From contig NZ_CP165734.1 in NCBI RefSeq assembly GCF_041200145.1, positions 7,731,001-7,795,000 of the forward strand: a stretch of DNA of 64,000 nucleotides, read 5' to 3'. Position numbers and translations under genes: made by a program. Within the stretch, counting starts at the first letter, position 1. Every line of letters starts with the position of its first letter. Below, one piece after another: positions 1 through 64,000 of this stretch. This stretch comes from Bradyrhizobium sp. LLZ17 (GTDB lineage Bacteria; Pseudomonadota; Alphaproteobacteria; Rhizobiales; Xanthobacteraceae). The notes below the pieces were generated by a model. It did no database searches. It was given only the letters and a program-made list of their open reading frames with translations, and was not told the origin of the DNA.

Positions 1-236
1 GGCTCAGGCTACAGGCGCCGAGGGTACCGGAGCGATTCCGGATAACTACGGTGCGGGATACTGTCCTACTAAATCGGACGGAAGCCCGGCATCCCCCAGC
101 CCGCGCCGCGCGAGCATCCTCGTCTATAGCGACAGCAGAAACCCAGCTGCGTGCGACCAAACTGAGACTGGATGCGGCGCACACGCCTATGTCGCAGCGA
201 GTCTGCGGCACAGACTAACGGAAGGTAACAATTCAC

Positions 237-1548
237 CTAACTGCGCATGAAGCCTTCGCACTCGCCTTCGGCCCAGGCAAGTGCGTTCTCGAGTGGCTCG
301 CCTTGCGCGTAACGTAGCGCCATCTTGGTCATCGTCGCGCGCGTGTAGATCTGCTGCGCAACCTTCGGCGGAGCGGGCCACCCCGCAATCGATAGGCTCT
401 GCTGCTTGAAGGGGTTAGCATAATGGTAAAGGGTACCTTTTGGTGGCTCCGCTGCTGCCCATACGGGCAGCGTGGTCACCTTTTCATAGGCTGGCACCTC
501 ATAGCCGGCGCTGGCGATCACAAGTTGCTCAATTGATAACGGCAGCGACAAATGCGCAAGCAGGCTTTTTGCTGCTTCCTTGTTCTTCGAAAACGCCCAT
601 ATGGTCCAAAAGGCGGGGAGATAGGGCGCGAAGCGACCCTTAGGGCCAGCCGGGAATCCATCGGTCCATAATTGTTCGGCAACTCGAGGCGCGTCGCGCT
701 TGGCAACTGCCCACGCACTCGGCGGATTACAGATTAGCGCGCCTTTGCCTGAGATCAGCCATTTGTTGTTTGACGAATCGTCCCATGCGCCCGCGTCTGG
801 CGGCAGGAAAGCAAGCAGCCGCTTGTAGAATTCCAGCGCCTCCCGTACCTCGTCGGTCCTAACAGTGAGATTGCCGTCAGCGTCGACTAGATGAGCGCCG
901 AATGACTCAAAGATAGCCCCGGCTGTACACACGCTATCGTTGGTGTCGCCCAGTCCAATTCCGAACGGGAAGCCGGCCTTGTGGCAGTCTTTCGCTGCCT
1001 TCAGGAACGTATCCATCGTCCAATCTTCGGCTTTCGGCGGCAAGCCTGCCGGATACATCGCCTGCACATCAATTTTGGCATGCTCCTTCAGCAAGTCGAT
1101 CCGGGAGCAGGGGGGCTGAAGCTGGCTGCCTTGGCACGCGGGAACGCCGATCCATCTACCGTTAGCCTGAGCGAGATATCTGACCGTTCCGTTCACGTCG
1201 CCGTTTTGCTTGAGAACCGGCTCCATCACGTCGTCAACGGGTTCGAGCAATTCGGCAAAACCCTGCGGCGACCATGTCGCTAGACGCAGAATATCGTGAC
1301 CGGTTTTCGCTTGTGCCTCGGCTTGGCTGGTTAGGAGCAGCTTGTTACCCTGGCTCCTCGACCTTTTCCCTCTCTGCCCATTCCCTGACGAGATCCGTCG
1401 AGGCTTTGTTTGCTCCCGGTACCCAGTGATCCCAGAAGCCTATGGTCAGCTTGCCAGCCGCGTAGGCACCATGAACATACGGAGCGGTGATGAGCGTTGC
1501 TGATGTGGTCGCGGCGGCAGCGACGAATTCTCGTCGAGATAGTCTCAT
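237..1548 (-). pseudogene. Broken ABC sugar-type substrate-binding protein
   Basis: This would be a periplasmic binding protein of the extracellular solute-binding family 1 (sugar ABC importers). The amino terminus carries a twin-arginine signal (LSRREFVAAAATT), followed by KLTIGFWDHWVPGANKAS, typical of the family. The start at 1548 is preceded by GGGGAG. The first frame ends at a TAA at 1345-1347 just after REKVEEPG. The protein resumes in another frame with GNKLLLTSQAEAQAKTGHDILRL and continues to the stop at 237. The join lacks roughly the VSIDYIT stretch normally found there, so a short deletion with frame change is likely. No permease or ATPase genes lie beside it. It is therefore probably a dead orphan gene. 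Confidence 0.75.
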
Positions 1549-2053
1549 TGGCTTGCTCCCCGGGTTGACGGCGCTTCTGCGCTGCACTGACCGCGCGACA
1601 GGGGGGATGCTCTTGAGTGCTATTTAGCCGCGACTTTCGCCTGTGGCAGCTCCTAAGCCAAGCGGTCATCTAAAGCTCAAAGCTGAGCTGCAGCAAGCAA
1701 AGTTATCCGTCAACCACTCTGTCGCAACCCTGTTAGTGGTCGCGCCATCCTCTCGCGCCAAGTAAAGGCTGTCGCGTAACCAACCAACCTCCGGAGCTTG
1801 AGAAGCAGAGCTTATGGAGGTCGTTTGCGTAATCTAATTGACGCTCAGACATTGCAGGGTATGGATGAACTTCGGAGCATCGCGGCGAAACAGACTCAAT
1901 CTCACCCCGCAGAATCGTCGCGACCAGACTGAGCCTGACCAGTTCCAGAATTAACCCGTAGCACGGACATCAATCTTAATGTGAGGCTTTGATTGCAGCG
2001 GCGCATTGGGGCGTTAGGTTTCCGCACCGGACATTGCCCCGTCCGGGTTCACC
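1549..2053. other. Intergenic stretch without a recognisable gene
   Basis: About 500 bases between the broken binding protein and the next small open frame. The short open frames here have no family resemblance and no convincing ribosome binding site. It should hold the promoter of the minus-strand binding-protein gene, but I see no clear operator, hairpin or repeat. Confidence 0.5.
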
Positions 2054-2383
2054 ATGGCGAAGCCGTCGCGCCATCATTTTCGACGCGGCGGCTTCGTTCG
2101 GTGGCAACGCGCGAGTATCATTTTGAAGAGGCCGTCGAAACACGAGACGCTCGATCTCAGCGAGATGCGGCGGCAGATCACGGCCCTGCGATCCCGGCAC
2201 TCGGAAAATCTACGCATCACCTATCTGTTGAACAGGCTGCTGATCAAGATTGCATATCTCAGTGAACCGGGGAGCGCAGCTCACGCGGAGCAACTGCGCG
2301 AAGCGTTCGCCAGAACGATGGCGGATGTCGCGAAACACATCCGGGAAAACGACCGCAAGCCGTCCGGAAAGACTAACAAATAG
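2054..2383 (+). CDS. Small hypothetical protein
   Basis: A 109-residue open frame that I cannot assign to a family. The first 30 residues are basic (MAKPSRHHFRRGG). The rest reads like a compact helical protein, with RRQITALRSRHSENLRITYLLNRLLIKIAYL followed by an acidic/basic helix ending in DRKPSGKTNK. The amphipathic pattern looks more like a real protein than the overlapping frames do. No strong ribosome binding site precedes the ATG at 2054, and a later ATG at 2165 is possible. It stands alone between two binding-protein genes on the other strand. Function is unknown. Confidence 0.4.
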   Translation: MAKPSRHHFRRGGFVRWQRASIILKRPSKHETLDLSEMRRQITALRSRHSENLRITYLLNRLLIKIAYLSEPGSAAHAEQLREAFARTMADVAKHIRENDRKPSGKTNK

Positions 2384-2545
2384 ATCAAACCAAGCCGACC
2401 AAAGCTCCCGCCGTTCTCACGTCGGCTGTTGGCGGTAGACCGGATGCGGCATAGCACTCGCGTTGGTCGCCGCTTCTGAGCCACAACAGAAGCGGTTCTT
2501 CCACGTTGAGCGGTGCTCGCCCTCCGCACGCACAGAGGCCGGTGA

Positions 2546-3757
2546 CTATCCGTTCACCAGTGGACACCCGCCATCTTTCAATGGACGAAAGGCTTCTGCT
2601 GCCGGGATGGTGGCCCGCAGTTTGTAGAAGTCGCCGAAGTATCTCGATTCGGCGGGTGGTTTTACCTCAAACAGATACATTTCGTGGATTTTGCGTCCGT
2701 CGGCCCGAATGATTCCTTTGCCGTACAGGCGGTCGTCGGTCGGAATCTCCTTCATTTTGGCGGCGACGGCGCGGCCATCGGCGTCAGATTTTAGCGCCTC
2801 GACTGTTTTGAGATAGTGGGTCACTGCCGAATAGACACCCGCCTGGGCCGATGTGGGGACCTTGCCCGGCCGCTCAACCTGCCAGCGCTTCGTCCAGATG
2901 CGGTTGTTGTCGTTCATGTCCCAATACCAGGCTTCGGTTAAAACGACGCCCTGCGTTGTCGGCAGACCAAGCGCGGCGATGTCGCTCACCCACAACAACA
3001 GACCTGCGATATTCTGCCCGCCTTTGACGACTCCAAACTCCGCCGCCTGTTTAATCGCGTTTGTGGCGTCGCCGCCCGCGTTAGCGAGACCGATCACTTT
3101 AGCCTTGGAGGCTTGTGCCTGGAGCAGAAATGACGAAAAATCACTGGTGTTAATCGGCACCCGGACCTTGCCCAGCACTTTCCCGCCATTGGCTTCCACG
3201 ACCGCCGCAGCATCGCGTTCAAGAGCATAGCCGAACGCATAATCGGCGGTGACGAAGAACCAAGTATCGCCACCCGTCTGTACCGTCGCCTTCCCGGTAC
3301 TATTGGCGAGCGCCCAGGTATCGTAGACCCAATGAATTGTATTCGTGTTGCACTTTGGACCGGTGAGGTCCGACGTCGCCGCGCCCGTTACCAGGAACAG
3401 CTTGTTCTTTTGGTGGGCGATCTCACTCACTGCCAGGGAAACGCCGGAATTCATGCCGTCAACGATCACATCGACCTTCTCGACATCGAACCATCTGTTG
3501 GCGATGCTGGCGCCAACGTCAGGTTTATTTTGCATGTCGGCGCTGACGATTTCTACTTTCATCCCCTTGGCAGCCGCACCAAAATCTTCGATCGCGAGCT
3601 TTGCGGCCACGACCGATCCGGGCCCGCCGATGTCCGAATAAATGCCCGACATATCTGTCAATATGCCGATCTTGACGATGTCATCGGTATATTGCGCGTT
3701 GGCCGAATTGTTCAGGAGAGCGGCCGCAATCGTGATCACACCGAAAATCATTTTCAT
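2546..3757 (-). CDS. LivK-type ABC substrate-binding protein (orphan)
   Basis: A 403-residue periplasmic binding protein of the type I (branched-chain amino acid/amide) family. A Sec signal peptide is visible (MKMIFGVITIAAALLNNSANA). After it comes DDIVKIGILTDMSGIYSDIGGPGSVVAAKLAIEDFG, the usual start of the mature LivK-like domain, and the length fits the family. The central GDTWFFVTADYAFGYALERDAAAVVEANGGKVLG segment is also typical. No LivHMGF permease or ATPase genes are adjacent, so it must work with a transporter encoded elsewhere or serve as a sensor. The ligand cannot be told from sequence; members of this family bind amino acids, amides or aromatic acids. Confidence 0.85.
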   Translation of the reverse strand: MKMIFGVITIAAALLNNSANAQYTDDIVKIGILTDMSGIYSDIGGPGSVVAAKLAIEDFGAAAKGMKVEIVSADMQNKPDVGASIANRWFDVEKVDVIVDGMNSGVSLAVSEIAHQKNKLFLVTGAATSDLTGPKCNTNTIHWVYDTWALANSTGKATVQTGGDTWFFVTADYAFGYALERDAAAVVEANGGKVLGKVRVPINTSDFSSFLLQAQASKAKVIGLANAGGDATNAIKQAAEFGVVKGGQNIAGLLLWVSDIAALGLPTTQGVVLTEAWYWDMNDNNRIWTKRWQVERPGKVPTSAQAGVYSAVTHYLKTVEALKSDADGRAVAAKMKEIPTDDRLYGKGIIRADGRKIHEMYLFEVKPPAESRYFGDFYKLRATIPAAEAFRPLKDGGCPLVNG

Positions 3758-3982
3758 GTGCTACCCCGTAAGTACGCCGACACGCACATTATCAAGTTAT
3801 TTGACCTGTGTGAAACGCTTTGCGGTGGCTTTTTCCTTTGAGACATTAATGGGGGAGCGAACTGGATTCAGCACGCTTTCACCGAACGAACGTTAGGCGC
3901 GCCGCCTGCTGTCTTGGTTTGAGCGACAGAGCCCCCAGAATGTGCTAAACTGACCTAAGCGCGGCCTTCAGGGAGGCACGGC

Positions 3983-5764
3983 ATGGTTGAGTCCAGAAAA
4001 CTCGCGGCGATACTGGCCGCAGACGTTGTTGGGTTCAGTCGGCTAACGGGAGCTGACGAGGACCGTACCCTGGCAAGGCTGCGTGCACTTCGAAGCGACC
4101 TGATTGATCCAACAATCGCAGTTCACGCAGGTCGCGTGGTGAAGCGGACCGGCGACGGAGCTATTGTCGAATTTCGAAGCGTCGTCGATGCCGTCCGTTG
4201 CGCCATCGAGATCCAGAACTCAATGATCGAGCGCAACGTCGGTTTGCGGCAGGAACAGCGGATCGAGTTTCGTATCGGCATTCATCTGGGCGATGTTGTG
4301 GAGGAGAGCGATGGCGATCTGATGGGCGATGGCGTCAACATCGCGGCGCGACTGCAAGCCGTCGCCCAACCAAGAGCGATATGTCTCTCGGAAGACGCCT
4401 ACCGACAGGTAAGGTCACGGCTCAATCTTGCAATCAGCGATCTTGGAGAGACTCTGCTGAAGAACATCGCCGACCCGGTACACGTGTATTCAGTTCAGTT
4501 CGGGAACGGGATTGTAAAGGCGGCTGCGCTAGGCGATGCGATATCTAACGTGCCCGCATTGTCCTCCCCTGATAAGCCATCAATCGCAGTCCTACCCTTT
4601 CAGAATATGAGCGGCGATCCAGAACAGGTCTATTTTGCGGATGGGATCGTCGAAGAGATCATAACGGCACTCTCGCATTTTCGCTGGCTTTCGGTAATCG
4701 CACGCAATTCGAGCTTTACCTATAAGGGTAAGAGCGTGGATGTGAAGCAGATCGGGCGGGAGCTCGGTGCCCGCTATGTGCTCGAGGGCAGCGTTCGCAA
4801 ATCGGGCGATCGAGTGAGGATTACCGGGCAGATGATCGACGCCTCCACAGGAACCCACTTGTGGGCTGATCGGTTCGATGGCGCGTTGGAGGACATCTTC
4901 GATCTTCAGGACTGCGTCACAGCGAAGGTCGTCGGGGAGATCGCGCCGAGGCTTGAGCAGGTCGAAATTGACCGAGCCAAACGTAAGCAGACCGAAAATT
5001 TGGACGCCTACGATTACTATCTACGCGGGCTGGCGAGCCTGCACGAATGGACCAGAGATTCCAACACTGAAGCTCTGCGGCTGTTTTTCCGGGCTAACGA
5101 GCTCGACCCAAGTTTTGCGTCGGCTTATGGCTTGGCCGCTATGTGCTACGTCTGGCGCAAGGTGAACGGCTGGATTGTCGATCCCACTCAAGAAGTCGCG
5201 GAGGCGGAGCGATTAGGACGGCTCGCTGTGGAGTTTGGGCCTGACGATGCGGTCGCATTGTCAGGCGGGGGATATGCACTCGTCTTTGTCGCGCATGACC
5301 TCAATGATGGACCTGCTTTCATCGAGCGGGCGCTCGCGCTCAATCCCAATTTGGCATGGGCCCTGTTCTCGAGTGGATGGACCAAAGCCTTCCTGGGCGA
5401 TCCCGAAGGCGCAATCGCCCAGCTCACTCGTGCGATACTCCTTTCGCCGCTGGATCCACATGGCTTCCGGGCGAAAGGCGGCATTGCCTTCGCTCACTTT
5501 CTCGCCAGCCGGTACGAGGAAGCGATCACATGGGCGGAAGCGGCTTTACGGCAACGCCCCACCTATTTGGCATCCATTCGCGATCTGGCGGCGGCCAACG
5601 CGCTTGCCGGTCGCATTCCAGATGCGCAAAAGGCCATGTCGCGCTTGCGCAAGCTGGACCCTGCTAAGCGCGTTTCCGCAGTCAAGGATTGGGTCCCACT
5701 TCGCAGACCCGACGATCTTAAACGATTGGAGGAAGGCCTGCGGCGGGCAGGGCTTCCGGAATGA
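3983..5764 (+). CDS. Class III adenylate cyclase with TolB-like and TPR region
   Basis: A 593-residue signalling protein. Residues 1 to about 175 form a class III nucleotide cyclase domain: LAAILAADVVGFSRLTG and KRTGDGAIVEF carry the metal-binding aspartates, and DGVNIAARLQ is the usual transition-state region. Residues about 200-340 (KPSIAVLPFQNMSGDPEQVYFADGIVEEI and following) match the TolB-N/FlgO-like domain often fused to rhizobial cyclases. The remainder is tetratricopeptide repeats (for example LAWALFSSGWTKAFLGDPEGAIAQLTRA). No membrane segment is obvious, so it is likely cytoplasmic. The ATG at 3983 follows GGGAGG at a good distance. It probably makes cAMP in response to a protein partner bound by the TPRs. 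It is monocistronic; the input signal is unknown. Confidence 0.88.
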   Translation: MVESRKLAAILAADVVGFSRLTGADEDRTLARLRALRSDLIDPTIAVHAGRVVKRTGDGAIVEFRSVVDAVRCAIEIQNSMIERNVGLRQEQRIEFRIGIHLGDVVEESDGDLMGDGVNIAARLQAVAQPRAICLSEDAYRQVRSRLNLAISDLGETLLKNIADPVHVYSVQFGNGIVKAAALGDAISNVPALSSPDKPSIAVLPFQNMSGDPEQVYFADGIVEEIITALSHFRWLSVIARNSSFTYKGKSVDVKQIGRELGARYVLEGSVRKSGDRVRITGQMIDASTGTHLWADRFDGALEDIFDLQDCVTAKVVGEIAPRLEQVEIDRAKRKQTENLDAYDYYLRGLASLHEWTRDSNTEALRLFFRANELDPSFASAYGLAAMCYVWRKVNGWIVDPTQEVAEAERLGRLAVEFGPDDAVALSGGGYALVFVAHDLNDGPAFIERALALNPNLAWALFSSGWTKAFLGDPEGAIAQLTRAILLSPLDPHGFRAKGGIAFAHFLASRYEEAITWAEAALRQRPTYLASIRDLAAANALAGRIPDAQKAMSRLRKLDPAKRVSAVKDWVPLRRPDDLKRLEEGLRRAGLPE

Positions 5765-6241
5765 GAGGGCCCGGGGGCGGCGGAATTTTCCGCTGTTGGG
5801 CTCTTTTCCGAAGTGGCTGATGCAGATCACGGCGACTGCGGTATTGTAGGTTGAGACATGGCATGCTCGTTGTGTGGCGACCCTGGCTAGCTTATCGCGG
5901 CAGGGCAGGAGCACGGCCGGACCGTCCCATTCGCGGACTATGGCGGCAGACTTAGCGAAAGTCATCCATAGAGAATATCCGGCTCGGCCGAGCGTCGGCG
6001 AGGCGTACCTCGAAGCTGCCGCAGACCGAGTGACTTTCCGTCATGGGTGTGAACATGTCGAATATCAGCAGTCGCCCCGACATTGCTGCGAGCCGCCCTA
6101 GCACCGCTGCGGCGCGTCGTGTTCGAGGCTGGGCAAATGCGAAAATCAAAATGTAGAAGCGGACAGTTAGAGGCGCGCGGATTTGAATAACTCGCGCGCC
6201 TCTACAGCACGTTCACGACTCGGCTTCGGCTGAACGGCGGT
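5765..6241. other. Intergenic stretch, no gene seen
   Basis: About 480 bases between the cyclase and a small exported protein on the other strand. No open frame here resembles a protein family. Its one clear structure is the GC-rich inverted repeat at 6168-6204, listed separately. Confidence 0.5.
6168..6204 (-). terminator. GC-rich hairpin, possible terminator
   Basis: A perfect 12-base inverted repeat (TAGAGGCGCGCG and its complement) surrounds a 13-base loop, 38 bases beyond the stop of the minus-strand gene at 6242. There is no T-tract in either direction, so intrinsic termination is uncertain; it could instead stabilise the 3' end of the transcript. Confidence 0.4.
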
Positions 6242-6463
6242 TCAGAACGGCCTCCAGCGACGCGGATTGTGCCGGTAATGATCGTAGTCGTGGTCGCAGT
6301 CATCGTAACCATAACCATAGTAGCCGGGGCCGCCGAGGACGATAGTTACACCACCCCGATGGTGCGAGCCGCCAAACTCATATGCGGAGGCTGAGGTTGG
6401 GGCCAAAGCAGCCGCGCCCAATAAGACTGCGGCAACTGCAAGAAGTGAGAATTTGCGCAACAT
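6242..6463 (-). CDS. Small exported Gly/Tyr/His-rich protein
   Basis: A 73-residue protein with a clear Sec signal peptide (MLRKFSLLAVAAVLLGAAALAPTSASA, cleavage near residue 27). The mature part is only about 46 residues and very rich in glycine, tyrosine, aspartate and histidine (GGPGYYGYGYDDCDHDYDHYRHN), ending in basic RRWRPF. Such small secreted proteins are common in Bradyrhizobium-like genomes and have no assigned function. The His/Asp-rich stretch could bind metal; that is inference only. A ribosome-binding-like GAAAGGAACGAT precedes the ATG. Confidence 0.7.
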   Translation of the reverse strand: MLRKFSLLAVAAVLLGAAALAPTSASAYEFGGSHHRGGVTIVLGGPGYYGYGYDDCDHDYDHYRHNPRRWRPF

Positions 6464-6828
6464 AGATCGTTCCTTTCTGATAGCTGGTCGATGTCGTTAT
6501 CGACCACCGCAGCATGGAGGATGGGAGGACTGTCAGACTGTGACTTCAGACACGTTTGGTTTGCGCTGAGCGAGGGCAAGCCCTAATTGTCGTCCGGTGG
6601 TTTGGGAATACACGACAGACAACTCACGCCGTCCCGGCCTTCCTTTCTCCTGCACGCAGCCGCGCCAGCGCAGCAGCAACGGATTCACCGCTCGGGAGGG
6701 GGCTCCTGCAGTTAGTTCTGGAGCAGAAACCCCTTGGCGGGCCGCTTTCATGTCGAACGCCCGACCTGTTGGCGATGTGAACAATCCGCGCTTCATGGGG
6801 CCGCTCTATCCTCCTAACGTCCGCTCGT
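6464..6828. other. Intergenic stretch left of the insertion sequence
   Basis: About 365 bases between the small exported protein and the left inverted repeat of the insertion sequence. It should contain the exported protein's promoter. I see no convincing gene; overlapping open frames on both strands have no family features. Confidence 0.45.
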
Positions 6829-6848
6829 GGCCCAGGCCGTGTGAAAAC
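6829..6848 (+). repeat. Left terminal inverted repeat of the IS
   Basis: Twenty bases, GGCCCAGGCCGTGTGAAAAC, exactly complementary to 8465-8484. It lies 123 bases beyond the transposase stop. Confidence 0.85.
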
Positions 6849-6971
6849 CGTGCAACTTGATGCCTACCGGCGCCTTCCGCCGCCGCCGAGCCTTTTATGC
6901 GATGGGATTGCCCCCCTGTCGTCTTAGGATGAACCAGAAGCTTCATCTAGGCGCTGATTTGGTGGCGGACC

Positions 6972-8409
6972 TCACGCCTGCATCGCTTCCAGCAATCCGC
7001 CTATGCCCACGATCATCATCACGCGCTTCATGTTGTAGGCCAGCACATTGAGCGCCATCTCGGTGGCCACCTTTGGCAGCTCTCTCGTGAGAAAGTGTGT
7101 TGCTCCCATCCACCCCTTTATCGTGCCGAACGGATGCTCCACTGTCTGACGGCGGACACCCATTGCGTTGGGATTGTGGTCGAGCCGATGCTGAACTTTC
7201 TCCAGAACGGCCTCGTGCTCCCAGCGTGAGATGCGGCGCTCGGGGCCTGTCGTGCACTGAGCTTTTAGCGCGCAAGTTTTACAGGTGCTTGTCCAATAGC
7301 GGCGCAGGGCCTTTCCATCTTCTACGTTCGTGAAGTGATAGTTTAGTCGCTCGCCGGCGGGACAGCGATAGACATCGTCGGCCGCTACGTAGACGAAGTC
7401 CTGTTTGCCGAAGCGGCCGGCAGCTTTCGCGCCGGAAGTCATCGGCTTCGGCAACGTCACCGTGATGCCGGCTTCCTCGCAGGCCTTGATCTCCTCTCCA
7501 TTGTAGTAGCCACGGTCTGCTACCACTTCGAGCGTCTCGACTGACATCTCATCGCGAGCCTGCCTGGACATGTTAGCGAGTTCGTGGCGATCGGTGCCCA
7601 CGTTGGTCACTTCGTGAGCCACGATGAGATGATGCTGCGTATCAACTGCGATCTGCACGTTGTAGCCAACGATCCCGGTATCCTTGCCACTCGTCGCCAT
7701 CGAGCGCGCATCGGGATCGGTCAGCGAAATCTGCTTGTCCTCGCTCTTGATCATCTCCGCATTGATCGTGTTGAGCCGGATGACCTCCTCCTTCAGCTTC
7801 TCAATCTTGCCATTCAACCGCTCAACCTTCGGCCTCCGGCACCGCGTCGCCATGCCGATCGGCGGTCTCAAGCTGAGAGAGATAGCGGGCGATGCTCTCA
7901 TCGATGCGCTCCAGACGCCTCTTCATCTTTGCCTCTGTGAAGTTCTTGTCCCGCGCATTGACGGCCTTGAATTTTGATCCGTCGATGGCGACGCTCGCGG
8001 CACTGAACAGCTCAAGCTTTCGGCACAACGCGACGAACTCGCGACAGACCCCACGAATGGCCTTGCCATTGTCCTTGCGGAAGTCAGCGATCGTCTTGAA
8101 ATCCGGCGTCAGCTGACCGGTCAACCAAATCATCTCGATATTGCGCTGGCATTCCCGCTCCAAGCGCCGGCTCGACGGAACTCGATTGAGATAGCCGTAG
8201 ATGTAAAGCTTGAGCATCGTACCGGGGTGATAGCTGGGTCGGCCCGTGTCGAATGGCTGCACGCCGATGAACCCGAGCTTGCCGAGATCGAGACTCTCGA
8301 CGAACACGTCGACCGCTCGCACTGGATTATCCACGGTCACATAGTCATCGAGCGATGCCGGAAACAGCATGCTCTGCCCGCGATCCACCCCTTCAACAAA
8401 GCGCTTCAT
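6972..8409 (-). pseudogene. IS1182-family transposase, frame broken
   Basis: A DDE transposase of about 475 residues split in two frames. The first part (from 8409, after GGGGAGG) has the family opening MKRFVEGVDRGQSMLFPASLDDYV, the DUF772-like region and AIDGSKFKAVNARDKN with the first catalytic aspartate. It stops at the TGA at 7822-7824. The second part continues with KVERLNGKIEKLKEE and contains VVADRGYYNGEEI (second aspartate) and QTVEHPFGTIKGWMG (glutamate). A change of one base near 7825-7835 would restore a single frame. This may be an inactivating indel or a sequence error; IS1182 elements are not generally known for programmed frameshifting. Confidence 0.85.
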
Positions 8410-8464
8410 CGGACCTCCCCGCAAGTGCGGGGAATCCTATCGCGCGAATCACCGGAAACAGAAC

Positions 8465-8484
8465 GTTTTCACACGGCCTGGGCC
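8465..8484 (-). repeat. Right terminal inverted repeat of the IS
   Basis: Exact complement of the left repeat, 56 bases upstream of the transposase start. Between it and the gene lies a small hairpin (CCCCGCAAGTGCGGGG at 8416-8431). Confidence 0.85.
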
Positions 8485-9189
8485 CAAGGCCGACATAGAT
8501 CCGGTCGGCACGCTGCGTCGCCTTTCGAGTAAAGCGGACAGTCAGGTCTATTCTAGTTTGACACGTCGGGCAAAACACCGTCAGAATGACATCATCGAAA
8601 CGAGTTTGGTTCGCCCGCGCCGGAAGCATCCGCCGCGGGTTTTTTCGTTTCGGTTTCGAGATCGGACGGCGTCCCGCGCATCGCGGCCTCGCCCTCGTTG
8701 AAACGCGTTCATGGAGCGCCGATGGGCGTGCCGCCGTCCGAACCATTGCTGGCCGTACACGCGCGAACGTGGCGGCCCTCGGCGTGAGCGCTGTTCGCTC
8801 GCGCCGCTGCGGCCTCCGGACACACGGAGATAGGGTTCGCGCTCGAAACGATCGCGCCTCGTCGCGCGATCTGCCGCATTCTTGCTTTGATGAAATGATG
8901 ACGGGGCAGCTGAGATTGCTCGCGACTGCAGGCCTGATCGATTGGCCTGTGGGGAATATCCTCATGAGCGACGATATTTAATGGCTGCGTGAAGATGCTT
9001 CCGTCCACCTGCCCGCCGTCAGGCAGGCGTGCGAAAGCACGGGCGCTGACCGCAATTCCACCGCTGGCGCGCAGCCGCACCAGAACAGCCATCAAGGTTC
9101 TCGTTGGGATCGTGCGCAGCGGTGATGCCGGCGTCGCGCGTGTCCCCGGGTCGCGTTAGAAGGATGCGAGCGCACGTTGTGCCGGGTCT
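8485..9189. other. Accessory DNA without a recognisable gene
   Basis: About 700 bases to the right of the insertion sequence. Open frames exist on both strands but are arginine/alanine-rich translations of GC-rich DNA with no domain features. The stretch near 8560 (TGACACGTCGGGCAAAACAC) looks like non-coding sequence rather than protein. I see nothing functional here. Confidence 0.45.
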
Positions 9190-9342
9190 TGCTGCGTCTA
9201 GGGAATGGCACAGCATTGTTTCGGACACGACGGACAATCCGGTGTCGGCCAATAATTTCATCAAGGCCGGTTATCGGCTCTATGAACCGATGTGCCCTGG
9301 GCTTGGTCGAATTCGCTGTATTGGAGAAAGTGGCTCAAATAG
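9190..9342 (+). pseudogene. Remnant of a GNAT-type acetyltransferase (C-terminal end)
   Basis: One frame reads EWHSIVSDTTDNPVSANNFIKAGYRLYEP. The adjacent frame then continues PWAWSNSLYWRKWLK and a stop at 9340-9342. Together these resemble the C-terminal end of GNAT N-acetyltransferases (asparagine-rich helix, then a Y-P-W...LYWRK ending). A frame change near 9280-9290 separates the two halves, and no N-terminal half is visible upstream. It is a decayed fragment next to an insertion sequence. The assignment rests on a short motif only. Confidence 0.45.
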
Positions 9343-9410
9343 ACACGGAATTGTGGGGTTTCCCGTGAGGCGGAACGTCACTTCTGCATCGGAATAATCT
9401 ATACGATCGA

Positions 9411-9446
9411 AACGGCCCGGCAGCTTGATTGCTGCCGGGCCGTTTT
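9411..9446 (+). terminator. Strong intrinsic terminator
   Basis: AACGGCCCGGCAGC and its perfect complement form a 14-base-pair stem with the 6-base loop TTGATT, followed by TTTT on the plus strand. It insulates the catabolic operon starting at 9559 from the accessory DNA on its left. Confidence 0.8.
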
Positions 9447-9558
9447 GGCGTTTCGAGAGAGCGTTGATCAGGTACTTGCGCAGGCCGCGGTGCCGGGCTT
9501 TAACTTTCGTCTTGCAGGAAATTCGGCGAGCACAAGCCGATGTAAGGGAGCGCCAGGG

Positions 9559-10827
9559 ATGTCCACCAAACCTCAACTGCCGGAACGTCCACCGCGGGGG
9601 ACGGGCGGACCCGCCGCACTTGAAGGTCTCCTGGTCGTGGATTTCACGCGCGTGGTGGCGGGACCTGCCTGCACGCAGACGCTCGCCGATTTCGGTGCAC
9701 GCGTCATCAAGATCGAAAATCCGGACGGTGGCGACGACACGCGCGCCTATGAGCATGCCGAAATCGGTGGTGAAAGCGCGGCCTATCTCAGCCTGAACCG
9801 CAACAAGCACGGCATTGTGCTCGATCTTGCCGTGCCGGAGGCGCGCGAGATCACGCGGGATCTGATTCGCAAGGCGGACGTGGTCGTTGAGAATTTTTCG
9901 AGCGGGGTGATGAGGAAATTCGGCCTCGACTATGAGGCGGTCGCGCCACTCAATCCGCGGCTGGTCTATTGCTCGATCTCGGCCTATGGACGAACCGGCC
10001 CCTTCGCCTCTCGTCCCGGTTTCGATCCGATTACGCAGGCTGAAAGCGGATTCATGTCGCTCAACGGGTTCGCCGACGGCCCGGCTGTTCGGACTGGCCC
10101 ACCGATCGTCGACATGGCGACGGGGATGTCCGCCTGCAACGCCATCCTGCTGGCACTGCTGGCCCGGGATCGGCTTGGTCGCGGCCAGCATGTTGAAGTC
10201 GCCCTGTTCGATGTGGCCATGGGCATGACCGGCTTCTACGGCATGGCTTACTTGATCAATGGCGAGAATCCCGGCCGGTTCGGCAACTCGCCGAGCGGCT
10301 CTCCCACGGTGGGTGTCTACGAGGCATCCGATGGACCGCTCTACATGGCCTGCGCCAACGATCGGTTGTATCGACGGCTGGTGGTCGAGGTGTTGAACCG
10401 TCCTGATCTCATCAGCGATCCCCGGTTCGCGACGCGGAAGGCGCGGTCCGAGAACAAGGAGCTGCTGCGAAAGACGATCGCGGAAGTCTTCGCAAGCGAC
10501 AGCCTCGAGAACTGGATGGCGAAGATGAAGCTGGCCAATATCCCGGTTGGCTATCTCCGTACCGTCGAGGAGGGGTTCAATGCGCCCGAAGCGCGGGAGC
10601 GTCATCGTCTGAACCAGATTCTGCACCCGACGGCGGGATGGGTCCCCAACATCGAGCCTCCCATCGGCATGAGCTTGACGGCCGCGGTTGACCCGGTCGC
10701 AGCGCCGCTGCTGGGCGAGCATACCGAACAGGTCTTGCGCGATATACTTGGCTATGATGATGGCCGTATCCTGGAGTTCGCTCAAAAGGGTGTCTTTGGT
10801 TCTGGCAAGCCATCGAGCTCGGCTTAA
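9559..10827 (+). CDS. CaiB/BaiF family (class III) CoA transferase
   Basis: A 422-residue cytoplasmic enzyme that moves CoA between carboxylic acids. The opening ALEGLLVVDFTRVVAGPACTQTLADFGARVIKIENPDGGDDTR is the classic CaiB/BaiF/formyl-CoA transferase N-terminus, with DTR near the CoA site. NLNRNKHGI-like (LSLNRNKHGIVLDL), ENFSSGVMRKFGLDYEAV and DVAMGMTGF segments are family hallmarks, and the length is usual. The start at 9559 follows AAGGGAG. It leads a plus-strand run with a GST, a monooxygenase and a flavin reductase, which suggests activation of an organic acid for degradation. The acid cannot be read from sequence. Confidence 0.88.
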   Translation: MSTKPQLPERPPRGTGGPAALEGLLVVDFTRVVAGPACTQTLADFGARVIKIENPDGGDDTRAYEHAEIGGESAAYLSLNRNKHGIVLDLAVPEAREITRDLIRKADVVVENFSSGVMRKFGLDYEAVAPLNPRLVYCSISAYGRTGPFASRPGFDPITQAESGFMSLNGFADGPAVRTGPPIVDMATGMSACNAILLALLARDRLGRGQHVEVALFDVAMGMTGFYGMAYLINGENPGRFGNSPSGSPTVGVYEASDGPLYMACANDRLYRRLVVEVLNRPDLISDPRFATRKARSENKELLRKTIAEVFASDSLENWMAKMKLANIPVGYLRTVEEGFNAPEARERHRLNQILHPTAGWVPNIEPPIGMSLTAAVDPVAAPLLGEHTEQVLRDILGYDDGRILEFAQKGVFGSGKPSSSA

Positions 10828-10897
10828 CAGAACGGTGGATACCATTTCGATGGGATGGCCGACCAGGGCAGCCGTCGTTTGCCAATGGGAATTGACG

Positions 10898-11554
10898 ATG
10901 AACATACAGCTTTACGGCTTCTGGCGCTCGCTTGCCTCGTTTCGTGTGCGCGTGGCACTCAAGCTCAAGGGACTGCCCTTCGAGGAAATTCCGGTCGACA
11001 TCCTCTCAGGGGAGCAGTTCGATCCGGACTATGACGCGGTCAACACCGAGCGCGTCGTTCCCACGCTGGTGCACGGCGAACACCGGGTGTTTCAGTCGCT
11101 GGCCATCATCGAATATCTCGAGGATCTCATGCCGGAGCCGACGCTGCTGCCGTCGGATCCTGCCGACCGCGCCTATGCTCGATCTCTCGCTTTGGTCACG
11201 ATCGCGGATGCGCATCCGTTGGTGACTCCGCGGGTCCGCAACCATCTCGTCAAGATGTTCGGTGCAGATGCCAACGCAATCGAGAGTTGGGCGAAGCATT
11301 GGACGATCGAAGGACTGGCAACGTACGAGAGACTGTTGCAGCGCCGGCCAGCCGAGCCGTTTACACTTGGTCAGCGGGTGAGCGTCGCGGACATCTGCAT
11401 TGCCGGCCAGGTCGTTGGAGCTCAATTTTTGAAGCTAGACCTGGCGCCATTTCCGGCCGTGGCGCGCCTGGCGGGGCACTGCTTCGCAACGCCGGCCTTC
11501 GCGACATCGCATCCCTTCGAACAATCCGGCTACACGGCGATCGCACCTCGTTAA
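10898..11554 (+). CDS. Glutathione S-transferase, maleylacetoacetate isomerase-like
   Basis: A 218-residue zeta-class GST. The N-terminal thioredoxin-like domain starts MNIQLYGFWRSLASFRVRVALKLKGLPFEEIPVDI, where the SxxSxR-type active-site motif (SLASFR) of maleylacetoacetate isomerases is visible. VVPTLVHGEHRVFQSLAIIEYL is the glutathione gamma-glutamyl site. The C-terminal helical domain contains FTLGQRVSVADICIAGQV. Zeta GSTs isomerise maleyl to fumaryl products late in homogentisate or gentisate degradation. Here it sits 70 bases after the CoA transferase and before a monooxygenase, so it probably isomerises a ring-cleavage product. The start at 10898 was chosen because the protein fold begins there. 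Confidence 0.85.
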   Translation: MNIQLYGFWRSLASFRVRVALKLKGLPFEEIPVDILSGEQFDPDYDAVNTERVVPTLVHGEHRVFQSLAIIEYLEDLMPEPTLLPSDPADRAYARSLALVTIADAHPLVTPRVRNHLVKMFGADANAIESWAKHWTIEGLATYERLLQRRPAEPFTLGQRVSVADICIAGQVVGAQFLKLDLAPFPAVARLAGHCFATPAFATSHPFEQSGYTAIAPR

Positions 11555-11640
11555 CCCTACGCCAGCTTGATTTGGCGAGGTTCCCGCCGCATAAGTGTAT
11601 GGGAGCGAGGGACACGAATGGCGCTGGTAAGGAGCTGAGC

Positions 11641-12846
11641 ATGGGTCAGTCGACGGCGAGGGATTCCGACGATCCCGCCTATGCGTCGATGATCGCGAGG
11701 GCCCGCTCGCTCTTGCCGCAACTGCGGGAGCGCGCGGCGCGGACCGAAGAGTTGCGGAACCTGCCGCCGGAAACCGAGCGGGACCTGCACGAGTCCGGCC
11801 TGTTCCGGATGCTCCAGCCGAAGCGCATTGGCGGCGCCGAGCTCGATTACGTCGCCTTGATCGATTGCGCCGACCTGCTCGGACAGGCGGACGCGTCGGT
11901 GGCCTGGAATCTCGCCAATCTCGCCAGCCATCACTGGATGCTCGCCATGTTCGAGCCGAGAGCGCAGGATCTGGTTTGGGGCGGGGACCCGGACGTGCTG
12001 ATCGCGTCTTCGTTCATCTTCCCCGCCGGGCGCGCCAGGAAGGTCGAGGGCGGATACCGCCTGCACGGAAGCTGGCCGTTCTCATCGGGGGTCGCTTCGT
12101 GCGAGTGGAACATGCTCGCGAGCGTTGTCTCCTCTGACGATGAGGCTGACGGCATTGAATATCGTATCTTTCTGCTGCCCAAGGCGGACTACAACATTCT
12201 CGACACCTGGAACGTTGCAGGACTGCGCGGTACCGGGTCGTCGGACGTGGAAGTCCGGGACGCTTTCGTAGCCGATCATATGACGGTCGCCGTGAGCGAT
12301 CTTGCCGGCGGTTCGGCGCCGGGAAGCAAGTTGAATCCGAACCCGCTGTATGCACTGCCTGTGTTCTCGCTGTTTCCCTATGTCCTATCCGGCGTCGCGC
12401 TCGGAAATGCGCAGGCTTGCCTGGACGATTACGCAGAGGTCTCGCGGCACCGCATATCGACCTACAATCGCGCCAAGCTGAGCGACTTTCAAAGTACCCA
12501 GATCAAGATCGCGGAGGCCTCGGCCAAGATCGATGCCGCGCGTTTGATCATGCGCTCCGCCTGTATCGATGCCATGGCAGATGCGCGGCGTCGCCACATT
12601 CCGGACATGACGACCAAGACCAGGTATCGGCGTGATGGCGCCTTCTCGGTCAATCTTTGCACCGACGCCGTCTCGATGCTGTTCGCGGCGAGCGGGGCGC
12701 GCGGCTTATTCACGACAGGTGTGTTGCAGCGACAGTTCCGCGATGCGCACGCCATCAACTCGCATCTCGCTTTTAATTTTGATGCGGCCGGGACCAATTA
12801 TGGACGCGTGGCACTTGGGCTGCCGTCCGAAAATCTCACCTTGTGA
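11641..12846 (+). CDS. Flavin-dependent monooxygenase, acyl-CoA dehydrogenase fold (group D)
   Basis: A 401-residue oxygenase of the HsaA/HpaB-like type, which uses reduced flavin from a partner reductase to hydroxylate an aromatic ring. The sequence has the acyl-CoA dehydrogenase fold: RDLHESGLFRMLQPKRIGGAELDYVALIDCADLLGQADASVAWNLANLASHHW, a middle beta domain (GSWPFSSGVASCEW, WNVAGLRGTGSSDVEVRDAFV) and a C-terminal helical bundle ending in ATNYGRV-like DAAGTNYGRVALGLPSENL. This class often acts on free aromatics rather than CoA esters. Start at 11641 follows AAGGAG. It lies 9 bases upstream of a flavin reductase, the expected partner. Confidence 0.85.
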   Translation: MGQSTARDSDDPAYASMIARARSLLPQLRERAARTEELRNLPPETERDLHESGLFRMLQPKRIGGAELDYVALIDCADLLGQADASVAWNLANLASHHWMLAMFEPRAQDLVWGGDPDVLIASSFIFPAGRARKVEGGYRLHGSWPFSSGVASCEWNMLASVVSSDDEADGIEYRIFLLPKADYNILDTWNVAGLRGTGSSDVEVRDAFVADHMTVAVSDLAGGSAPGSKLNPNPLYALPVFSLFPYVLSGVALGNAQACLDDYAEVSRHRISTYNRAKLSDFQSTQIKIAEASAKIDAARLIMRSACIDAMADARRRHIPDMTTKTRYRRDGAFSVNLCTDAVSMLFAASGARGLFTTGVLQRQFRDAHAINSHLAFNFDAAGTNYGRVALGLPSENLTL

Positions 12847-12855
12847 GACCGGCCG

Positions 12856-13416
12856 ATGAATGATCTGCCAAAGCAGCCGGTCGGGCCCGATCCAGCCAAT
12901 GAATTCGCGAGCGACAGTTCGCGGATCGATCCTCGCGACTTTCGCAATGCGCTCGGCACCTATGCCACGGGTGTGACGATCATTACGGCCGCAGGTCCGG
13001 ACGGAAGGCCTTATGGATTGACCTGCAACTCGTTTGCTTCGGTCTCCCTCAATCCGCCATTGGTGCTTTGGAGTCTTGTGGTCTATTCCTCAAGCTTGAC
13101 CGTATTTCAGAACGCCAGCCATTTTACGGTCAACGTGCTTGGCGCTTCGCAACAGGCGCTTGCGAACAAATTCGCCAAGTCATCCGATGACAAATTCACC
13201 GGCATCGACTGGACGCCAGGGCTCGGGAACGCTCCGGTGCTCGCCGACAGCGTCGCCGCCTTTCAGTGCCGCTCGGTCAATCGCTACTATGGCGGTGACC
13301 ACGTGATCTTTCTCGGCGCGGTCGAGGCCTATACTTACAATGCGAAGGAGCCGCTGCTGTTTGCGCGCGGCGCATTTGGCCGATCCGTTCCCGACGAAGA
13401 GGGCAAGAAGCCGTAA
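12856..13416 (+). CDS. Flavin reductase, partner of the monooxygenase
   Basis: A 186-residue short-chain flavin reductase of the HpaC/HsaB family. FRNALGTYATGVTIITAAGPDGRPYGLTCNSFASVSLNPPLVLWSL is the canonical FMN/FAD-binding split-barrel signature. NRYYGGDHVIFLGAVEAY carries the GDH motif for NAD(P)H use. It should supply reduced flavin to the oxygenase encoded 9 bases upstream. The two are almost certainly co-translated as a two-component system. The gene ends 16 bases before a convergent gene on the other strand. Confidence 0.9.
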   Translation: MNDLPKQPVGPDPANEFASDSSRIDPRDFRNALGTYATGVTIITAAGPDGRPYGLTCNSFASVSLNPPLVLWSLVVYSSSLTVFQNASHFTVNVLGASQQALANKFAKSSDDKFTGIDWTPGLGNAPVLADSVAAFQCRSVNRYYGGDHVIFLGAVEAYTYNAKEPLLFARGAFGRSVPDEEGKKP

Positions 13417-13431
13417 ATGGAGAATCGCGGC

Positions 13432-14340
13432 CTACCGCTCTTCCGCCGACAGCTTGTAGATCTCCAGCGCATCGGCATCCGCGCCACGGGCAGTCCTGGC
13501 CAGCCTGAAGAGCTGTCCCGCAAGCGTAGCCATCGGTACAGGAGTTGACGTCGCCTGGGCTACATCGGCAACCGTGTCGAGGTCCTTGAGCATCGTGGCG
13601 ATGTGACCGAGCGGCGGGGAGTGAATGCCCTGGACCATGCGCGGTACGAAGAGCTGGAGCGGAATGGAATCTGCAAAGCCGCCGGCGAGCGCCTCGGGCA
13701 GCCGATTGGCGTCAATGCCGGCATTGACCGCAAGGCGCGTTGCTTCCGCGAGGACGGCCATTGCGCATCCGACAATCACCTGGTTGCAGAGTTTTGCGGT
13801 CTGGCCGGCGCCGATCGCGCCCATGTGGGTGAACCTGCGTGCCATGGCCAACACGTAGGGCCGCACTCTTTCGATGTCACCCGTTTCACCGCCGGCCATG
13901 ACGGCGAGCGTGCCTTCCTCCGCACCCTTGGTGCCGCCGGACACGGGCGCATCGACCCAGCTTGCAGCGTTGGCAGCTTTCAGCCGAGCGGCGAGATCGC
14001 GCGCGGCATCTGGATGAATCGAGGAGAAATCGACCACGAGTTTACCTGCGCCGGAAGCCGCTGAAACGCCTTCGGGTCCGAAGATCACTTCTTCCACGGC
14101 ATTTGCGTCCGTCACGCACATGAAGACGATGTCCGAGCCGTCCAGGAGGACGCGGGGCGTCGTTGCGCGGCTTGCACCGGACTCGAGCAGCGGCGCCAGT
14201 TTGGCTTCCGAACGGTTCCAGACGGTCACCTGATAACCGGCCTTCAGCAGGCGCCGGCTCATGGGCGCACCCATGAGCCCAAGGCCGAGATAGCCAAGCC
14301 TCTCGACGTGCCGCGCGTCGGCCTTGCTCGCTTCAGCCAT
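13432..14340 (-). CDS. 3-hydroxyisobutyrate dehydrogenase-like NAD(P) oxidoreductase
   Basis: A 302-residue beta-hydroxyacid dehydrogenase. The start at 14340 is preceded by AGAAGGAAG. The Rossmann motif GYLGLGLMGAPMSRRLLKAGYQVTVWNRS is at the N-terminus, and the substrate motif WVDAPVSGGTKGAEEGTLAVMAGG is present. The catalytic-lysine region is NQVIVGCAMAVLAEA preceded by GAGQTAKLC. Relatives include 3-hydroxyisobutyrate dehydrogenase and tartronate semialdehyde reductase; sequence alone does not separate them. It runs against the surrounding plus-strand catabolic genes and sits between the flavin reductase and a binding protein, so it is likely part of the same catabolic island. Confidence 0.85.
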   Translation of the reverse strand: MAEASKADARHVERLGYLGLGLMGAPMSRRLLKAGYQVTVWNRSEAKLAPLLESGASRATTPRVLLDGSDIVFMCVTDANAVEEVIFGPEGVSAASGAGKLVVDFSSIHPDAARDLAARLKAANAASWVDAPVSGGTKGAEEGTLAVMAGGETGDIERVRPYVLAMARRFTHMGAIGAGQTAKLCNQVIVGCAMAVLAEATRLAVNAGIDANRLPEALAGGFADSIPLQLFVPRMVQGIHSPPLGHIATMLKDLDTVADVAQATSTPVPMATLAGQLFRLARTARGADADALEIYKLSAEER

Positions 14341-14510
14341 AGGTTGCTTCCTTCTGCCGCGGCGCAGCGCCGCCGGTGCACCATACATCGTGGACCCCGC
14401 GGCGAAACCGGGGCAGCCTGCATGGCTTGCCTCATTGTTTGAACCATGAAACATTTGGGGTGGTTGGGTTCGGTGGCGCCGGTCGGCGCCGGAGCAACGG
14501 AGTGGGCACG

Positions 14511-15494
14511 ATGCGGACGGTTTCGAGCTGGATGCTGGCAGCAGGGGCAGTGTTGGCCGTGATGGCGGGCGCAAGCCACTCATGGGCGCAGCAGACAATC
14601 CGCGTCGGCTGGACCATCCCGGCTGAGGAATCCAAATACTGGATGATGCGCAGGCCGGCCGAATTTCCCAATCTCGGCAAGACCTACAACGTCGAATGGA
14701 CCCAATTCCAGGGTACCGCGCCGATGACGCAGGCACTGGCTGCCGGCGCACTCGATTGCGCGACACAGGCACCGCTATCGCTCGCCAATGGCGTGGTCGG
14801 CGGCAATCTCAAGGCCTACATCGTGGCGCAGCATGTCTTCGAGAAGCCCGGCGGATTCTCGGTCTACTGGGCGGTCATGGACGATTCGCCGATCAAGACG
14901 ATTGCCGACCTCAAGGGCAAGACGGTCGGCATTTCCGTGATCGGCGGCGGGACGCAAGGGCCGTTCAACCTGCTTCTCAAGCAGAATGGCATCGATCCGG
15001 CGAAGGACATCAAGCTCGTCGAAGTCGGCTTTGCCGTCTCGGAAGATGCGTTGCGCCAGGGCCGTGTCGATGCGGTCAATATGAACCAGCCGTTCGCCGC
15101 GCGCGCAGAAGCAAAAGGCGGCACCCGAAAGCTGTTCTCGCTGTCGCAAGTGATGCCGAATATCGTGCATATCCTGGAAGCCTGCCGCGCCGATTTCGTC
15201 GACAAGAACCCGGAACTGGTCAAGGCCTATGTCCGCGATATCACGTCGGGCATGAAGAAGGCCTTGGCGAACCGCGAAGAGACGCTGAAGGTAGTCTCCG
15301 AAGTGCTAAAAGCGCCCATCCCGGTGCTCGACACTTATCTTCTCAAGGACAACGATTTCGGCCGTGATCCGGGTGCGGCGCCGAACTTCCCGGCGATCCA
15401 GAAGATGCTGGATATCTATGCTGAAACGGGAATGCTCCCGAAGCTGGATGTCGCCCAGTTCAAGCATCCGACAATCGTTGCGCCACTGCAGTAG
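14511..15494 (+). CDS. NMT1/SsuA-type ABC substrate-binding protein
   Basis: A 327-residue periplasmic binding protein. The signal peptide is MRTVSSWMLAAGAVLAVMAGASHSWA, and the mature protein starts QQTIRVGWTIPAEESKYWMMRRP. The segments LAAGALDCATQAPLSLANGVVGGNLKAYIVAQ and IADLKGKTVGISVIGGGTQGPFNLLLKQNGIDPAKDIKLVEVG are typical of the NMT1/TauA/SsuA family, which binds sulfonates, taurine, pyrimidine precursors or aromatic acids. Its ATPase and two permeases follow at 17394-19785, with ilvD inserted between. Substrate is unknown, but the context points to the compound degraded by the neighbouring monooxygenase/NicX-like genes. Confidence 0.88.
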   Translation: MRTVSSWMLAAGAVLAVMAGASHSWAQQTIRVGWTIPAEESKYWMMRRPAEFPNLGKTYNVEWTQFQGTAPMTQALAAGALDCATQAPLSLANGVVGGNLKAYIVAQHVFEKPGGFSVYWAVMDDSPIKTIADLKGKTVGISVIGGGTQGPFNLLLKQNGIDPAKDIKLVEVGFAVSEDALRQGRVDAVNMNQPFAARAEAKGGTRKLFSLSQVMPNIVHILEACRADFVDKNPELVKAYVRDITSGMKKALANREETLKVVSEVLKAPIPVLDTYLLKDNDFGRDPGAAPNFPAIQKMLDIYAETGMLPKLDVAQFKHPTIVAPLQ

Positions 15495-15572
15495 GCGATC
15501 GATCGTCCGTTGAATTCACGAGGCCGCAATGTCCCGGTCATGTGCGGGACATTGGACGAAGATGATGCACGT

Positions 15573-17268
15573 ATGAAGAAGTTGCGCTCACGGATAACGA
15601 CTGACGGCCTCGATCGGGCCCCGCATCGCGCATTCATGCGCGCGATGGGCCTGGACGACGAGGCCATCGCCAAACCGATGGTCGGCGTCGTCAGCATGAA
15701 GGGTGAGCAGACGCCCTGCAACATGACCCACGACTTCCAGGTCGCGGCAGCCAAGACCGGGATCGAGGAAGCCGGCGGGACGCCGCGCGAATTCTCGACC
15801 GTCTCGGTCTCCGACGGCATCAGCATGAATCACGAGGGGATGAAGTTCTCCCTGTTTTCGCGCGAGCTGATCGCCGATTCGATCGAAGCGGTCGTGCATG
15901 GCCTCGCCTACGACGCACTGATCGGATACGGCGGATGCGACAAGACGCTTCCGGGCGTGATGATGGGAATGGTTCGTTGCAACGTGCCGTCCATCTTCAT
16001 CTACGGCGGCAGTTCGCTGCCGGGCCGTGTGGACGGGCGCACCCTGACGGTCCTCGACTCCTACGAAGCCGTCGGTAGCTTCATGACCGGTGAGATCGAC
16101 GCCGCGACGCTCGAGCGGATCGAGCGCGCCTGCCTGCCGACCATTGGCGCCTGCGCCGGTCAGTTCACCGCGAATACCATGGGAATGGTGTCGGAAGCGA
16201 TGGGCCTGACCATTCCCAATGTTTCGATGGTCCCGGGCGTTTATGCCGAACGCGCGCAGATCTCGCGGCGCGCCGGCCGGCTCGTGATGGAGATGCTGGA
16301 GCGCGGCGGGCCATTGCCTCGCGACATCGTGACCCGGAAATCGCTCGAAAACGGAGCCGCAATCGTTGCTGCGACCGGCGGTTCGACCAATGCCGCGCTG
16401 CATCTGCCGGCGATCGCGAACGAGGCCGGCATCGCATTTACGATCGATGATCTCGGCGAGGTGTTAGCTCGGACGCCGCTGATCGGAAACCTGCGCCCCG
16501 GCGGCAAATACACCGCCAAGGACGTCTACGACATTGGCGGCGCGGCCGTTGTGATCCGCGAGTTGATCCAGAGCGGGCATATCGACGGCCGCTGCCTGAC
16601 CATCACGGGCCGTACGCTCGCGGAAGAATATGGCGCGGCCAACGCGCCCGATGGCGAGGTCGTCTACATGGCCCGCGCACCGATCATGCCGGATGGCGGC
16701 GTGGCGGTATTGAAGGGCAATCTCTGTCCTGATGGCGCGGTGATCAAGGTTGCAGGTCTGAAGACCCAGTTCTTCGAAGGCGTCGCACGCGTATTCGAAG
16801 ATGAGGAGGGCTGCGTCGCGGCGGTACGGGAGCGCAGCTACAAGGCAGGCGAGGTTTTGGTGATCCGCAATGAAGGACCGGTCGGCGGTCCTGGCATGCG
16901 CGAGATGCTCGGCGTCACCGCGCTGATTTATGGGCAGGGCATGGGCGAGAAGGTGGCCTTGATCACCGATGGGCGATTTTCCGGCGCAACCCGCGGCATG
17001 TGCATCGGCTATGTGTCTCCGGAAGCGTTTGTTGGCGGTCCGCTGGCGCTCGTTCGTGACGGCGACAAGATTCAGAATCGACGCGGCCGGCCGCCGCATG
17101 GACCTGCTGGTCGATGAGCAGGAACTCGCAACGCGCCGGCGCGATTGGAAGCCTCGTCCGCCACGTCATCGCGCCGGGGCACTCGCGAAGTACGCGCGGC
17201 TGGTTGGTCAGGCGCCGGGTGGAGCGGTGACGCATGAGGGGCCGGCAGAATGGCCCTGGTTCGATTGA
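15573..17268 (+). pseudogene. ilvD: Dihydroxy-acid dehydratase (IlvD/Edd family), frameshifted near the 3' end
   Basis: This encodes the Fe-S dehydratase that converts 2,3-dihydroxy acids to 2-keto acids in valine/isoleucine synthesis. Iron-sulfur cysteine motifs [11 protein letters not shown] and [15 protein letters not shown] are intact, as is [18 protein letters not shown]. The frame runs to [10 protein letters not shown], where normal sequence would be DKIRIDAA. One extra base near 17070-17074 shifts the frame. The expected C-terminus [25 protein letters not shown]...EWPWFD lies in the next frame and ends at 17268. Start at 15573 ([18 protein letters not shown]) matches the usual family start; a longer start at 15510 is possible. 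It is embedded in an ABC transporter operon. Confidence 0.85.
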
Positions 17269-17393
17269 ACCATGATGTTTGCGCGAAAATGACGATCCGT
17301 TTGGCAAGTTTCTTGCTAAGCTCGTGGCGCTGATGGAGCACATTCTGCTGGTCGGCTGCGCGACTTTCGCGCACGGGTGAAGCGAGAGACGTG

Positions 17394-18239
17394 ATGAAGG
17401 TAATGCCTTCGAGATCGAGCGAATGGGTGAGACCGGTGACGTCACAACAGCCGGCTTCCGCGATCATCGAGATCGACCACGTCTCGCAGGTCTTTCAAAC
17501 CTCGGCGCGCAACGATCATTTGGCGTTGTCGGATATCTCGCTGACGATCGAAGAGCGGGCCTTTGTCTCCATTCTTGGTCCGTCGGGCTGTGGCAAGTCG
17601 ACACTGCTCTACATCGTCGGCGGTTTCGTCAGTCCGACCAGCGGGACGGCGAGAATCAAGGGACGCACGATCACGGGGCCGGGCCCGGATCGCGGACCGG
17701 TGTTCCAGGAGTTCGCACTGTTTCCCTGGAAGACGGTCCTCGGCAACGTGATGTATGGCCCGCGCCAGCAAGGCGTGGGTGCCACTGAGGTCGAGGTCCA
17801 AAGCCGTGCCTTGATCGAGATGGTCGGCCTCAAGGGTTACGAAAACTTCTATCCAAAGGAATTGTCGGGCGGCATGAAGCAACGCGTCGCACTGGCGCGG
17901 ACGCTCGCGTATCATCCCGAAGTCCTGTTGATGGACGAGCCCTTCGGTGCGCTCGACGCCCACACGCGAACACGCCTGCAGAACGATCTCCTGAATATCT
18001 GGGAACGCGATCGCAAAACGGTGTTGTTCGTCACCCATTCAGTCGACGAAGCCGTTTTCCTGTCCGATAAGGTCGTGATGATGTCGAAATCTCCAGGTCG
18101 TATTCGACAGGTCATCGACATCGATCTACCGCGCCCGCGCCGCCGCAGCGAACTGTTGCTCGACCCGCGGTACCAGAAATACGTCGTCGACATCGAGCGC
18201 ATGTTCGATGAGAGCGACGAAGTTCGGTTACCGTCGTGA
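17394..18239 (+). CDS. ABC transporter ATP-binding protein (SsuB/TauB type)
   Basis: A 281-residue ATPase. Walker A is GPSGCGKST, the Q-loop lies in VFQEFALFPWKTVLGNV, the signature is LSGGMKQR, Walker B is VLLMDEPFGALDAHTR and the H-loop is VTHSVDEAVFLSDKVV. FPWKTVLGNV and the short C-terminal tail are typical of nitrate/sulfonate/taurine-type importers. Start may be GTG 17391, ATG 17394 or ATG 17403. It overlaps the first permease by 4 bases (GTGA). It energises import of the ligand bound by the protein at 14511. Confidence 0.92.
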   Translation: MKVMPSRSSEWVRPVTSQQPASAIIEIDHVSQVFQTSARNDHLALSDISLTIEERAFVSILGPSGCGKSTLLYIVGGFVSPTSGTARIKGRTITGPGPDRGPVFQEFALFPWKTVLGNVMYGPRQQGVGATEVEVQSRALIEMVGLKGYENFYPKELSGGMKQRVALARTLAYHPEVLLMDEPFGALDAHTRTRLQNDLLNIWERDRKTVLFVTHSVDEAVFLSDKVVMMSKSPGRIRQVIDIDLPRPRRRSELLLDPRYQKYVVDIERMFDESDEVRLPS

Positions 18240-19021
18240 TATCGTCGGCGACCTTGGCTAAGCGTGCTGCGCCGGTGTTCGCCTGCATCGGGCTGCTTGC
18301 GGTATGGCAGATCGCCTCGCTGGCGCTGAAGAACGACAGCTTTCCGACCGCGATCGAGGCGGTCCGTGCGATCCCGGACATCCTTGGCGACAAGGAGTCC
18401 TTGATCAACATTCTGGCCTCGCTTCGCCGCATGGCGATGGGATTCGGCGGGGCGGTGCTTGTTTCGATTCCCTTGGGCCTGTTGATGGGGCGCAGCCGCG
18501 CGGTCGCGGCTTTTTTCAATCCGCTGTTGATGGTCATCTACCCGGTCCCGAAGGCCGCACTGATGCCGATCATCATGCTGTGGCTGGGGGTCGGCGACAT
18601 CACCAAGACGCTGGTTATCTTTCTCGGGGTCAGTCTGCCTGTGATCTATCACAGCTTTGAGGGTGCGAAAGCCGTCGAGGAGAAGATGCTGTGGTCGGGC
18701 GCGGCAATGGGACTCTCGGCGCTACAGCGCTTGGTTCGGATCGTGCTGCCTGCCGCGCTGCCGGAAATCCTGACCGGCTGCCGCACTGGGCTTGTGCTGG
18801 CACTGATCACGATGATCACCAGTGAGATGATCGCTCGCCAGTCCGGCGCCGGGAACATCTTGTTCAACGCACTCGACATGGGGCAGTATGACACGGTGTA
18901 TGCGATGATCATCATCGTGGGTGCGATGGGCATCTGCCTGGATGCGATGTTCGAGCGGGTCCGCGCCAGGCTTGTACGATGGTCCGAGCCTCAGTTCGAT
19001 CTGCCCCTGAGCTTCTCATGA
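18236..19021 (+). CDS. ABC transporter permease 1 (SsuC type)
   Basis: A 261-residue inner-membrane permease with about six hydrophobic segments. The EAA-type loop that contacts the ATPase is GAAMGLSALQRLVRIVLPAALPEILTGCRTGL. VSIPLGLLMGRSRAVAAFFNPLLMVIYPVPKAALMPIIMLWLGVGD is the hallmark of the nitrate/sulfonate/taurine permease family. The GTG start overlaps the ATPase stop, and its own stop overlaps the next permease (ATGA), so the three are translationally coupled. Confidence 0.92.
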   Translation: MISSATLAKRAAPVFACIGLLAVWQIASLALKNDSFPTAIEAVRAIPDILGDKESLINILASLRRMAMGFGGAVLVSIPLGLLMGRSRAVAAFFNPLLMVIYPVPKAALMPIIMLWLGVGDITKTLVIFLGVSLPVIYHSFEGAKAVEEKMLWSGAAMGLSALQRLVRIVLPAALPEILTGCRTGLVLALITMITSEMIARQSGAGNILFNALDMGQYDTVYAMIIIVGAMGICLDAMFERVRARLVRWSEPQFDLPLSFS

Positions 19022-19785
19022 GATCGCGCCTTACCCCAATGAATATTGCTCTCGGGATCGCACCGATCGCATTTGTGATCGCGGTGTGGCAAGGGCTGGT
19101 GTCATCCGGCCTCGCACCCGCTGTCTTGCTTCCGCCCCCGGGATATGTCTTCAGCCGGCTGCTGCAACAGCTTGTCACGTGGACGTTCCAGCAGGAGATC
19201 GCGGCAACTCTTGTTCGTCTGTTTGCCGGCTTTGCGATTGCGGTCGTGCTTGGGGTGAGCATAGGCATCGCTGCCGCCGCAAGTCCCGCGATCAATGCTG
19301 TCGTTCGACCGATCGTGCGCGTGCTCGCGCCTTTGCCCAAGGTCGCGCTTTATCCGGCGCTGTTGCTGCTGCTCGGTTTCGGCCACGGATCGAAGATCAC
19401 TCTGGTGGCTGCCGACGCCTTGTTCCCCATTTTGCTGTCAACCTATTATGGCGCGTCGAGCGTCGAGCAGAAGCTGATCTGGTCGGCCATGGCGGCGGGA
19501 ACGCCGCGGTATGAAATTCTGTTCAAGGTGGTGTTGCCGGCCGCCATGCCGTCGATCCTGACCGGCTGCAGGATCGGTCTTGTCATTTCCTGCATCGTGG
19601 TGTTTCTGGCGGAGATGATTACGTCGACGGACGGGCTGGGTCATGTCCTCGTCACCGCGGCCCGGACCTTTCAGGCCGTCGACATGTTCGTGCCGCTGAT
19701 TACGATCTCGCTGCTTGGTCTGATCCTGAACGGACTGTTGGGGGCCTTGCGATCATACCTTTTACGGGGCTTTCCCGAAGCGTGA
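19018..19785 (+). CDS. ABC transporter permease 2 (SsuC type)
   Basis: A 255-residue second permease of the same importer. It starts at the ATG overlapping the previous stop (ATGA at 19018). The loop MAAGTPRYEILFKVVLPAAMPSILTGCRIGLV is the ATPase contact, and VRPIVRVLAPLPKVALYPALLLLLGFGHGSK is a family marker. Having two distinct permease genes implies a heterodimeric channel, less common in this family than a homodimer. Confidence 0.92.
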   Translation: MRSRLTPMNIALGIAPIAFVIAVWQGLVSSGLAPAVLLPPPGYVFSRLLQQLVTWTFQQEIAATLVRLFAGFAIAVVLGVSIGIAAAASPAINAVVRPIVRVLAPLPKVALYPALLLLLGFGHGSKITLVAADALFPILLSTYYGASSVEQKLIWSAMAAGTPRYEILFKVVLPAAMPSILTGCRIGLVISCIVVFLAEMITSTDGLGHVLVTAARTFQAVDMFVPLITISLLGLILNGLLGALRSYLLRGFPEA

Positions 19786-19821
19786 TCTGACCAAACAAGA
19801 AGCCGTTAACGGGAGCGAACC

Positions 19822-20868
19822 ATGCTGGCTGATCGCATCGAAGCAAAATGGATCGACGCATTCTGCGAGATTTTTGAGCGATGCGCGGTCAGGGCGGGTG
19901 ATACCGCGGCAATCCTCTCGGAGACGCAGTCGCGCGCGTTGAATGTGCACCTGGCTGAGCTTGCTCTACTGCGCATGGGGGCGCGGCCGTTTCACGTGGT
20001 GATACCGACGTCCCGCAACCGCAATATCGTGCCGGTCCGCTCGACAGGAGCGAGCGAGGCCATCCAGAAACTTGGGCCAGTCATCAGCGCGCTCCAGCAG
20101 GCGGGCTTCGTGGTGGATTGCACCATAGAAGGCCTGATGCACGCGGCGGAGACACCCGAGATTTTGAAGGCCGGTGCGCGGATCCTCGTGATTTCCAACG
20201 AGCATCCTGAGGCGCTGGAGCGGATGGTCCCGGATTCGGCCCTCGAGAAGCGCGTTCGCGCTGCAGCGAAGATGCTGCGCGGGACCAAGCGGATGCGAGT
20301 CACATCAAAAGCGGGGACCGCTCTCGACGTCGACATGGTCGGAGCTTCGACAGTCGGCGTATGGGGCTGGACAGACAAACCCGGCACGCTAGCGCACTGG
20401 CCCGGCGGCATTGTCGTGAGCTTTCCCAAGAGCGGGACGATCAACGGCACGCTGGTGATGGCGCCGGGCGACATCAATCTCACCTTCAAGCGCTATCTGA
20501 CCTCGCCGATTAAAATGACGTTGAAGGATGACTATGTCGTCGAGCTGGACGGCGAGGGCGCGGATGCGGCGATGATGCGGGCTTATCTCGCCGCTTGGGG
20601 TGATCGCGAGGCCTATGCGGTATCGCATGTTGGCTTCGGCATGAATCCGGGCGCGCGCTACGAGGCGCTCTCGATGTACGACCAGCGCGACACCAACGGC
20701 ACGGAGATCCGCGCGGTCTCCGGCAATTTCCTGTTCTCGACCGGCGCCAACGAATTCGCCGGCCGCTACACGGCAGGCCATTTCGACCTGCCGATGATGG
20801 GAACCACCATCGAGCTCGACGGGGTCGCGGTCGTCCGCGAAGGCGTGCTTCAGGATATCTTCGGCTGA
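19822..20868 (+). CDS. NicX-like 2,5-dihydroxypyridine dioxygenase / M29 aminopeptidase-fold protein
   Basis: A 348-residue protein of the M29-like metalloprotein family that includes the ring-cleaving 2,5-dihydroxypyridine 5,6-dioxygenase NicX. The C-terminal half has SHVGFGMNPGARYEAL (His269) and AGHFDLPMMGTTIELDG (His320, Asp322). Spacing and context fit the His-His-Asp iron ligands I recall for NicX. It lies 36 bases after the permease genes of an ABC importer and downstream of a two-component monooxygenase, so ring cleavage of a hydroxylated N-heterocycle or aromatic is a reasonable inference. Databases often label such proteins leucyl aminopeptidase, which is the main alternative. Its end overlaps the convergent gene by 19 bases. 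Confidence 0.7.
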   Translation: MLADRIEAKWIDAFCEIFERCAVRAGDTAAILSETQSRALNVHLAELALLRMGARPFHVVIPTSRNRNIVPVRSTGASEAIQKLGPVISALQQAGFVVDCTIEGLMHAAETPEILKAGARILVISNEHPEALERMVPDSALEKRVRAAAKMLRGTKRMRVTSKAGTALDVDMVGASTVGVWGWTDKPGTLAHWPGGIVVSFPKSGTINGTLVMAPGDINLTFKRYLTSPIKMTLKDDYVVELDGEGADAAMMRAYLAAWGDREAYAVSHVGFGMNPGARYEALSMYDQRDTNGTEIRAVSGNFLFSTGANEFAGRYTAGHFDLPMMGTTIELDGVAVVREGVLQDIFG

Positions 20869-21857
20869 CCGCGATCGAGCACGGGCGGGCGCGCCAGGTC
20901 GAAGTGCCGGAGCAGGTCGACCATGGCCTGAAGCCGCTTTGTGCGATAGGCGTCGACGTCGAGGCCGGAATAATCGAGAAAGCCTGCGCCCGTTCGCAGG
21001 CCGATCCTGCCTTCATGCATGTTGCGTGAAATGACGTCCGGCGCGCGATAACGGTCGCTGCCGAGCGCGCCTTCGAGATACCGGCTGGCGTAGTAGAGAA
21101 TGTCGCCGCCGCCCCAGTCGATGAATTCAAGCAGCCCGAGCACTGCGTAGCGGAAGCCGAAGCCGTAACGGATCGCCTTGTCGATGTCCTCGGCGCTTGC
21201 GACACCTTCCTCGACCATGCGCGCCGCTTCATTCATCGCAAGCGCCTGGATGCGCGGGACGATGAAGCCGGGGGTGGCAGCGCAGACCACCGGCACCTTG
21301 CCGATGCCTTCCAGCAGCGCCTTGACCTCTTCGATGATGGCCGGGTCGGTTCCACTCCCGGGCGAAACCTCCACTAGCGGGATCAGATAGGCCGGATTGA
21401 GCCAATGGACATTGAGGAAGCGGCGAGGATTTTCGATCGCGCCGGATAGATCGTCGACGAGAATAGTCGATGTCGTTGACGCGATGACGGTGTCGGGGCG
21501 AACCTGCCTCGACGCAGATCCCAGCACCTCGCGTTTGAGCTCGACCACCTCAGGAACGCCCTCGAACACCATTCCCGCGTCGGCAAGCGCTGCAGCACTC
21601 CGGTGAGATGCCACTACCGAGACCCGCGCGATGAGGGGCTCGACATCGGCCTCGGTCAGTAGCCCCAGGCTCGACAGGCTGGCGAATGTTTTCCGGACCT
21701 CGCCGAGCGCGTCCGCCTCCAGCTTGGTGAACTCCTCCGCGGAACGGGCCTTGGCGTCGACCATGGTGACGCTGTGTCCCGCGTACGCGAACGCAACAGC
21801 GATGCCGCGCCCCATGCGGCCGGCACCGAGACATGCGATCTTGGTGCGAGTCGTCAT
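20850..21857 (-). CDS. 3-hydroxyacyl-CoA dehydrogenase
   Basis: A 335-residue NAD-dependent dehydrogenase. The Rossmann motif is CLGAGRMGRGIAVAFAYAGHSVTMVDA, followed by the 3HCDH segments MVFEGVPEVVELKREVLG and FLNVHWLNPAYLIPLVEVSPGSGTDPAIIEEV. The catalytic-His region is NVHWLNP and the C-terminal helical domain begins FIVPRIQALAMNEAARMVEEG. It should oxidise a 3-hydroxyacyl-CoA in beta-oxidation. It is the last gene of a minus-strand run, 3 bases after the opine-dehydrogenase-like gene. L-carnitine dehydrogenase-like activity is an alternative for this size class. Confidence 0.85.
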   Translation of the reverse strand: MTTRTKIACLGAGRMGRGIAVAFAYAGHSVTMVDAKARSAEEFTKLEADALGEVRKTFASLSSLGLLTEADVEPLIARVSVVASHRSAAALADAGMVFEGVPEVVELKREVLGSASRQVRPDTVIASTTSTILVDDLSGAIENPRRFLNVHWLNPAYLIPLVEVSPGSGTDPAIIEEVKALLEGIGKVPVVCAATPGFIVPRIQALAMNEAARMVEEGVASAEDIDKAIRYGFGFRYAVLGLLEFIDWGGGDILYYASRYLEGALGSDRYRAPDVISRNMHEGRIGLRTGAGFLDYSGLDVDAYRTKRLQAMVDLLRHFDLARPPVLDRGQPKIS

Positions 21858-21860
21858 GGA

Positions 21861-22949
21861 TCAAAATCCCTTGCGAAGCAGCGTCTGCAACTCGGCTTTG
21901 CCGAGATTGCCAAGCCCCAGCGTATCGAGCGTTCGTCCGCCCTGCTCGAAATTCTCGCCGCAGACCGCGCCACCGATGGCGAGGAAAGCTTTGGCCAGCG
22001 GCGTGGCCACGCCCGCCAGGCTCGCGACTGAGACCAGCAGCGACAATCCAAGCCGCAGATCCTCCCGCATGTAGCGATGCTCGGTGAGCACGATGCGTTC
22101 ACGCCAATCGCCGGAATCCGTGAGCCGGTCATGCGAGCCGCGGCCATACATCCAGATTTCGCCTTCCCGGGCGTAGTGATGGGCCAAGGGAAAATGCGGT
22201 GCGCCATATCCAAGCGCCTCGCGCACCGCGATCCGCTCGGCGTCCAGCGCGTCGGTGACCTGGCGAATGGAGGCTTGGGTGCCCTCCTTGTGAATATCCC
22301 ATTTTTCGAAGTGCTCGATCGGGCCCGCATTCATCACGATCAGTGGCGGGTGGATGATAGGACCTGCATTCATCAGCGCGCCCGAAAGCGCGTCTCCGCA
22401 CGGTTCGATCGCGCCGGGAAAAGCACGTCCGATCACTTCCAGCGCTTGCGGCGCCCGCTCGAGTGGAAACACGCCGACCGGCAATCGCTTGGCGCGGATG
22501 GTGATCGCGACCTCGAAGGGCCCGTGCTTGCGGGTGAGCCAGGGAAGCGTGCCGGTCTCGGCGAAGCTCGCGCTGGCGCGATTGCTGGCATCCCGCACGG
22601 CTTGTGCGAAGATCATCGAGCCGAATGTCGCCGGCGGCAGAAACACGACTTGGCCGTCCCGCAAATGTGGGGCAAGCAGGCGGGCGATGTCCGGCTGCGC
22701 GAACGCGGGGGCGGGGCACAGGATCAGTTCGGCGCCGCTGACCGCTTCGGCGATGTCGGCCGTCACCAGCGCCAGTTTCACGTTGTGGCGGCCATTGTGG
22801 TCCTTCACCACGATTCTGGAACCAGCGGCACGATGAGCTGCGACCTGATCCGCGTCGCGGCGCCAGAGCCGGACCTCGTGCCTCGCCAGCGCAAAATCGC
22901 CTGCGGCCGCGAAAGAGCCGTTACCACCGCCCAGGACCGCAATCTTCAA
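21861..22949 (-). CDS. Octopine/opine dehydrogenase-family NAD(P) oxidoreductase
   Basis: A 362-residue enzyme with an N-terminal Rossmann domain (MKIAVLGGGNGSFAAAGDFALARHEVRLWRR) and a C-terminal octopine-dehydrogenase domain. MNAGPIIHPPLIVMNAGPIEHF contains the conserved His/Asn region, and YGAPHFPLAHHY is also typical. Opine dehydrogenases reversibly join an amino acid to a 2-keto acid through a secondary amine. It overlaps the acyl-CoA synthetase gene upstream by ATGA and is 3 bases from a hydroxyacyl-CoA dehydrogenase, an unusual setting for this family. An imine/amine step in breakdown of a nitrogen-containing ring product is conceivable but unproven. Confidence 0.8.
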   Translation of the reverse strand: MKIAVLGGGNGSFAAAGDFALARHEVRLWRRDADQVAAHRAAGSRIVVKDHNGRHNVKLALVTADIAEAVSGAELILCPAPAFAQPDIARLLAPHLRDGQVVFLPPATFGSMIFAQAVRDASNRASASFAETGTLPWLTRKHGPFEVAITIRAKRLPVGVFPLERAPQALEVIGRAFPGAIEPCGDALSGALMNAGPIIHPPLIVMNAGPIEHFEKWDIHKEGTQASIRQVTDALDAERIAVREALGYGAPHFPLAHHYAREGEIWMYGRGSHDRLTDSGDWRERIVLTEHRYMREDLRLGLSLLVSVASLAGVATPLAKAFLAIGGAVCGENFEQGGRTLDTLGLGNLGKAELQTLLRKGF

Positions 22950-24480
22950 GATGCTTCTCCCTGCGCGCGTGACTGCGCATCAAGTCGCTTCAGCAGGAAG
23001 TGCTGGACCTTGCCGAGCGCCGTGCGCGGCAGGTCGGCGACGAAGATGATGTCGCGCGGAACTTTGTATCGCGCGAGCTGAGCCTGCAGGTGCGCTTTCA
23101 GCTCGTCCGCTTCGAGCCGGCAGCCGGATCGCCGGATCACATAGGCAATCGGCACCTCGTCCCAGCGTGGGTCGGGCCTGCCGATCACGGCGCATTCGCT
23201 GACGTCGGGATGTTCGAGCAAGACGCGCTCGACCTCGGCCGGATAGACGTTCTCGCCACCGGAAATGATCATGTTCTTCTTGCGATCGCGGACCCAGAAA
23301 TAGCCGTCCGCGTCGCACAACCCGATATCGCCGGTGCGATACCAGCCGTCCAGAAGCGCGTCGCGTGTGGCGTCCGCATTGCCCCAATATTCGAAGAACA
23401 CGTTGGAGCCGCGCAGCGCGATCTCCCCGGTGTGTCCGGCGGAAGCTCGGCCCCTGCCTGGTCGATCACCTTTGCTTCGCAGCACAGCCCGGCAAGACCG
23501 GTGGATCCCACGCGCGAGAGATCGCCGCCGAGCCGCGTGTAGACCGCGATGGGGCAGGTTTCGGTCGAACCGTAGACCTGGAGAACGGGAACGCCGCGTG
23601 CGACGAAGCGATCGATCAGATGCGGCGGCACGATCGTCGAGCCGGTGGCGACCGCCTTCAGCGACGAAAGATCGGCGGTCGCCCAGGCGGGATGCTCGGT
23701 CACGGCCTGGATGATCGCGGGCACCATCACCGTCAGTGTCGGCCGCTCTCGCTCAATGGCTGCCAGCGCGGTTTCCGGCGTGAAACGCGCGTGGATCGTG
23801 ACGGTCGCGCCAAAATGGAGCGCCGGTGTGGTCTGGATGTTGAGGCCGCCGACGTGGAAGAATGGCAGCACCGTCAAGACGTGATCGTCGGACGTCATGT
23901 TGTGCATGTGCTGGCTCATGACGCCGTTCCAGAACAGCGCTTCCTGGCGTAGCACCGCGCCCTTCGGCCGTCCGGTCGTTCCTGATGTGTAGACGATGAG
24001 CAGCGGGCAGGAGAGATCGGTGTGTGGATTGCGGCTGCTGCCGTCGCCGTGCGCCAGCAGGCTCTCGAATGTCTCGCCGCGAGGCGGTGCGAAGTCCAAT
24101 CCGACGACGGCGAGTCCCGGCGAAATTGCCTCAAGCTCAGGAAGAATACTCTCGAATGCCTGCTCGAGCACCAGAACCTTGGCGCCCGCATCGGAGATGA
24201 TGAAGAGCTGCTCGGCGACCGCCAGCCGCCAGTTCAACGGCACCAGCATCGCGCCAAGCCGCGCGCACGCATAGAGCAGAACCAGATAGTCCGGTCGATT
24301 CAGGCTCAGGATCGCGACCCGGTCGCCGCGGCCGACCCCAAGCTGCTGCTTCAATGCCGTTGCGGTGCGCTCGATGCGTGCGGTAAGCGCGCGATAGCTC
24401 AGCCGTTCCCCCTCGAAGGCTATGGCTGTCTTGTCCGGCGCGAACGCCGCGTTGCGGTCGATCAGGCTACAGAGGTCCAC
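22946..24480 (-). pseudogene. Acyl-CoA synthetase (AMP-binding), frameshifted
   Basis: An AMP-dependent ligase of about 510 residues in two frames. The first part has the ATP motif IVYTSGTTGRPKGAV and the acyl-site motif VYGSTETCP, reaching ELPPDTPG. The expected continuation EIALRGSNVFFEYWGNADATRDALLDGWYRTGDIG lies in the next frame, followed by the hinge DRKKNMIISGGENVYPAEVE and the C-terminal PRTALGKVQ lysine motif. One base is missing near 23425-23430, in a run of C/G. The GTG at 24480 lies 2 bases after the previous stop. The enzyme would activate a carboxylic acid to its CoA ester for the acyl-CoA dehydrogenase encoded upstream. Confidence 0.85.
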
Positions 24481-24482
24481 CG

Positions 24483-25772
24483 TCAGTCGTCCGTTTCGCC
24501 GGCCTCGTACAGCGCCTCGCGTCCGATACGATCGAGGCAAAGTTCGGCCGTCCAGGGCAGCATCAGCGAGCCGCAGCGGCTGTCGCGATAGATCCGCTCC
24601 AGCGGCAGTGATCGCAGCATGGCCTGGCCCCCGCAGGTGCGGATCGCGAGCGCCGCCAACTCGTTGGCGCCCTCCATCACCGAATATTGCGCGGCGTAGG
24701 CGCGCAGCACCTGCTCCTTGCTCGGGTTCGCCCGCGCCTCGGTGACGGCCTGAAACCAGATCGCCTTGATCTGCTCCAGCTTGATCTGCATCTGGGCGAC
24801 GGCGATCTGCTTGGTCGGGTACATCCTGCGCTTGACCGGCGGCATGCCCGGCACCTCGCCGCGCAAATATCGCACGGTGAAATCATAGGCCGCCTGCGCC
24901 AAACCCATATAGGTCGGCGACAACGTCAGGAACATATGCGGCCAGCGCATCGCGGCCTGGAAATAGACGCCGCGCGGCATCAGCGCGGCATCCTCCGGCA
25001 CGAACACGTCCTTGAACAGCAGCGTCCGCGACACCGTGCCGCGCATGCCGAGCGGATCCCAGTCGCCGACGACGGAGACGCCTTGCGACTTCGCAGGGAT
25101 CGCCAGGTAAAGCGTGTTGCGGCGCGAGGCCTTCTCGCCTTCCTCGATCTCGGTGCAAAGTACGCCGTAATAATCGGCGTGGCCGGAGAGCGACGCAAAG
25201 ATTTTCTTCCCGTTGACGATCCAGCCGCCTTCGACCGGCTTTGCTTCCGTGCCGAAGGCAACACCGCCTGCGGCGGCTGCACCGCCCTCCGAGAATGGCT
25301 GCGAGTAGATCGCGCCGTCCTCGAGGATGCGCTTGTAGTGGACGGCGCGCCGCCGCTCGTGCGCCGCGCGGGTTTCGGCGTCCATGTCGAGATCGTCGGC
25401 AAGGGGGCCGGACCACAGGGTTGAGCAGACATGCATGTTCCAGGTGAGCGCCGTTGCGCCGCAATAGCGGCCGATCTCGGCCGCCGCTAAAGCATAGGTC
25501 TGATAGTTCGCGCCGAGCCCGCCATGCTTCTTGGGAATGGCAATGCCGAGCAGGCCGACACGATGCAGGTCGCGATAATTCTCGCTCGGGAAGACCGCCT
25601 CGCGATCGTAGGTCGCGGCGCGACCGGCGAACACGCTCTGGCCGATCTCGCGGGCGCGCGTGATGATGCCGGCCTGCTCGTCGTTCAACCGGAATGCAGC
25701 GGGATCGAAGATCGGTGCGTCCAGGGCGATCTGGTCACCGGTGCCGATGGTCTTGCTGACTTGCATGGTCAT
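24483..25772 (-). CDS. Acyl-CoA dehydrogenase
   Basis: A 429-residue FAD enzyme. The N-terminal helical domain reads FRLNDEQAGIITRAREIGQSVFAGRAATYDREAVFPSENYRDLHRVGLLGIAIPKKHGG. The middle beta domain contains QPFSEGGAAAAGG and WDPLGMRGTVSRTLLFKDVFVPED. The C-terminal bundle contains YSVMEGANELAALAIRTCGGQAML. Start at 25772 has GGTGA upstream; 25766 is an alternative. It lies between an alpha/beta hydrolase and the acyl-CoA synthetase in a minus-strand operon divergent from the hydroxylase operon. A role in oxidising the reduced ring-CoA or its opened product is likely. Confidence 0.88.
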   Translation of the reverse strand: MTMQVSKTIGTGDQIALDAPIFDPAAFRLNDEQAGIITRAREIGQSVFAGRAATYDREAVFPSENYRDLHRVGLLGIAIPKKHGGLGANYQTYALAAAEIGRYCGATALTWNMHVCSTLWSGPLADDLDMDAETRAAHERRRAVHYKRILEDGAIYSQPFSEGGAAAAGGVAFGTEAKPVEGGWIVNGKKIFASLSGHADYYGVLCTEIEEGEKASRRNTLYLAIPAKSQGVSVVGDWDPLGMRGTVSRTLLFKDVFVPEDAALMPRGVYFQAAMRWPHMFLTLSPTYMGLAQAAYDFTVRYLRGEVPGMPPVKRRMYPTKQIAVAQMQIKLEQIKAIWFQAVTEARANPSKEQVLRAYAAQYSVMEGANELAALAIRTCGGQAMLRSLPLERIYRDSRCGSLMLPWTAELCLDRIGREALYEAGETDD

Positions 25773-25779
25773 TGTGCGG

Positions 25780-26598
25780 TCACCCGTGTCTGGCCGTGAC
25801 GGCGTCCAGAAACCCGCCGAGGGCCCTGTCGAAGGCATCCGGTTGTTCGAGGTTAGCGAGATGCCCGGCGCCGGCAAGCTCGACATATTCTGCGGATGGA
25901 ATGTACGACGCGGTCTTCGCCATCATCGGAGCAGGCGCGTTGTTGTCTCGGGAGCCGGACAGCAGCAACGTCGTAACGGAAATATCCTTCAGCGTGCTGC
26001 GTTGATCGAATCCGATCAAAGCCAGCATCATGGCGCGATAGCTTGCCTCGGGCACGCTCGCCATGCATTCGCTCGCAAGCTCTAACCCTTTCGGATCGGG
26101 ATCGTCGCCGACCAGTTCTTTCACGAGAGAAGGCGCCAGCGACTTCATCGTCTCCCCGTGATCGAGCGGACCGAGCCTTGCGGAGATGAATGATTTCTGC
26201 CAATCGCCGTCGGCCTTGCCAAAGGCCGGGCTGGTTTGTGCCAAGACAATCGCGCGCGCCAATTTCGGTGATTGCACCAGCCATTTCTGGACGATCATGC
26301 CGCCGATCGAATGGCCGACCAGAATGGGGCTCTCCGCACCGATCTGCGCGATGAATTGCTGGAGCGCGTCCGCGAGCGCTGGGATGCTGACGCTGGCAAG
26401 CGGTGCCGATCCGCCATAGCCCGGCATATCCCACGCGATCGCGTGGAAGCGATTGCCGAATGTGGCGAGCTGTCGCCGCCAGGCCCGCGCCGCGCCGCCA
26501 ATGCCGTGCAGGAATATCAGAGGCGTCGCGTTCGGATCGCCTGCCGCTTCGTAGGCGAAGCGCCCGTCTTTTGTTATCATCGGTGCGGGTTGCGACAC
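25780..26598 (-). CDS. Alpha/beta hydrolase
   Basis: A 272-residue hydrolase resembling 3-oxoadipate enol-lactonases and meta-cleavage-product hydrolases. The oxyanion motif is FLHGIGGAARAW, the nucleophile elbow is VGHSIGG (Ser97), the acid is Asp218 (SGSRDNN) and the base His246 (GAGHLANLEQP). It begins at a GTG (26598) preceded by AAAGGA. It is the first gene of the minus-strand operon and so is directly downstream of the divergent promoter region with two MarR-type palindromes. It probably hydrolyses a ring-opened or lactone intermediate or a CoA ester. Confidence 0.85.
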   Translation of the reverse strand: MSQPAPMITKDGRFAYEAAGDPNATPLIFLHGIGGAARAWRRQLATFGNRFHAIAWDMPGYGGSAPLASVSIPALADALQQFIAQIGAESPILVGHSIGGMIVQKWLVQSPKLARAIVLAQTSPAFGKADGDWQKSFISARLGPLDHGETMKSLAPSLVKELVGDDPDPKGLELASECMASVPEASYRAMMLALIGFDQRSTLKDISVTTLLLSGSRDNNAPAPMMAKTASYIPSAEYVELAGAGHLANLEQPDAFDRALGGFLDAVTARHG

Positions 26599-26658
26599 GC
26601 GACATCCTTTTGCCTGGCGCCCGGGATGCTAACAGGCCTGTGGGCGATGGGAAGCGAT

Positions 26659-26679
26659 AATTTTATACTTAAAGCAATT
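26659..26679. promoter_or_regulatory. Putative MarR operator 1 (divergent promoter)
   Basis: The reverse strand reads AATTGCTTTAAGTATAAAAT, nearly identical to the site before the CoA ligase at 34705. It lies 61 bases upstream of the minus-strand hydrolase start. Confidence 0.6.
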
Positions 26680-26737
26680 TTCGGACCGGCCTCGATCTGC
26701 AGCCCTTCGCGACGCTGACCAGCGTTTCGTTGCAAAA

Positions 26738-26754
26738 GTTTGAAGGTTAAAATA
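26738..26754. promoter_or_regulatory. Putative MarR operator 2 (divergent promoter)
   Basis: GTTTGAAGGTTAAAATA fits the same pattern as the other sites (TATTTTA-N4-TAAAATA). It lies 40 bases upstream of the SDR start at 26795, so each arm of the divergent pair has its own copy. Confidence 0.55.
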
Positions 26755-26794
26755 TATCGAGGGTACGTATCACGAGATCCCAGGGAGCCCGCGC

Positions 26795-27556
26795 ATGTCC
26801 GGATTGCCGCATTCGCCGCACGCGCTAGTCACCGGTGGCGGCCGGGGTATCGGCCGCGCGATTGCGGCGGCGCTTGTCGGGGCCGGCGCGACGGTTACGG
26901 TGCTTGGTCGGAATGCAGCTACCCTTGAAGAGGCGGTGAACGCAGGAGCTGCACATTTTGCAGTCGTCGCCGACGTCGCGGACGAGGCCGCGTTGAAAGC
27001 TGCCATCACCGAGGCGAGCGCGCGGCAGCCGCTGGATATCCTGATCGCGAATGCGGGCAGCGCGGAGTCGGCGCCGTTCGCAAAATCCGATAGCGCCCTT
27101 TTTGCGCGCATGATGGACGTCAATTTCATGGGCGTTGTCCACGCAATCCGCGCTGTGTTGCCCGGGATGAAGGACCGCCCTTATGGCCGCATCGTCGCAG
27201 TTGCGTCCACCGCCGGGCTAAAGGGCTATGCCTATGTCAGCGCGTACAGTGCCGCCAAACATGCCGTGGTCGGCCTGGTGCGTTCGCTGGCTCTCGAGAT
27301 GGCCGGCAGCAACGTGACCGTGAATGCGGTGTGTCCGGGTTTTACCGACACCGATCTGGTCGCCGGCAGCATTGAAAACATCATCAAGAAGACCGGCCGC
27401 AGCCGCGAGCAGGCCATCGCCGAGCTCGCGAAGCACAATCCGCAGGGGCGGCTGATCACGCCTCAAGAGGTCGCTGATGCCGTGCTTTGGCTGTGCGGCG
27501 AGGGCGCCGGTGCGGTGACCGGACAGGCGATTGCGGTCGCCGGTGGTGAGATCTAG
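26795..27556 (+). CDS. Short-chain dehydrogenase/reductase
   Basis: A 253-residue SDR. The cofactor motif is TGGGRGIG (residues 13-20), the structural motif is IANAGS, and the catalytic set is Ser138, Tyr151 and Lys155 (YSAAK). VNAVCPGFTDTDLV and ITPQEVADAVLWLCGEGAGAVTGQAIAVAGGE are typical of beta-ketoacyl reductase-like members. It is the first gene of the plus-strand operon with an enoyl-CoA hydratase and the bifunctional hydroxylase. It probably oxidises a hydroxyacyl-CoA or alicyclic alcohol intermediate. Confidence 0.88.
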   Translation: MSGLPHSPHALVTGGGRGIGRAIAAALVGAGATVTVLGRNAATLEEAVNAGAAHFAVVADVADEAALKAAITEASARQPLDILIANAGSAESAPFAKSDSALFARMMDVNFMGVVHAIRAVLPGMKDRPYGRIVAVASTAGLKGYAYVSAYSAAKHAVVGLVRSLALEMAGSNVTVNAVCPGFTDTDLVAGSIENIIKKTGRSREQAIAELAKHNPQGRLITPQEVADAVLWLCGEGAGAVTGQAIAVAGGEI

Positions 27557-27599
27557 CGTGCGCGGCGCAGGCCCGGAACAAGACTGATAAGGAGATCGC

Positions 27600-28436
27600 A
27601 TGAGCAGACCAGCCAATCCGGTGACCGTGCCGCTCGTGGATTATTCGCCGCAACACTTCCTGCTGGCCGTCGTCGACGGTGTTGCGACCGTGACGCTCAA
27701 TCGTCCGGAGCGGAAGAATCCGCTGACCTTCGAGAGCTATCGGGAACTCACCGATTTGTTCCGCGCTTGCGCGTTCGACGACACGGTCAAGGTCGTGGTC
27801 GTGACCGGCGCCGGCGGCAATTTCTCGTCTGGCGGCGATGTGTTCGAGATCATCGGCCCGCTGGTGAAGATGGACACCAAGGGGCTCACTGCCTTCACCC
27901 GGATGACCGGTGACCTCGTCAAGGCGATGCGTGCCTGTCCGCAACCTATCGTCGCTGCGGTCGAGGGTATCTGCGCCGGCGCCGGCGCGATCATGGCCAT
28001 GGCGTCGGATATGCGACTGGCGGCGAGCGGAACCAAAGTCGCGTTCCTGTTCAACAAGGTGGGGCTTGCCGGCTGCGACATGGGCGCCTGTGCAATCCTG
28101 CCGCGGATCATTGGGCAGTCCCGCGCCTCTGAACTGCTGTACACCGGCCGGTTCATGACGGCGGAGGAGGGCGAGCGCTGGGGCTTCTTCAGCCGCATCG
28201 TCACGCCGGAGCAGGTCCTGCCCCAGGCGCAGGTGTTGGCAAAGCAGATTGCGGAAGGTCCGACTTTTGCCAACACGATGACCAAGCGGATGCTGGCGAT
28301 GGAATGGGCGATGTCGGTGGAAGAGGCGATCGAGGCGGAAGCCATCGCTCAAGCCCTGTGCATGACGACCGCCGATTTCGAGCGCGCCTTCGAGGCCTTC
28401 GCCAACAAGGTCAAGCCGGTCTTCCGGGGCGACTGA
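27600..28436 (+). CDS. Enoyl-CoA hydratase/isomerase family protein
   Basis: A 278-residue crotonase. The CoA-binding and oxyanion segments are [20 protein letters not shown] and [25 protein letters not shown]. The second acidic site lies in [25 protein letters not shown]. The N-terminal extension ([23 protein letters not shown]) is slightly longer than average. The start at 27600 follows AAGGAG. Close relatives occur in aerobic 2-aminobenzoyl-CoA clusters, where hydratases act after ring hydroxylation and reduction. It is in the same operon as the SDR 43 bases upstream. Confidence 0.88.
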
Positions 28437-28470
28437 GGGGGCGCCCCGCAACGGGGGGCTTGCATCAAAT

Positions 28471-28488
28471 TATTTTAGGCTTAAAATA
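28471..28488. promoter_or_regulatory. Putative MarR operator 3 (best palindrome)
   Basis: TATTTTAGGCTTAAAATA is a perfect palindrome of 7-base arms with a 4-base centre, 32 bases before the bifunctional hydroxylase gene. It suggests an internal promoter under the same regulator as the other sites. Confidence 0.65.
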
Positions 28489-28520
28489 GTTTCGTGACCG
28501 GGTGAATTGGCGAGGCTCCC

Positions 28521-30872
28521 ATGAAAGTCGCGATCATCGGTGGCGGACCTGCGGGTCTTTACGCAGCGATCCTGCTCAAGAAGCAGCGGCCGGGCGCCGA
28601 GATCACCGCGTATGAGCGCAACCGCGCCGACGATACCTTCGGCTTCGGTGTGGTGTTTTCCGATGCCACGCTGGACAATTTCGAGAAGCACGATCTTCCG
28701 AGCTACCGCCGCATCACCCAGGAATTCGCCTACTGGGACGACATCGCCGTGCATTTCCGCGGCACGGTGCACCGGGTCGGCGGCAATGGTTTCTGCGGCT
28801 GCTCGCGGCAGAAGCTGCTCCTGATCCTCCAGGAGCGGGCTCGCGAGCTCGGCGTCAATCTGTTTTTCGAAGCGGATATCGAAGACGAGGCTCGATTCGC
28901 CAATGCCGATCTCATCCTGCTGGCAGACGGCATCAACAGCCGTTTCCGCGAGAAACACGTCGAGCATTTCGAGCCTGAGGTCGAGCTCCGCGCCAACAAG
29001 TTCGCCTGGATGGGCTCGACCAGGCCGCTCGATGCGTTCACTTTCATCTTCCAGGAGACCGAGTGGGGCCCGTTCATCGCCCACGCCTATCAATACCAGG
29101 CCGGCCATTCGACCTGGATTTTCGAAACCGACCCGCAGACGTTCGAGCGGGCCGGACTGACGGGGCTGAACGAGAGCCAGTCCGCTGCGCGGATGGCCGA
29201 GATCTTTGGCTGGTTCCTCGACGGTCACAAGCTTCTCACCAATCGTTCGATGTGGCGCAATTTCCCGATGATCCGCAGCAAGCGCTGGGTCAAGAACAAC
29301 ATGGTGCTGCTGGGCGACGCCAAGGCGACCGCTCATTTCTCGATCGGTTCCGGGACCAAGCTCGCGATGGAAGACGCAATTGCGCTGGCCGAGGCGCTGC
29401 AGAACGCGCCCAGCATCAAGGCGGCGCTGGAGGTCTACGAACAGGGCCGCCGCGAGGAGGTCGAGAAGACGCAGCATGCTGCGGACGTGTCGCTGGTCTG
29501 GTTCGAGCACGTCGACCGCTTCTGGGATTTCGATCCCGTGCAGTTCGCCTTCGGCGTGATGACGCGTTCGAAGGCGATCACCTATGACAATCTGAAGCTC
29601 CGTGCACCGGATTTTGTCGCCGAGGTCGAGAAATCGTTCGCAAAGCAGGTTCGCGCCAACGGTTTTGACGTCGATACCCGCAGGCCGATGGTGCCGCTAT
29701 TCCAGCCGTTCCGGCTGCGCGAGATGGAGATCGCCAACCGCGCGGTGGTGTCGCCGATGTGCATGTACTCGGCGAGGGAAGGCGTGCCGACCGATTTCCA
29801 CCTGGTGCATTACGGCTCGCGCGCCATCGGGGGCGCCGGCCTGGTCTTCACGGAGATGACCTGCATCGGCCCTGACGCCCGGATCACGCACGGCTGCGCA
29901 GGGCTGTGGAACGACGAGCAGGAGACATCCTGGCGTCGCATCGTGGATTTCATCCATGCCAACTCGGCCGCAAAGATCTGCCTGCAGCTGGGGCACGCCG
30001 GCCGCAAGGGCGCGACCAAGCTGATGTGGGACGGCATCGACCGGCCGCTCGATGAAGGCGGCTGGGAGGTGGTCTCGGCGTCGCCGTTGCCCTATTTCCC
30101 CGACAGCCGGGTGCCGCGCGAACTCGATCGCGCCGCCATGAATGCGGTGAGAGACGCCTTCATCGCGGCGGCCGAACGCGGCGAGCGCTGCGGCTTCGAC
30201 ATGCTCGAATTGCACTGCGCCCACGGCTATCTGCTCGCAAGCTTCATCTCGCCGCTCACGAATACGCGCACCGACGAATATGGCGGTTCGCTCGCCAACC
30301 GCTTGCGCTTCCCGCTCGAGGTTTTCGAGGCGCTGCGGGCGGTGTGGCCTTCGCACAAGCCGATGTCGGTGCGGATTTCCGCAACCGACTGGGCGGAGGG
30401 CGGCATCGACGGCGACGATGCCGTGGCCATCGCGCGTGCCTTCGCCGAGGCCGGCGTCGATCTCGTCGACGTCTCGACCGGACAGACGGTGCGCGATGCG
30501 GAGCCGATCTACGGGCGCATGTTCCAGACGCCGTTCTCCGACCAGGTCCGCAACGAAGCGCGCGTGGCGACCATGTGCGTCGGCAACATCACGACTGCGG
30601 ACCAGGCCAATACCATCCTGGCCGCAGGGCGGGCTGACCTGGTCGCCCTCGGCCGTCCGCATCTTGTCGACCCCTTCTTCACTATGAAGGCTGCGGCCTG
30701 GTACGGGGCGGATGCGACTTTCTGCCCGCCGCAATATTTGCCCGGGAAAGAGCAGATTTTCCGCAACAGCGTGCGCGACCGGCAGGATCTCGAGGAGCTG
30801 AGAATTAAGGCTAAGCCCAAGACCCGGGCCGAGCTCAAGGCGGAGGCGACAAAGCCGCTTGCGGCCGAGTAA
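28521..30872 (+). CDS. Bifunctional 2-aminobenzoyl-CoA monooxygenase/reductase or salicylyl-CoA 5-hydroxylase-type fusion
   Basis: A 783-residue fusion of two flavoenzymes. Residues 1 to about 385 form a group A flavin monooxygenase: [15 protein letters not shown] at 7-21 binds FAD, and [26 protein letters not shown] is the second FAD motif. Residues about 390-760 form an old-yellow-enzyme domain: [35 protein letters not shown] and [17 protein letters not shown]. This arrangement is that of aerobic 2-aminobenzoyl-CoA monooxygenase/reductase, which hydroxylates and then reduces the ring of anthraniloyl-CoA; salicylyl-CoA 5-hydroxylase is the near alternative. The ligase, hydratase, dehydrogenases and RidA around it support the CoA pathway. 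Confidence 0.9.
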
Positions 30873-30928
30873 CCGGCCGTGCGACGTTAACCTCATTGCC
30901 TGGTGTGGTATCGAGTGGAGTTAGGGCG

Positions 30929-32179
30929 ATGAAGGCAATTATCGTCGGTGGCGGTATCGGTGGTCTCACCACGGCGTTGATGCTGCGGTCGCGTGGCATC
31001 GGTTGTGAAATCTTCGAGCAGGCCGACACCATCCGCGAACTCGGCGTCGGCATCAACACGCTGCCGCATGCCATGCGCGAGCTCGCAGGCCTCGGTCTGC
31101 TGCAGAAGCTCGACGACGTCGCGATCCGCACCGACCAGCTCTATTACCTCAACCGCCACGGCCAGGAAGTCTGGCGCGAAGCCCGCGGCATCGACGCCGG
31201 CCACGATGTCCCGCAATTCTCGATCCACCGCGGCAGGCTTCAGGGCGTGATTCATCATGCCGTCGAGGAGCGGCTCGGGCAGGACGCAATCCACACGGGT
31301 TGCCGTCTCGGCGCCTTCACGCAGGACGAGGGCGGCGTCACTGCCTATTTCTTCGATCGTACCGGCGCGCACATCCATACGGCGCGCGGCGATATCCTGA
31401 TCGGTGCCGACGGCATCCATTCGCGGGTGCGCGAGACGCTATTCCCGAACGAGGGGCCGCCGTGCTGGAACGGCTTGATGCTGTGGCGCGGTGCACGCGA
31501 CTGGCCGGTGTTCCTCACCGGAAAATCGATGATCGTGGCCGGCGGCCTCAATGCCAAGGTGGTGGTCTATCCGATCGCCGAGGGATCGAGCCCGGCGAGC
31601 CGGCTGACCAATTGGGCGGTGCTGGTGAAGGTCGGCGAGGGCAATGCGCCACCGCCGCGGAAGGAAGATTGGTCGCGGCCGGGCCGGCGCGAGGAGTTGA
31701 TGCCGCATGTGGCGCGCTTCTCCGTGCCTTACATCGACGTGAGAAGCCTGATCTCCGCGACGCCGGAATTCTACGAATATCCGACCTGCGACCGCGATCC
31801 CTTGCCCTATTGGTCGTCCGGACGGGTCACGCTGCTCGGCGACGCCGCGCATCCGATGTATCCGGTCGGCTCCAATGGCGCATCGCAGGCGATCCTCGAT
31901 GCGCGCTGCCTTGCCGATGCGCTGCTGCGCGCCGAGCATCCGCGCCAGGCGCTGGTCGAATACGAGAAGAAGCGGCTGCCGATGACGGCGGACATCGTCC
32001 GCTCCAACCGGCGCGGCGGCCCCGAGGGCGTCATCGACGCCGTCGAGCAGCTTGCGCCGGACGGCTTCGACAATGTCGATAACGTGCTGAGTTATTCCCA
32101 GCGCGAGGCCATCGTGCGCGGCTATGCCAGCAAAGCCGGCTTCGCCGCAGTGCCGGGCCTCGCGGCCGTGCGCGGTTGA
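30929..32179 (+). CDS. FAD-dependent monooxygenase (PhzS/salicylate-hydroxylase-like)
   Basis: A 416-residue group A flavoprotein monooxygenase. It opens MKAIIVGGGIGGLTTALMLRSRGIGCEIFEQ and has the NAD(P)H/FAD motif LIGADGIHSRVRETLF near residue 155. The second FAD motif VTLLGDAAHPMYPVGSNGASQAILDA is near residue 300. The family includes 5-methylphenazine-1-carboxylate monooxygenase and salicylate hydroxylases acting on free aromatics. It lies 56 bases after the bifunctional hydroxylase gene in the same direction. It may act on a side substrate or intermediate of the same pathway. Confidence 0.87.
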   Translation: MKAIIVGGGIGGLTTALMLRSRGIGCEIFEQADTIRELGVGINTLPHAMRELAGLGLLQKLDDVAIRTDQLYYLNRHGQEVWREARGIDAGHDVPQFSIHRGRLQGVIHHAVEERLGQDAIHTGCRLGAFTQDEGGVTAYFFDRTGAHIHTARGDILIGADGIHSRVRETLFPNEGPPCWNGLMLWRGARDWPVFLTGKSMIVAGGLNAKVVVYPIAEGSSPASRLTNWAVLVKVGEGNAPPPRKEDWSRPGRREELMPHVARFSVPYIDVRSLISATPEFYEYPTCDRDPLPYWSSGRVTLLGDAAHPMYPVGSNGASQAILDARCLADALLRAEHPRQALVEYEKKRLPMTADIVRSNRRGGPEGVIDAVEQLAPDGFDNVDNVLSYSQREAIVRGYASKAGFAAVPGLAAVRG

Positions 32180-32188
32180 TGTGAGCTG

Positions 32189-32647
32189 CTAGCCGGCGCC
32201 GGGCGGCGGCGGCAGGAAGTGGATGTTGAACTCGGCGGCCATCGCCACCACGTCCTCCGGCTTCTGTTCCTTCATATTGTGAAGGCCCCAGAACAGGTCG
32301 AACAGTTTGCGGGTCGGCGAGACCCAGAACAGCACCTTTGCGGTCTGGTCCGACTTGTTGAAGATGCCATGCGGCACGCCCATGCCGAGACGTATCAAGT
32401 CACCAGGGGTCGCCTGCGACTCCGAATTGCCGAGCATGAAGTCGAGCTTGCCTTCGAGCATGTAGAGATACTCATCCTGGTCGGGATGGATATGCGGCGG
32501 CACGAAAGTGCCCGGCGGCAATGTCGCGTGCCAGGAGAAGCTGTGCTCGGTGTTGCTCTTCGGCACATAGGTCTGGCCCAGGATGTTCCAGGATATCCCC
32601 TGGATTCCTTCATTGGCCCGCGTGATGCCGGTGATTTCGCTCTTCAT
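32189..32647 (-). CDS. Cupin-domain protein
   Basis: A 152-residue single-cupin protein. The first metal motif is PPHIHPDQDEYLYMLEGKLDFML (His, His, Glu) and the second GDLIRLGMGVPHGIFNKSD (His). These residues could bind one metal ion, as in small dioxygenases, or form a non-catalytic sensor. It is convergent with the flavin monooxygenase (9 bases apart) and lies 30 bases after the binding-protein gene on the same strand, so the two are probably one transcript. Role in the regulon is unknown; sugar-isomerase and quercetinase-like labels are possible but not supported. Confidence 0.82.
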   Translation of the reverse strand: MKSEITGITRANEGIQGISWNILGQTYVPKSNTEHSFSWHATLPPGTFVPPHIHPDQDEYLYMLEGKLDFMLGNSESQATPGDLIRLGMGVPHGIFNKSDQTAKVLFWVSPTRKLFDLFWGLHNMKEQKPEDVVAMAAEFNIHFLPPPPGAG

Positions 32648-32677
32648 TGCAGTCCTCCCGTAACTCGATAGGCGATT

Positions 32678-33853
32678 TCAGTTCGCCGCCTTGCAGTCCT
32701 TGGCATAGCGGTCGCCATAGTTCTCGAAAACCTTCTGGACGATCTCGGTCTGGAACTTGCCGTCCGGACGCTTGGCGACCTTGGTGAGATAGAAGTCCTG
32801 GATCGGATAGCCGTTGGTGTTGAACTTGAAAGCGCCGCGCAGCGAGGTGAAGTCGGCCTTTTTCAGCGCGGCGGCGACGGCGTCCTTGTTGGAGAGGTCA
32901 CCCTTCAGAGACTTGACAGCGCTGTCGATCAGCATGGCGGCGTCATAGGCCTGGAAAGCATAAGTGCCGGGCACGCCATTGTAGGCCGCCTCATAGGCGG
33001 CGACGAACTTCTTGTTCTGCGGATTGTCGAGATTGGGCGCCCAATTGGCGCCGCCGAACATGCCGACCGCTGCGTCCTGCTGCGCCGGCAAGGTCGATTC
33101 ATCGACGGTGAAAGCCGAGAGCACCGGAATGCTGTCGGCGAGGCCGGCCTGCCGATACTGCTTCACGAGGTTGACGCCGAGCCCGCCCGGCATGAAGGTG
33201 AAGAGCGCATCCGGCTTCTGCGACGCGATCTTGGAAAGCTCCGGCTGGAAGTCCAGCGTGTTCAGCGGCATGTAGGATTCCTCGACGATCTCGCCCTTGT
33301 AGTCGAGCTTGAACCCGGCGACCGAGTCCTTGCCGGCCTGATAGTTCGGCACCATCAGGTACATGCGCTTGTAGCCGCGATCCTGCGCCACCTTGCCAAG
33401 GATCTCGTGGACCTGGTCGTTCTGATACGAGGTCACATAGAAGAACGGGCTGCAGTCCTTGCCGGCATAGGTCGAGGGGCCCGCATTGGGGCTGATGAGA
33501 AAGGTCTTCGATTCCGTGACGGGCCGGTGAATGGCCTGGAGGACGTTGGAGAAGATCGGGCCGACCACGAAGTCGACCTTGTCACGCTCCAGAAGGCCCT
33601 TGACCTTGGTCACCGCCGCATCCGGCTTCAGCTCGTCGTCGACCACGACGACCTCGACATCGCGGCCGCCCATCCGGCCGCCGAGATCCTTCACGGCAAG
33701 CGCAAAGCCGTCGCGGACCTGTTGGCCAAGCGCGGCGGCGGGCCCGGACAGGGTCACGATCACACCCAGCTTGATCTTCTCCTGGGCGAGGGCAGGGTTC
33801 ACCGCGATGCCGAGCAGCAAGGCGGCTGCGGCCAAGGTCGATTGCGTCTTCAT
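32678..33853 (-). CDS. LivK-type ABC substrate-binding protein in the aromatic regulon
   Basis: A 391-residue periplasmic protein with signal peptide MKTQSTLAAAALLLGIAVNPALA. EKIKLGVIVTLSGPAAALGQQVRDGFALAVKDLGGRMGGRDVEVVVVDDELKPD is the typical start of type I binding proteins for aromatic acids and branched-chain amino acids. GKDCSPFFYVTSYQNDQVHEILG in the centre resembles aromatic-acid binders. The gene is divergent from the MarR gene, with two or three operator copies between them. That suggests it captures the aromatic substrate, such as anthranilate or benzoate. No cognate permeases are in the window. Confidence 0.88.
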   Translation of the reverse strand: MKTQSTLAAAALLLGIAVNPALAQEKIKLGVIVTLSGPAAALGQQVRDGFALAVKDLGGRMGGRDVEVVVVDDELKPDAAVTKVKGLLERDKVDFVVGPIFSNVLQAIHRPVTESKTFLISPNAGPSTYAGKDCSPFFYVTSYQNDQVHEILGKVAQDRGYKRMYLMVPNYQAGKDSVAGFKLDYKGEIVEESYMPLNTLDFQPELSKIASQKPDALFTFMPGGLGVNLVKQYRQAGLADSIPVLSAFTVDESTLPAQQDAAVGMFGGANWAPNLDNPQNKKFVAAYEAAYNGVPGTYAFQAYDAAMLIDSAVKSLKGDLSNKDAVAAALKKADFTSLRGAFKFNTNGYPIQDFYLTKVAKRPDGKFQTEIVQKVFENYGDRYAKDCKAAN

Positions 33854-33992
33854 GATCTGTCCCCCGTGACTATCGGGCCCGCGTTGCAGGCCGCATACTC
33901 TGATCCAAGCTTATGCCGATGATGCCCGGCGCGGCAAGCAAAGGCCGTGCGGCATCGCGCCAGCGCAGGGCGACGATCATGCAAGCGCCGCG

Positions 33993-34020
33993 CCAATTGC
34001 TTGAAGCTTAAAGAAATTGG
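33993..34020. promoter_or_regulatory. Putative MarR operator 4
   Basis: An extended palindrome: CCAATT at the left end, core GCTTGAAGCTTAAAG, and AATTGG at the right end. It lies between the divergent binding-protein and MarR genes. Confidence 0.6.
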
Positions 34021-34064
34021 CGTGCAGCCCGATTGTTGCAGCTTTAGGCTTGCAGCCCGCGCGG

Positions 34065-34089
34065 ATTTACTTGAAGCTCAAAATGTTGG
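34065..34089. promoter_or_regulatory. Putative MarR operator 5 (autoregulation)
   Basis: ACTTGAAGCTCAAAATG core, just 8 bases before the GTG start of the MarR gene. A weaker half-like copy (GCTTTAGGCTTGCA) lies near 34041. Confidence 0.55.
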
Positions 34090-34096
34090 GAAATCC

Positions 34097-34627
34097 GTGC
34101 CGGCACCAACGCCGGCCGCCGATGACTGCATCAAGATGCTCGATTCCGAGACCAAGGCCGTCGAAACGCCCGAGGACCATGCCGAAGAGCTTCGGCTGTG
34201 GCTGCGCCTGTTGACCTGTACGACCTTGATCGAAGGAGAAGTCCGCGGCCGGCTGCGGCAACGCTTCGACGTCACATTGCCCCGTTTCGATCTGATGGCG
34301 CAGCTCGACAAGGCGCCTGATGGCATGACGCTGTCGGACGTCTCCAAGCGCATGATGGTGTCCAATGGCAACGTCACGGGCCTGGTCGAACGCCTGGTGG
34401 AATCCGGCCATCTCGATCGACGTACCTCGGAGACAGACCGCCGGGTCCAGGTGATCCGCCTCACAAAGCTCGGCCGCGCCGAGTTTCGTCGGATGGCGGC
34501 GGAGCACGAGACCTGGATCGCCGATCTCTTCGCCGACCTCACGCCGAAGGATGTGCGCGAACTGATGCGGCTCCTCGCCAAGACCAAGGCCTCCGCGCAG
34601 AAATCGGCCGCGCGCCGCCGGTCCTGA
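34097..34627 (+). CDS. MarR-family regulator of the aromatic-CoA regulon
   Basis: A 176-residue winged-helix regulator. The DNA-binding part reads TLPRFDLMAQLDKAPDGMTLSDVSKRMMVSNGNVTGLVERLVESGHLDRRTSETDRRVQVIRLT, which is the MarR recognition helix and DxRxxxV wing. The GTG at 34097 follows GGGA and puts operator 5 upstream of the start; the ATG at 34136 is the alternative. The open frame extends further upstream but would then run over both palindromes, so the longer start is unlikely. MarR proteins in such clusters usually release DNA on binding the aryl-CoA thioester. It probably controls all six palindromic sites. Confidence 0.88.
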   Translation: MPAPTPAADDCIKMLDSETKAVETPEDHAEELRLWLRLLTCTTLIEGEVRGRLRQRFDVTLPRFDLMAQLDKAPDGMTLSDVSKRMMVSNGNVTGLVERLVESGHLDRRTSETDRRVQVIRLTKLGRAEFRRMAAEHETWIADLFADLTPKDVRELMRLLAKTKASAQKSAARRRS

Positions 34628-34704
34628 GTCCGCGGGCGGGGCGGCCCGCCAGTCCTCTTTGCCACAGGAAAAAGCACCGGATCTCCAAAATCGGCTATTG
34701 CGCA

Positions 34705-34730
34705 AAATTGCTTTAAGCCTAAAATGTTTC
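34705..34730. promoter_or_regulatory. Putative MarR operator 6
   Basis: Core GCTTTAAGCCTAAAATG, 46 bases before the CoA ligase start. It shares the AATTGCTTTAAG part with operator 1. Confidence 0.6.
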
Positions 34731-34775
34731 CCAGTGAGTGCTGCCGGGTGCTTTCCATGCGCAAAGGAGCGTGCG

Positions 34776-36467
34776 ATGGCCAACGCCGCCAAGATTCAAG
34801 TCCCGGGCTCGTATGACGGCAACGCTGCGAGCGCCCATGTCGATGGTTTTGCGCGGCAGCATCTGCCGCCGCCGGAACTTTGGCCGGAATTCATCTTCAC
34901 GCGACCGGAGCTGAACTATCCGCCCCGATTGAACTGCGTCAGCTATTTCCTCGATCGCTGGGTCGAGCAGGGCCACGGCGATGCGCCTTGCGTCATCAGC
35001 CCCGCCGTCAGCTACACCTATCGCGAGCTGCAAGCGCTGGTGAACCGCATTGCCAACGTGCTGGTCGGCAAGCTCGGGCTCGTGACCGGCGGGCGCGTGA
35101 TGCTGCGCTCCGCGAATAGCCCGATGATGGTTGCGACCTATCTCGCGGTGATCAAGGCCGGTGGCATTTGCGTGGCGACGATGCCGTTGCTGCGCGCCAA
35201 GGAGCTGTCCTACCCGATCCAGAAAGCTGAGATCACGCATGCGCTCTGCGACGGAAAACTCTCCGACGAGATGGAGAAGGCCAAAGCCGCCGCGCCCGGT
35301 CTCAAACATGTTGTGTACTGGGGCAACGGTGCGGCCAATTCGCTCGAGGCGATGGTCGCCGATGCCAGTCCCGAGTTCGCCGCGGTCGATACCGCATCCG
35401 ACGATATCTGCCTGATCGCCTTCACGTCCGGCACGACGGGCGAACCCAAGGGCACCATGCATTTCCACCGCGACATGCTGGCGGTATGCGACGGTTACGC
35501 ACGCAACATTCTTCGGGCCGAGCAGACCGATCGCTTCGTCGGCTCGGCGCCGCTCGCCTTCACCTTCGGTTTCGGCGGCGTTCTCTTTCCCATGCATATC
35601 GGCGCCTCCTTCGTCGTTCTGGAGAAGACCACGCCCGACGACATCCTGATGGCGATCGAGCAGTACAAGACCACGGTCTGCTTCACGGCGCCAACGGCAT
35701 ACCGCGCCATGATCGGCAAGCTTCCGGGCCGCGACATTTCCTCGCTCCGGAAGTGTGTCTCCGCGGGTGAGACGTTGCCCAAGCCGACATTCGATGCCTG
35801 GCTCAAGGCGACCGGCATCAAGCTGATGGACGGCATCGGATCCACCGAGATGTTGCATATCTTCATCAGTGCGACCGAAGACGAGATCCGTCCCGGTGCG
35901 ACCGGCAAACCCGTGCCCGGCTATGAGGCCAAGATCGTCGATGATTCAGGCAACGATGTGCCGCCGGGCACGCTCGGGCGGCTGGCGGTGCGCGGGCCGA
36001 CCGGCTGCCGCTATCTCGCCGACGAGCGGCAGCGCAAATACGTGCAGAACGGCTGGAACATCACTGGCGACACCTATCTGATGGATAGTGACGGTTATTT
36101 CTGGTACCAGTCCCGCTCCGACGACATGATCGTGTCCGCCGGCTACAACATCGCTGGTACGGATGTCGAGGCTGCGCTGCTCACGCACCCGGCGGTCGCC
36201 GAGTGCGGTGTTGTCGGAGCACCGGACGAAGCGCGCGGAATGATCGTGAAGGCCTATGTCGTCGCCGCGCCTGGCATCACGCCGGACGCGGCGCTCGCGG
36301 CCGAGTTGCAGGAGCATGTCAAGCGCGAGATCGCTCCTTACAAATATCCGCGTGCGATCGAGTTTGTGACGCAGTTGCCGAAGACCGAGACCGGCAAGTT
36401 GAAGCGCTTTGCCTTGCGGCAGCTGGCGCAGGCCGCAGTGACGTCATCTGGTGTCGCGGCAGACTGA
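34776..36467 (+). CDS. 2-aminobenzoate (or benzoate)-CoA ligase
   Basis: A 563-residue AMP-forming aryl-CoA ligase. The ATP-binding motif IAFTSGTTGEPKGTMHFHRD is near residues 213-232, with FGFGGVLFPMHIGASFVVLEK and DGIGSTEMLHIF after it. The hinge SDDMIVSAGYNIAGTDVEAALL and the C-terminal lysine motif LPKTETGKLKRFALR complete the fold. The GSTEMLH and HFHRD segments are seen in the benzoate/2-aminobenzoate ligase group. Start at 34776 follows AAAGGAG. It makes the aryl-CoA that the bifunctional hydroxylase would use, the first committed step of the pathway. RidA follows 15 bases later. Confidence 0.88.
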   Translation: MANAAKIQVPGSYDGNAASAHVDGFARQHLPPPELWPEFIFTRPELNYPPRLNCVSYFLDRWVEQGHGDAPCVISPAVSYTYRELQALVNRIANVLVGKLGLVTGGRVMLRSANSPMMVATYLAVIKAGGICVATMPLLRAKELSYPIQKAEITHALCDGKLSDEMEKAKAAAPGLKHVVYWGNGAANSLEAMVADASPEFAAVDTASDDICLIAFTSGTTGEPKGTMHFHRDMLAVCDGYARNILRAEQTDRFVGSAPLAFTFGFGGVLFPMHIGASFVVLEKTTPDDILMAIEQYKTTVCFTAPTAYRAMIGKLPGRDISSLRKCVSAGETLPKPTFDAWLKATGIKLMDGIGSTEMLHIFISATEDEIRPGATGKPVPGYEAKIVDDSGNDVPPGTLGRLAVRGPTGCRYLADERQRKYVQNGWNITGDTYLMDSDGYFWYQSRSDDMIVSAGYNIAGTDVEAALLTHPAVAECGVVGAPDEARGMIVKAYVVAAPGITPDAALAAELQEHVKREIAPYKYPRAIEFVTQLPKTETGKLKRFALRQLAQAAVTSSGVAAD

Positions 36468-36482
36468 GAAGAGGATAGACCA

Positions 36483-36941
36483 TTGTCCGTGACGACGCCA
36501 AAAGGCCCGCAGCTTGCGGTGCTGTCCACCGAGGACGACACCCGGTCAGTGGTGCAGGTGCTTCAGCCTTCGGGCTGGCCGATGCCGAAGGGCTATGCCA
36601 ACGGCATGGCTGCCGAGGGACGAATCGTCGTCACCGGCGGCGTGATCGGTTGGGATGCCGAGGAGCGTCTCGCCGAAGGCTTCGTTGCGCAGGTGCACCA
36701 GACGCTGAGCAACATTGCGGCAATTCTGGCCGAAGCCGGTGCACGACCCGAGCATCTCGTGCGCCTGACCTGGTATGTCGTCGATATGGACGAATACCTG
36801 GCGAATTTGAAGGAGCTCGGCAAGATCTACCGCACCATCTTCGGCACGCATTATCCGGCGATGGCGCTTCTTCAGGTCGTCCGCCTGGTCGAGAAGGCGG
36901 CGCGCGTCGAGATCGAGGCCACCGCCGTTATTCCCCGCTGA
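36483..36941 (+). CDS. RidA-family (YjgF) protein
   Basis: A 152-residue RidA/YER057c/UK114-type protein. MAAEGRIVVTGGVIGWDAE, QTLSNIAAILAEAGARPEHLVRLTWYVVDMDEY and YPAMALLQVVRLVEKAARVEIEATAVI are the family blocks; the usual arginine for imine binding appears in the last block. RidA proteins hydrolyse reactive enamines and imines, which fits a pathway where the amino group of reduced 2-aminobenzoyl-CoA must be lost. Start is probably TTG at 36483, with AGAGGA upstream; GTG at 36489 is possible. It is in one operon with the ligase. Confidence 0.87.
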   Translation: MSVTTPKGPQLAVLSTEDDTRSVVQVLQPSGWPMPKGYANGMAAEGRIVVTGGVIGWDAEERLAEGFVAQVHQTLSNIAAILAEAGARPEHLVRLTWYVVDMDEYLANLKELGKIYRTIFGTHYPAMALLQVVRLVEKAARVEIEATAVIPR

Positions 36942-36954
36942 ACAGGGTCCGGCT

Positions 36955-37683
36955 TCAGCTCGCCTTGGCGAGATCGTCGTCCTCCGGCGAATTCAGATAG
37001 ACGCCGGACATGGTGTCGACCCAGCACAAATGGTCGTGCACCTTCTTGACGCCCTCGACGTTTTCCGCGGCGACAATTGCGGCCTGCCGCGCCCGTTCCT
37101 CGGTGATGACGCCGCTGAGGTGAACGATGCCGTCGCGGACGATCACGTTCAGTCCGAACGGACACCAATCGTGCTTCTCCATGGCATCGAGGACCCGGGC
37201 TCGAATGTGATCATCGTCGGCCGTCGGATCCGGCACCTCGCGGGCGAGACCGGCGACCGCCTGTAGCAAATTGGCCCGCGAGACGATGCCGACGACCCGG
37301 TCGCCGCGCACCACGGGCAGGCGCTTCACATTGTGTCGCTCCATCAGATCGACGATCTCCGCCAGCGCCGTATCCTCGGTGATGGTCACGGGCGAGGCGG
37401 TCATCACCTCCGAGACCTTGCGGCCATGCTCGTGGACGAAGTCGCTGGCCGATTTGCCGGAGCCAAGAATAAACCGCAGCCAGCGCCCTCGCTTGCGTCC
37501 GGTACCGATTTCGCTGCGACGGATGAAGTCGCCTTCCGAGACGACGCCGATCAGCTTGCCGGCACCGTCGACCACGGTGAGGCCGCTGACGTGCCGCTTC
37601 AGCATGATGTTCGCCGCCTCGACAATGCTGGTCTCGGCAGTGACCGAGATGACCGAGCGGGTCATGATCTGGTGGGCGCGCAT
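36955..37683 (-). CDS. CBS-domain pair plus BON domain protein
   Basis: A 242-residue cytoplasmic protein. CBS domains span about residues 7-60 (MTRSVISVTAETSIVEAANIML) and 97-150 (MTASPVTITEDTALAEIVDLMERHNVKRLPVV). A BON domain follows (about 165-225, VLDAMEKHDWCPFGLNVIVRDGIVHLSGVI). CBS pairs sense adenosyl nucleotides; BON domains are usually periplasmic or membrane-linked but also appear in this cytoplasmic fusion. The start at 37683 is the family start. A TTGA-N6-TCAA box lies 65 bases upstream. Such proteins are common in low-oxygen regulons of rhizobia and Rhodopseudomonas. Confidence 0.87.
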   Translation of the reverse strand: MRAHQIMTRSVISVTAETSIVEAANIMLKRHVSGLTVVDGAGKLIGVVSEGDFIRRSEIGTGRKRGRWLRFILGSGKSASDFVHEHGRKVSEVMTASPVTITEDTALAEIVDLMERHNVKRLPVVRGDRVVGIVSRANLLQAVAGLAREVPDPTADDDHIRARVLDAMEKHDWCPFGLNVIVRDGIVHLSGVITEERARQAAIVAAENVEGVKKVHDHLCWVDTMSGVYLNSPEDDDLAKAS

Positions 37684-37747
37684 GGAGAACTCCGCTGCTT
37701 GTGATGGACATCCAGGCTGAAGCTTAGTCTCGACGACGCTGATCGAT

Positions 37748-37761
37748 TTGAGGCAGGTCAA
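37748..37761 (-). promoter_or_regulatory. FNR/FixK-type box A
   Basis: TTGAGGCAGGTCAA. Placing its centre at -41.5 gives a start site near 37713, 30 bases before the CBS/BON start. Confidence 0.7.
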
Positions 37762-37793
37762 TCGCGCCAAGGCTTTGGCGGAGGGCGGACGAT

Positions 37794-37807
37794 TTGATGC
37801 AGCTCAA
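37794..37807 (+). promoter_or_regulatory. FNR/FixK-type box B
   Basis: TTGATGCAGCTCAA. A -41.5 position gives a start site near 37842, just before the phasin-like GTG start at 37874. Confidence 0.7.
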
Positions 37808-37873
37808 CGTTTTCGGACCAACTGGCTGTACCATGATGAACAAGCACCCTCATGGGTGGTCAGGAGGTTGACC

Positions 37874-38292
37874 GTGAGTGAGTTCGCCCAATTGCACGAG
37901 CCTGCAGCGGAACCATTGCCCTCTGATCCGATCGCCGGACTGGCGGGTGCAAACCGACGTGCCCTGGATACCGCGCTTGGTACGCAGGGACTCGTGTTCG
38001 AGGAAATCGTGTTCGCAGCCAATGAACTGCTGGACCGAACCCAAACGGAAACGCATTTGCTGGCGGAGTTCGTATCGAAACTGGCCGGCTCCCATTCCAT
38101 GAGAGACTGGGCGCCATGTACAGGGAATGCAGCCAGCATCAGCTCGACTTTATACGTCGCGATTGCGATCGTTATTTTCGGCACGGAGAGCGAGTGCTGG
38201 CAGCGACTTTCAGCCTGTTGAACGGTCGCCCGCGGCTGGCCGGCGCTGTCATGGACGTGAGATCGGAAGCGAACAAGAACATTCAGCCATGA
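37874..38292 (+). pseudogene. Phasin-like protein upstream of phaC, frameshifted
   Basis: A small protein of about 138 residues whose two halves lie in different frames. The GTG at 37874 follows AGGAGG perfectly. The first part reads SEFAQLHEPAAEPLPSDPIAGLAGANRRALDTALGTQGLVFEEIVFAANELLDRTQTETHLLAEFVSKLAGSHSMRDW. The second continues MYRECSQHQLDFIRRDCDRYFRHGERVLAATFSLLNGRPRLAG. One base is missing near 38109-38113. The helical, amphipathic pattern and the ATGA overlap with phaC suggest a phasin-type granule-associated protein. The family name is inferred from context more than from a firm motif. Confidence 0.65.
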
Positions 38293-40145
38293 CTCTCACG
38301 CAGACCTCGGGCCTTCGCCTGGCTGAAGAGCAGCTGACGGCCGAGCCGCCCATTGATTTGGTAACGCGCTGCGCCTTACCGGCTCCAAGCGTCGAGCAGT
38401 CATCCAATCTCCCTGCTGTCGACGCGCAGCCCGTCACCGAGCCATACCCGCTCGACCGCGCATTCCACGCGATGCTGGCGCGATTCACCGGTGGGATTTC
38501 GCCGGTAGCGCTGTCGCTCGCCTACCTCGATTGGAGTTCGCATCTTGCCGCCTCGCCGCAGCGGCAGCTGGAGAGGGCACGCGATGTCGTTCGTGACACT
38601 GACCGGTTTATCGACGCCGCGGCGCGTGCCGCCTCGCCGGCCCAAAATCCCTGGTCGGTGATCAAGCCGCAAGCACAGGACCGCCGTTTCGCGGCGCCAT
38701 TGTGGGAAAGCCCTCCTTTCAATCTCTATGCGCAGTCGTTTCTGCTTGGAGAGCGGTGGTGGCACGATGCCGCGACCGGCGTGCATGGCGTCTCCCCCGC
38801 GAACGAGGCGATCGTCGAGTTTTCGGGCCGACAGGTGCTCGACATGCTGGCGCCATCGAACTTCGCTGCCAGCAATCCAGAGGTGCTTCAGAAGGCGTTC
38901 CGGAGCGGAGGTGAGAATTTCGTATTCGGCTGGCAGAACTGGTACAGCGACTTGATACGAATGCTTTCTGCAGGAAAGACGGCAGGCGACGAGCAGTTCG
39001 TCGTCGGCAAGACCGTCGCTGCTTCGCCCGGCAAGGTGGTCTATCGGAACGACCTGATCGAGCTGATCCAGTATCATCCGACCACCGAAAAGGTGCGGCC
39101 CGAGCCGATACTGATCGTGCCGGCCTGGATCATGAAATACTACATCCTCGACCTGTCGCCGCAGAATTCGCTGGTCAAATATCTGACCGGCGAGGGTTTT
39201 ACGGTGTTTGCGATCTCCTGGCGCAATCCGAATGCGAGCGATCGCGATGTGACCTTCGATGACTACCGCAAATTGGGCGTCAGCGCTGCGTTGGATGCGA
39301 TTGCCTGCATCCTGCCGCGCCGGAAGGTTCATGCGCTCGGCTACTGTCTTGGAGGTACCTTGCTGTCGATCGCGGCTGCCGCGATGGCGCGCGACGGCGA
39401 CAACCGGCTGAAGACGATCACATTGCTTGCTGCGCAGACGGACTTCACCGAGGCAGGTGAGCTGACGCTCTTCATCAACGAGAGTCAGGTCGCCTTTCTG
39501 GAAGACATGATGTGGGAGCGGGGATATCTCGACACGACGCAGATGGCCGGCGCTTTTCAGCTCCTGCGATCCAATGATTTGATCTGGTCCCGACTGTCGC
39601 ACGATTACCTGATGGGAGAGCGGGCGCCGCCCAGCGACTTGATGGCCTGGAACGCCGACGCCACGCGCCTGCCTTATCGCATGCACTCCGAATATTTGCG
39701 CAAGTTGTTCCTCAGCAATGACCTGGCCGAAGGCCGCTACCACGTCGACGGAAAAAGCGTATCGCTCGCCGACATTCACGCGCCGATGTTCGTCGTCGGC
39801 ACGCTCAGGGACCATGTAGCGCCGTGGCGATCGGTCTACAAGATTCACTATCAGGTCGACGCCGATGTGACCTTCCTGTTGACGAGCGGAGGGCACAACG
39901 CCGGCGTCGTGGCGCCTCCTGGCGAGCCTGGGCATAGCTACCAGGTCATGACCAAGGCGGCGGATGCGTCCCATGTCGACCGGGACGAGTGGCTGAAGCT
40001 GGCGCCGCATGCAAAGGGATCGTGGTGGCAGGAATGGTCTAAATGGCTGACCGCCCGCTCCGGTGTACTTGGCGACCCGCCTCGGATGGGATTCGGGAAC
40101 GTCGACGGTCTGCCCGACGCGCCGGGCGACTACGTCCACACCTAG
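38289..40145 (+). CDS. phaC: Class I polyhydroxyalkanoate synthase
   Basis: A 618-residue PHB polymerase that links 3-hydroxybutyryl-CoA on granule surfaces. The lipase-like box GYCLGG places the catalytic Cys at 353, with Asp508 (GTLRDHVAPW) and His536 (SGGHNAG) completing the triad. PAWIMKYYILDLSPQNSLVKYLTGEGFTVFAISWRNP is a hallmark block. The N-terminal PHB polymerase domain (residues about 55-240) precedes the alpha/beta fold. The start at 38289 overlaps the phasin-like stop. It is under box B. Its stop overlaps the convergent CHAD gene by 4 bases. Confidence 0.92.
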   Translation: MTLTQTSGLRLAEEQLTAEPPIDLVTRCALPAPSVEQSSNLPAVDAQPVTEPYPLDRAFHAMLARFTGGISPVALSLAYLDWSSHLAASPQRQLERARDVVRDTDRFIDAAARAASPAQNPWSVIKPQAQDRRFAAPLWESPPFNLYAQSFLLGERWWHDAATGVHGVSPANEAIVEFSGRQVLDMLAPSNFAASNPEVLQKAFRSGGENFVFGWQNWYSDLIRMLSAGKTAGDEQFVVGKTVAASPGKVVYRNDLIELIQYHPTTEKVRPEPILIVPAWIMKYYILDLSPQNSLVKYLTGEGFTVFAISWRNPNASDRDVTFDDYRKLGVSAALDAIACILPRRKVHALGYCLGGTLLSIAAAAMARDGDNRLKTITLLAAQTDFTEAGELTLFINESQVAFLEDMMWERGYLDTTQMAGAFQLLRSNDLIWSRLSHDYLMGERAPPSDLMAWNADATRLPYRMHSEYLRKLFLSNDLAEGRYHVDGKSVSLADIHAPMFVVGTLRDHVAPWRSVYKIHYQVDADVTFLLTSGGHNAGVVAPPGEPGHSYQVMTKAADASHVDRDEWLKLAPHAKGSWWQEWSKWLTARSGVLGDPPRMGFGNVDGLPDAPGDYVHT

Positions 40146-41116
40146 TCCTCGGTCGCTGGATCGGGCGCGAGGTCCGAGGAGCGAAAAGGCTTGGCCTTGT
40201 CGAGCTTCCGATAGGCGTTCGCGGCGGTTTCTAGCAGCTTCTTTTCGCGCTTTAGGTCGAGGAAGCGAATGCCCGCCTCCATACCGCCGCCGTTCAATGA
40301 CGCAGCCAAGGCCTGCCCGCGCGCATCGTCATTCAGCTGTCCGAGTGATCGCTGCGCCTTGCGCAATTGCTTGAGGATCGACTTTTGTTTCGTCAGCGAC
40401 TTGTCGGCGAAGAGGTCCTGCAGCGAGTCGATTGAATAGGTCAGACGCTTGTTGAGAATCCGCAGCTTGTGCCGTTTCTCGACGTCGAACTTGCGTAGCT
40501 TCCGTGCCTTTTTGAGCAGCGTCTTTTCCCATTCCGTCAGTTGCGCGCTCGCGTGATCGGCGAGCGAGCGGCGGCGCAGCCTGATGACCTCCTTGCTGCG
40601 TCCGGTCGACCATTGGCCACTCTCGATCCAGGCCGAAGTCTCCTCGACCAAGCGCCGGTATCGCGCAGATTGCAGCGCGCGCGCCAGCAGGCGGTGGCTT
40701 TCGGCGCGTTTCTCGTCCCAGTGCTGGAGCTCGGCAATCACGGCGAGCTCGTTGCCGCTCTCGGCCACCACGCGTTCGATCGCGACGTCGAGGTCCCGCA
40801 CCATGCCGAGCTGGCCATTCAGCCACTTCAGCTCGACCCAGACTTTTGGCCGCAGCGCATCGTCAACCATGGGAGAGAAGAAGCGGATGGTGGTGCGTAG
40901 ATGTGTCAGCGCGATCCGGATCCGATGCAGCGCATCGGGGTCGCCGCGGCAGGTACCGTCGTGCTGGGCAAGCACAGCGTCGAGATGACGACGGGCGATG
41001 ATCCGGAAGGCGGTATCGCAGGCCATGCCAGGGCTGAGGCGGGCGGGCAGCGCATTGCGCCTCGCCGCAGGCTTGGTGCGAGCGGTCGCGCTCGAACTCG
41101 TGGTGGGTCGCGCCAT
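40142..41116 (-). CDS. CHAD-domain protein
   Basis: A 324-residue helical protein of the CHAD family, whose conserved histidines and basic residues bind polyphosphate. The first helical block reads DPDALHRIRIALTHLRTTIRFFSPMV. HKLRILNKRLTYSIDSLQDLF is the repeated CHAD block. The N-terminal 40 residues are low-complexity and basic. CHAD proteins locate to polyphosphate granules in some bacteria, so with the adjacent phaC this may be a storage-granule locus. It lies 26 bases after the kinase-like gene on the same strand and probably shares box C. Confidence 0.85.
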   Translation of the reverse strand: MARPTTSSSATARTKPAARRNALPARLSPGMACDTAFRIIARRHLDAVLAQHDGTCRGDPDALHRIRIALTHLRTTIRFFSPMVDDALRPKVWVELKWLNGQLGMVRDLDVAIERVVAESGNELAVIAELQHWDEKRAESHRLLARALQSARYRRLVEETSAWIESGQWSTGRSKEVIRLRRRSLADHASAQLTEWEKTLLKKARKLRKFDVEKRHKLRILNKRLTYSIDSLQDLFADKSLTKQKSILKQLRKAQRSLGQLNDDARGQALAASLNGGGMEAGIRFLDLKREKKLLETAANAYRKLDKAKPFRSSDLAPDPATED

Positions 41117-41142
41117 CCTACTCCCGCGCCGATCAGAATGCC

Positions 41143-42666
41143 TTATTTGCCCTCAGCGATTGCGTCCCGGCAGCTCTGGAGCGTCTGCTCGCGTGTCCCG
41201 GAGGCATCGATGGTCGCCCAACCGACATGGCCGATATTATAGTGCTCTTGCAGCGCGGCAACCTCTTGTGTGGCGTCGGATGCATCGGCTTGTCGGCTTC
41301 CGATCCGGGTCTGCCGGGTTGCGAGGTCCGCGACCAGGAAGAGGCCGGTGAAAGGCACGTTGCACGCTCGCGCCAGTGCGGCAAATGCGTCTCGTTCGAA
41401 GTCGCGGGCGAATACACCGTCGACGATGGCCGAATGGCCCTGGGCCAGCACATGTCGGGCCTGTTGGGCGGCCATGTCGTAGACCCGCTCCGCGAGCTCC
41501 GGCGTATATGCGGATGGCGGCAACCGCTCCGTCTCGCTGACCCCGAACATCTGCTTGCGAATCAGGTCGCTGCGGAGCACGACCGCTCCGGGTTGGGGCG
41601 CCACGCCCGGCGCGAGTGCGCGGGCCAAAACCGACTTGCCGGTGCCTGACAGTCCGCCGACGGCAATCAAGCGGGGCGCGGGCGGATGGATCAGAGCCTG
41701 GGCCAGGTTAAAGTAGCGACGCGCGTCCTCGTGCATCTCGTGCTCGCCGGAGTGCGGTGGCTTCAGCCGTGCCAGCGCCACCTGGGCGCGGATCGCCGCG
41801 CGCATCGACATGAACAGCGGCAGGGCGCTGAGCGCGTCGAGATTTTCGGGCGGGGTCGCGGCAAGATAGCGGTTCAGGACCACGTTGGCGGCCAGCGGCT
41901 GATCGTGGCGCAGCAGGTCCATCAGCGTGAAAGCGAGGTCGTACAGCACGTCGATGGTCGCTATCCGCGGATCGAACTCGATGGCGTCGAACAGCACGGG
42001 TTTGCGGTCGATCAACACGATATTCGCAAGATGCAGGTCGCCGTGACAGCGGCGCACGAAGCCGTGGTGGCCACGCTGATCAAGCAACGCGCGAACGCGC
42101 AAGAATGCCTGCTGTGAATCCTTGGCAAGCTGCTCGAGCTCCGCGGTCTGGAAATATCCGCCGTTCCGCAGGCCATTGCTATTGCCGTCGATCAGCGCGG
42201 GAATGGAAGACGTCCATCCCTGACCGTCGACGCATGCCGCCGCCGCATGTGAAGCGGCGATCGCATCGGCGATCGCCGAGGCGAGGTCCACATCAAACAA
42301 CCGAGCCTTCGCCAGATGATCAAGCGTCCGGCTTTCGTCGAAGCGTGACATGTCGACAGCATATTCGATCGGCCGGCCGTCGCCGTCGACCTTCACCGAT
42401 CCGTCCGGCTCTTCCGTGATCGCCACGACGCGATGATAGATCTGTGGCGCCAGCGGCCGGTTGATCCTGATCTCCTCCTCGCAGGCCGCTTTGCGCCTGT
42501 CGAGTGTCGAATAGTCGAGAAAGGGAAAGCGGACGGCGCGCTTGATCTTCAGTGCGCGCTTGCCGTCGAGGAAGACCGAAGCGGCGTGCGTGTCGATCCG
42601 CTTCACGCCGGCATGCGCGGTCAGCGCCGCGAAGATCCGTTCCTGGGTCGCAGAATTGTCAGTCAT
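41143..42666 (-). CDS. Two-domain kinase-like protein (aminoglycoside-phosphotransferase-like plus P-loop kinase)
   Basis: A 507-residue fusion. The N-terminal two thirds resemble aminoglycoside phosphotransferase/choline-kinase-like proteins, with VRRCHGDLHLANIVLIDRKPVLFDAIEFDP as the catalytic loop and metal site. The C-terminal part is a P-loop kinase: LIAVGGLSGTGKSVLARALAP as Walker A, and VVLRSDLIRKQMFGV. Such fusions occur in many proteobacteria with unknown substrate. Start at 42666 (MTDNSATQERIF) fits. It is first in the kinase/CHAD operon under box C. Confidence 0.85.
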   Translation of the reverse strand: MTDNSATQERIFAALTAHAGVKRIDTHAASVFLDGKRALKIKRAVRFPFLDYSTLDRRKAACEEEIRINRPLAPQIYHRVVAITEEPDGSVKVDGDGRPIEYAVDMSRFDESRTLDHLAKARLFDVDLASAIADAIAASHAAAACVDGQGWTSSIPALIDGNSNGLRNGGYFQTAELEQLAKDSQQAFLRVRALLDQRGHHGFVRRCHGDLHLANIVLIDRKPVLFDAIEFDPRIATIDVLYDLAFTLMDLLRHDQPLAANVVLNRYLAATPPENLDALSALPLFMSMRAAIRAQVALARLKPPHSGEHEMHEDARRYFNLAQALIHPPAPRLIAVGGLSGTGKSVLARALAPGVAPQPGAVVLRSDLIRKQMFGVSETERLPPSAYTPELAERVYDMAAQQARHVLAQGHSAIVDGVFARDFERDAFAALARACNVPFTGLFLVADLATRQTRIGSRQADASDATQEVAALQEHYNIGHVGWATIDASGTREQTLQSCRDAIAEGK

Positions 42667-42762
42667 CCCTGCCGGCCTGTGCAGATGGGTCGGCGAGCGG
42701 TGCGGCCGCAAACCATAGCAGTCCTTGGAAAGTAATCCTTAGAGCGGGATCACGACCAGTCC

Positions 42763-42776
42763 TTGACTTCCGTCAA
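42763..42776 (-). promoter_or_regulatory. FNR/FixK-type box C
   Basis: TTGACTTCCGTCAA. It lies 97 bases upstream of the kinase-like gene; a -41.5 position puts transcription start near 42728. Confidence 0.7.
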
Positions 42777-42812
42777 GGCCTGTCGTCCGTTCACTGGACG
42801 GAGTTCCCCCAC

Positions 42813-42826
42813 TTGACGAGGATCAA
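42813..42826 (+). promoter_or_regulatory. FNR/FixK-type box D
   Basis: TTGACGAGGATCAA. A -41.5 position predicts a start near 42861, 13 bases before the universal-stress gene. Confidence 0.7.
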
Positions 42827-42873
42827 GCGTCCCGACCAAAGGCGGCCTATTTTGGCCGGCAAGGAGAATCCCG

Positions 42874-43712
42874 ATGCCCATCAAGGACGTCTTTCTGCCG
42901 CTGGTTGGCCAGCCGCGCGGACCTGCGCTCGCTGCGATTGAGAAGTGCGTTGCTGTTGCCGCCGACCTCGGTGCCAGGATCACCGCGCTTGCCCTTGAGG
43001 ATGATGTCTTCGTCCGGCCGAAAGTGGTGTTCCCTGACGACCCGGATCCGGCCGAGCGCGATGCCATGCGCGGGGTGGGCGACATGCAGCATCTCCTGAA
43101 GGCGTTCATCGATGCGGCCTCCCGCACAGGCGTTCGCGCCCAAAGCCGGTCGGGCAGGGTGCCGGCAGACCAGATAGCGTCGACCCTGGCCGAACATGCG
43201 CATTTCAGCGACCTCACGCTGGTCCCCGTGAAGCCGCACGACAGTCGAACGGAAGACCTGGTTGAGACATTCCTGTTCGATCCGGCCGGCCGCTGCTGCT
43301 TTGTCCGGAGCAGCATGTGGAGGTGCTGCGGCCGGAGTTCGAGAACGTCATGATCGCCTGGGACCACTCCGCCCGCGCTGCGCGTGCGGTCGGTGATGCC
43401 CTGCCCATCCTCCAGGCCGCAGCGACGGTGCGCGTGATCACGGTGGCGGACGACAATGCCGATCCGATCGCGCAATCCGGCAACAGTCTGGTCGATCATC
43501 TCAGGGAACACGGGGTCTACGCGTCCTTCGAAACCGTGAACGGTAGCGGCAGCTCGATCGGCAAAGTGCTCGGCAGCTGGGCGCAGTCCCATGCCATCGA
43601 TACCATCGTCATGGGCGCCTACCACCATTCGCGTCTGAACGAAATCGTCTGGGGCGGCGTTACCAAGACCGTCATCGGTCAGCCACCGTGCTGGGTTATG
43701 ATCTCGCACTAG
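42874..43712 (+). pseudogene. Tandem universal stress (Usp) domain protein, frameshifted
   Basis: An approximately 279-residue protein of two Usp-type domains. The first frame reads MPIKDVFLPLVGQPRGPALAAIEKCVAVAADLGARITALALEDD and reaches VETFLFDPA. The expected PLLLCPEQHVEVLRPEFENVMIAWDHSARAARAVGDALP is in another frame. One base appears to be lost within 43281-43290. The second domain ends IVMGAYHHSRLNEIVWGGVTKTVI, the usual nucleotide-binding end of Usp proteins. Start at 42874 follows AAGGAG and box D. The gene precedes a Pat-like acetyltransferase. Confidence 0.82.
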
Positions 43713-43780
43713 GTGCGTTGCCTCCCACCCGAGCCAGGTTCCAGCTATCGGACCCGTCGCCCGATCGGACGATTGCATTC

Positions 43781-46474
43781 ATGTCGACTTACCGTTTGAA
43801 GAATTTGTTGTCGCCCCGGTCGGTTGCCCTCGTCGGCGCGAGCCCCCGTCAGGCCTCCGTTGGACGCGCCGTTCTTGAAAACATCCGCAAGGCGGAATTC
43901 AAGGGGCCGGTCGGCTTGGTGAATTCACGCCACGCCCAGATCGGCGGCCATGCTGCCGTGAGCCGCCTGGACCAACTGCCATTCGTCCCAGAGCTCGTCG
44001 TGATCACTGCGCCGGCGGCCGAGGTTCCCGCCATTATCGACCAGGCCGGCTGCCTCGGTGCGGCGGGCGCCTTGATCGTTTCCGCCGGTCTCGGCCACGG
44101 AGCTGGATCCCTGCACGATGCCGCAATCAGTGTCGCGCGAAAATACGGCATGCGGCTGATCGGCCCCAATTGTCTGGGCATCATGATGCCCGGCGTCAGC
44201 CTCAACGCAAGCTTCGCCGCGCACATGCCGGAGGCTGGAAACCTCGCGTTGATCTCGCAATCGGGTGCGATCGCGGCCGGCATGGTGGATTGGGCCGCAC
44301 AGCGCGGCGTCGGCTTCTCCGGCATCGTCTCGATTGGCGATCAGATCGACGTCGATATTGCCGACCTGCTCGATTATTTCGCGATGGATCAGAAGACCCG
44401 CGCGATCCTGCTTTATATCGAGGCCGTCAAGGATGCGCGCAAGTTCATGTCGGCTGCCCGCGCGGCGGCGCGCGTGAAGCCGGTGGTCGTGGTGAAGTCC
44501 GGCCGCATGGCGCAGGGTGCGCGGGCGGCCGCCACGCATACGGGCGCTCTCGCGGGTGCTGACGCCGTTTATGACGCGGCGTTCCGCCGCGCCGGTGTGC
44601 TCAGGGTGTCCGATCTGCGCGAGCTGTTCGACTGCGCGGAGACGCTCGGACGGGTCAGATCTCCGGCCGGAAAGCGGCTTGCCATCCTCACCAATGGCGG
44701 CGGCATCGGCGTCCTCGCGGTCGACCGGCTGGTCGAGCTTGGCGGCATTCCCGCATCCCTCTCGGCCGACGCGCGCAACAATCTCGACGCCGTGCTGCCG
44801 CCGACCTGGTCGGGCGCAAATCCCGTCGATATTGTCGGTGATGCCGATGCGTCTCGCTATGCGGCGGCGCTCGAGGTGCTGCTCGCGGATCCCGACAATG
44901 ACGCGGTTTTGGTCCTCAATGTGCAGACCGCGATCGCCTCCGCTGCCGACATCGCAACGACGGTGACCGAACGCGTCAGAAAATATCGCGAGAAGCATCG
45001 CAGCTGGGCGAAGCCTGTGCTTGCCGCCTGGGTCGGGGCCGGTCCGAATATCATCGAAGCGCTGTCTGGCGGCGGTATTCCGAATTACCCGACCGAAGAC
45101 GACGCGGTGCGCGGCTTCATGCACCTCGTCAGGCATCGCGAGGTCGTGGAGGAGCTCAGCCAGGTTCCTCCGGCGATGCCCGAGAATTTCGTGCCCGACG
45201 TCCAGGCAGCCAGGCAGATCGTAACCGCGGCGGTCGCTGACGGTCGCAAATGGCTCGAACCTGTCGAGATCAAGCGCCTGCTCGAGGCCTATGACATCGC
45301 GATGGTCCCGACCTATGCGGCGGCAGATATCGAGCAGGCGGTGGCCTACGCGAACGAGATATTTGCGCGAGGCGGCACTGTCGTCTTGAAGATCATGTCG
45401 CGCGACATCGTGCACAAGTCCGATGTCGGTGGTGTCGTTCTCAATCTCACCACGCCGGAGGCGGTGCGTGCGGCCGCGAGCGACATTCTGGCGCGGGCGA
45501 GCAAGCTACGGCCCGAGGCCCGCATCTCCGGCGTCATCGTGCAGGCGATGGTGGTCAAGGCGAAGGCACGCGAGCTGATCCTGGGACTTGCCGACGACCC
45601 GACCTTCGGCACCGTCGTCGTGTTCGGTCGCGGCGGAACGGCGGTGGAGATCATCAACGACAAGGCGCTGGCGCTGCCGCCGCTTGATCTGCAGCTGGCC
45701 CGTGACCTGATCGACCGTACCCGCGTCTCGCGGTTGTTGCGCGCCTATCGGGACGTTCCGGCGGTCAAGCAGGATGCCGTCGCCTTGGTGCTGGTCAAGC
45801 TGGCGCAGATGGCGGCCGATATTCCGGCAATCCGCGAATTCGACATCAATCCGTTGCTGGCGGATGAGACTGGCGTAACGGCGGTCGATGCTCGCGTCGC
45901 CGTAGGGCCGCCGCAGCGGAAATTCGCGGGCTCAGGGCCCGCCAATTTCGCCGTCCGCGCCTATCCGTCGCAGTGGGAGCGCCGCCTCGCGCTCAAGGAC
46001 GGCTGGCGCATCTTCGTGCGGCCGTTGCGCCCCGAAGATGAGCCGATCATCCACGAGTTCCTGCGCCACGTGACGCCTCACGACCTTCGCCTGCGGTTCT
46101 TCGCGCCGATGAAGGAGTTTACCCATGAATTCATCGCACGCCTGACCCAGCTCGACTATGCGCGCGCGATGGCCTTCATCGCGTTCGACGAGGCCAGTGG
46201 TGAGATGGTCGGCGTTGTCCGGATTCATTCGGACTCGGTCTACGAGAGCGGCGAATACGCCATTCTGCTGCGGTCCGACCTCAAGGGCAGGGGACTCGGA
46301 TGGGCGCTGATGCAGCTGAACATCGACTACGCAAGATCTGAAGGGCTGAAGACCATCTCGGGCGATGTGCTCAGGGAGAACACCACGATGCTGGAGATGT
46401 GCCGGCAACTCGGCTTCGAGGTGAAGCCGGATCCGGCCGAGCCCGATATCTGCGACGTCCGGCTGAAGCTCTGA
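43781..46474 (+). CDS. ADP-forming acyl-CoA synthetase fused to GNAT acetyltransferase (Pat/PatZ-like)
   Basis: An 897-residue protein. Residues 1 to about 470 form the CoA-binding and ligase-CoA part: SPRSVALVGASPRQASVGRAVLENI and LIGPNCLGIMMP, with ATHTGALAGADAVYDAAF carrying the conserved His. Residues about 490-720 are an ATP-grasp subunit (KRLLEAYDIAMVPTY, VVLKIMSRDIVHKSDVGGVVLNL). From about 741 a GNAT domain begins WRIFVRPLRPEDEPIIHEFLRHVTPHDLRLRFF. The same order is found in PatZ, which acetylates acetyl-CoA synthetase and other proteins. It could equally use an acyl group other than acetyl. It is in the box D unit. Confidence 0.9.
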   Translation: MSTYRLKNLLSPRSVALVGASPRQASVGRAVLENIRKAEFKGPVGLVNSRHAQIGGHAAVSRLDQLPFVPELVVITAPAAEVPAIIDQAGCLGAAGALIVSAGLGHGAGSLHDAAISVARKYGMRLIGPNCLGIMMPGVSLNASFAAHMPEAGNLALISQSGAIAAGMVDWAAQRGVGFSGIVSIGDQIDVDIADLLDYFAMDQKTRAILLYIEAVKDARKFMSAARAAARVKPVVVVKSGRMAQGARAAATHTGALAGADAVYDAAFRRAGVLRVSDLRELFDCAETLGRVRSPAGKRLAILTNGGGIGVLAVDRLVELGGIPASLSADARNNLDAVLPPTWSGANPVDIVGDADASRYAAALEVLLADPDNDAVLVLNVQTAIASAADIATTVTERVRKYREKHRSWAKPVLAAWVGAGPNIIEALSGGGIPNYPTEDDAVRGFMHLVRHREVVEELSQVPPAMPENFVPDVQAARQIVTAAVADGRKWLEPVEIKRLLEAYDIAMVPTYAAADIEQAVAYANEIFARGGTVVLKIMSRDIVHKSDVGGVVLNLTTPEAVRAAASDILARASKLRPEARISGVIVQAMVVKAKARELILGLADDPTFGTVVVFGRGGTAVEIINDKALALPPLDLQLARDLIDRTRVSRLLRAYRDVPAVKQDAVALVLVKLAQMAADIPAIREFDINPLLADETGVTAVDARVAVGPPQRKFAGSGPANFAVRAYPSQWERRLALKDGWRIFVRPLRPEDEPIIHEFLRHVTPHDLRLRFFAPMKEFTHEFIARLTQLDYARAMAFIAFDEASGEMVGVVRIHSDSVYESGEYAILLRSDLKGRGLGWALMQLNIDYARSEGLKTISGDVLRENTTMLEMCRQLGFEVKPDPAEPDICDVRLKL

Positions 46475-46483
46475 ACGCGTCGA

Positions 46484-46954
46484 TTACGCTTCCGCGGCTG
46501 GTTGTTTCGCGCCTTTCCGCATGGTCTTGATGATGATCGCGATCAGGGGCACCAGCACTGGCACGATCGTGCTCAGCGGATGATGAACCGCACCGCTCAC
46601 CTGGTCCTGGAGCGCCCGGGCCTCCAGTTGCAGGGCTTCGATCGATGTGCCGTGAATTTCAGTGGCGAGCTCGATGTCGTGGCCGGACGGCGGACGCCCG
46701 GCGACGACGAAGACGATCGCCGCAATGACGAAATTGATTGCGCCGAGCGCGGCCGCCGCGGCAATCGCGCTCCAGATCTGGACCAGCGCGAAATAGGCCG
46801 AGAACTCCAGCATCAGCAGCCCGAATGCAGCGATCAGCGCCGCGAAGGCGCGCAGTCCCAGTCCGACCAGCAGGCGGCGCAGCCTGATGTCCGCGATGAT
46901 CCTGTCCGTGCGCCACAGGGCGCGCAGATGTTTGACGACATTGTCCGTGTTCAC
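46484..46954 (-). CDS. Holin-superfamily-like membrane protein
   Basis: A 156-residue protein with two long hydrophobic helices (LVGLGLRAFAALIAAFGLLMLEFSAYFALV and AIAAAAALGAINFVIAAIVFVVAG) and a third near the C-terminus (VPVLVPLIAIIIKTM). The overall pattern fits the phage-holin-like/DUF1469-type membrane proteins that often sit beside DUF883 proteins. It begins with a GTG directly after the stop of the upstream gene, so the two are coupled. Function is unknown; a membrane-stress role is usual for such pairs. Confidence 0.7.
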   Translation of the reverse strand: MNTDNVVKHLRALWRTDRIIADIRLRRLLVGLGLRAFAALIAAFGLLMLEFSAYFALVQIWSAIAAAAALGAINFVIAAIVFVVAGRPPSGHDIELATEIHGTSIEALQLEARALQDQVSGAVHHPLSTIVPVLVPLIAIIIKTMRKGAKQPAAEA

Positions 46955-47230
46955 CTAGTGTCTCCTCAGCATGAATCCGACCACCACGCCGAGCGCGAAG
47001 GCAGAGACGAGCGCCGCGACCGGCCGCTCTGCGACAAGCTCTTGGAGCCGCTCCTGCTCCTCGTCGACGGTCTCACCGAGTTCAGCCAGCGCGGCCTTGA
47101 TTTGATCCGAGAGCGCTTCGGCGCGGTCCTTTGATGATTCGAATATCTCTTCGCCGGCCACGCCAAGCAGACGTGTGACGTCGACCTTCAGTGCTTTCAG
47201 CTCGTCGCTCGTTCTGCGGCTATCGAACAT
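46955..47230 (-). CDS. DUF883 (ElaB/YqjD-like) membrane-anchored protein
   Basis: A 91-residue protein. A long charged helix (SDELKALKVDVTRLLGVAGEEIFESSKDRAEALSDQIKAALAELGETVDEEQERLQELVAERP) is followed by one C-terminal membrane helix (VAALVSAFALGVVVGFML) and RRH. That is the architecture of ElaB/YqjD, which tether ribosomes to the membrane in stationary phase in E. coli. It is the first gene of the unit under box E and is coupled to the holin-like gene. Confidence 0.85.
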   Translation of the reverse strand: MFDSRRTSDELKALKVDVTRLLGVAGEEIFESSKDRAEALSDQIKAALAELGETVDEEQERLQELVAERPVAALVSAFALGVVVGFMLRRH

Positions 47231-47281
47231 TGACGGTCTCCATCGAACGGCGAAAGCCTATGCGAGCGAGCTCGACAGCGT

Positions 47282-47295
47282 TTGATTTGCGTCAA
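47282..47295 (-). promoter_or_regulatory. FNR/FixK-type box E
   Basis: TTGATTTGCGTCAA. A -41.5 position gives a start site near 47247, 17 bases before the DUF883 start. Confidence 0.75.
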
Positions 47296-47318
47296 AGCGA
47301 GGCTCCTGCGGTCGGCAT

Positions 47319-47332
47319 TTGAGGCAAGTCAA
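47319..47332 (+). promoter_or_regulatory. FNR/FixK-type box F
   Basis: TTGAGGCAAGTCAA. A -41.5 position gives a start site near 47367, 33 bases before the MlaE-like GTG start. Confidence 0.7.
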
Positions 47333-47399
47333 TCGAGCGGCCTCATGCAGAGCTAGAACACGGGATATCAGGGACCGGTTTTCCCAAGAGGATATCAGC

Positions 47400-48536
47400 G
47401 TGAATTCGGAACCCCTGCTGCTGGCAACACCGTCTGGCGATGTGCTGGAATTGCGTCCCCAGGGGTCGTGGATCGCAGCCAACGTGTCGACGCTCGAAAC
47501 GCTGTCCCGATCGGTCGGGGTCGATGTCGAGCGATCAAGGGCCGTGACCCTGGACATGTCGGGCGTCAGCGCGCTCGACACGCTCGGCGCGTGGATGCTG
47601 GAGAAACTGTCGCGCAAGGCTGCATCATCGGGAAAATCGGCGGGGATCGTCGGCGTAGCCGATCATTTCAGCGGCCTGATGGACGAAGTGCGCCAGGTCA
47701 ACCGCCATACGCCGGCTCCAGTCGCCGCGCCCAACCCGGTTCTCCTCAGGCTGAACGATCTCGGCAAGGCGACCGTCGGCGCCCGCGAGGACATCACGAT
47801 CTTTCTTCAAATGCTCGGCGCATTGTTCATGGCCGTGATCGGCGTGGTGCGGCCACCGCGCACGCTGCGGCTGACGTCGCTGGTCTATCAGCTGAACCGG
47901 ATCGGGTGGCAGGCGATTCCCATCGTCATGCTGATCACGTTTCTGATCGGCGCGATCATTGCCCAGCAGGGGTTCTTTCATTTCCGCAGGTTCGGCGCGG
48001 AGTCCTATACCGTCGATATGGTCGGCATCCTCGTGCTGCGTGAGCTGGGTGTGCTGATCGTCGCCATCATGGTCGCCGGCCGTTCGGGAAGCGCCTACAC
48101 CGCCGAGCTTGGCTCCATGAAGATGCGGGAGGAAATCGATGCGCTCTCGACCATGGGGCTCGATCCCGTCGAAGTCCTGATCCTGCCGCGCGTCGCGGCC
48201 CTGGTCATCGCGCTGCCGATCCTTGCCTTCATCGGCTCGATTGCCGCGCTCTATGGTGGCGGCCTGGTCGCGCAATTCTATGGCGACATGGGACCGGCGA
48301 TCTACATCGCGCGACTGCACGAGGCGGTCTCGGTCACCCATTTCGAGGTGGGGATCCTGAAGGCGCCGTTCATGGCGCTGGTGATCGGGATCGTCGCCTG
48401 CAGCGAGGGATTGCGGGTCAAGGGCAGTGCCGAATCGCTCGGCAAGCAGACGACCACATCGGTGGTGAAGTCGATCTTCCTGGTGATCGTGCTCGATGGC
48501 CTGTTCGCGATCTTCTTTGCCTCGATCGGAATGTGA
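47400..48536 (+). CDS. MlaE-type permease with N-terminal STAS domain
   Basis: A 378-residue inner-membrane permease of phospholipid-transporting Mla/MCE systems. An N-terminal STAS-like domain (about 1-100, VTLDMSGVSALDTLGAWMLEKL) precedes the MlaE domain (about 130-375). The latter contains MVGILVLRELGVLIVAIMVAGRSGSAYTAELGSMKMREEIDALSTMGLDPVEVLILPRV, the family hallmark. In E. coli the STAS domain is a separate protein, MlaB; here it is fused, as in many alphaproteobacteria. Start is GTG at 47400, with AGAGGA upstream. It overlaps the ATPase gene at GTGA. Confidence 0.92.
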   Translation: MNSEPLLLATPSGDVLELRPQGSWIAANVSTLETLSRSVGVDVERSRAVTLDMSGVSALDTLGAWMLEKLSRKAASSGKSAGIVGVADHFSGLMDEVRQVNRHTPAPVAAPNPVLLRLNDLGKATVGAREDITIFLQMLGALFMAVIGVVRPPRTLRLTSLVYQLNRIGWQAIPIVMLITFLIGAIIAQQGFFHFRRFGAESYTVDMVGILVLRELGVLIVAIMVAGRSGSAYTAELGSMKMREEIDALSTMGLDPVEVLILPRVAALVIALPILAFIGSIAALYGGGLVAQFYGDMGPAIYIARLHEAVSVTHFEVGILKAPFMALVIGIVACSEGLRVKGSAESLGKQTTTSVVKSIFLVIVLDGLFAIFFASIGM

Positions 48537-49306
48537 CGATGCCCGAAGCGCAGGAGGAAATCGCGATCCGTGTCCGCGACCTCGTGGTCGGCTTCGGCCG
48601 CCAGACCGTGCTCGATCATCTGTCGCTTGATGTCCGCAGGGGCGAAATCCTCGGACTCGTGGGCGCGTCCGGCGGCGGCAAGTCGGTGTTGATGCGCACC
48701 ATCATCGGCCTTATCCCGCGCCGGAGCGGGACCATCGAAGTCATGGGAGAGCCGATCGGCGGCCGCACGAAAGGCGCGGCCACCACGTGGGGCATCCTGT
48801 TCCAGCAGGGCGCATTGTTCTCGTCGCTGACGGTCCGGCAGAACCTGCAGTTTCCACTGCGCGAAAATCTGCTGCTGTCGAAGGAATTGATGGACGAGAT
48901 CGCGATCGCCAAGCTCGAGATGGTCGGGCTGCGGGCGCAGGACGGCGACAAATATCCCTCAGAGCTATCCGGCGGGATGACCAAGCGCGTGGCGCTGGCG
49001 CGCGCGCTCGCGCTCGATCCGCCGATTCTGTTTCTGGACGAGCCGACCTCCGGACTTGATCCGATCGCAGCCGGCGATTTCGACGCGCTGATCAGGACGC
49101 TGCAAAAGACGCTGGGACTGACCGTGTTCATGGTCACCCATGATCTCGCGAGCCTCACCACCGTCTGCGACCGCGTCGCTGCCCTTGCCGACGGCAAGAT
49201 CGTGGCGATCGGCCCGATGCGGGAACTGCTGCAATCCGAGCATCCCTGGGTGCACGCCTACTTCCACGGCAAGCGCTCGCAGATGCTGCAACCCCAGATG
49301 AGATGA
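48533..49306 (+). CDS. MlaF-type ABC ATPase
   Basis: A 257-residue ATPase. Walker A is GASGGGKSVL, the signature is LSGGMTKR, Walker B is ILFLDEPTSGLDPIAA and the H-loop is VTHDLASL. LRGLIGLIPRRSGTIEVMGEPIGG-type sequence (TIIGLIPRRSGTIEVMG) and YLDEIAI-like spacing are those of MlaF/Ttg2A. Start may be GTG 48533 (GTGA overlap) or ATG 48539. With the permease upstream and MlaD-like protein downstream it forms the inner-membrane lipid transporter core. Confidence 0.92.
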   Translation: MTMPEAQEEIAIRVRDLVVGFGRQTVLDHLSLDVRRGEILGLVGASGGGKSVLMRTIIGLIPRRSGTIEVMGEPIGGRTKGAATTWGILFQQGALFSSLTVRQNLQFPLRENLLLSKELMDEIAIAKLEMVGLRAQDGDKYPSELSGGMTKRVALARALALDPPILFLDEPTSGLDPIAAGDFDALIRTLQKTLGLTVFMVTHDLASLTTVCDRVAALADGKIVAIGPMRELLQSEHPWVHAYFHGKRSQMLQPQMR

Positions 49307-49309
49307 GAC

Positions 49310-50413
49310 ATGGAAACCCGCGCTCCCTATGTGCTGATCGGCACCTTCGTGCTGGCCGCGATCGTCGCGGTGTTCGGCTTCGTCTACTGGCTCAACAATA
49401 CGGGCGGCATCGGGCCGCGCACGAATTACCACGTTCAATTCCAGGGGCCGGTGCCGGGCCTGCTGGTCGGCGCCGGCGTGCTGTTCAACGGCATCCGCGT
49501 CGGTGAGGTGACCCAACTTGGGCTCGCACCGGACAATCCGCGCTTCGTCAACGCGACCATCTCCGTTGCTTCGGTGACGCCGGTGCGTGCCGACACCAAG
49601 GTCGGCCTTGATTTCCAGGGGCTGACTGGCGTGCCCGTGGTGACGTTGGAGGGCGGCCTGATCGCCGCCAAATCCGGTGAGACCTTGACCTTGATCGCCG
49701 AGGCCGGCGCAGGCCAGAGCATGACGCAGGCGGCGCGCGATGCCTTGCGGCGCGTCGATTCGGTGCTTGAGGACAATTCCGGTCCGCTGAAGGACACGAT
49801 CTCCAATTTCAGGACCTTCTCCGACGGCCTGGCGCGGAATACCGGCAAACTCGACGGCATTCTGGCCGGCCTCGAAAAGATGACCGGTGGCGGGGCCCCC
49901 GCGCAGAAAATCACCTACGACCTGCGCGCGCCGCAAAATCCCGGAGCGGCCGGCAAGACCCTGGCGGGGTCGCTGGCCATTCCCGAGCCGACCGCGGTCG
50001 CGATGCTCCAGACGCAACGGATGCTGTTCTCGCCAGTCGGGGACAATCCCGGCTTTGCGGAATTCCTGTGGGCCGACAGCATTCCAAAGCTGGTTCAGGC
50101 GCGGCTGATCGACAGTTTCGAGAATTATGACATCGCCCATGCCCCGCTGCGCACGACCGACCTCGGGCAAGCGGATTATCAGCTCCTGATCGATATCAGG
50201 CGCTTCCGCATTGCCAAAGAGGGTGAGGCGCGGGTCGAGATCGGACTGTCGGCGAGGATCGTCAACAAGAACGGCAAGGTGATCGCCTCGCGCCTGATCG
50301 AGAGCAGCGAGAAGATCGACAAGATGGAGCCGGCCGCGGCAGTCGCAGCCTTCGATATGGCCTTCGCGCAGATCGCGAAGGAGCTGATCGGCTGGACCGT
50401 GCAGGCGGTGTGA
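49310..50413 (+). CDS. MlaD-type MCE protein fused to an ABC auxiliary lipoprotein-like domain
   Basis: A 367-residue protein. An N-terminal membrane helix (YVLIGTFVLAAIVAVFGFVYWL) anchors an MCE domain at about residues 38-115 (YHVQFQGPVPGLLVGAGVLFNGIRVGEVTQLGLAPDN). After a helical linker, residues about 200-365 (KITYDLRAPQNP...LAIPEPTAVAMLQTQRMLFSPVGDN) match the ABC_trans_aux/PqiC-LptE-like auxiliary domain that is normally a separate outer-membrane lipoprotein. Here it is fused and has no lipobox of its own. The fusion could bring the periplasmic shuttle and auxiliary protein into one chain. It is 3 bases after the ATPase gene. Confidence 0.88.
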   Translation: METRAPYVLIGTFVLAAIVAVFGFVYWLNNTGGIGPRTNYHVQFQGPVPGLLVGAGVLFNGIRVGEVTQLGLAPDNPRFVNATISVASVTPVRADTKVGLDFQGLTGVPVVTLEGGLIAAKSGETLTLIAEAGAGQSMTQAARDALRRVDSVLEDNSGPLKDTISNFRTFSDGLARNTGKLDGILAGLEKMTGGGAPAQKITYDLRAPQNPGAAGKTLAGSLAIPEPTAVAMLQTQRMLFSPVGDNPGFAEFLWADSIPKLVQARLIDSFENYDIAHAPLRTTDLGQADYQLLIDIRRFRIAKEGEARVEIGLSARIVNKNGKVIASRLIESSEKIDKMEPAAAVAAFDMAFAQIAKELIGWTVQAV

Positions 50414-50419
50414 CGCCTT

Positions 50420-50737
50420 CTATTCCAGCGTCTTCAGGTAGGACAACAGGTCGTGGATCTGGTCCGGATTGAGCTCGAACGCCGGCATGTCGGCATGGCC
50501 GGTGTAGATGCCTTCGGCCAGCGCCTCCCCGAGGGCCTCGATCGGATAGCGCCGGTGCAGGGTGCGCAGTGGGGGTGCGAGCTTGAGCGGACTTGCGGAA
50601 ACGCGGTCGATCGCATGGCAGCGGGCGCAATTGGTCCGCGCGAAGGCCTTGCCGCGTTGTTCGGCGGTCGGGGCGGCGAACGCGGGCGTGATCAGAAGCA
50701 GTCCAATCAGGCCGTGACGAAGCGCGCTTTTCGGCAT
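50420..50737 (-). CDS. Small c-type cytochrome
   Basis: A 105-residue periplasmic cytochrome c. The signal peptide is MPKSALRHGLIGLLLITPAFA, haem is bound at CARCH (37-41), and Met84 (HADMPAF) is the likely sixth ligand. The fold is the short class I type with YPIEALGEALAEGIYTG in the middle. It is divergent from the FNR-type regulator and shares the single box G at 50795 on its upstream side. It is likely an electron carrier made under low oxygen. Confidence 0.9.
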   Translation of the reverse strand: MPKSALRHGLIGLLLITPAFAAPTAEQRGKAFARTNCARCHAIDRVSASPLKLAPPLRTLHRRYPIEALGEALAEGIYTGHADMPAFELNPDQIHDLLSYLKTLE

Positions 50738-50794
50738 GGAAGGACACCCCATAAAGCTGTGGAGGCAGAATAAGGTGGGGAGCTGCGCCAAAAT

Positions 50795-50808
50795 TTGATC
50801 TGGGTCAA
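50795..50808. promoter_or_regulatory. FNR/FixK-type box G
   Basis: TTGATCTGGGTCAA, between the divergent cytochrome c and FNR-type genes. A -41.5 position gives start sites near 50760 (minus) and 50843 (plus), both before the respective start codons. Confidence 0.75.
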
Positions 50809-50888
50809 TCGGCTTTCGTGCGGTGCAGTAAAATGCAGCCCGCGCGGTGGACAGCCCCGATCGAGGCAGCCGGCGCTTGGAGCGGTGG

Positions 50889-51602
50889 ATGAAGGCTTCC
50901 GTGGTGACGATCGAGCCGAACGGGCATTTCTGCAGCGATTGTGCGGTCCGCGCATCGGCAGTTTGCTCGTCGCTGAATGCGGTTGAGCTCAGGGAATTCG
51001 AGCATCTCGGCCGCCATGTCCATTTCGGCAGCGGCGAGACGGTGTTCTCGGAGGAGGATATCGCGACGTCGTTCTTCAACGTGCTCGAGGGCGTCATGCG
51101 GCTGTACAAGCTGCTGCCCGACGGCCGTCGCCAGATCGTCGGCTTTGCCTTGCCGGGCGATTTCCTGGGGATGAATATTTCCGGCCGGCACAATTTTTCG
51201 GCCGATGCGATCGGCGCGGTGGCCGTGTGCCAGTTTGCGAAGGCGCCCTTCGGCCGTTTCATCGAGGACCGGCCGCATCTCCTCAGGCGCATCAACGAGC
51301 TCGCCATTCGCGAGTTGAGCCAGGCCCGCGATCATATGGTCCTGCTCGGCCGCCGTTCGGCCGCTGAGAAGGTCGCAGCCTTTCTCCTCGGCTGGCGTGA
51401 GCGGTTGTTCTCGCTCAAGGGTCCCTCGGACACGGTGTGGCTTCCGATGAGCCGGCAGGACATCGCCGATTATCTCGGCCTGACCATCGAAACCGTCAGC
51501 CGCACCTTGACCAGGCTGGAGCGCCGCGGCGCGATCGAGATCATCCACGGTGGCATCAGCCTGCTCGATCTCGCCAGGGTCGAAGCCTTGGCCGCCGCCT
51601 GA
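50889..51602 (+). CDS. FNR-family oxygen-sensing regulator (FnrN/FixK1-like)
   Basis: A 237-residue Crp/Fnr protein with the Fe-S cysteines of oxygen sensors: Cys15, Cys18 and Cys26 (FCSDCAVRASAVC) and Cys114 (VAVCQFAKAP). The C-X2-C-X7-C spacing is that of the FnrN/FixK1/AadR group. The DNA-binding helix DIADYLGLTIETVSRTLTRLERRGAIEI contains the E-SR triplet that reads TTGAT half-sites. The ATG at 50889 keeps all cysteines. Its own promoter carries box G, so autoregulation is likely. It is the best candidate for control of all eight boxes nearby. Confidence 0.92.
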   Translation: MKASVVTIEPNGHFCSDCAVRASAVCSSLNAVELREFEHLGRHVHFGSGETVFSEEDIATSFFNVLEGVMRLYKLLPDGRRQIVGFALPGDFLGMNISGRHNFSADAIGAVAVCQFAKAPFGRFIEDRPHLLRRINELAIRELSQARDHMVLLGRRSAAEKVAAFLLGWRERLFSLKGPSDTVWLPMSRQDIADYLGLTIETVSRTLTRLERRGAIEIIHGGISLLDLARVEALAAA

Positions 51603-51628
51603 CGGCCGTTCCAAAACGCTTCCCGATT

Positions 51629-51642
51629 TTGATCCCGATCAA
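51629..51642 (+). promoter_or_regulatory. FNR/FixK-type box H
   Basis: TTGATCCCGATCAA, the best match to TTGAT-N4-ATCAA in the window. A -41.5 position gives a start site near 51677, 21 bases before the small membrane protein start. Confidence 0.75.
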
Positions 51643-51697
51643 TGACGTCGGCCGGACAATGCGAATACTGCCCGGAACAAAGTTTGGGAGGGGCACC

Positions 51698-51832
51698 ATG
51701 CCGACCGAAGCGCTGCTCGTGATGACTGCCGTCGTGGCCGTCTTTGTCGCATTCGCTGCAGCTCTGGCCTGGGCAGACCTACAGACCAGCGCAAGCAGGC
51801 CTGATTCGGGTGCCAAGCGCAGAGCTTCCTGA
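51698..51832 (+). CDS. Small single-helix membrane protein
   Basis: A 44-residue protein, MPTEALLVMTAVVAVFVAF then AAALAWADLQTSASRPDSGAKRRAS. It has one hydrophobic helix (about residues 5-27) and a short polar basic tail. GGGAGGGG lies just before the ATG, and box H lies 56 bases upstream, so expression under low oxygen is likely. I do not recognise the family; its size and context resemble small accessory subunits of membrane complexes. Confidence 0.7.
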   Translation: MPTEALLVMTAVVAVFVAFAAALAWADLQTSASRPDSGAKRRAS

Positions 51833-52097
51833 GAGAATAGTCCGGTTTGGACATGCCAAGCGCGGGCGCTGGGCCTGTCGCCTATACGGCAGCGCCTCAA
51901 CGCAATCGCGGCTTGCCAGCCCTGCAACTCTGCATCGTCCGAAATGCATCGCCGCAGCTTGCGGGTGCGGCGTCTCGGCGCATTCGCGGCTTTTTAGCGG
52001 CACTTGCCTAAAACCGTGTCTGTGCTTTCCGGTTGAAAAGCCCGGCAACGTTGACTACGCAGGAACTCCACTGCCTCGCAGTCTTAGGAGTCCCGGC

Positions 52098-52826
52098 GTG
52101 CCTCAGGACAAGACCGGCGATCCCCGACAGCCGTCGGGCAACAAATTATCGGTGCTGCGCAAGCATCCGATATTCGCAGATCTGGAACCGGAGGCGCTCG
52201 ACCAGCTCTGCCGCTACGCCAAGCAGACCACGGTCAAACGCGGCGCGACGATCGCCGCCAAAGGCGATCCGGGCAACAATCTGTTCGCGGTGATCGCGGG
52301 CACCGTGAAGATATCCTCGTCCTCGCCCGACGGCCGAAACGCCATTCTCAATCTGATCGGCCCCGGCGAGATCTTTGGTGAGATCGCGGTCCTCGATGGT
52401 GCGCCGCGCTCGGCGGACGCGACCGCCAACACCAATTGCGAGCTCTACATCATCGACCGTCGCGACTTCCTGCCGTTCGTGAAGAGCCAGCCGGCGCTGG
52501 CGATGAAATTCATCGAGCTGCTTTGCGCCCGGCTGCGCTGGACCAGCCAGCAGGTCGAGCAGGTGATCCTGCAGAATCTGCCGGGCCGGCTTGCGAGCGC
52601 GCTGCTCGGTCTCACCGAAGAGCGCAAATTCGACTCCGGCAGCGGCACGCTCGCCATCACGCAGCAGGAGATCAGCGAAATGGTGGGGATGACGCGCGAG
52701 AGCATCAACAAGCAATTGCGCGCGTGGTCCGGCCGCAACTGGGTTCGTCTCGAGCATGGTGCCATCGTTGTGCTCGACACCGAGGCATTGCGCGAGCTCG
52801 TCGAAAGCGGCCTCGACGGCAACTGA
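52098..52826 (+). CDS. Crp/Fnr-family regulator without cysteine cluster
   Basis: A 242-residue Crp-type regulator. The cyclic-nucleotide-binding-like domain is LRKHPIFADLEPEALDQLCRYAKQTTVKRGATIAAKGDPGNNLFAVIAGTVKISSSSPDGRNAILNLIGPGEIFGEIAVLDGAPRSADATA, in which the GEIAVLDGAPRSA block resembles the cAMP pocket. The HTH is ITQQEISEMVGMTRESINKQLRAW. Start is GTG at 52098, with AGGAG upstream. Unlike the FNR protein, it has no N-terminal cysteine set. A link with the adenylate cyclase at 3983 is possible but far-fetched. Confidence 0.88.
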   Translation: MPQDKTGDPRQPSGNKLSVLRKHPIFADLEPEALDQLCRYAKQTTVKRGATIAAKGDPGNNLFAVIAGTVKISSSSPDGRNAILNLIGPGEIFGEIAVLDGAPRSADATANTNCELYIIDRRDFLPFVKSQPALAMKFIELLCARLRWTSQQVEQVILQNLPGRLASALLGLTEERKFDSGSGTLAITQQEISEMVGMTRESINKQLRAWSGRNWVRLEHGAIVVLDTEALRELVESGLDGN

Positions 52827-52836
52827 CCGCGCGCAC

Positions 52837-53613
52837 CTAATCGTCGATGATCGCGACCGCGCGGGTCCAGCCCGCGGAGGCGCGCGCGATTTTCACCGGG
52901 AAGCACGAGACCATAAAGCCCGTCGAGGGCAGCTTGTCCAGATCGTGCAGCTTCTCGAGGTGGCAATAGCCGATGTGCCGTCCCGCCTTGTGGCCCTCCC
53001 AGATCAGGCCCGCATCTTTCGTTTCGGCATATTTCCTTGCCGTGAAGACGAACGGTGCGTCCCAGCTCCAGCCATCGGTTCCGGTCAACCGTACGCCGCG
53101 GTCGAGCAGGTACATGGTCGCCTCATATCCCATGCCGCAGCCGGAATTGACGTAGTCCGGCCGGCCGAATTTCGCCCCGGCACTGGTGTTGACGACAACG
53201 ATCTCGAGCGGCGAGAGCGTGTGGCCGATGCGCTTGAGTTCTTTTTCGACGTCGTCGGCGGTGGCGACGTAACCATCCGGCAGATGCCGGAAGTCGAGCT
53301 TCACGCCGGGCTGGAAACACCAGTCCAGCGGCACCTCGTCGATGGTCCACGATCGCTCGCCGCGATTCATAGTCGGATGAAAATGCCAGGGCGCGTCGAG
53401 ATGCGTGCCGTTATGCGTCGACAGCGACACCTGTTCAACGGCCCAGCCCTGACCGTCCGGCAGATCCTCCGCCTTGAGACCGTCGAAGAACTGCAGCATG
53501 CGCGGCAGTCCCTGCTGATGGTCGATATACTGGATCGTCGGGTGATTGCCCGGCGGATCGGCCGGCACGTCGTTCTGCAACGGCACGGAGATGTCGATCA
53601 GCTTCCGCGACAT
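52837..53613 (-). CDS. Cyclase-family hydrolase (kynurenine formamidase-like)
   Basis: A 258-residue metal-dependent hydrolase. The metal-binding motif HNGTHLDAPWHF spans residues 67-78. Other typical pieces are MSRKLIDISVPLQNDVP and VVVNTSAGAKFG. Relatives include arylformamidase and isatin hydrolase, which open amide rings. The gene is last in the TRAP transporter operon, so it probably acts on the imported compound or its oxidation product. Substrate cannot be fixed from sequence. Confidence 0.86.
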   Translation of the reverse strand: MSRKLIDISVPLQNDVPADPPGNHPTIQYIDHQQGLPRMLQFFDGLKAEDLPDGQGWAVEQVSLSTHNGTHLDAPWHFHPTMNRGERSWTIDEVPLDWCFQPGVKLDFRHLPDGYVATADDVEKELKRIGHTLSPLEIVVVNTSAGAKFGRPDYVNSGCGMGYEATMYLLDRGVRLTGTDGWSWDAPFVFTARKYAETKDAGLIWEGHKAGRHIGYCHLEKLHDLDKLPSTGFMVSCFPVKIARASAGWTRAVAIIDD

Positions 53614-53716
53614 GGACTGTTTCCTCGGGGCGTTTCCTCGAAATGTTCCATCATGTTCGGAGCATCTTGAGGGCGCCGCGCCGGCGACGTCAAGTGACGC
53701 GCCGGCGCAAGGAGTT

Positions 53717-55006
53717 TTAGCGCAAAATGTGGCGCGGCAGCCAGAGCGAGATCTCGGGCAGGTAGGTCACGAGCATCAGCACGAACAGCATGACGCCGTA
53801 GAACGGCCAGATCTTGCGCATCACCTCTTCGAGCGAGACCTTGCCCACCGCGCAGCCGACGAACAGGATGGCGCCGACCGGCGGATGGCACAGGCCGATG
53901 CCGAGATTGAGCAGCATGATCATGCCGAAGTGCACGGGATCGACGCCGAAGTTCTGCATCACCGGCAGGAGGATCGGCGTCGCAATGAGGATCGACGGCG
54001 CCATGTCGAGCAGTGTCCCGAGCAGCAGCAGCAACACGTTGAGCAGCAGCAGGATGACGTATTTGTTGCTGGAGATCGACAGGAAGAACGCCGTCATCTT
54101 CGCCGGCATCTGCGTCAGCGCCATGATGTAGCCGACAGCGGACGCGCAGGCGATCAGCGTCATCACCATCGCGACGGTACGCAAGGTCCGATGCAGGAGC
54201 ACCGGCAGGTCGCGCCATTTGTAATCGCGATAGACGAACATGGTGACGAAGAATGCCCAGATGCAGGCGACAGCGCCGGCCTCGATCGCGGTGAAGATGC
54301 CGCCCAAAATGCCGCCGAGAATGATCACCAGCGTGATCAGGCCCCAGGCCGCGTCGATCGTGATCTTGATCGCTTCCTTGGCCGGCACAGTGCGGCCCTG
54401 CGGATGACCTTCGCGATAGGCGATCGCGACGCACAGTACGATCAGCGAGAAGCCGAGCAAGAGGCCGGGGAAAACGCCCGCCATGAACAGCGCGCTGATC
54501 GAGATGGTGCCGCCGGTCGCGAGCGAATACAGCACCGCGTTGTGGCTCGGCGGCACCAGCAGGGCCTGCACCGAGGACGAGATGGTGAGATTGGTCGCGA
54601 ACACGCGCGGATAGCCGTTCTTCTCCATCTGCGGGATCATCACCGAGCCGATCGCCGAGGTGTCGGCCACCGCCGAACCGGAGATGCCGCTGAGGAACGT
54701 CGTCGCCAGCACGTTGACGATGGAGAGACCGCCGCGCAACCGCGTCAGGCCGACCAGCACGTCGGCAAAGGCGACCAGCCGCCGCGCCATGCCGCCTTCG
54801 GCCATGATGGCGCCGGCGAGCACGAAGAACGGAATCGTCAGCATCGCAACCTTGCTGACGCCATCCGAGATCTTCAGCATCAAGGCTTCCAGCGGAATGC
54901 CGACCGAGAGCGCGCCGGCGATCGCCGCCATCGCCAGTGAATAGGCGATCGGCATGCCGATCAGGAAGCACGCGATCATCGTGCCGAGGAGGATGAAAAT
55001 GTCCAT
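53717..55006 (-). CDS. TRAP transporter large permease (DctM)
   Basis: A 429-residue membrane protein with about 12 hydrophobic helices. It starts MDIFILLGTMIACFLIGMPIAYSLAMAAIAGAL. FFVLAGAIMAEGGMARRLVAFADVLVG and the FLSGISGSAVADTSAIGSVMIPQM block are DctM signatures; the latter builds the substrate/sodium site. It forms the transport channel with the small permease whose gene ends 16 bases upstream of this start. TRAP systems import organic acids using an ion gradient. Confidence 0.93.
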   Translation of the reverse strand: MDIFILLGTMIACFLIGMPIAYSLAMAAIAGALSVGIPLEALMLKISDGVSKVAMLTIPFFVLAGAIMAEGGMARRLVAFADVLVGLTRLRGGLSIVNVLATTFLSGISGSAVADTSAIGSVMIPQMEKNGYPRVFATNLTISSSVQALLVPPSHNAVLYSLATGGTISISALFMAGVFPGLLLGFSLIVLCVAIAYREGHPQGRTVPAKEAIKITIDAAWGLITLVIILGGILGGIFTAIEAGAVACIWAFFVTMFVYRDYKWRDLPVLLHRTLRTVAMVMTLIACASAVGYIMALTQMPAKMTAFFLSISSNKYVILLLLNVLLLLLGTLLDMAPSILIATPILLPVMQNFGVDPVHFGMIMLLNLGIGLCHPPVGAILFVGCAVGKVSLEEVMRKIWPFYGVMLFVLMLVTYLPEISLWLPRHILR

Positions 55007-55022
55007 TGCGATGACTCCCGGC

Positions 55023-55538
55023 TCACTCGAAGGGGGCGGTTTCGGAATGCTTGCCGATCGGGTCGGGCGGCACGCCGAGGAAAATCCGTTCGATCACGAA
55101 CAGGAGCAGGCAGGCACCGCCGATCGGGATCGGCAAATAGGTGACGCCGACCGACAGCGACGGGAAGTCGGGGATGGTGTTGTACCAGGTGACCTCGACG
55201 AGACGTTCGCCCCAGATCACCATGAACAGCGCGATCAGCGCCATGAGCAGCTGAACCAGGATCTCTGTGGCCCGTTGCAGCGGGGGAGGGAGTTTGTTGG
55301 CGAAATAGGCGACGCTCATGTGCAGGTTGAGCCGGTAGCCGGCGGCGGCGCCGATGAAGGTCAGCACGATCGTCAGCAGCACCGCCGTCGGCTCGGGCCA
55401 GGAAGCCGCACTGTTGAGCACATAGCGCGTGAACACCGCCCACGGGATTACTGCGGAGATCGCGACCAGTGCGGTGCAGCCGACGATCACGCACAAGAGG
55501 TAGAGATAGTCCATCGCTCGGCGAAACAGTGCGGCCAT
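55023..55538 (-). CDS. TRAP transporter small permease (DctQ)
   Basis: A 171-residue membrane protein with four hydrophobic helices, beginning MAALFRRAMDYLYLLCVIVGCTALVAISAVIPWAVFTRYVLNSAASWPEPTAVLLTIV. The pattern F.RYVLN..ASWPE is typical of DctQ. It assembles with the large permease encoded immediately downstream. Confidence 0.9.
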   Translation of the reverse strand: MAALFRRAMDYLYLLCVIVGCTALVAISAVIPWAVFTRYVLNSAASWPEPTAVLLTIVLTFIGAAAGYRLNLHMSVAYFANKLPPPLQRATEILVQLLMALIALFMVIWGERLVEVTWYNTIPDFPSLSVGVTYLPIPIGGACLLLFVIERIFLGVPPDPIGKHSETAPFE

Positions 55539-55618
55539 CCGCGTTTCCTGCTCTGTCAGTGGTTCAGATTGTCGGGGCCAAAGCGCGACGAGCCGTCATC
55601 GCGCTTTGGCTTTGTCGT

Positions 55619-56611
55619 TCAGAGCGCCTGGATGCGCTGGATCATGGCCTGGTATTTCGGGCCATACTTGTCCCAGACAGGTTTGACCGCATCCTGGAAT
55701 GGCTTCTTGTCGGCGATCTCCACGATCTCGCAGCCGGCGGCCTTGGCCTTCTCCATCGCCGTCGTTTCGTACTTCTTCCAGAGCTCGCGCTCCTCGAGCT
55801 GGGCTTCGCGCGCGAACTTCTTGATCAGCGCCTGATCGTCAGCCGACAGCGCGGTCCAGGACCGCTTGGAGAAGCAGAGGATCTCGGGAATGATCAGGTG
55901 CTCGGTCAGCGAGTAATATTTCGCCGCGGTGTAGTGGTTGCTGAAGACGTAGCTCGGCGGATTGTTCTCGGCTCCGTCGATCACGCCGGTCTGGAGCGAG
56001 GAGAACACCTGATCATAGCCCATGGCGATGCCGTTGCCGCCGAGCGCGTTGACCATGTCGATGAAGATCGGATTGCCGATGACGCGAAGCTTCAGCCCCT
56101 TGACGTCCGCGATCGATTTGATCGGATGCTTGGTGTTGTAGAAGCTGCGCGCGCCGGAATCCATCCAGCACAGGCCGACCAGATTGGCATTGGGGCTCGC
56201 CGTGATCTTCTCCAGCAGCTCCTGGCCGACGTCGCCATCCATCATCTTCCAGGATTGCGCCACGTTCTTGAACAGGAACGGCATGTTGACGACGTTGATG
56301 TCGTCGACGATCGGACCGACCGCGCCGGCGCTGACGCGCAGCATCTGGATGGCGCCGATCTGGGTCTGCTCGATCGTCTCCTTCTCGGCGCCAAGCTGCG
56401 CGGAGGGATAGGTCTGGATCGAGAGGCGGCCTTGGGTCGCTTCAGCCAGCTTCTTGCCCATGCTCTCGACGGCGGCGACCGTCGGATAACCGACCGGCTG
56501 CACGTCTGCGGCCTTGAACACGGCCTTGGTCTGGGCGTGGCCGGACGAGATCGGAGCCAGTGTTGCTGCTCCAAGTCCGGCGCTCAATTTGATGAAATCA
56601 CGACGTCTCAT
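55619..56611 (-). CDS. TRAP transporter substrate-binding protein (DctP)
   Basis: A 330-residue periplasmic binding protein. A twin-arginine-like N-terminus (MRRRDFIKLSAGLGAATLAPISSGHA) is followed by KAVFKAADVQPVGYPTVAAVESMGKKLAEATQGRLSIQTYPSAQLGAEKETIEQTQIGAIQMLR. LKLRVIGNPIFIDMVNALGGNGIAMGYDQVFSSLQTGVIDGAENNPPSY carries the conserved arginine that holds the ligand carboxylate. Ligand likely an organic acid; identity unknown. Confidence 0.92.
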   Translation of the reverse strand: MRRRDFIKLSAGLGAATLAPISSGHAQTKAVFKAADVQPVGYPTVAAVESMGKKLAEATQGRLSIQTYPSAQLGAEKETIEQTQIGAIQMLRVSAGAVGPIVDDINVVNMPFLFKNVAQSWKMMDGDVGQELLEKITASPNANLVGLCWMDSGARSFYNTKHPIKSIADVKGLKLRVIGNPIFIDMVNALGGNGIAMGYDQVFSSLQTGVIDGAENNPPSYVFSNHYTAAKYYSLTEHLIIPEILCFSKRSWTALSADDQALIKKFAREAQLEERELWKKYETTAMEKAKAAGCEIVEIADKKPFQDAVKPVWDKYGPKYQAMIQRIQAL

Positions 56612-56664
56612 TGTAGTCCTCCCTCATTGCTTTTGGTGTGTGTCGTTGTCGGGCCGTGGTCCGG

Positions 56665-57408
56665 TCATTCGGTGCTGGCGAAAAACTCCGGATTGGTGTG
56701 TTGCGTCTCAGAGATATCGAGCAGCAGCCGATCGAGATGCCGCTCCATGGCGATGCCCGCGCGTTGCGGATCGTGGGCCTCGATCGCCGCGAGGATCGGC
56801 TCGTGCTCGGCGATCACCTCGGTCATGCGCCCGGCCACCGGCAGGGTCAATTGGCGATAGCGATCAACGTGAACCTTCACATGCTGGATCAACGTCCAGA
56901 TTCCCGGATGTCGCGCGATATCGGCGATGACGGCATGAAAAAGCTCGTCGGCCTGGTGGAATGCGACACGGTCGCCGGCCGCATCCGCCTCGCGCTGGCG
57001 TTCGACGATCGACCGCAATTGCAGGATCTGGCTTGCGGTGGCGCGTTCGGCGGCAAGCCGCGCGGTGGTCTCTTCCAGCGCCTTGCGGATGATGATGGCT
57101 TCGGGCAAGGCGGCGAGCGGAATGCGAGAGACGAAGATGCCCGATTGCGGGAAGACGTCGAGGAGGCCTTCGTCGGACAGTTTGAGGATCGCCTCGCGCA
57201 CCGGCGTTCGGCTGACGCCATAGGTGACGGCGATCTCGGCTTCCGACACCACTTCACCCGGCCGGCGTCGCATCGACACCAGTTCGTTCCGCAGTTCGGT
57301 GTAAATCCGCGACGACGCCGTCGCCCGCTGCGGTGGCTTGCCGCGGCGTGGACTGATGGCGGCCGGCGTGGGCGCGGCCTGGGCTTTCCTCGTGGTGCGC
57401 GCGGGCAT
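56665..57408 (-). CDS. GntR/FCD-family regulator of the TRAP operon
   Basis: A 247-residue FadR-type regulator. The winged HTH is SSRIYTELRNELVSMRRRPGEVVSEAEIAVTYGVSRTPVREAILKLSDEGLLDVFPQSGIFVSRI, followed by the FCD ligand domain (ADELFHAVIADIARHPGIW, with later His). FCD regulators often bind organic acids. The start at 57408 (MPARTTRKAQ) places the palindrome at 57438 upstream; the longer start at 57468 would cover the palindrome and is unlikely. First gene of the operon, so it probably controls itself and the transporter. Confidence 0.88.
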   Translation of the reverse strand: MPARTTRKAQAAPTPAAISPRRGKPPQRATASSRIYTELRNELVSMRRRPGEVVSEAEIAVTYGVSRTPVREAILKLSDEGLLDVFPQSGIFVSRIPLAALPEAIIIRKALEETTARLAAERATASQILQLRSIVERQREADAAGDRVAFHQADELFHAVIADIARHPGIWTLIQHVKVHVDRYRQLTLPVAGRMTEVIAEHEPILAAIEAHDPQRAGIAMERHLDRLLLDISETQHTNPEFFASTE

Positions 57409-57437
57409 GCTTATGGTTATCGTTGAAAGTGATATAT

Positions 57438-57447
57438 TAGTATACGA
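57438..57447. promoter_or_regulatory. Putative GntR/FCD operator
   Basis: TAGTATACGA fits the FCD-family pattern TNGTNNNACNA, in an AT-rich patch (GATATATTAGTATACGAG) 29 bases upstream of the regulator start. The region up to the divergent SDR gene (57409-57772) shows no gene and no second copy. Confidence 0.6.
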
Positions 57448-57772
57448 GAAAATCTCGGAGAAGATCAACTGGTTAAATCTGCTCGATGGTGCGCTGCGGC
57501 AGGATTGGCCAAGTCACGACGCGTGATGAGAGACCAGCCCTCGTCGCGTTCGGCGGATAGCTCCGCGTTCATGCGTTCCTCCTTGAATCCATTCCCCACC
57601 GCCTTCCTAGGGTCGCGCGGAGCGGCGAGTCCAAGTTGAAGGGGGTATCGATTGATGCTGATTTTGAATTGATCATCGGCCGCGACGGCACCAGCACGTC
57701 ACTTGCTCCGTCTTCGCAGGCGAGGATGAGTGCGCTACCACGCAAGTTCGAAACCATGGGAAGGATGACAAC

Positions 57773-58579
57773 GTGACCGACTATCGCAAGCTCTTCGATC
57801 TCACCGGCAAGAGCGCGGTCGTGCTCGGCGCCGCATCGGGCATCGGCAAATCGTCGGCGGAAGCGCTGGCCGGGCTCGGTGCCCGCGTCGTCTGCGCCGA
57901 TCGTGCGCGCGACGCGGCCGAAGCGACCGCGGCCGGCATTCGCGAGAACGGCGGCTGGGCAGAAGCGGCTGCGTGCGACGCTGCGAGTGCCGCCGATGTC
58001 ACGGCGCTGGCCGCAACCGTGATGCAGAAATTTTCCCGGCTCGACATCGCCGTGACGACGCCGGGGCTCAACATTCGCAAGACCATCCTCGACTACACCG
58101 AGGAGGATCTCGACCGCGTCGTCACGCTCAACGTCAAGGGCACCGTCTGGTTCTTCCAGGCCTTCGGCCGCATCATGGTCGAACAGAAGGGCGGCAGCAT
58201 CATCGCCTGCTCCTCGGTGCGCGCAGTGACCATCGAGCCCGGGCTTGCGGTGTACGGCTCGACCAAGGCCGCGATCGGCCTGTTGGTGAAGGGCTTCGCC
58301 TCCGAGGTCGGCCGCTCCGGCGTCCGCGTCAACGCGATCGCGCCGAGCATCGCCGAGACGGCGCTGACCGGCCCGTTCAAGCAGCGCCCCGACATCTACA
58401 GTCTCTATGCCGGCCACACCGTGTTCAACCGCTGGAGCAGCGCCGACGAGGTCGCCACCGCCGTCGCCTATCTCGCCTCGGATGCCGCGAGCTATGTCAG
58501 CGGCAGCACGCTGTTCGTCGACGGCGGCTGGACCGCCGTCGATGGCCCGCCGACCGGGCTCACCCAGATGAGCAAGTAG
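57773..58579 (+). CDS. Short-chain dehydrogenase/reductase (divergent from TRAP operon)
   Basis: A 268-residue SDR. GAASGIG (19-25) binds the cofactor and the catalytic set is Ser147 or 148, Tyr161 and Lys165 (YGSTK). The usual NNAG is replaced by TTPG (residues 95-98), a variant seen in some subfamilies. VNAIAPSIAETALTGPF and ASYVSGSTLFVDGGW follow the classical pattern. Start is GTG at 57773, after AAGGA. Its divergence from the GntR/TRAP operon suggests it oxidises the imported hydroxy acid or its derivative. Confidence 0.88.
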   Translation: MTDYRKLFDLTGKSAVVLGAASGIGKSSAEALAGLGARVVCADRARDAAEATAAGIRENGGWAEAAACDAASAADVTALAATVMQKFSRLDIAVTTPGLNIRKTILDYTEEDLDRVVTLNVKGTVWFFQAFGRIMVEQKGGSIIACSSVRAVTIEPGLAVYGSTKAAIGLLVKGFASEVGRSGVRVNAIAPSIAETALTGPFKQRPDIYSLYAGHTVFNRWSSADEVATAVAYLASDAASYVSGSTLFVDGGWTAVDGPPTGLTQMSK

Positions 58580-58591
58580 GGCGATCCGGCT

Positions 58592-59289
58592 CTAGCCGGC
58601 GAAGCCCACGCGCTGGCGCAGCCCTCTCTGATCTGCGCCGGCCAGCAGCGCGACCAGCGCGGCCGCCTGCTTCGGATGCGCGGCGCGCTCGGTTATCCCG
58701 GCCGTGTACATCGTGACGAGTTCGTATCCGGGCGGCAGCGGCCCCAACAGTGCGATGCCCTCGGTGGCGACGATTTCGGTTGCTTGCGTGCAGCCGATCG
58801 GCCTTTGCGCAGCGGATGCCGCCAGCTCCCGCATCGCGGCTGCGCCGTCGAAAAGATCTTGAGCCGCGAAGCCAGCTCATAGGCGATGCCGAGCTGATCC
58901 AGGACTCTTGCAACGTGCCTGCCCGCGGTCGAAGCCTTGATATCAGGGACGAAGATCGCATCTGCGGCTCGCAGCACGTCGCGCAGATCGGATTCGGTCC
59001 TGACCGTCAGCCTGGGATCATTGCTGCGAACCGCCAGCGCGGTTTCGACCCGGCCGACATTCGCGATCGAGGCGGCCACGACCAGCTTCTCCTCGGCGAG
59101 CCTTGCGATCAGCGCTTGCGTCAGGATCATGAGATCGGCGGGCTCGCCCGCGCGCAACTTGTCCGCCATGGCGCCGACCGCGCTGAACTCGCCGTCGATC
59201 GCGAACCCGGTCTGGGCCCGGAAGGCCTCGGTGAGACCGCGGACGAGGCCTTGCGCTGCGCCGCCGCTGAGGATGTTCACCGTGTCCAC
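58592..59289 (-). pseudogene. ModA-like substrate-binding protein without signal peptide, frameshifted
   Basis: A protein of about 230 residues of the molybdate/extracellular solute-binding type: MDTVNILSGGAAQGLVRGLTEAFRAQTGFAIDGEFSAVGAMADKLRAGEPADLMILTQALI. The GTG at 59289 follows GGGAGG, and no signal peptide precedes the fold. The frame breaks after SRLKIFS; the expected GAAAMRELAASAAQRPIGCTQATEIVATEGIALLGPLPPGYELVTMYTAG follows in another frame to 58592. One base is missing near 58849-58854. The gene is divergent from a molybdopterin enzyme, so a regulatory or cofactor-related role is possible but unproven. Confidence 0.78.
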
Positions 59290-59524
59290 GATGCGGCCTC
59301 CCTGATGTCGTTCTTGTCGCTCGGCACTGTAGCCACGCGGCGCGCGGGCTGTCGACGCCTCACGCTGTCAATCGGGGCTGGAATATCGGGCCGCTTGCGG
59401 TGTGGTTGTGCGGTGTTCGCGACCGCGGCAGGAACCGGCGGAGCGCGCGGCTTGAGCAAATCGCATGGGCATTGCCGGATAAATGCGCTCGGCCGGCTGG
59501 TATTTTGGTGTTACAGATCTGGCC

Positions 59525-61615
59525 ATGAACCAGCACGCCAACATCGAGATCCGCCACTCCACCTGTCCGCATGATTGCCCCTCGGCATGCGCCCTCGATA
59601 TCGAGGTGGTCGAAGGCCGCAGCATCGGCCGCGTCCGTGGTTCGAAGCAGCAGACCTACACGGCCGGCGTGGTCTGCGCCAAGGTCGCCCGCTACGCTGA
59701 GCGTATCCATCACCCCGAACGGCTGATCTATCCGATGCGCCGCACCGGCCCGAAAGGCTCCGGCCAGTTCGCGCGCATCTCGTGGGACGAGGCGCTGGAC
59801 GAGATCGGCCATCGTTTCAACCAGGCCGAGCGCGAGTTCGGCGCGGATTCGATCTGGCCCTATTACTACGCCGGCACGATGGGCCTGGTGATGCGCGATG
59901 GTCTCAATCGCCTCGCGCATGTGAAGAAATACTCGCGCTTCTATTCGACCATATGCGCCAACGTCGCGCGCGTCGGCTTTGCGATCGGCACCGGCAAGAT
60001 CGCCGGCGTCGATCCGCGCGAGATGGCGGTCTCCGACCTCGTCGTGATCTGGGGCACCAACCCCGTCAACACGCAGGTCAACGTGATGACGCACGCCGCG
60101 CGTGCCCGCAAGGAGCGTGGCGCGAAAATCGCGGCGGTCGACATCTACGACAACGAGACCATGAAGCAGGCCGACATCAAGATCCTCCTGCGTCCCGGCA
60201 CCGACGGCGCGTTCGCCTGCGGCGTCATGCATGTCCTGTTTCGCGACGGCTATGCCGATCGCGCCTATATGGACACATACACCGATTGCCCGGCCGAGCT
60301 CGAGGCGCATCTGAAGACGCGCACGCCGGAATGGGCCTCGGCGATATCTGGCGTGCCTGTGTCCGAGATCGAGGCCTTTGCCAGGCTGGTCGGCCAGACC
60401 AAACGGACCTTCTTCCGCCTCGGCTACGGTTTCACCCGCTCGCGCAACGGCGCGGCGCAGATGCATGCCGCGAACTGCATCCCCGCGGTGACCGGCGCCT
60501 GGCAATACGAAGGCGGCGGCGCCTTCTTCAACAATTACGCGCTGTGGCACTTCAACGAATCCATCATCGAAGGCCACGACGCGATCGACAAGAGCACGCG
60601 CGCGCTCGACCAGTCGCAGATCGGCCGCATCCTCACCGGCGATGCCGAGGCCTTGCACGGCAAGGGTCCGGTCAAGGCAATGCTGATCCAGAACACCAAT
60701 CCGATGACGGTCGCGCCGGAGCAGGCGCTGGTGCGGCAGGGGTTTGCGCGCGAGGACCTGTTCGTCGCGGTGCATGAGCAATTCATGACCGAGACCGCGC
60801 AGATGGCCGACATCGTGCTGCCGGCGACCATGTTCATGGAGCACGACGATCTCTATTACGGTGGCGGCCACCAGCACATCTCGGTCGGCCCCAAGCTGAT
60901 CGACCCGCCCGGCGAATGCCGCTCCAACCATCAGGTCCTGCAAGCGCTGGCGCCGCGGCTTGGCGCCATGCATCGGGGCTTCGAGATGACGCCGCGCGAA
61001 TTGATCGACGCGACGCTGAAGCTGAGCAACCATGGCGACATCGCCAGCCTCGAGGCCGACCTCTGGCGCGACCTGCAACCGGATTTCCGCACCGCGCACT
61101 ACCTCGACGGCTTCGCGCACGCCGACAAGAAATTCCATTTCAAGGCCGATTGGGCAAATCCGCCGTTCGGCTTGATGATGGGCGAGTTCGAAAAGATGCC
61201 GTCGCTGCCGGACCATTGGGCCGTGATCGAGCACGCCGACCAGGCCCATCCGTTCCGGCTTGCGACCAGCCCCTCGCGCAGCTTCCTCAACACCACCTTC
61301 AACGAGACGCCGTCCTCGCAGGCGCGCGAGGGCAAGGCGAGCGTGATGATCCATCCGATGGATGCTGCCGCGCTCGAGATCGCCGAGGGCGACGCCGTGA
61401 CGCTCGGCAACATGCGTGGCGAGACCACGCTGATCGCACGGCTGTTCGAGGGCGTGCGGCGCGGGGTGCTGATCGCCGAATCCGTTCATCCGAACAAGGA
61501 CCATATCGGTGGTCGCGGCATCAACATGCTGACCGGCGCCGAGGCCGTCGCGCCGATCGGCGGAGCCGCGTTCCACGACAACAAGGTCTGGATCAGGAAA
61601 GCGGTCGCGGCCTGA
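59525..61615 (+). CDS. Molybdopterin oxidoreductase (anaerobic dehydrogenase family)
   Basis: A 696-residue molybdopterin-guanine-dinucleotide enzyme. An N-terminal Fe-S site is visible: Cys14, Cys18, Cys22 and Cys51 (CPHDCPSAC and GVVCAK). VIWGTNPVNTQVNVMTHAARARKERGAKIAAVDIYDNETMKQADIKILLRPGTDGAFACGVMHVLF and MLIQNTNPMTVAPEQALVRQGFAREDLFVAVHEQFMTETAQMADIVLPATMFMEHDD are standard domains. The C-terminal MGD domain contains ESVHPNKDHIGGRGINMLT. No signal peptide is present, so it is cytoplasmic. The substrate is unknown; formate-dehydrogenase-like or related hydroxylases are possible. Confidence 0.9.
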   Translation: MNQHANIEIRHSTCPHDCPSACALDIEVVEGRSIGRVRGSKQQTYTAGVVCAKVARYAERIHHPERLIYPMRRTGPKGSGQFARISWDEALDEIGHRFNQAEREFGADSIWPYYYAGTMGLVMRDGLNRLAHVKKYSRFYSTICANVARVGFAIGTGKIAGVDPREMAVSDLVVIWGTNPVNTQVNVMTHAARARKERGAKIAAVDIYDNETMKQADIKILLRPGTDGAFACGVMHVLFRDGYADRAYMDTYTDCPAELEAHLKTRTPEWASAISGVPVSEIEAFARLVGQTKRTFFRLGYGFTRSRNGAAQMHAANCIPAVTGAWQYEGGGAFFNNYALWHFNESIIEGHDAIDKSTRALDQSQIGRILTGDAEALHGKGPVKAMLIQNTNPMTVAPEQALVRQGFAREDLFVAVHEQFMTETAQMADIVLPATMFMEHDDLYYGGGHQHISVGPKLIDPPGECRSNHQVLQALAPRLGAMHRGFEMTPRELIDATLKLSNHGDIASLEADLWRDLQPDFRTAHYLDGFAHADKKFHFKADWANPPFGLMMGEFEKMPSLPDHWAVIEHADQAHPFRLATSPSRSFLNTTFNETPSSQAREGKASVMIHPMDAAALEIAEGDAVTLGNMRGETTLIARLFEGVRRGVLIAESVHPNKDHIGGRGINMLTGAEAVAPIGGAAFHDNKVWIRKAVAA

Positions 61616-61741
61616 GCGCGCGCTTCGATCGCACCAAATTTGTGTCGAGGCGCTAAAGCGGCGTCTCGCCGCAGATTGCCCTTGCACCTCGCGCCGGAGC
61701 TGCCGCAAATGACGGCAAAACGGCAGCAAGGAAGCGACGTC

Positions 61742-62524
61742 ATGACCGACACAGCGAGCGTCATCACCGAGAAGCGCGGGCAGGCGTTCTGGATCACCAT
61801 CAACCGGCCCGAGAAGCGCAACGCGCTGAACGGCGACGTGATCGCCGGCATCAGCAAGGGCTATCGCGACGCGCACGAGGACAAGGACGTCCGAGTCATC
61901 GTGCTGACGGGCGCGGGCGACAAGGCGTTCTGCGCCGGCGCGGATCTGCAGAACTCCGGCGCGGCATTCGCGATGGATCATTCCAAACCAAACGTTGACT
62001 ATGCCGACCTGCTGCGGTTGTCGCAGAACGCGACCAAGCCCGCGATCGCCCGGGTCGGCGGCGTCTGCATGGCCGGCGGCATGGGGCTGCTCTGCATGAC
62101 CGACATGGCGCTCGCCGCCGATCACGTCGTGTTCGGACTGCCGGAGGTGAAGGTCGGCGTGTTTCCGATGCAGGTGCTGAGCCTGTTGCAGGCGATCGCG
62201 CCGCGACGGCTGGTCAATGAATGGGCGCTCACGGGCGAGCCGTTCGATGCAACAGCTGCGCAGGCCGCAGGCCTTCTGAATTACGTCGTGCCCAAGGCCG
62301 AGCTCGATGCCAAGGTCGACTGGCTGATCAGCCGCATCGTCGACAAGTCACCGACCGCGATCCGCCGCGGCAAATACGCGATGCGCGCCATCGCCGCGAT
62401 GTCCTTCGACGAGAGCATCGCCTACACCGAAAGCCAGATCGCGCTGCTGGCGATGACGGAGGACGCCAAGGAGGGGCTGAAAGCGTTCAGCGAGAAGCGC
62501 AAGCCGGTCTGGACGGGTAGGTGA
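61742..62524 (+). CDS. Enoyl-CoA hydratase/isomerase family protein
   Basis: A 260-residue crotonase. VIVLTGAGDKAFCAGADLQNSG forms the oxyanion hole, and VGGVCMAGGMGLLCMTDMALAADHVVFGLPEVKVGVFP carries the catalytic region. ATG at 61742 follows AAGGAAG at 9 bases. It is 126 bases downstream of the molybdopterin enzyme. The acyl-CoA substrate is unknown. Confidence 0.9.
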   Translation: MTDTASVITEKRGQAFWITINRPEKRNALNGDVIAGISKGYRDAHEDKDVRVIVLTGAGDKAFCAGADLQNSGAAFAMDHSKPNVDYADLLRLSQNATKPAIARVGGVCMAGGMGLLCMTDMALAADHVVFGLPEVKVGVFPMQVLSLLQAIAPRRLVNEWALTGEPFDATAAQAAGLLNYVVPKAELDAKVDWLISRIVDKSPTAIRRGKYAMRAIAAMSFDESIAYTESQIALLAMTEDAKEGLKAFSEKRKPVWTGR

Positions 62525-62541
62525 GGACTCGCTCTCTCCAT

Positions 62542-62622
62542 CGTCATTGCGAGCGCAGCGAAGCAATCCAGAATCTTTCCGCGGGGGGCAGTCTGGATTA
62601 CTTCGCTTCGCTCGCAATGACG
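62542..62622. repeat. Long palindromic intergenic repeat
   Basis: Two 31-base arms, beginning CGTCATTGCGAGCGCAGCGA and ending in its near-complement ACTTCGCTTCGCTCGCAATGACG, differ at only two positions and flank a 19-base centre. It matches the dispersed palindromes known to me in Bradyrhizobium-like genomes. It may also act as a terminator for the hydratase gene 18 bases upstream. Confidence 0.75.
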
Positions 62623-62657
62623 GGAGCAAGGAGCCAGTCGGCGCCTCCACGCGCAAA

Positions 62658-62690
62658 CCCCGGATTTCGCTACGCTCCATCCGGGCTACG
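62658..62690. repeat. Second short palindromic repeat family
   Basis: CCCGGATTTCGCTACGCTCC followed by ATCCGGGCTACG. The CCCGGAT and ATCCGGG arms pair across a GC-rich loop. This is another dispersed element type common in these genomes, found beside the first. Confidence 0.65.
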
Positions 62691-62699
62691 GAAGAGACC

Positions 62700-63129
62700 T
62701 CAGCCCGCGTTGGCCTTCAACCCCGCTGCCTGGATACCCGCAACCGCACACGCTTCGTCATTGTCGGAGGTGTCGCCGGAGACCTCCGACGGCGCCGAGC
62801 AGGGTCGCGCCGTCCTGGATCAGCACGCCGCCGGGGACCGGCACCAGCGCGCCCTTTGCAATCGTGTTCACGGCGTCGATGAAATAGGCCTGCTCCTGCG
62901 CCCGCTGGTACAGCGCGCGCGAGCCCATGCCCATGGCGAGCGCGCCATAGGCCTTGCCGTGGGCGATCTCGGCGCGCATGAGGCTGGTGCCGTCTTGTGC
63001 GGCGGCGAGCTTGAGCACGCCGCGCGTGTCCAGAATAGTGACGACGAGCGGTTTGAGCTTCAACTCCGTGGCCTTTGCGAAGGCGGCATCGAGGATCTTG
63101 CGGGCGGTGTCGAGGGTCAGTTCAGCCAT
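62700..63129 (-). pseudogene. GlcG/HbpS-family protein, frameshifted
   Basis: A protein of about 142 residues of the GlcG/HbpS (DUF336) family: MAELTLDTARKILDAAFAKATELKLKPLVVTILDTRGVLKLAAAQDGTSLMRAEIAHGKAYGALAMGMGSRAL. The frame is intact through LIQDGATLLGAVG, then one extra base near 62781-62790 shifts it. The usual ending VSGDTSDNDEACAVAGIQAAGLKANAG follows in the other frame to the stop at 62700. These proteins bind haem or cofactors and often accompany glycolate/lactate oxidase genes, as here. Start at 63129 overlaps the upstream gene by 8 bases. Confidence 0.82.
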
Positions 63130-64000
63130 GGCTGGGTTCCTTTGCAACGGGAGTGGTGGAGTGGGTTTTGGCGCGATCGAGGCTCATCGCCAGCACGCGG
63201 GCGACGTGAAGGGCTTCGCGTTGCGCGCCGTCCTGGATCTGGTGCCGGCACGAGGTGCCGTCGGCAACGACCAGCGTCGCCGGGTCCGCGCCGCGCACGG
63301 CCGGTAGCAGCGACAGTTCGGCCATCTCGATCGAGGCATCGTAGGTCTCGGCACCATAGCCGAAGGCGCCGGCCATCCCGCAGCAGCTGGACTCGATGGT
63401 TTCGACCTTCAGGCCGGGCACGAGACGCAGCACCTGCTCGACCGGCTTGAACGCGCCAAAAGATTTTTGATGGCAATGGCCGTGTACCAAGGCCTTGTCG
63501 GCGACAGCTCCGAGCGGCAGTTGCAGCCGGCCGGCCTCGGCCTCCCGCATCAGCAACTCCTCGAAGGTCAGCGCATGGGCGCCGACCGCCTTGGCGTCGT
63601 CGTCCTTGCGCAGTGAAGCGAGCTCGTCGCGCAGCGTCAGTAAACAGCTCGGCTCCAGGCCGACGATCGGCACGCCGCGCGCGGCGAAGGGCGCGAAGGC
63701 GGCGACCAGCCGGTCAAGTTCGGCTCTGGCTTGGTCGACGAGACCGGCCGACAGGAATGTGCGGCCGCAGCAGAGCGGCCGGCCGCCGCTTGACGGCTTC
63801 GGCAGATGCACGCGATAGCCGCCCGCCGCGAGCACGCGCAGAGCAGCGTCGAGGTTCTCGCGCTCGTAGATGCGGTTGAAAGTGTCGGCGAACAGCACGA
63901 CCTCGCGCCCGGCCTCCGGACCGACGGCATCCGCGGACGGCGCGAACACGTCGCTGCGGAAAGCGGGCAGCGCGCGGCGCGCGCTGATGCCGGCAAAGCG
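63122..64000 (-). CDS. Fe-S oxidoreductase of the GlcF/D-lactate dehydrogenase type (partial, window edge)
   Basis: The last 292 residues of a longer protein whose 5' part lies beyond the right edge. Two CCG domains are visible: LCCGRTFLSAGLVDQARAELDRL and SSCCGMAGAFGYGAETYDAS, with HGHCHQKSFGAFKPVEQVL between them. Such domains bind an Fe-S cluster or haem and pass electrons from FAD-linked 2-hydroxyacid oxidases, as in GlcF or FAD/Fe-S fusion dehydrogenases. Near 64000 the frame is still open (RFAGISARRALPAFRSDVFAPSADAVG). The GlcG-like gene overlaps its stop by 8 bases. Confidence 0.85.
   Translation of the reverse strand, partial: RFAGISARRALPAFRSDVFAPSADAVGPEAGREVVLFADTFNRIYERENLDAALRVLAAGGYRVHLPKPSSGGRPLCCGRTFLSAGLVDQARAELDRLVAAFAPFAARGVPIVGLEPSCLLTLRDELASLRKDDDAKAVGAHALTFEELLMREAEAGRLQLPLGAVADKALVHGHCHQKSFGAFKPVEQVLRLVPGLKVETIESSCCGMAGAFGYGAETYDASIEMAELSLLPAVRGADPATLVVADGTSCRHQIQDGAQREALHVARVLAMSLDRAKTHSTTPVAKEPSHG

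Follow-up and report, generated by a model that had tools for sequence, protein, structure and literature searches.

Palindromes at an anthranilate-CoA gene cluster and a distant kyn operon of Bradyrhizobium as predicted operators of one MarR-family regulator

Introduction

The locus examined here lies in a 64,000-nucleotide stretch of Bradyrhizobium sp. LLZ17, referred to as the window, and raises the question of whether six palindromes around a MarR-family gene join the genes on both strands into one circuit, and which pathway that circuit would control. The original prediction had described six copies of one palindrome as the mark of a MarR-controlled aryl-CoA regulon. In the reading favoured here, to which we give a probability of about 0.82, the palindromes are operators of MarR (34136-34627) and control an anthranilate catabolic regulon that includes a distant kyn operon.

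Six palindromes and their statistics

All six palindromes are confirmed, and according to the gene calls of this analysis they are intergenic and upstream of start codons, as had been proposed. Their 18-mer cores start at 26659, 26737, 28471, 33998, 34068 and 34709, so that the starts given earlier were off by 0-5 bases. The full form is 24 bp long, with the consensus AATTATTTTAAGCTTAAAATAATT derived from 40 sites. The earlier description of the sites as near TATTTTA-N4-TAAAATA holds exactly for 28471, but 26659, 26737 and 34709 have 3 mismatches to this string, and 33998 and 34068 are not found with it at ≤3 mismatches.

It could be argued that such sites are merely AT-rich promoter DNA, as promoters are AT-rich and the loose 14-mer TTTTAAGCTTAAAA at ≤3 mismatches finds 31 places in the 7.8 Mb genome, six of them the palindromes, which is exceeded by its letter-reversed control (85 places). 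The genome count of TTTTAAGCTTAAAA is not unusual; what is unusual is the clustering of six within 8 kb. In leave-one-out scoring with a symmetric matrix, each of the six sites scores higher than any of the 63,941 non-site positions in the window, with the smallest margin at 34068 (20.13 vs 18.0), and in 100 first-order random 64-kb sequences no position reaches the lowest of the six scores; the maximum in 8 Mb of random sequence is 17.4. These comparisons favour the sites, permuted-matrix and conservation controls agree, and we regard the chance explanation as refuted.

Table 1. Coordinates of predicted operators and genes in the window
Feature	Coordinates	Strand	Context or basis
Possible weaker operator	14433..14456	+	before ABC substrate-binding protein gene (ATG 14511)
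3-Hydroxyacyl-CoA dehydrogenase	20850..21857	-	PF02737/PF00725
Octopine/nopaline-dehydrogenase-like protein	21861..22949	-	PF02317
Acyl-CoA dehydrogenase family protein	24483..25886	-	
Alpha/beta hydrolase	25780..26598	-	first gene of leftward operon
Operator A (predicted)	26656..26679	-	before leftward alpha/beta hydrolase / acyl-CoA dehydrogenase operon; matrix and leave-one-out
Operator B (predicted)	26734..26757	+	before SDR / enoyl-CoA hydratase operon; leave-one-out
SDR oxidoreductase	26795..27556	+	
Enoyl-CoA hydratase family protein	27600..28436	+	NF006107
Operator C (predicted)	28468..28491	+	before two-domain hydroxylase/reductase gene; leave-one-out
Flavin monooxygenase + OYE-type reductase fusion	28521..30872	+	NF006101, 1127 bits (cut-off 1078)
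FAD-dependent monooxygenase	30929..32179	+	NF005720 (on longer ORF from 30896)
Cupin protein	32189..32647	-	PF07883
LivK-type substrate-binding protein	32678..33853	-	branched-chain/urea binding-protein models, below their cut-offs
Operator D (predicted)	33995..34018	-	LivK-MarR divergent promoter region; leave-one-out
Operator E (predicted)	34065..34088	+	ends 47 bp before MarR ATG; leave-one-out
MarR-family regulator	34136..34627	+	Pfam MarR_2/MarR
Operator F (predicted)	34706..34729	+	before CoA-ligase gene; leave-one-out
CoA ligase, probably 2-aminobenzoate-CoA ligase	34776..36467	+	TIGR02262 (on longer ORF from 34659)
RidA-like protein	36483..36941	+	after ligase; PF01042

Conservation in genus, family and phylum

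Each of the promoters keeps its site in relatives. Within the genus, it is found before the same hydrolase in all five loci holding that gene (operator A; L048, L050, L052, L053 and L054), before the SDR gene in 9/9 loci in which this gene comes first in its operon and its upstream region is present (B), in 11/11 loci with the hydroxylase/reductase gene and its upstream region (C), at least once in the LivK-MarR interval of 14/14 loci, and before the CoA ligase in 14/14 (F). The hydrolase loci speak for the proposed membership of the divergent hydrolase / acyl-CoA / opine-dehydrogenase-like operon in the circuit. Across 13 genomes of the genus, the tally at E ≤ 0.1 gives 57 distinct places, of which 47 lie in the MarR cluster (eight, in G000 and G003, being training sites), 5 at kyn operons, 3 beside a MarR paralog and 2 elsewhere.

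At family level the best site scores at least 22.7 in all 20 loci examined, none of which was used for training. The phylum survey covers 61 of the 64 hydroxylase/reductase matches beyond the ten best, which belong to the own family; the reductase-only matches G327 and G659 and, in addition, G616 were left out, and the 61 include L243, a second copy from a genome of the genus. An upstream site of at least 18 is present in 51 of these loci and absent from 10. None of 70 coding controls reaches 18, and permuted symmetric matrices do so in 2.3% of loci on average and 9.8% at most. Among 80 named loci, 32 are without a site of this score. Some of the loci that lack it carry a diverged form and others nothing.

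The regulator and its link to the motif

The MarR winged-helix domain is recognised above curated cut-offs (PF12802, 47.2 bits against 27; PF01047, 39.2 against 24.6), and a large part of the winged helix, with the residues R72, M73, M74, V75, N79 and T81, is invariant across 17 aligned sequences. The closest solved MarR, 3boq, was set aside as not a close ortholog. MarR matches occur in 113/117 genus genomes (E ≤ 1e-20) and 101/198 family genomes (E ≤ 1e-25). Sites D and E lie at the promoter of the regulator itself, and paired sites upstream of MarR vary in spacing. The motif had been said to decide the MarR start codon, which it does not: the start is placed at ATG 34136 because relatives carry stops just upstream, and the longer starts GTG 33947 and GTG 34097 are rejected by a stop few codons upstream of this ATG in L008, L010, L011, L018, L026, L031 and L054.

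A further view is that the palindrome belongs to another regulator and that MarR is a mere passenger of the cluster. MarR paralogs, about 50% identical, share the same operator in some relatives, so that the motif goes with more than one protein; however, at E ≤ 1e-20 the own genome has one MarR match only, and the motif adjoins MarR orthologs in other genera, including orthologs located away from the pathway genes. Five betaproteobacterial genomes were sampled that have a site and no nearby MarR; all five encode an ortholog at another place (E 1e-67 to 1e-69), and a site adjoins each of these genes (17.2-23.8; the site at 17.2 falls just below the random maximum). The passenger view is therefore given very little weight. 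A shared MarR operator, as originally proposed, is supported by the conservation of the site at each promoter and by the motif beside unlinked MarR genes, and the same palindrome-MarR pair appears to recur in many proteobacteria.

A kyn operon 6 Mb away

The predicted regulon is larger than had been thought. The profile for the own genome was built from 40 sites, the six palindromes included, and its search at E ≤ 10, with 150 of 519 first-look candidates scored, returns seven places with modest E-values (0.0017-0.33). The whole-genome scan that had been called for hence recovers the six training sites and adds one new place, the promoter of an operon for tryptophan dioxygenase and kynureninase that lies 6 Mb from the MarR cluster. 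The tryptophan 2,3-dioxygenase (TIGR03036, 429 bits) and the kynureninase (TIGR01814, 281 bits) are both above cut-off; the third gene encodes an alpha/beta hydrolase with the NCBIfam name hormone-sensitive lipase, which the operon context makes a candidate kynurenine formamidase. Two other loose genome matches are absent from the profile list and were discarded: one at 3637730 (19.4), some 240 bp upstream of an aminotransferase-like ORF for which no link is evident, and one at 7196689 (17.5), which overlaps an ORF.

The kyn promoters of relatives carry the site in 30/30 loci (L055-L084) and 15/20 loci (L085-L104). The other five are L091, cut at a contig end, and L094, L095 (both second copies), L096 and L098, with no site at the kyn promoter. 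The site is likewise absent (0/5) at tryptophan dioxygenases 40-52% identical in five family genomes, at least three of which (G158, G185 and G254) do have a MarR match. The tryptophan dioxygenase gene is present in 89 genus genomes, 88 of them also with MarR, and lies less than 7 kb from the MarR gene in 15.

The proposed pathway and its substrate

Among solved structures, the CoA ligase is matched best by the anthranilate-CoA ligase 4wv3 (355 bits; the top benzoate-CoA ligase reaches 276). The fusion protein is named bifunctional salicylyl-CoA 5-hydroxylase/oxidoreductase in NCBIfam, which suggests salicylyl-CoA as main substrate, but this candidate was rejected, as the ligase match and the kyn operon favour anthranilate over salicylate. 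NF006101 spans residues 1-756 of the fusion, one half of which resembles VioD-like and the other OYE-like solved chains, and the protein is read here as a 2-aminobenzoyl-CoA monooxygenase/reductase. The pair of CoA ligase and monooxygenase/reductase fusion resembles the abm pathway of Azoarcus/Aromatoleum evansii, in which anthranilate is processed via 2-aminobenzoyl-CoA; PMC3534580 cites this reaction together with the A. evansii enzyme, and the names abmA/abmG are used in PMC13141888 and PMC8879955. It differs in that Aromatoleum buckelii, of the same genus, has no operator at its hydroxylase gene; its best MarR match is only 7e-18, with no site there, and is not a close ortholog.

The model proposes that MarR represses tryptophan-kynurenine-anthranilate-CoA catabolism, comprising uptake through LivK, activation by the CoA ligase, hydroxylation/reduction of the CoA thioester and beta-oxidation-like steps, and that it would also control its own gene and the kyn operon as the source of anthranilate from tryptophan.

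Promoter geometry and direction of control

In the promoters of the ligase and the hydroxylase, a conserved TTG is followed 16-17 bases later by a TAAAAT-like hexamer, with the operator placed between the two; at operator F the TTG is 8 bp upstream in 14/14 genus loci. The operator covers the -10-like hexamer at the ligase in 14/14 loci and at the hydroxylase in 30/37 (genus and family), which is the usual place of a repressor. At these two promoters a MarR dimer on the operator would sit over the -10 region, and MarR is therefore probably a repressor that binds in dimeric form. A role as activator or mixed regulator at some or all promoters, which these positions speak against, would fit the varied spacing of the site pairs upstream of MarR, and also the TTG 7-10 bp before the site being missing or rare at kyn (0/38), MarR (0/15) and LivK (3/14), so that repression is not equally supported everywhere; we regard it as improbable. 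Outside the family, the TTG placement at the hydroxylase is seen in only 6/50 and 13/48 loci, and a scan for consensus sigma-70 promoters returned none at the operators.

The releasing ligand

Repression by MarR would be relieved by 2-aminobenzoyl-CoA, the product of the regulon's own ligase, a ligand that we consider somewhat more probable than its competitors taken together. Free aromatic acids are ligands of many MarR proteins, and the same regulator and operators could instead respond to free anthranilate or kynurenine: the kyn operon yields anthranilate ahead of any CoA step, and a thioester signal needs basal ligase because the ligase itself belongs to the regulon. However, anthranilate is also an intermediate of tryptophan biosynthesis and would signal falsely, and a free ligand appears rather unlikely. 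With thioester sensing, the regulon would stay off while anthranilate serves only as a biosynthetic intermediate; if this is true, cells distinguish anthranilate for breakdown from anthranilate for tryptophan synthesis. The wider proposal, an old phylum-wide regulon in which one MarR and one 24-bp operator couple the anthranilate-CoA pathway to tryptophan-kynurenine catabolism and in which 2-aminobenzoyl-CoA is the signal, is tentative, at slightly less than even odds.

Relation to known systems

Repressors of the CouR, BadR and HcaR type are MarR proteins that sense CoA thioesters in aromatic catabolism. They resemble the present case in the MarR gene within an aromatic acyl-CoA cluster and in palindromes at its own and pathway promoters, but here the pathway is another one, the distant kyn operon is included and the CoA ligand is one that we infer. 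Among the 44 solved-structure matches of MarR, no chain was recognised as CouR. KynR, of the Lrp/AsnC type, is a regulator of kyn operons. It governs genes from tryptophan to anthranilate, as predicted here for MarR, but belongs to another family, and in the present case the operator is common to the kyn operon and the downstream anthranilate pathway. The chains 7kua, 7kfo, 7krh and 7kki, presumably the structures from the IacR/IadR study, show low similarity to the present MarR (29-32 bits). These IAA-catabolism regulators share with it the family, plant-associated hosts and an anthranilate-connected pathway (PMC9613470), but differ in target genes. Bradyrhizobium is one of several root bacteria in which auxin breakdown ends in anthranilate (PMC12633357), so that the switch may have a bearing on growth in association with plants.

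Titles and abstract beginnings in an open-access collection, with passages of some papers, pointed to no paper on a regulator of the anthranilate-CoA pathway. This pathway would gain a candidate regulator and operator, the kyn operon would join its circuit, and the motif predicts regulon members in other proteobacteria.

A possible seventh site

A possible seventh site at 14433 is not among the profile places of the own genome at E ≤ 10 (150/519 candidates scored). It scores 23.0, the next position not overlapping any site scoring 6.3 and 8 Mb of random sequence giving 17.4 at most, and it reaches at least 18 in 29/30 genus loci (12.7 in L102). The ABC-transporter operon at 14.5 kb possibly belongs to the regulon. 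The 18-bp core is identical in 28/30 genus loci and keeps 17/18 bases in all 30, a near-invariance that contrasts with an average identity of 60-78% in the flanks.

Probable operators of the MarR cluster

Control of aromatic-CoA pathways by repressors of the MarR family is already known. In the accessible part of the open-access literature no paper was recognisable as dealing with a regulator of this pathway or with its link to the kyn operon, which encodes tryptophan dioxygenase and kynureninase; the new points are the content of the regulon, its operator and its spread. The six palindromes proposed to mark a MarR-controlled aryl-CoA regulon are present (Table). In a leave-one-out test of a symmetric 18-column matrix, every omitted site exceeded all 63,941 non-site positions of the window, the tightest margin being that of the site at 34068 (20.13 versus 18.0), and the lowest site score was reached in none of 100 first-order random 64-kb sequences. 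A loose 14-mer with three mismatches found 31 places in the genome, the six sites among them, and its reversed control 85. The motif had also been thought to decide the start codon of the MarR gene; this is corrected here, the start being the ATG at 34136.

Predicted operators and related features (window coordinates unless stated otherwise; the window is 7731001–7795000 of the 7.80-Mb single-contig genome)
Feature	Position	Strand	Remark
Operator A	26659		alpha/beta hydrolase promoter
Operator B	26737		SDR promoter
Operator C	28471		hydroxylase/reductase promoter
Operator D	33998		LivK–MarR interval
Operator E	34068		LivK–MarR interval
Operator F	34709		CoA ligase promoter
MarR gene	34136..34627	+	start ATG 34136
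kyn operator	1677463 (genome)		~76 bp upstream of leftward operon
Candidate site	14433		upstream of transporter operon
Transporter region	14433–20868		
Protein without Pfam match	19822–20868		in transporter region
Acyl-CoA synthetase gene	22946–24540	-	leftward operon; ORFs 23269–24540 and 22946–23485

The alignment of 40 sites, the six included, gave the 24-bp palindrome AATTATTTTAAGCTTAAAATAATT, and a sequence-only model built from them was run on the whole genome. At E <= 10, with 150 of 519 first-look candidates scored, its 11 matches fell into seven places: the six window sites, which match by construction as training rows, and a new one before the kyn operon. The original prediction stands as regards the sites at its promoters and was too small in extent, since the regulon goes beyond them to kyn.

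Proposed extension to the kyn operon

The kyn operon comprises an alpha/beta hydrolase, tryptophan 2,3-dioxygenase and kynureninase. A matrix derived only from the window detected a site at the kyn promoter of relatives in 30/30 genus loci (L055–L084) and in 15 of a further 20 (L085–L104); of the five without it, one is cut off by a contig end, two are second copies located on another replicon, and the others are L096 and L098. Among 89 Bradyrhizobium genomes having the dioxygenase, the gene lies within 7 kb of that for MarR in 15, and MarR is present in 88, the exception (G016) being 89% complete. Of the further loci fetched in a draw from the family, all nine whose dioxygenase is 66% or more identical have a site before kyn (mostly genus genomes, some shared with the preceding distance count), as against none of five at 40–52% identity. 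Among more distantly related loci, too, the kyn genes adjoin the hydroxylase cluster, for example in L257, L267, L270 and L272. The first gene of the operon carries the NCBIfam name hormone-sensitive lipase, at a place where kynurenine formamidase is expected, and a peptidase-like ORF lies upstream on the same strand (L035, G000:C1:1673000-1682000).

Conservation and spread

The same promoters were compared in 14 genus loci (L040 and L042–L054), a site being a score of at least 16. It was found in 14/14 loci at the CoA ligase promoter and also in the LivK–MarR interval, in all 11 having the hydroxylase/reductase gene with its upstream region, in 9/9 where the SDR gene heads its operon and the upstream is covered, and in 5/5 at the alpha/beta hydrolase promoter. 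L053 and L054 keep the cluster, but the hydroxylase/reductase gene and its operator are absent from the 20 kb fetched. By our own tally of a profile search of 13 genus genomes (E <= 0.1), 57 distinct places were matched: 47 in the MarR cluster (eight being training sites), five at kyn, three beside a MarR paralog with its own hydroxylase copy (loci viewed in two of the three genomes), and two elsewhere. One of these two precedes a LivK-type transporter gene and the other lies between flavin-monooxygenase-like and TRAP-transporter-like ORFs, all named from our reading of the translations. In one strain (L394, G012:C2) a near-perfect operator (40.5) stands upstream of an unlinked LivK-type transporter cluster, likely an extra regulon member there.

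In the family, a MarR match at E <= 1e-25 was obtained in 101/198 genomes and 30/47 genera, a count that takes in the genus itself and weaker matches, possibly paralogs; 20/20 loci picked from these matches for diversity had a site scoring at least 22.7, the maximum in 8 Mb of first-order random sequence being 17.4. In the phylum, the hydroxylase was matched in 72 of 398 genomes drawn, and a site of at least 18 lay within 400 bp upstream of it in 51 of 61 distinct loci, as against 0/70 coding control stretches (including nine repeats of the same genes) and a mean of 2.3% of loci (maximum 9.8%) for column-permuted symmetric matrices. A second scan, of 80 named loci, gave 48 at 18 or above and 61 at 14 or above. 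Several Paraburkholderia loci carry a related form, ACTTGACATCTAAACTAT, and the profile search of eight genomes of other families returned no match at E <= 0.1. Hydroxylase/reductase relatives also occur on contigs labelled Actinomycetota, Thermoflexus and Anaerolineae (L313, L319, L339, L365), among which L365 alone combines a MarR match with an upstream site close to the threshold (17.9).

Pairing of operator and regulator

A hydroxylase site with no MarR gene of this group in up to 6 kb on either side occurs in several loci of Cupriavidus, Pandoraea, Achromobacter and Ramlibacter. Seven genomes were searched for an unlinked regulator. All five with the site but no MarR gene nearby encode an ortholog at another place in the genome (E 1e-67 to 1e-69), beside which a site is found in each case (17.2–23.8, the lowest just below the random maximum). 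In Aromatoleum buckelii, which lacks the hydroxylase site, the only MarR match is distant (7e-18), and that gene has no site beside it. The positive control, L302, yielded its MarR as expected and a site upstream of the hydroxylase, and its 3.4-kb MarR stretch contained none. A large part of the winged helix does not vary across an alignment of 17 MarR sequences. These include the second copy of L041 (G101), which is 74% identical and lies in other surroundings, with sites scoring 24.5 and 22.2. Some genus genomes (L396, L397, L243) carry a second MarR, ~50% identical, with its own hydroxylase/reductase copy, a RidA gene and the same operator, scoring 40–42.

Promoter geometry and proposed mode of action

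A TTG lies 8 bp upstream of the site in 14/14 genus loci at the ligase promoter; at the hydroxylase promoter the distance is 7–10 bp in 30 of the 37 loci from genus and family, so that the TAAAAT of the right half-site falls 16–17 bp past it, spaced as -35 and -10 hexamers would be. This geometry is weaker at the hydroxylase outside the family (6/50 and 13/48) and absent or rare at the kyn, LivK and MarR promoters; a simple consensus promoter scan returned no promoter at the operators. At the ligase and hydroxylase promoters, where the operator overlaps a -10-like hexamer, a bound MarR dimer would cover the presumed -10 region and so would repress in the usual manner. The current model proposes that tryptophan would be converted to anthranilate through kyn, that the ligase would then activate anthranilate for attack by the monooxygenase/reductase, and that the SDR and then the hydratase would follow; the RidA protein adjoining the ligase could hydrolyse an enamine. 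The MarR ligand is probably 2-aminobenzoyl-CoA, with free anthranilate as its main rival.

The transporter region

The weaker site before the transporter operon reaches a score of 18 or more in 29 of the 30 genus loci compared; 28 of the 30 share an identical 18-bp core, with diverged flanks. Against this conservation, its centre deviates from the consensus, the L102 counterpart scores only 12.7, and it is not among the places found by the whole-genome profile search (150 of 519 first-look candidates scored), so that the odds of this candidate being a real operator are about even. The region encodes an ABC transporter with an NMT1-like binding protein, a dihydroxy-acid-dehydratase-like gene and the protein without Pfam match; in L102 the counterparts of the latter two adjoin tryptophan dioxygenase and kynureninase. 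The acyl-CoA synthetase gene of the leftward operon is split into two overlapping ORFs in different frames, and is therefore frameshifted in this assembly or in this strain.
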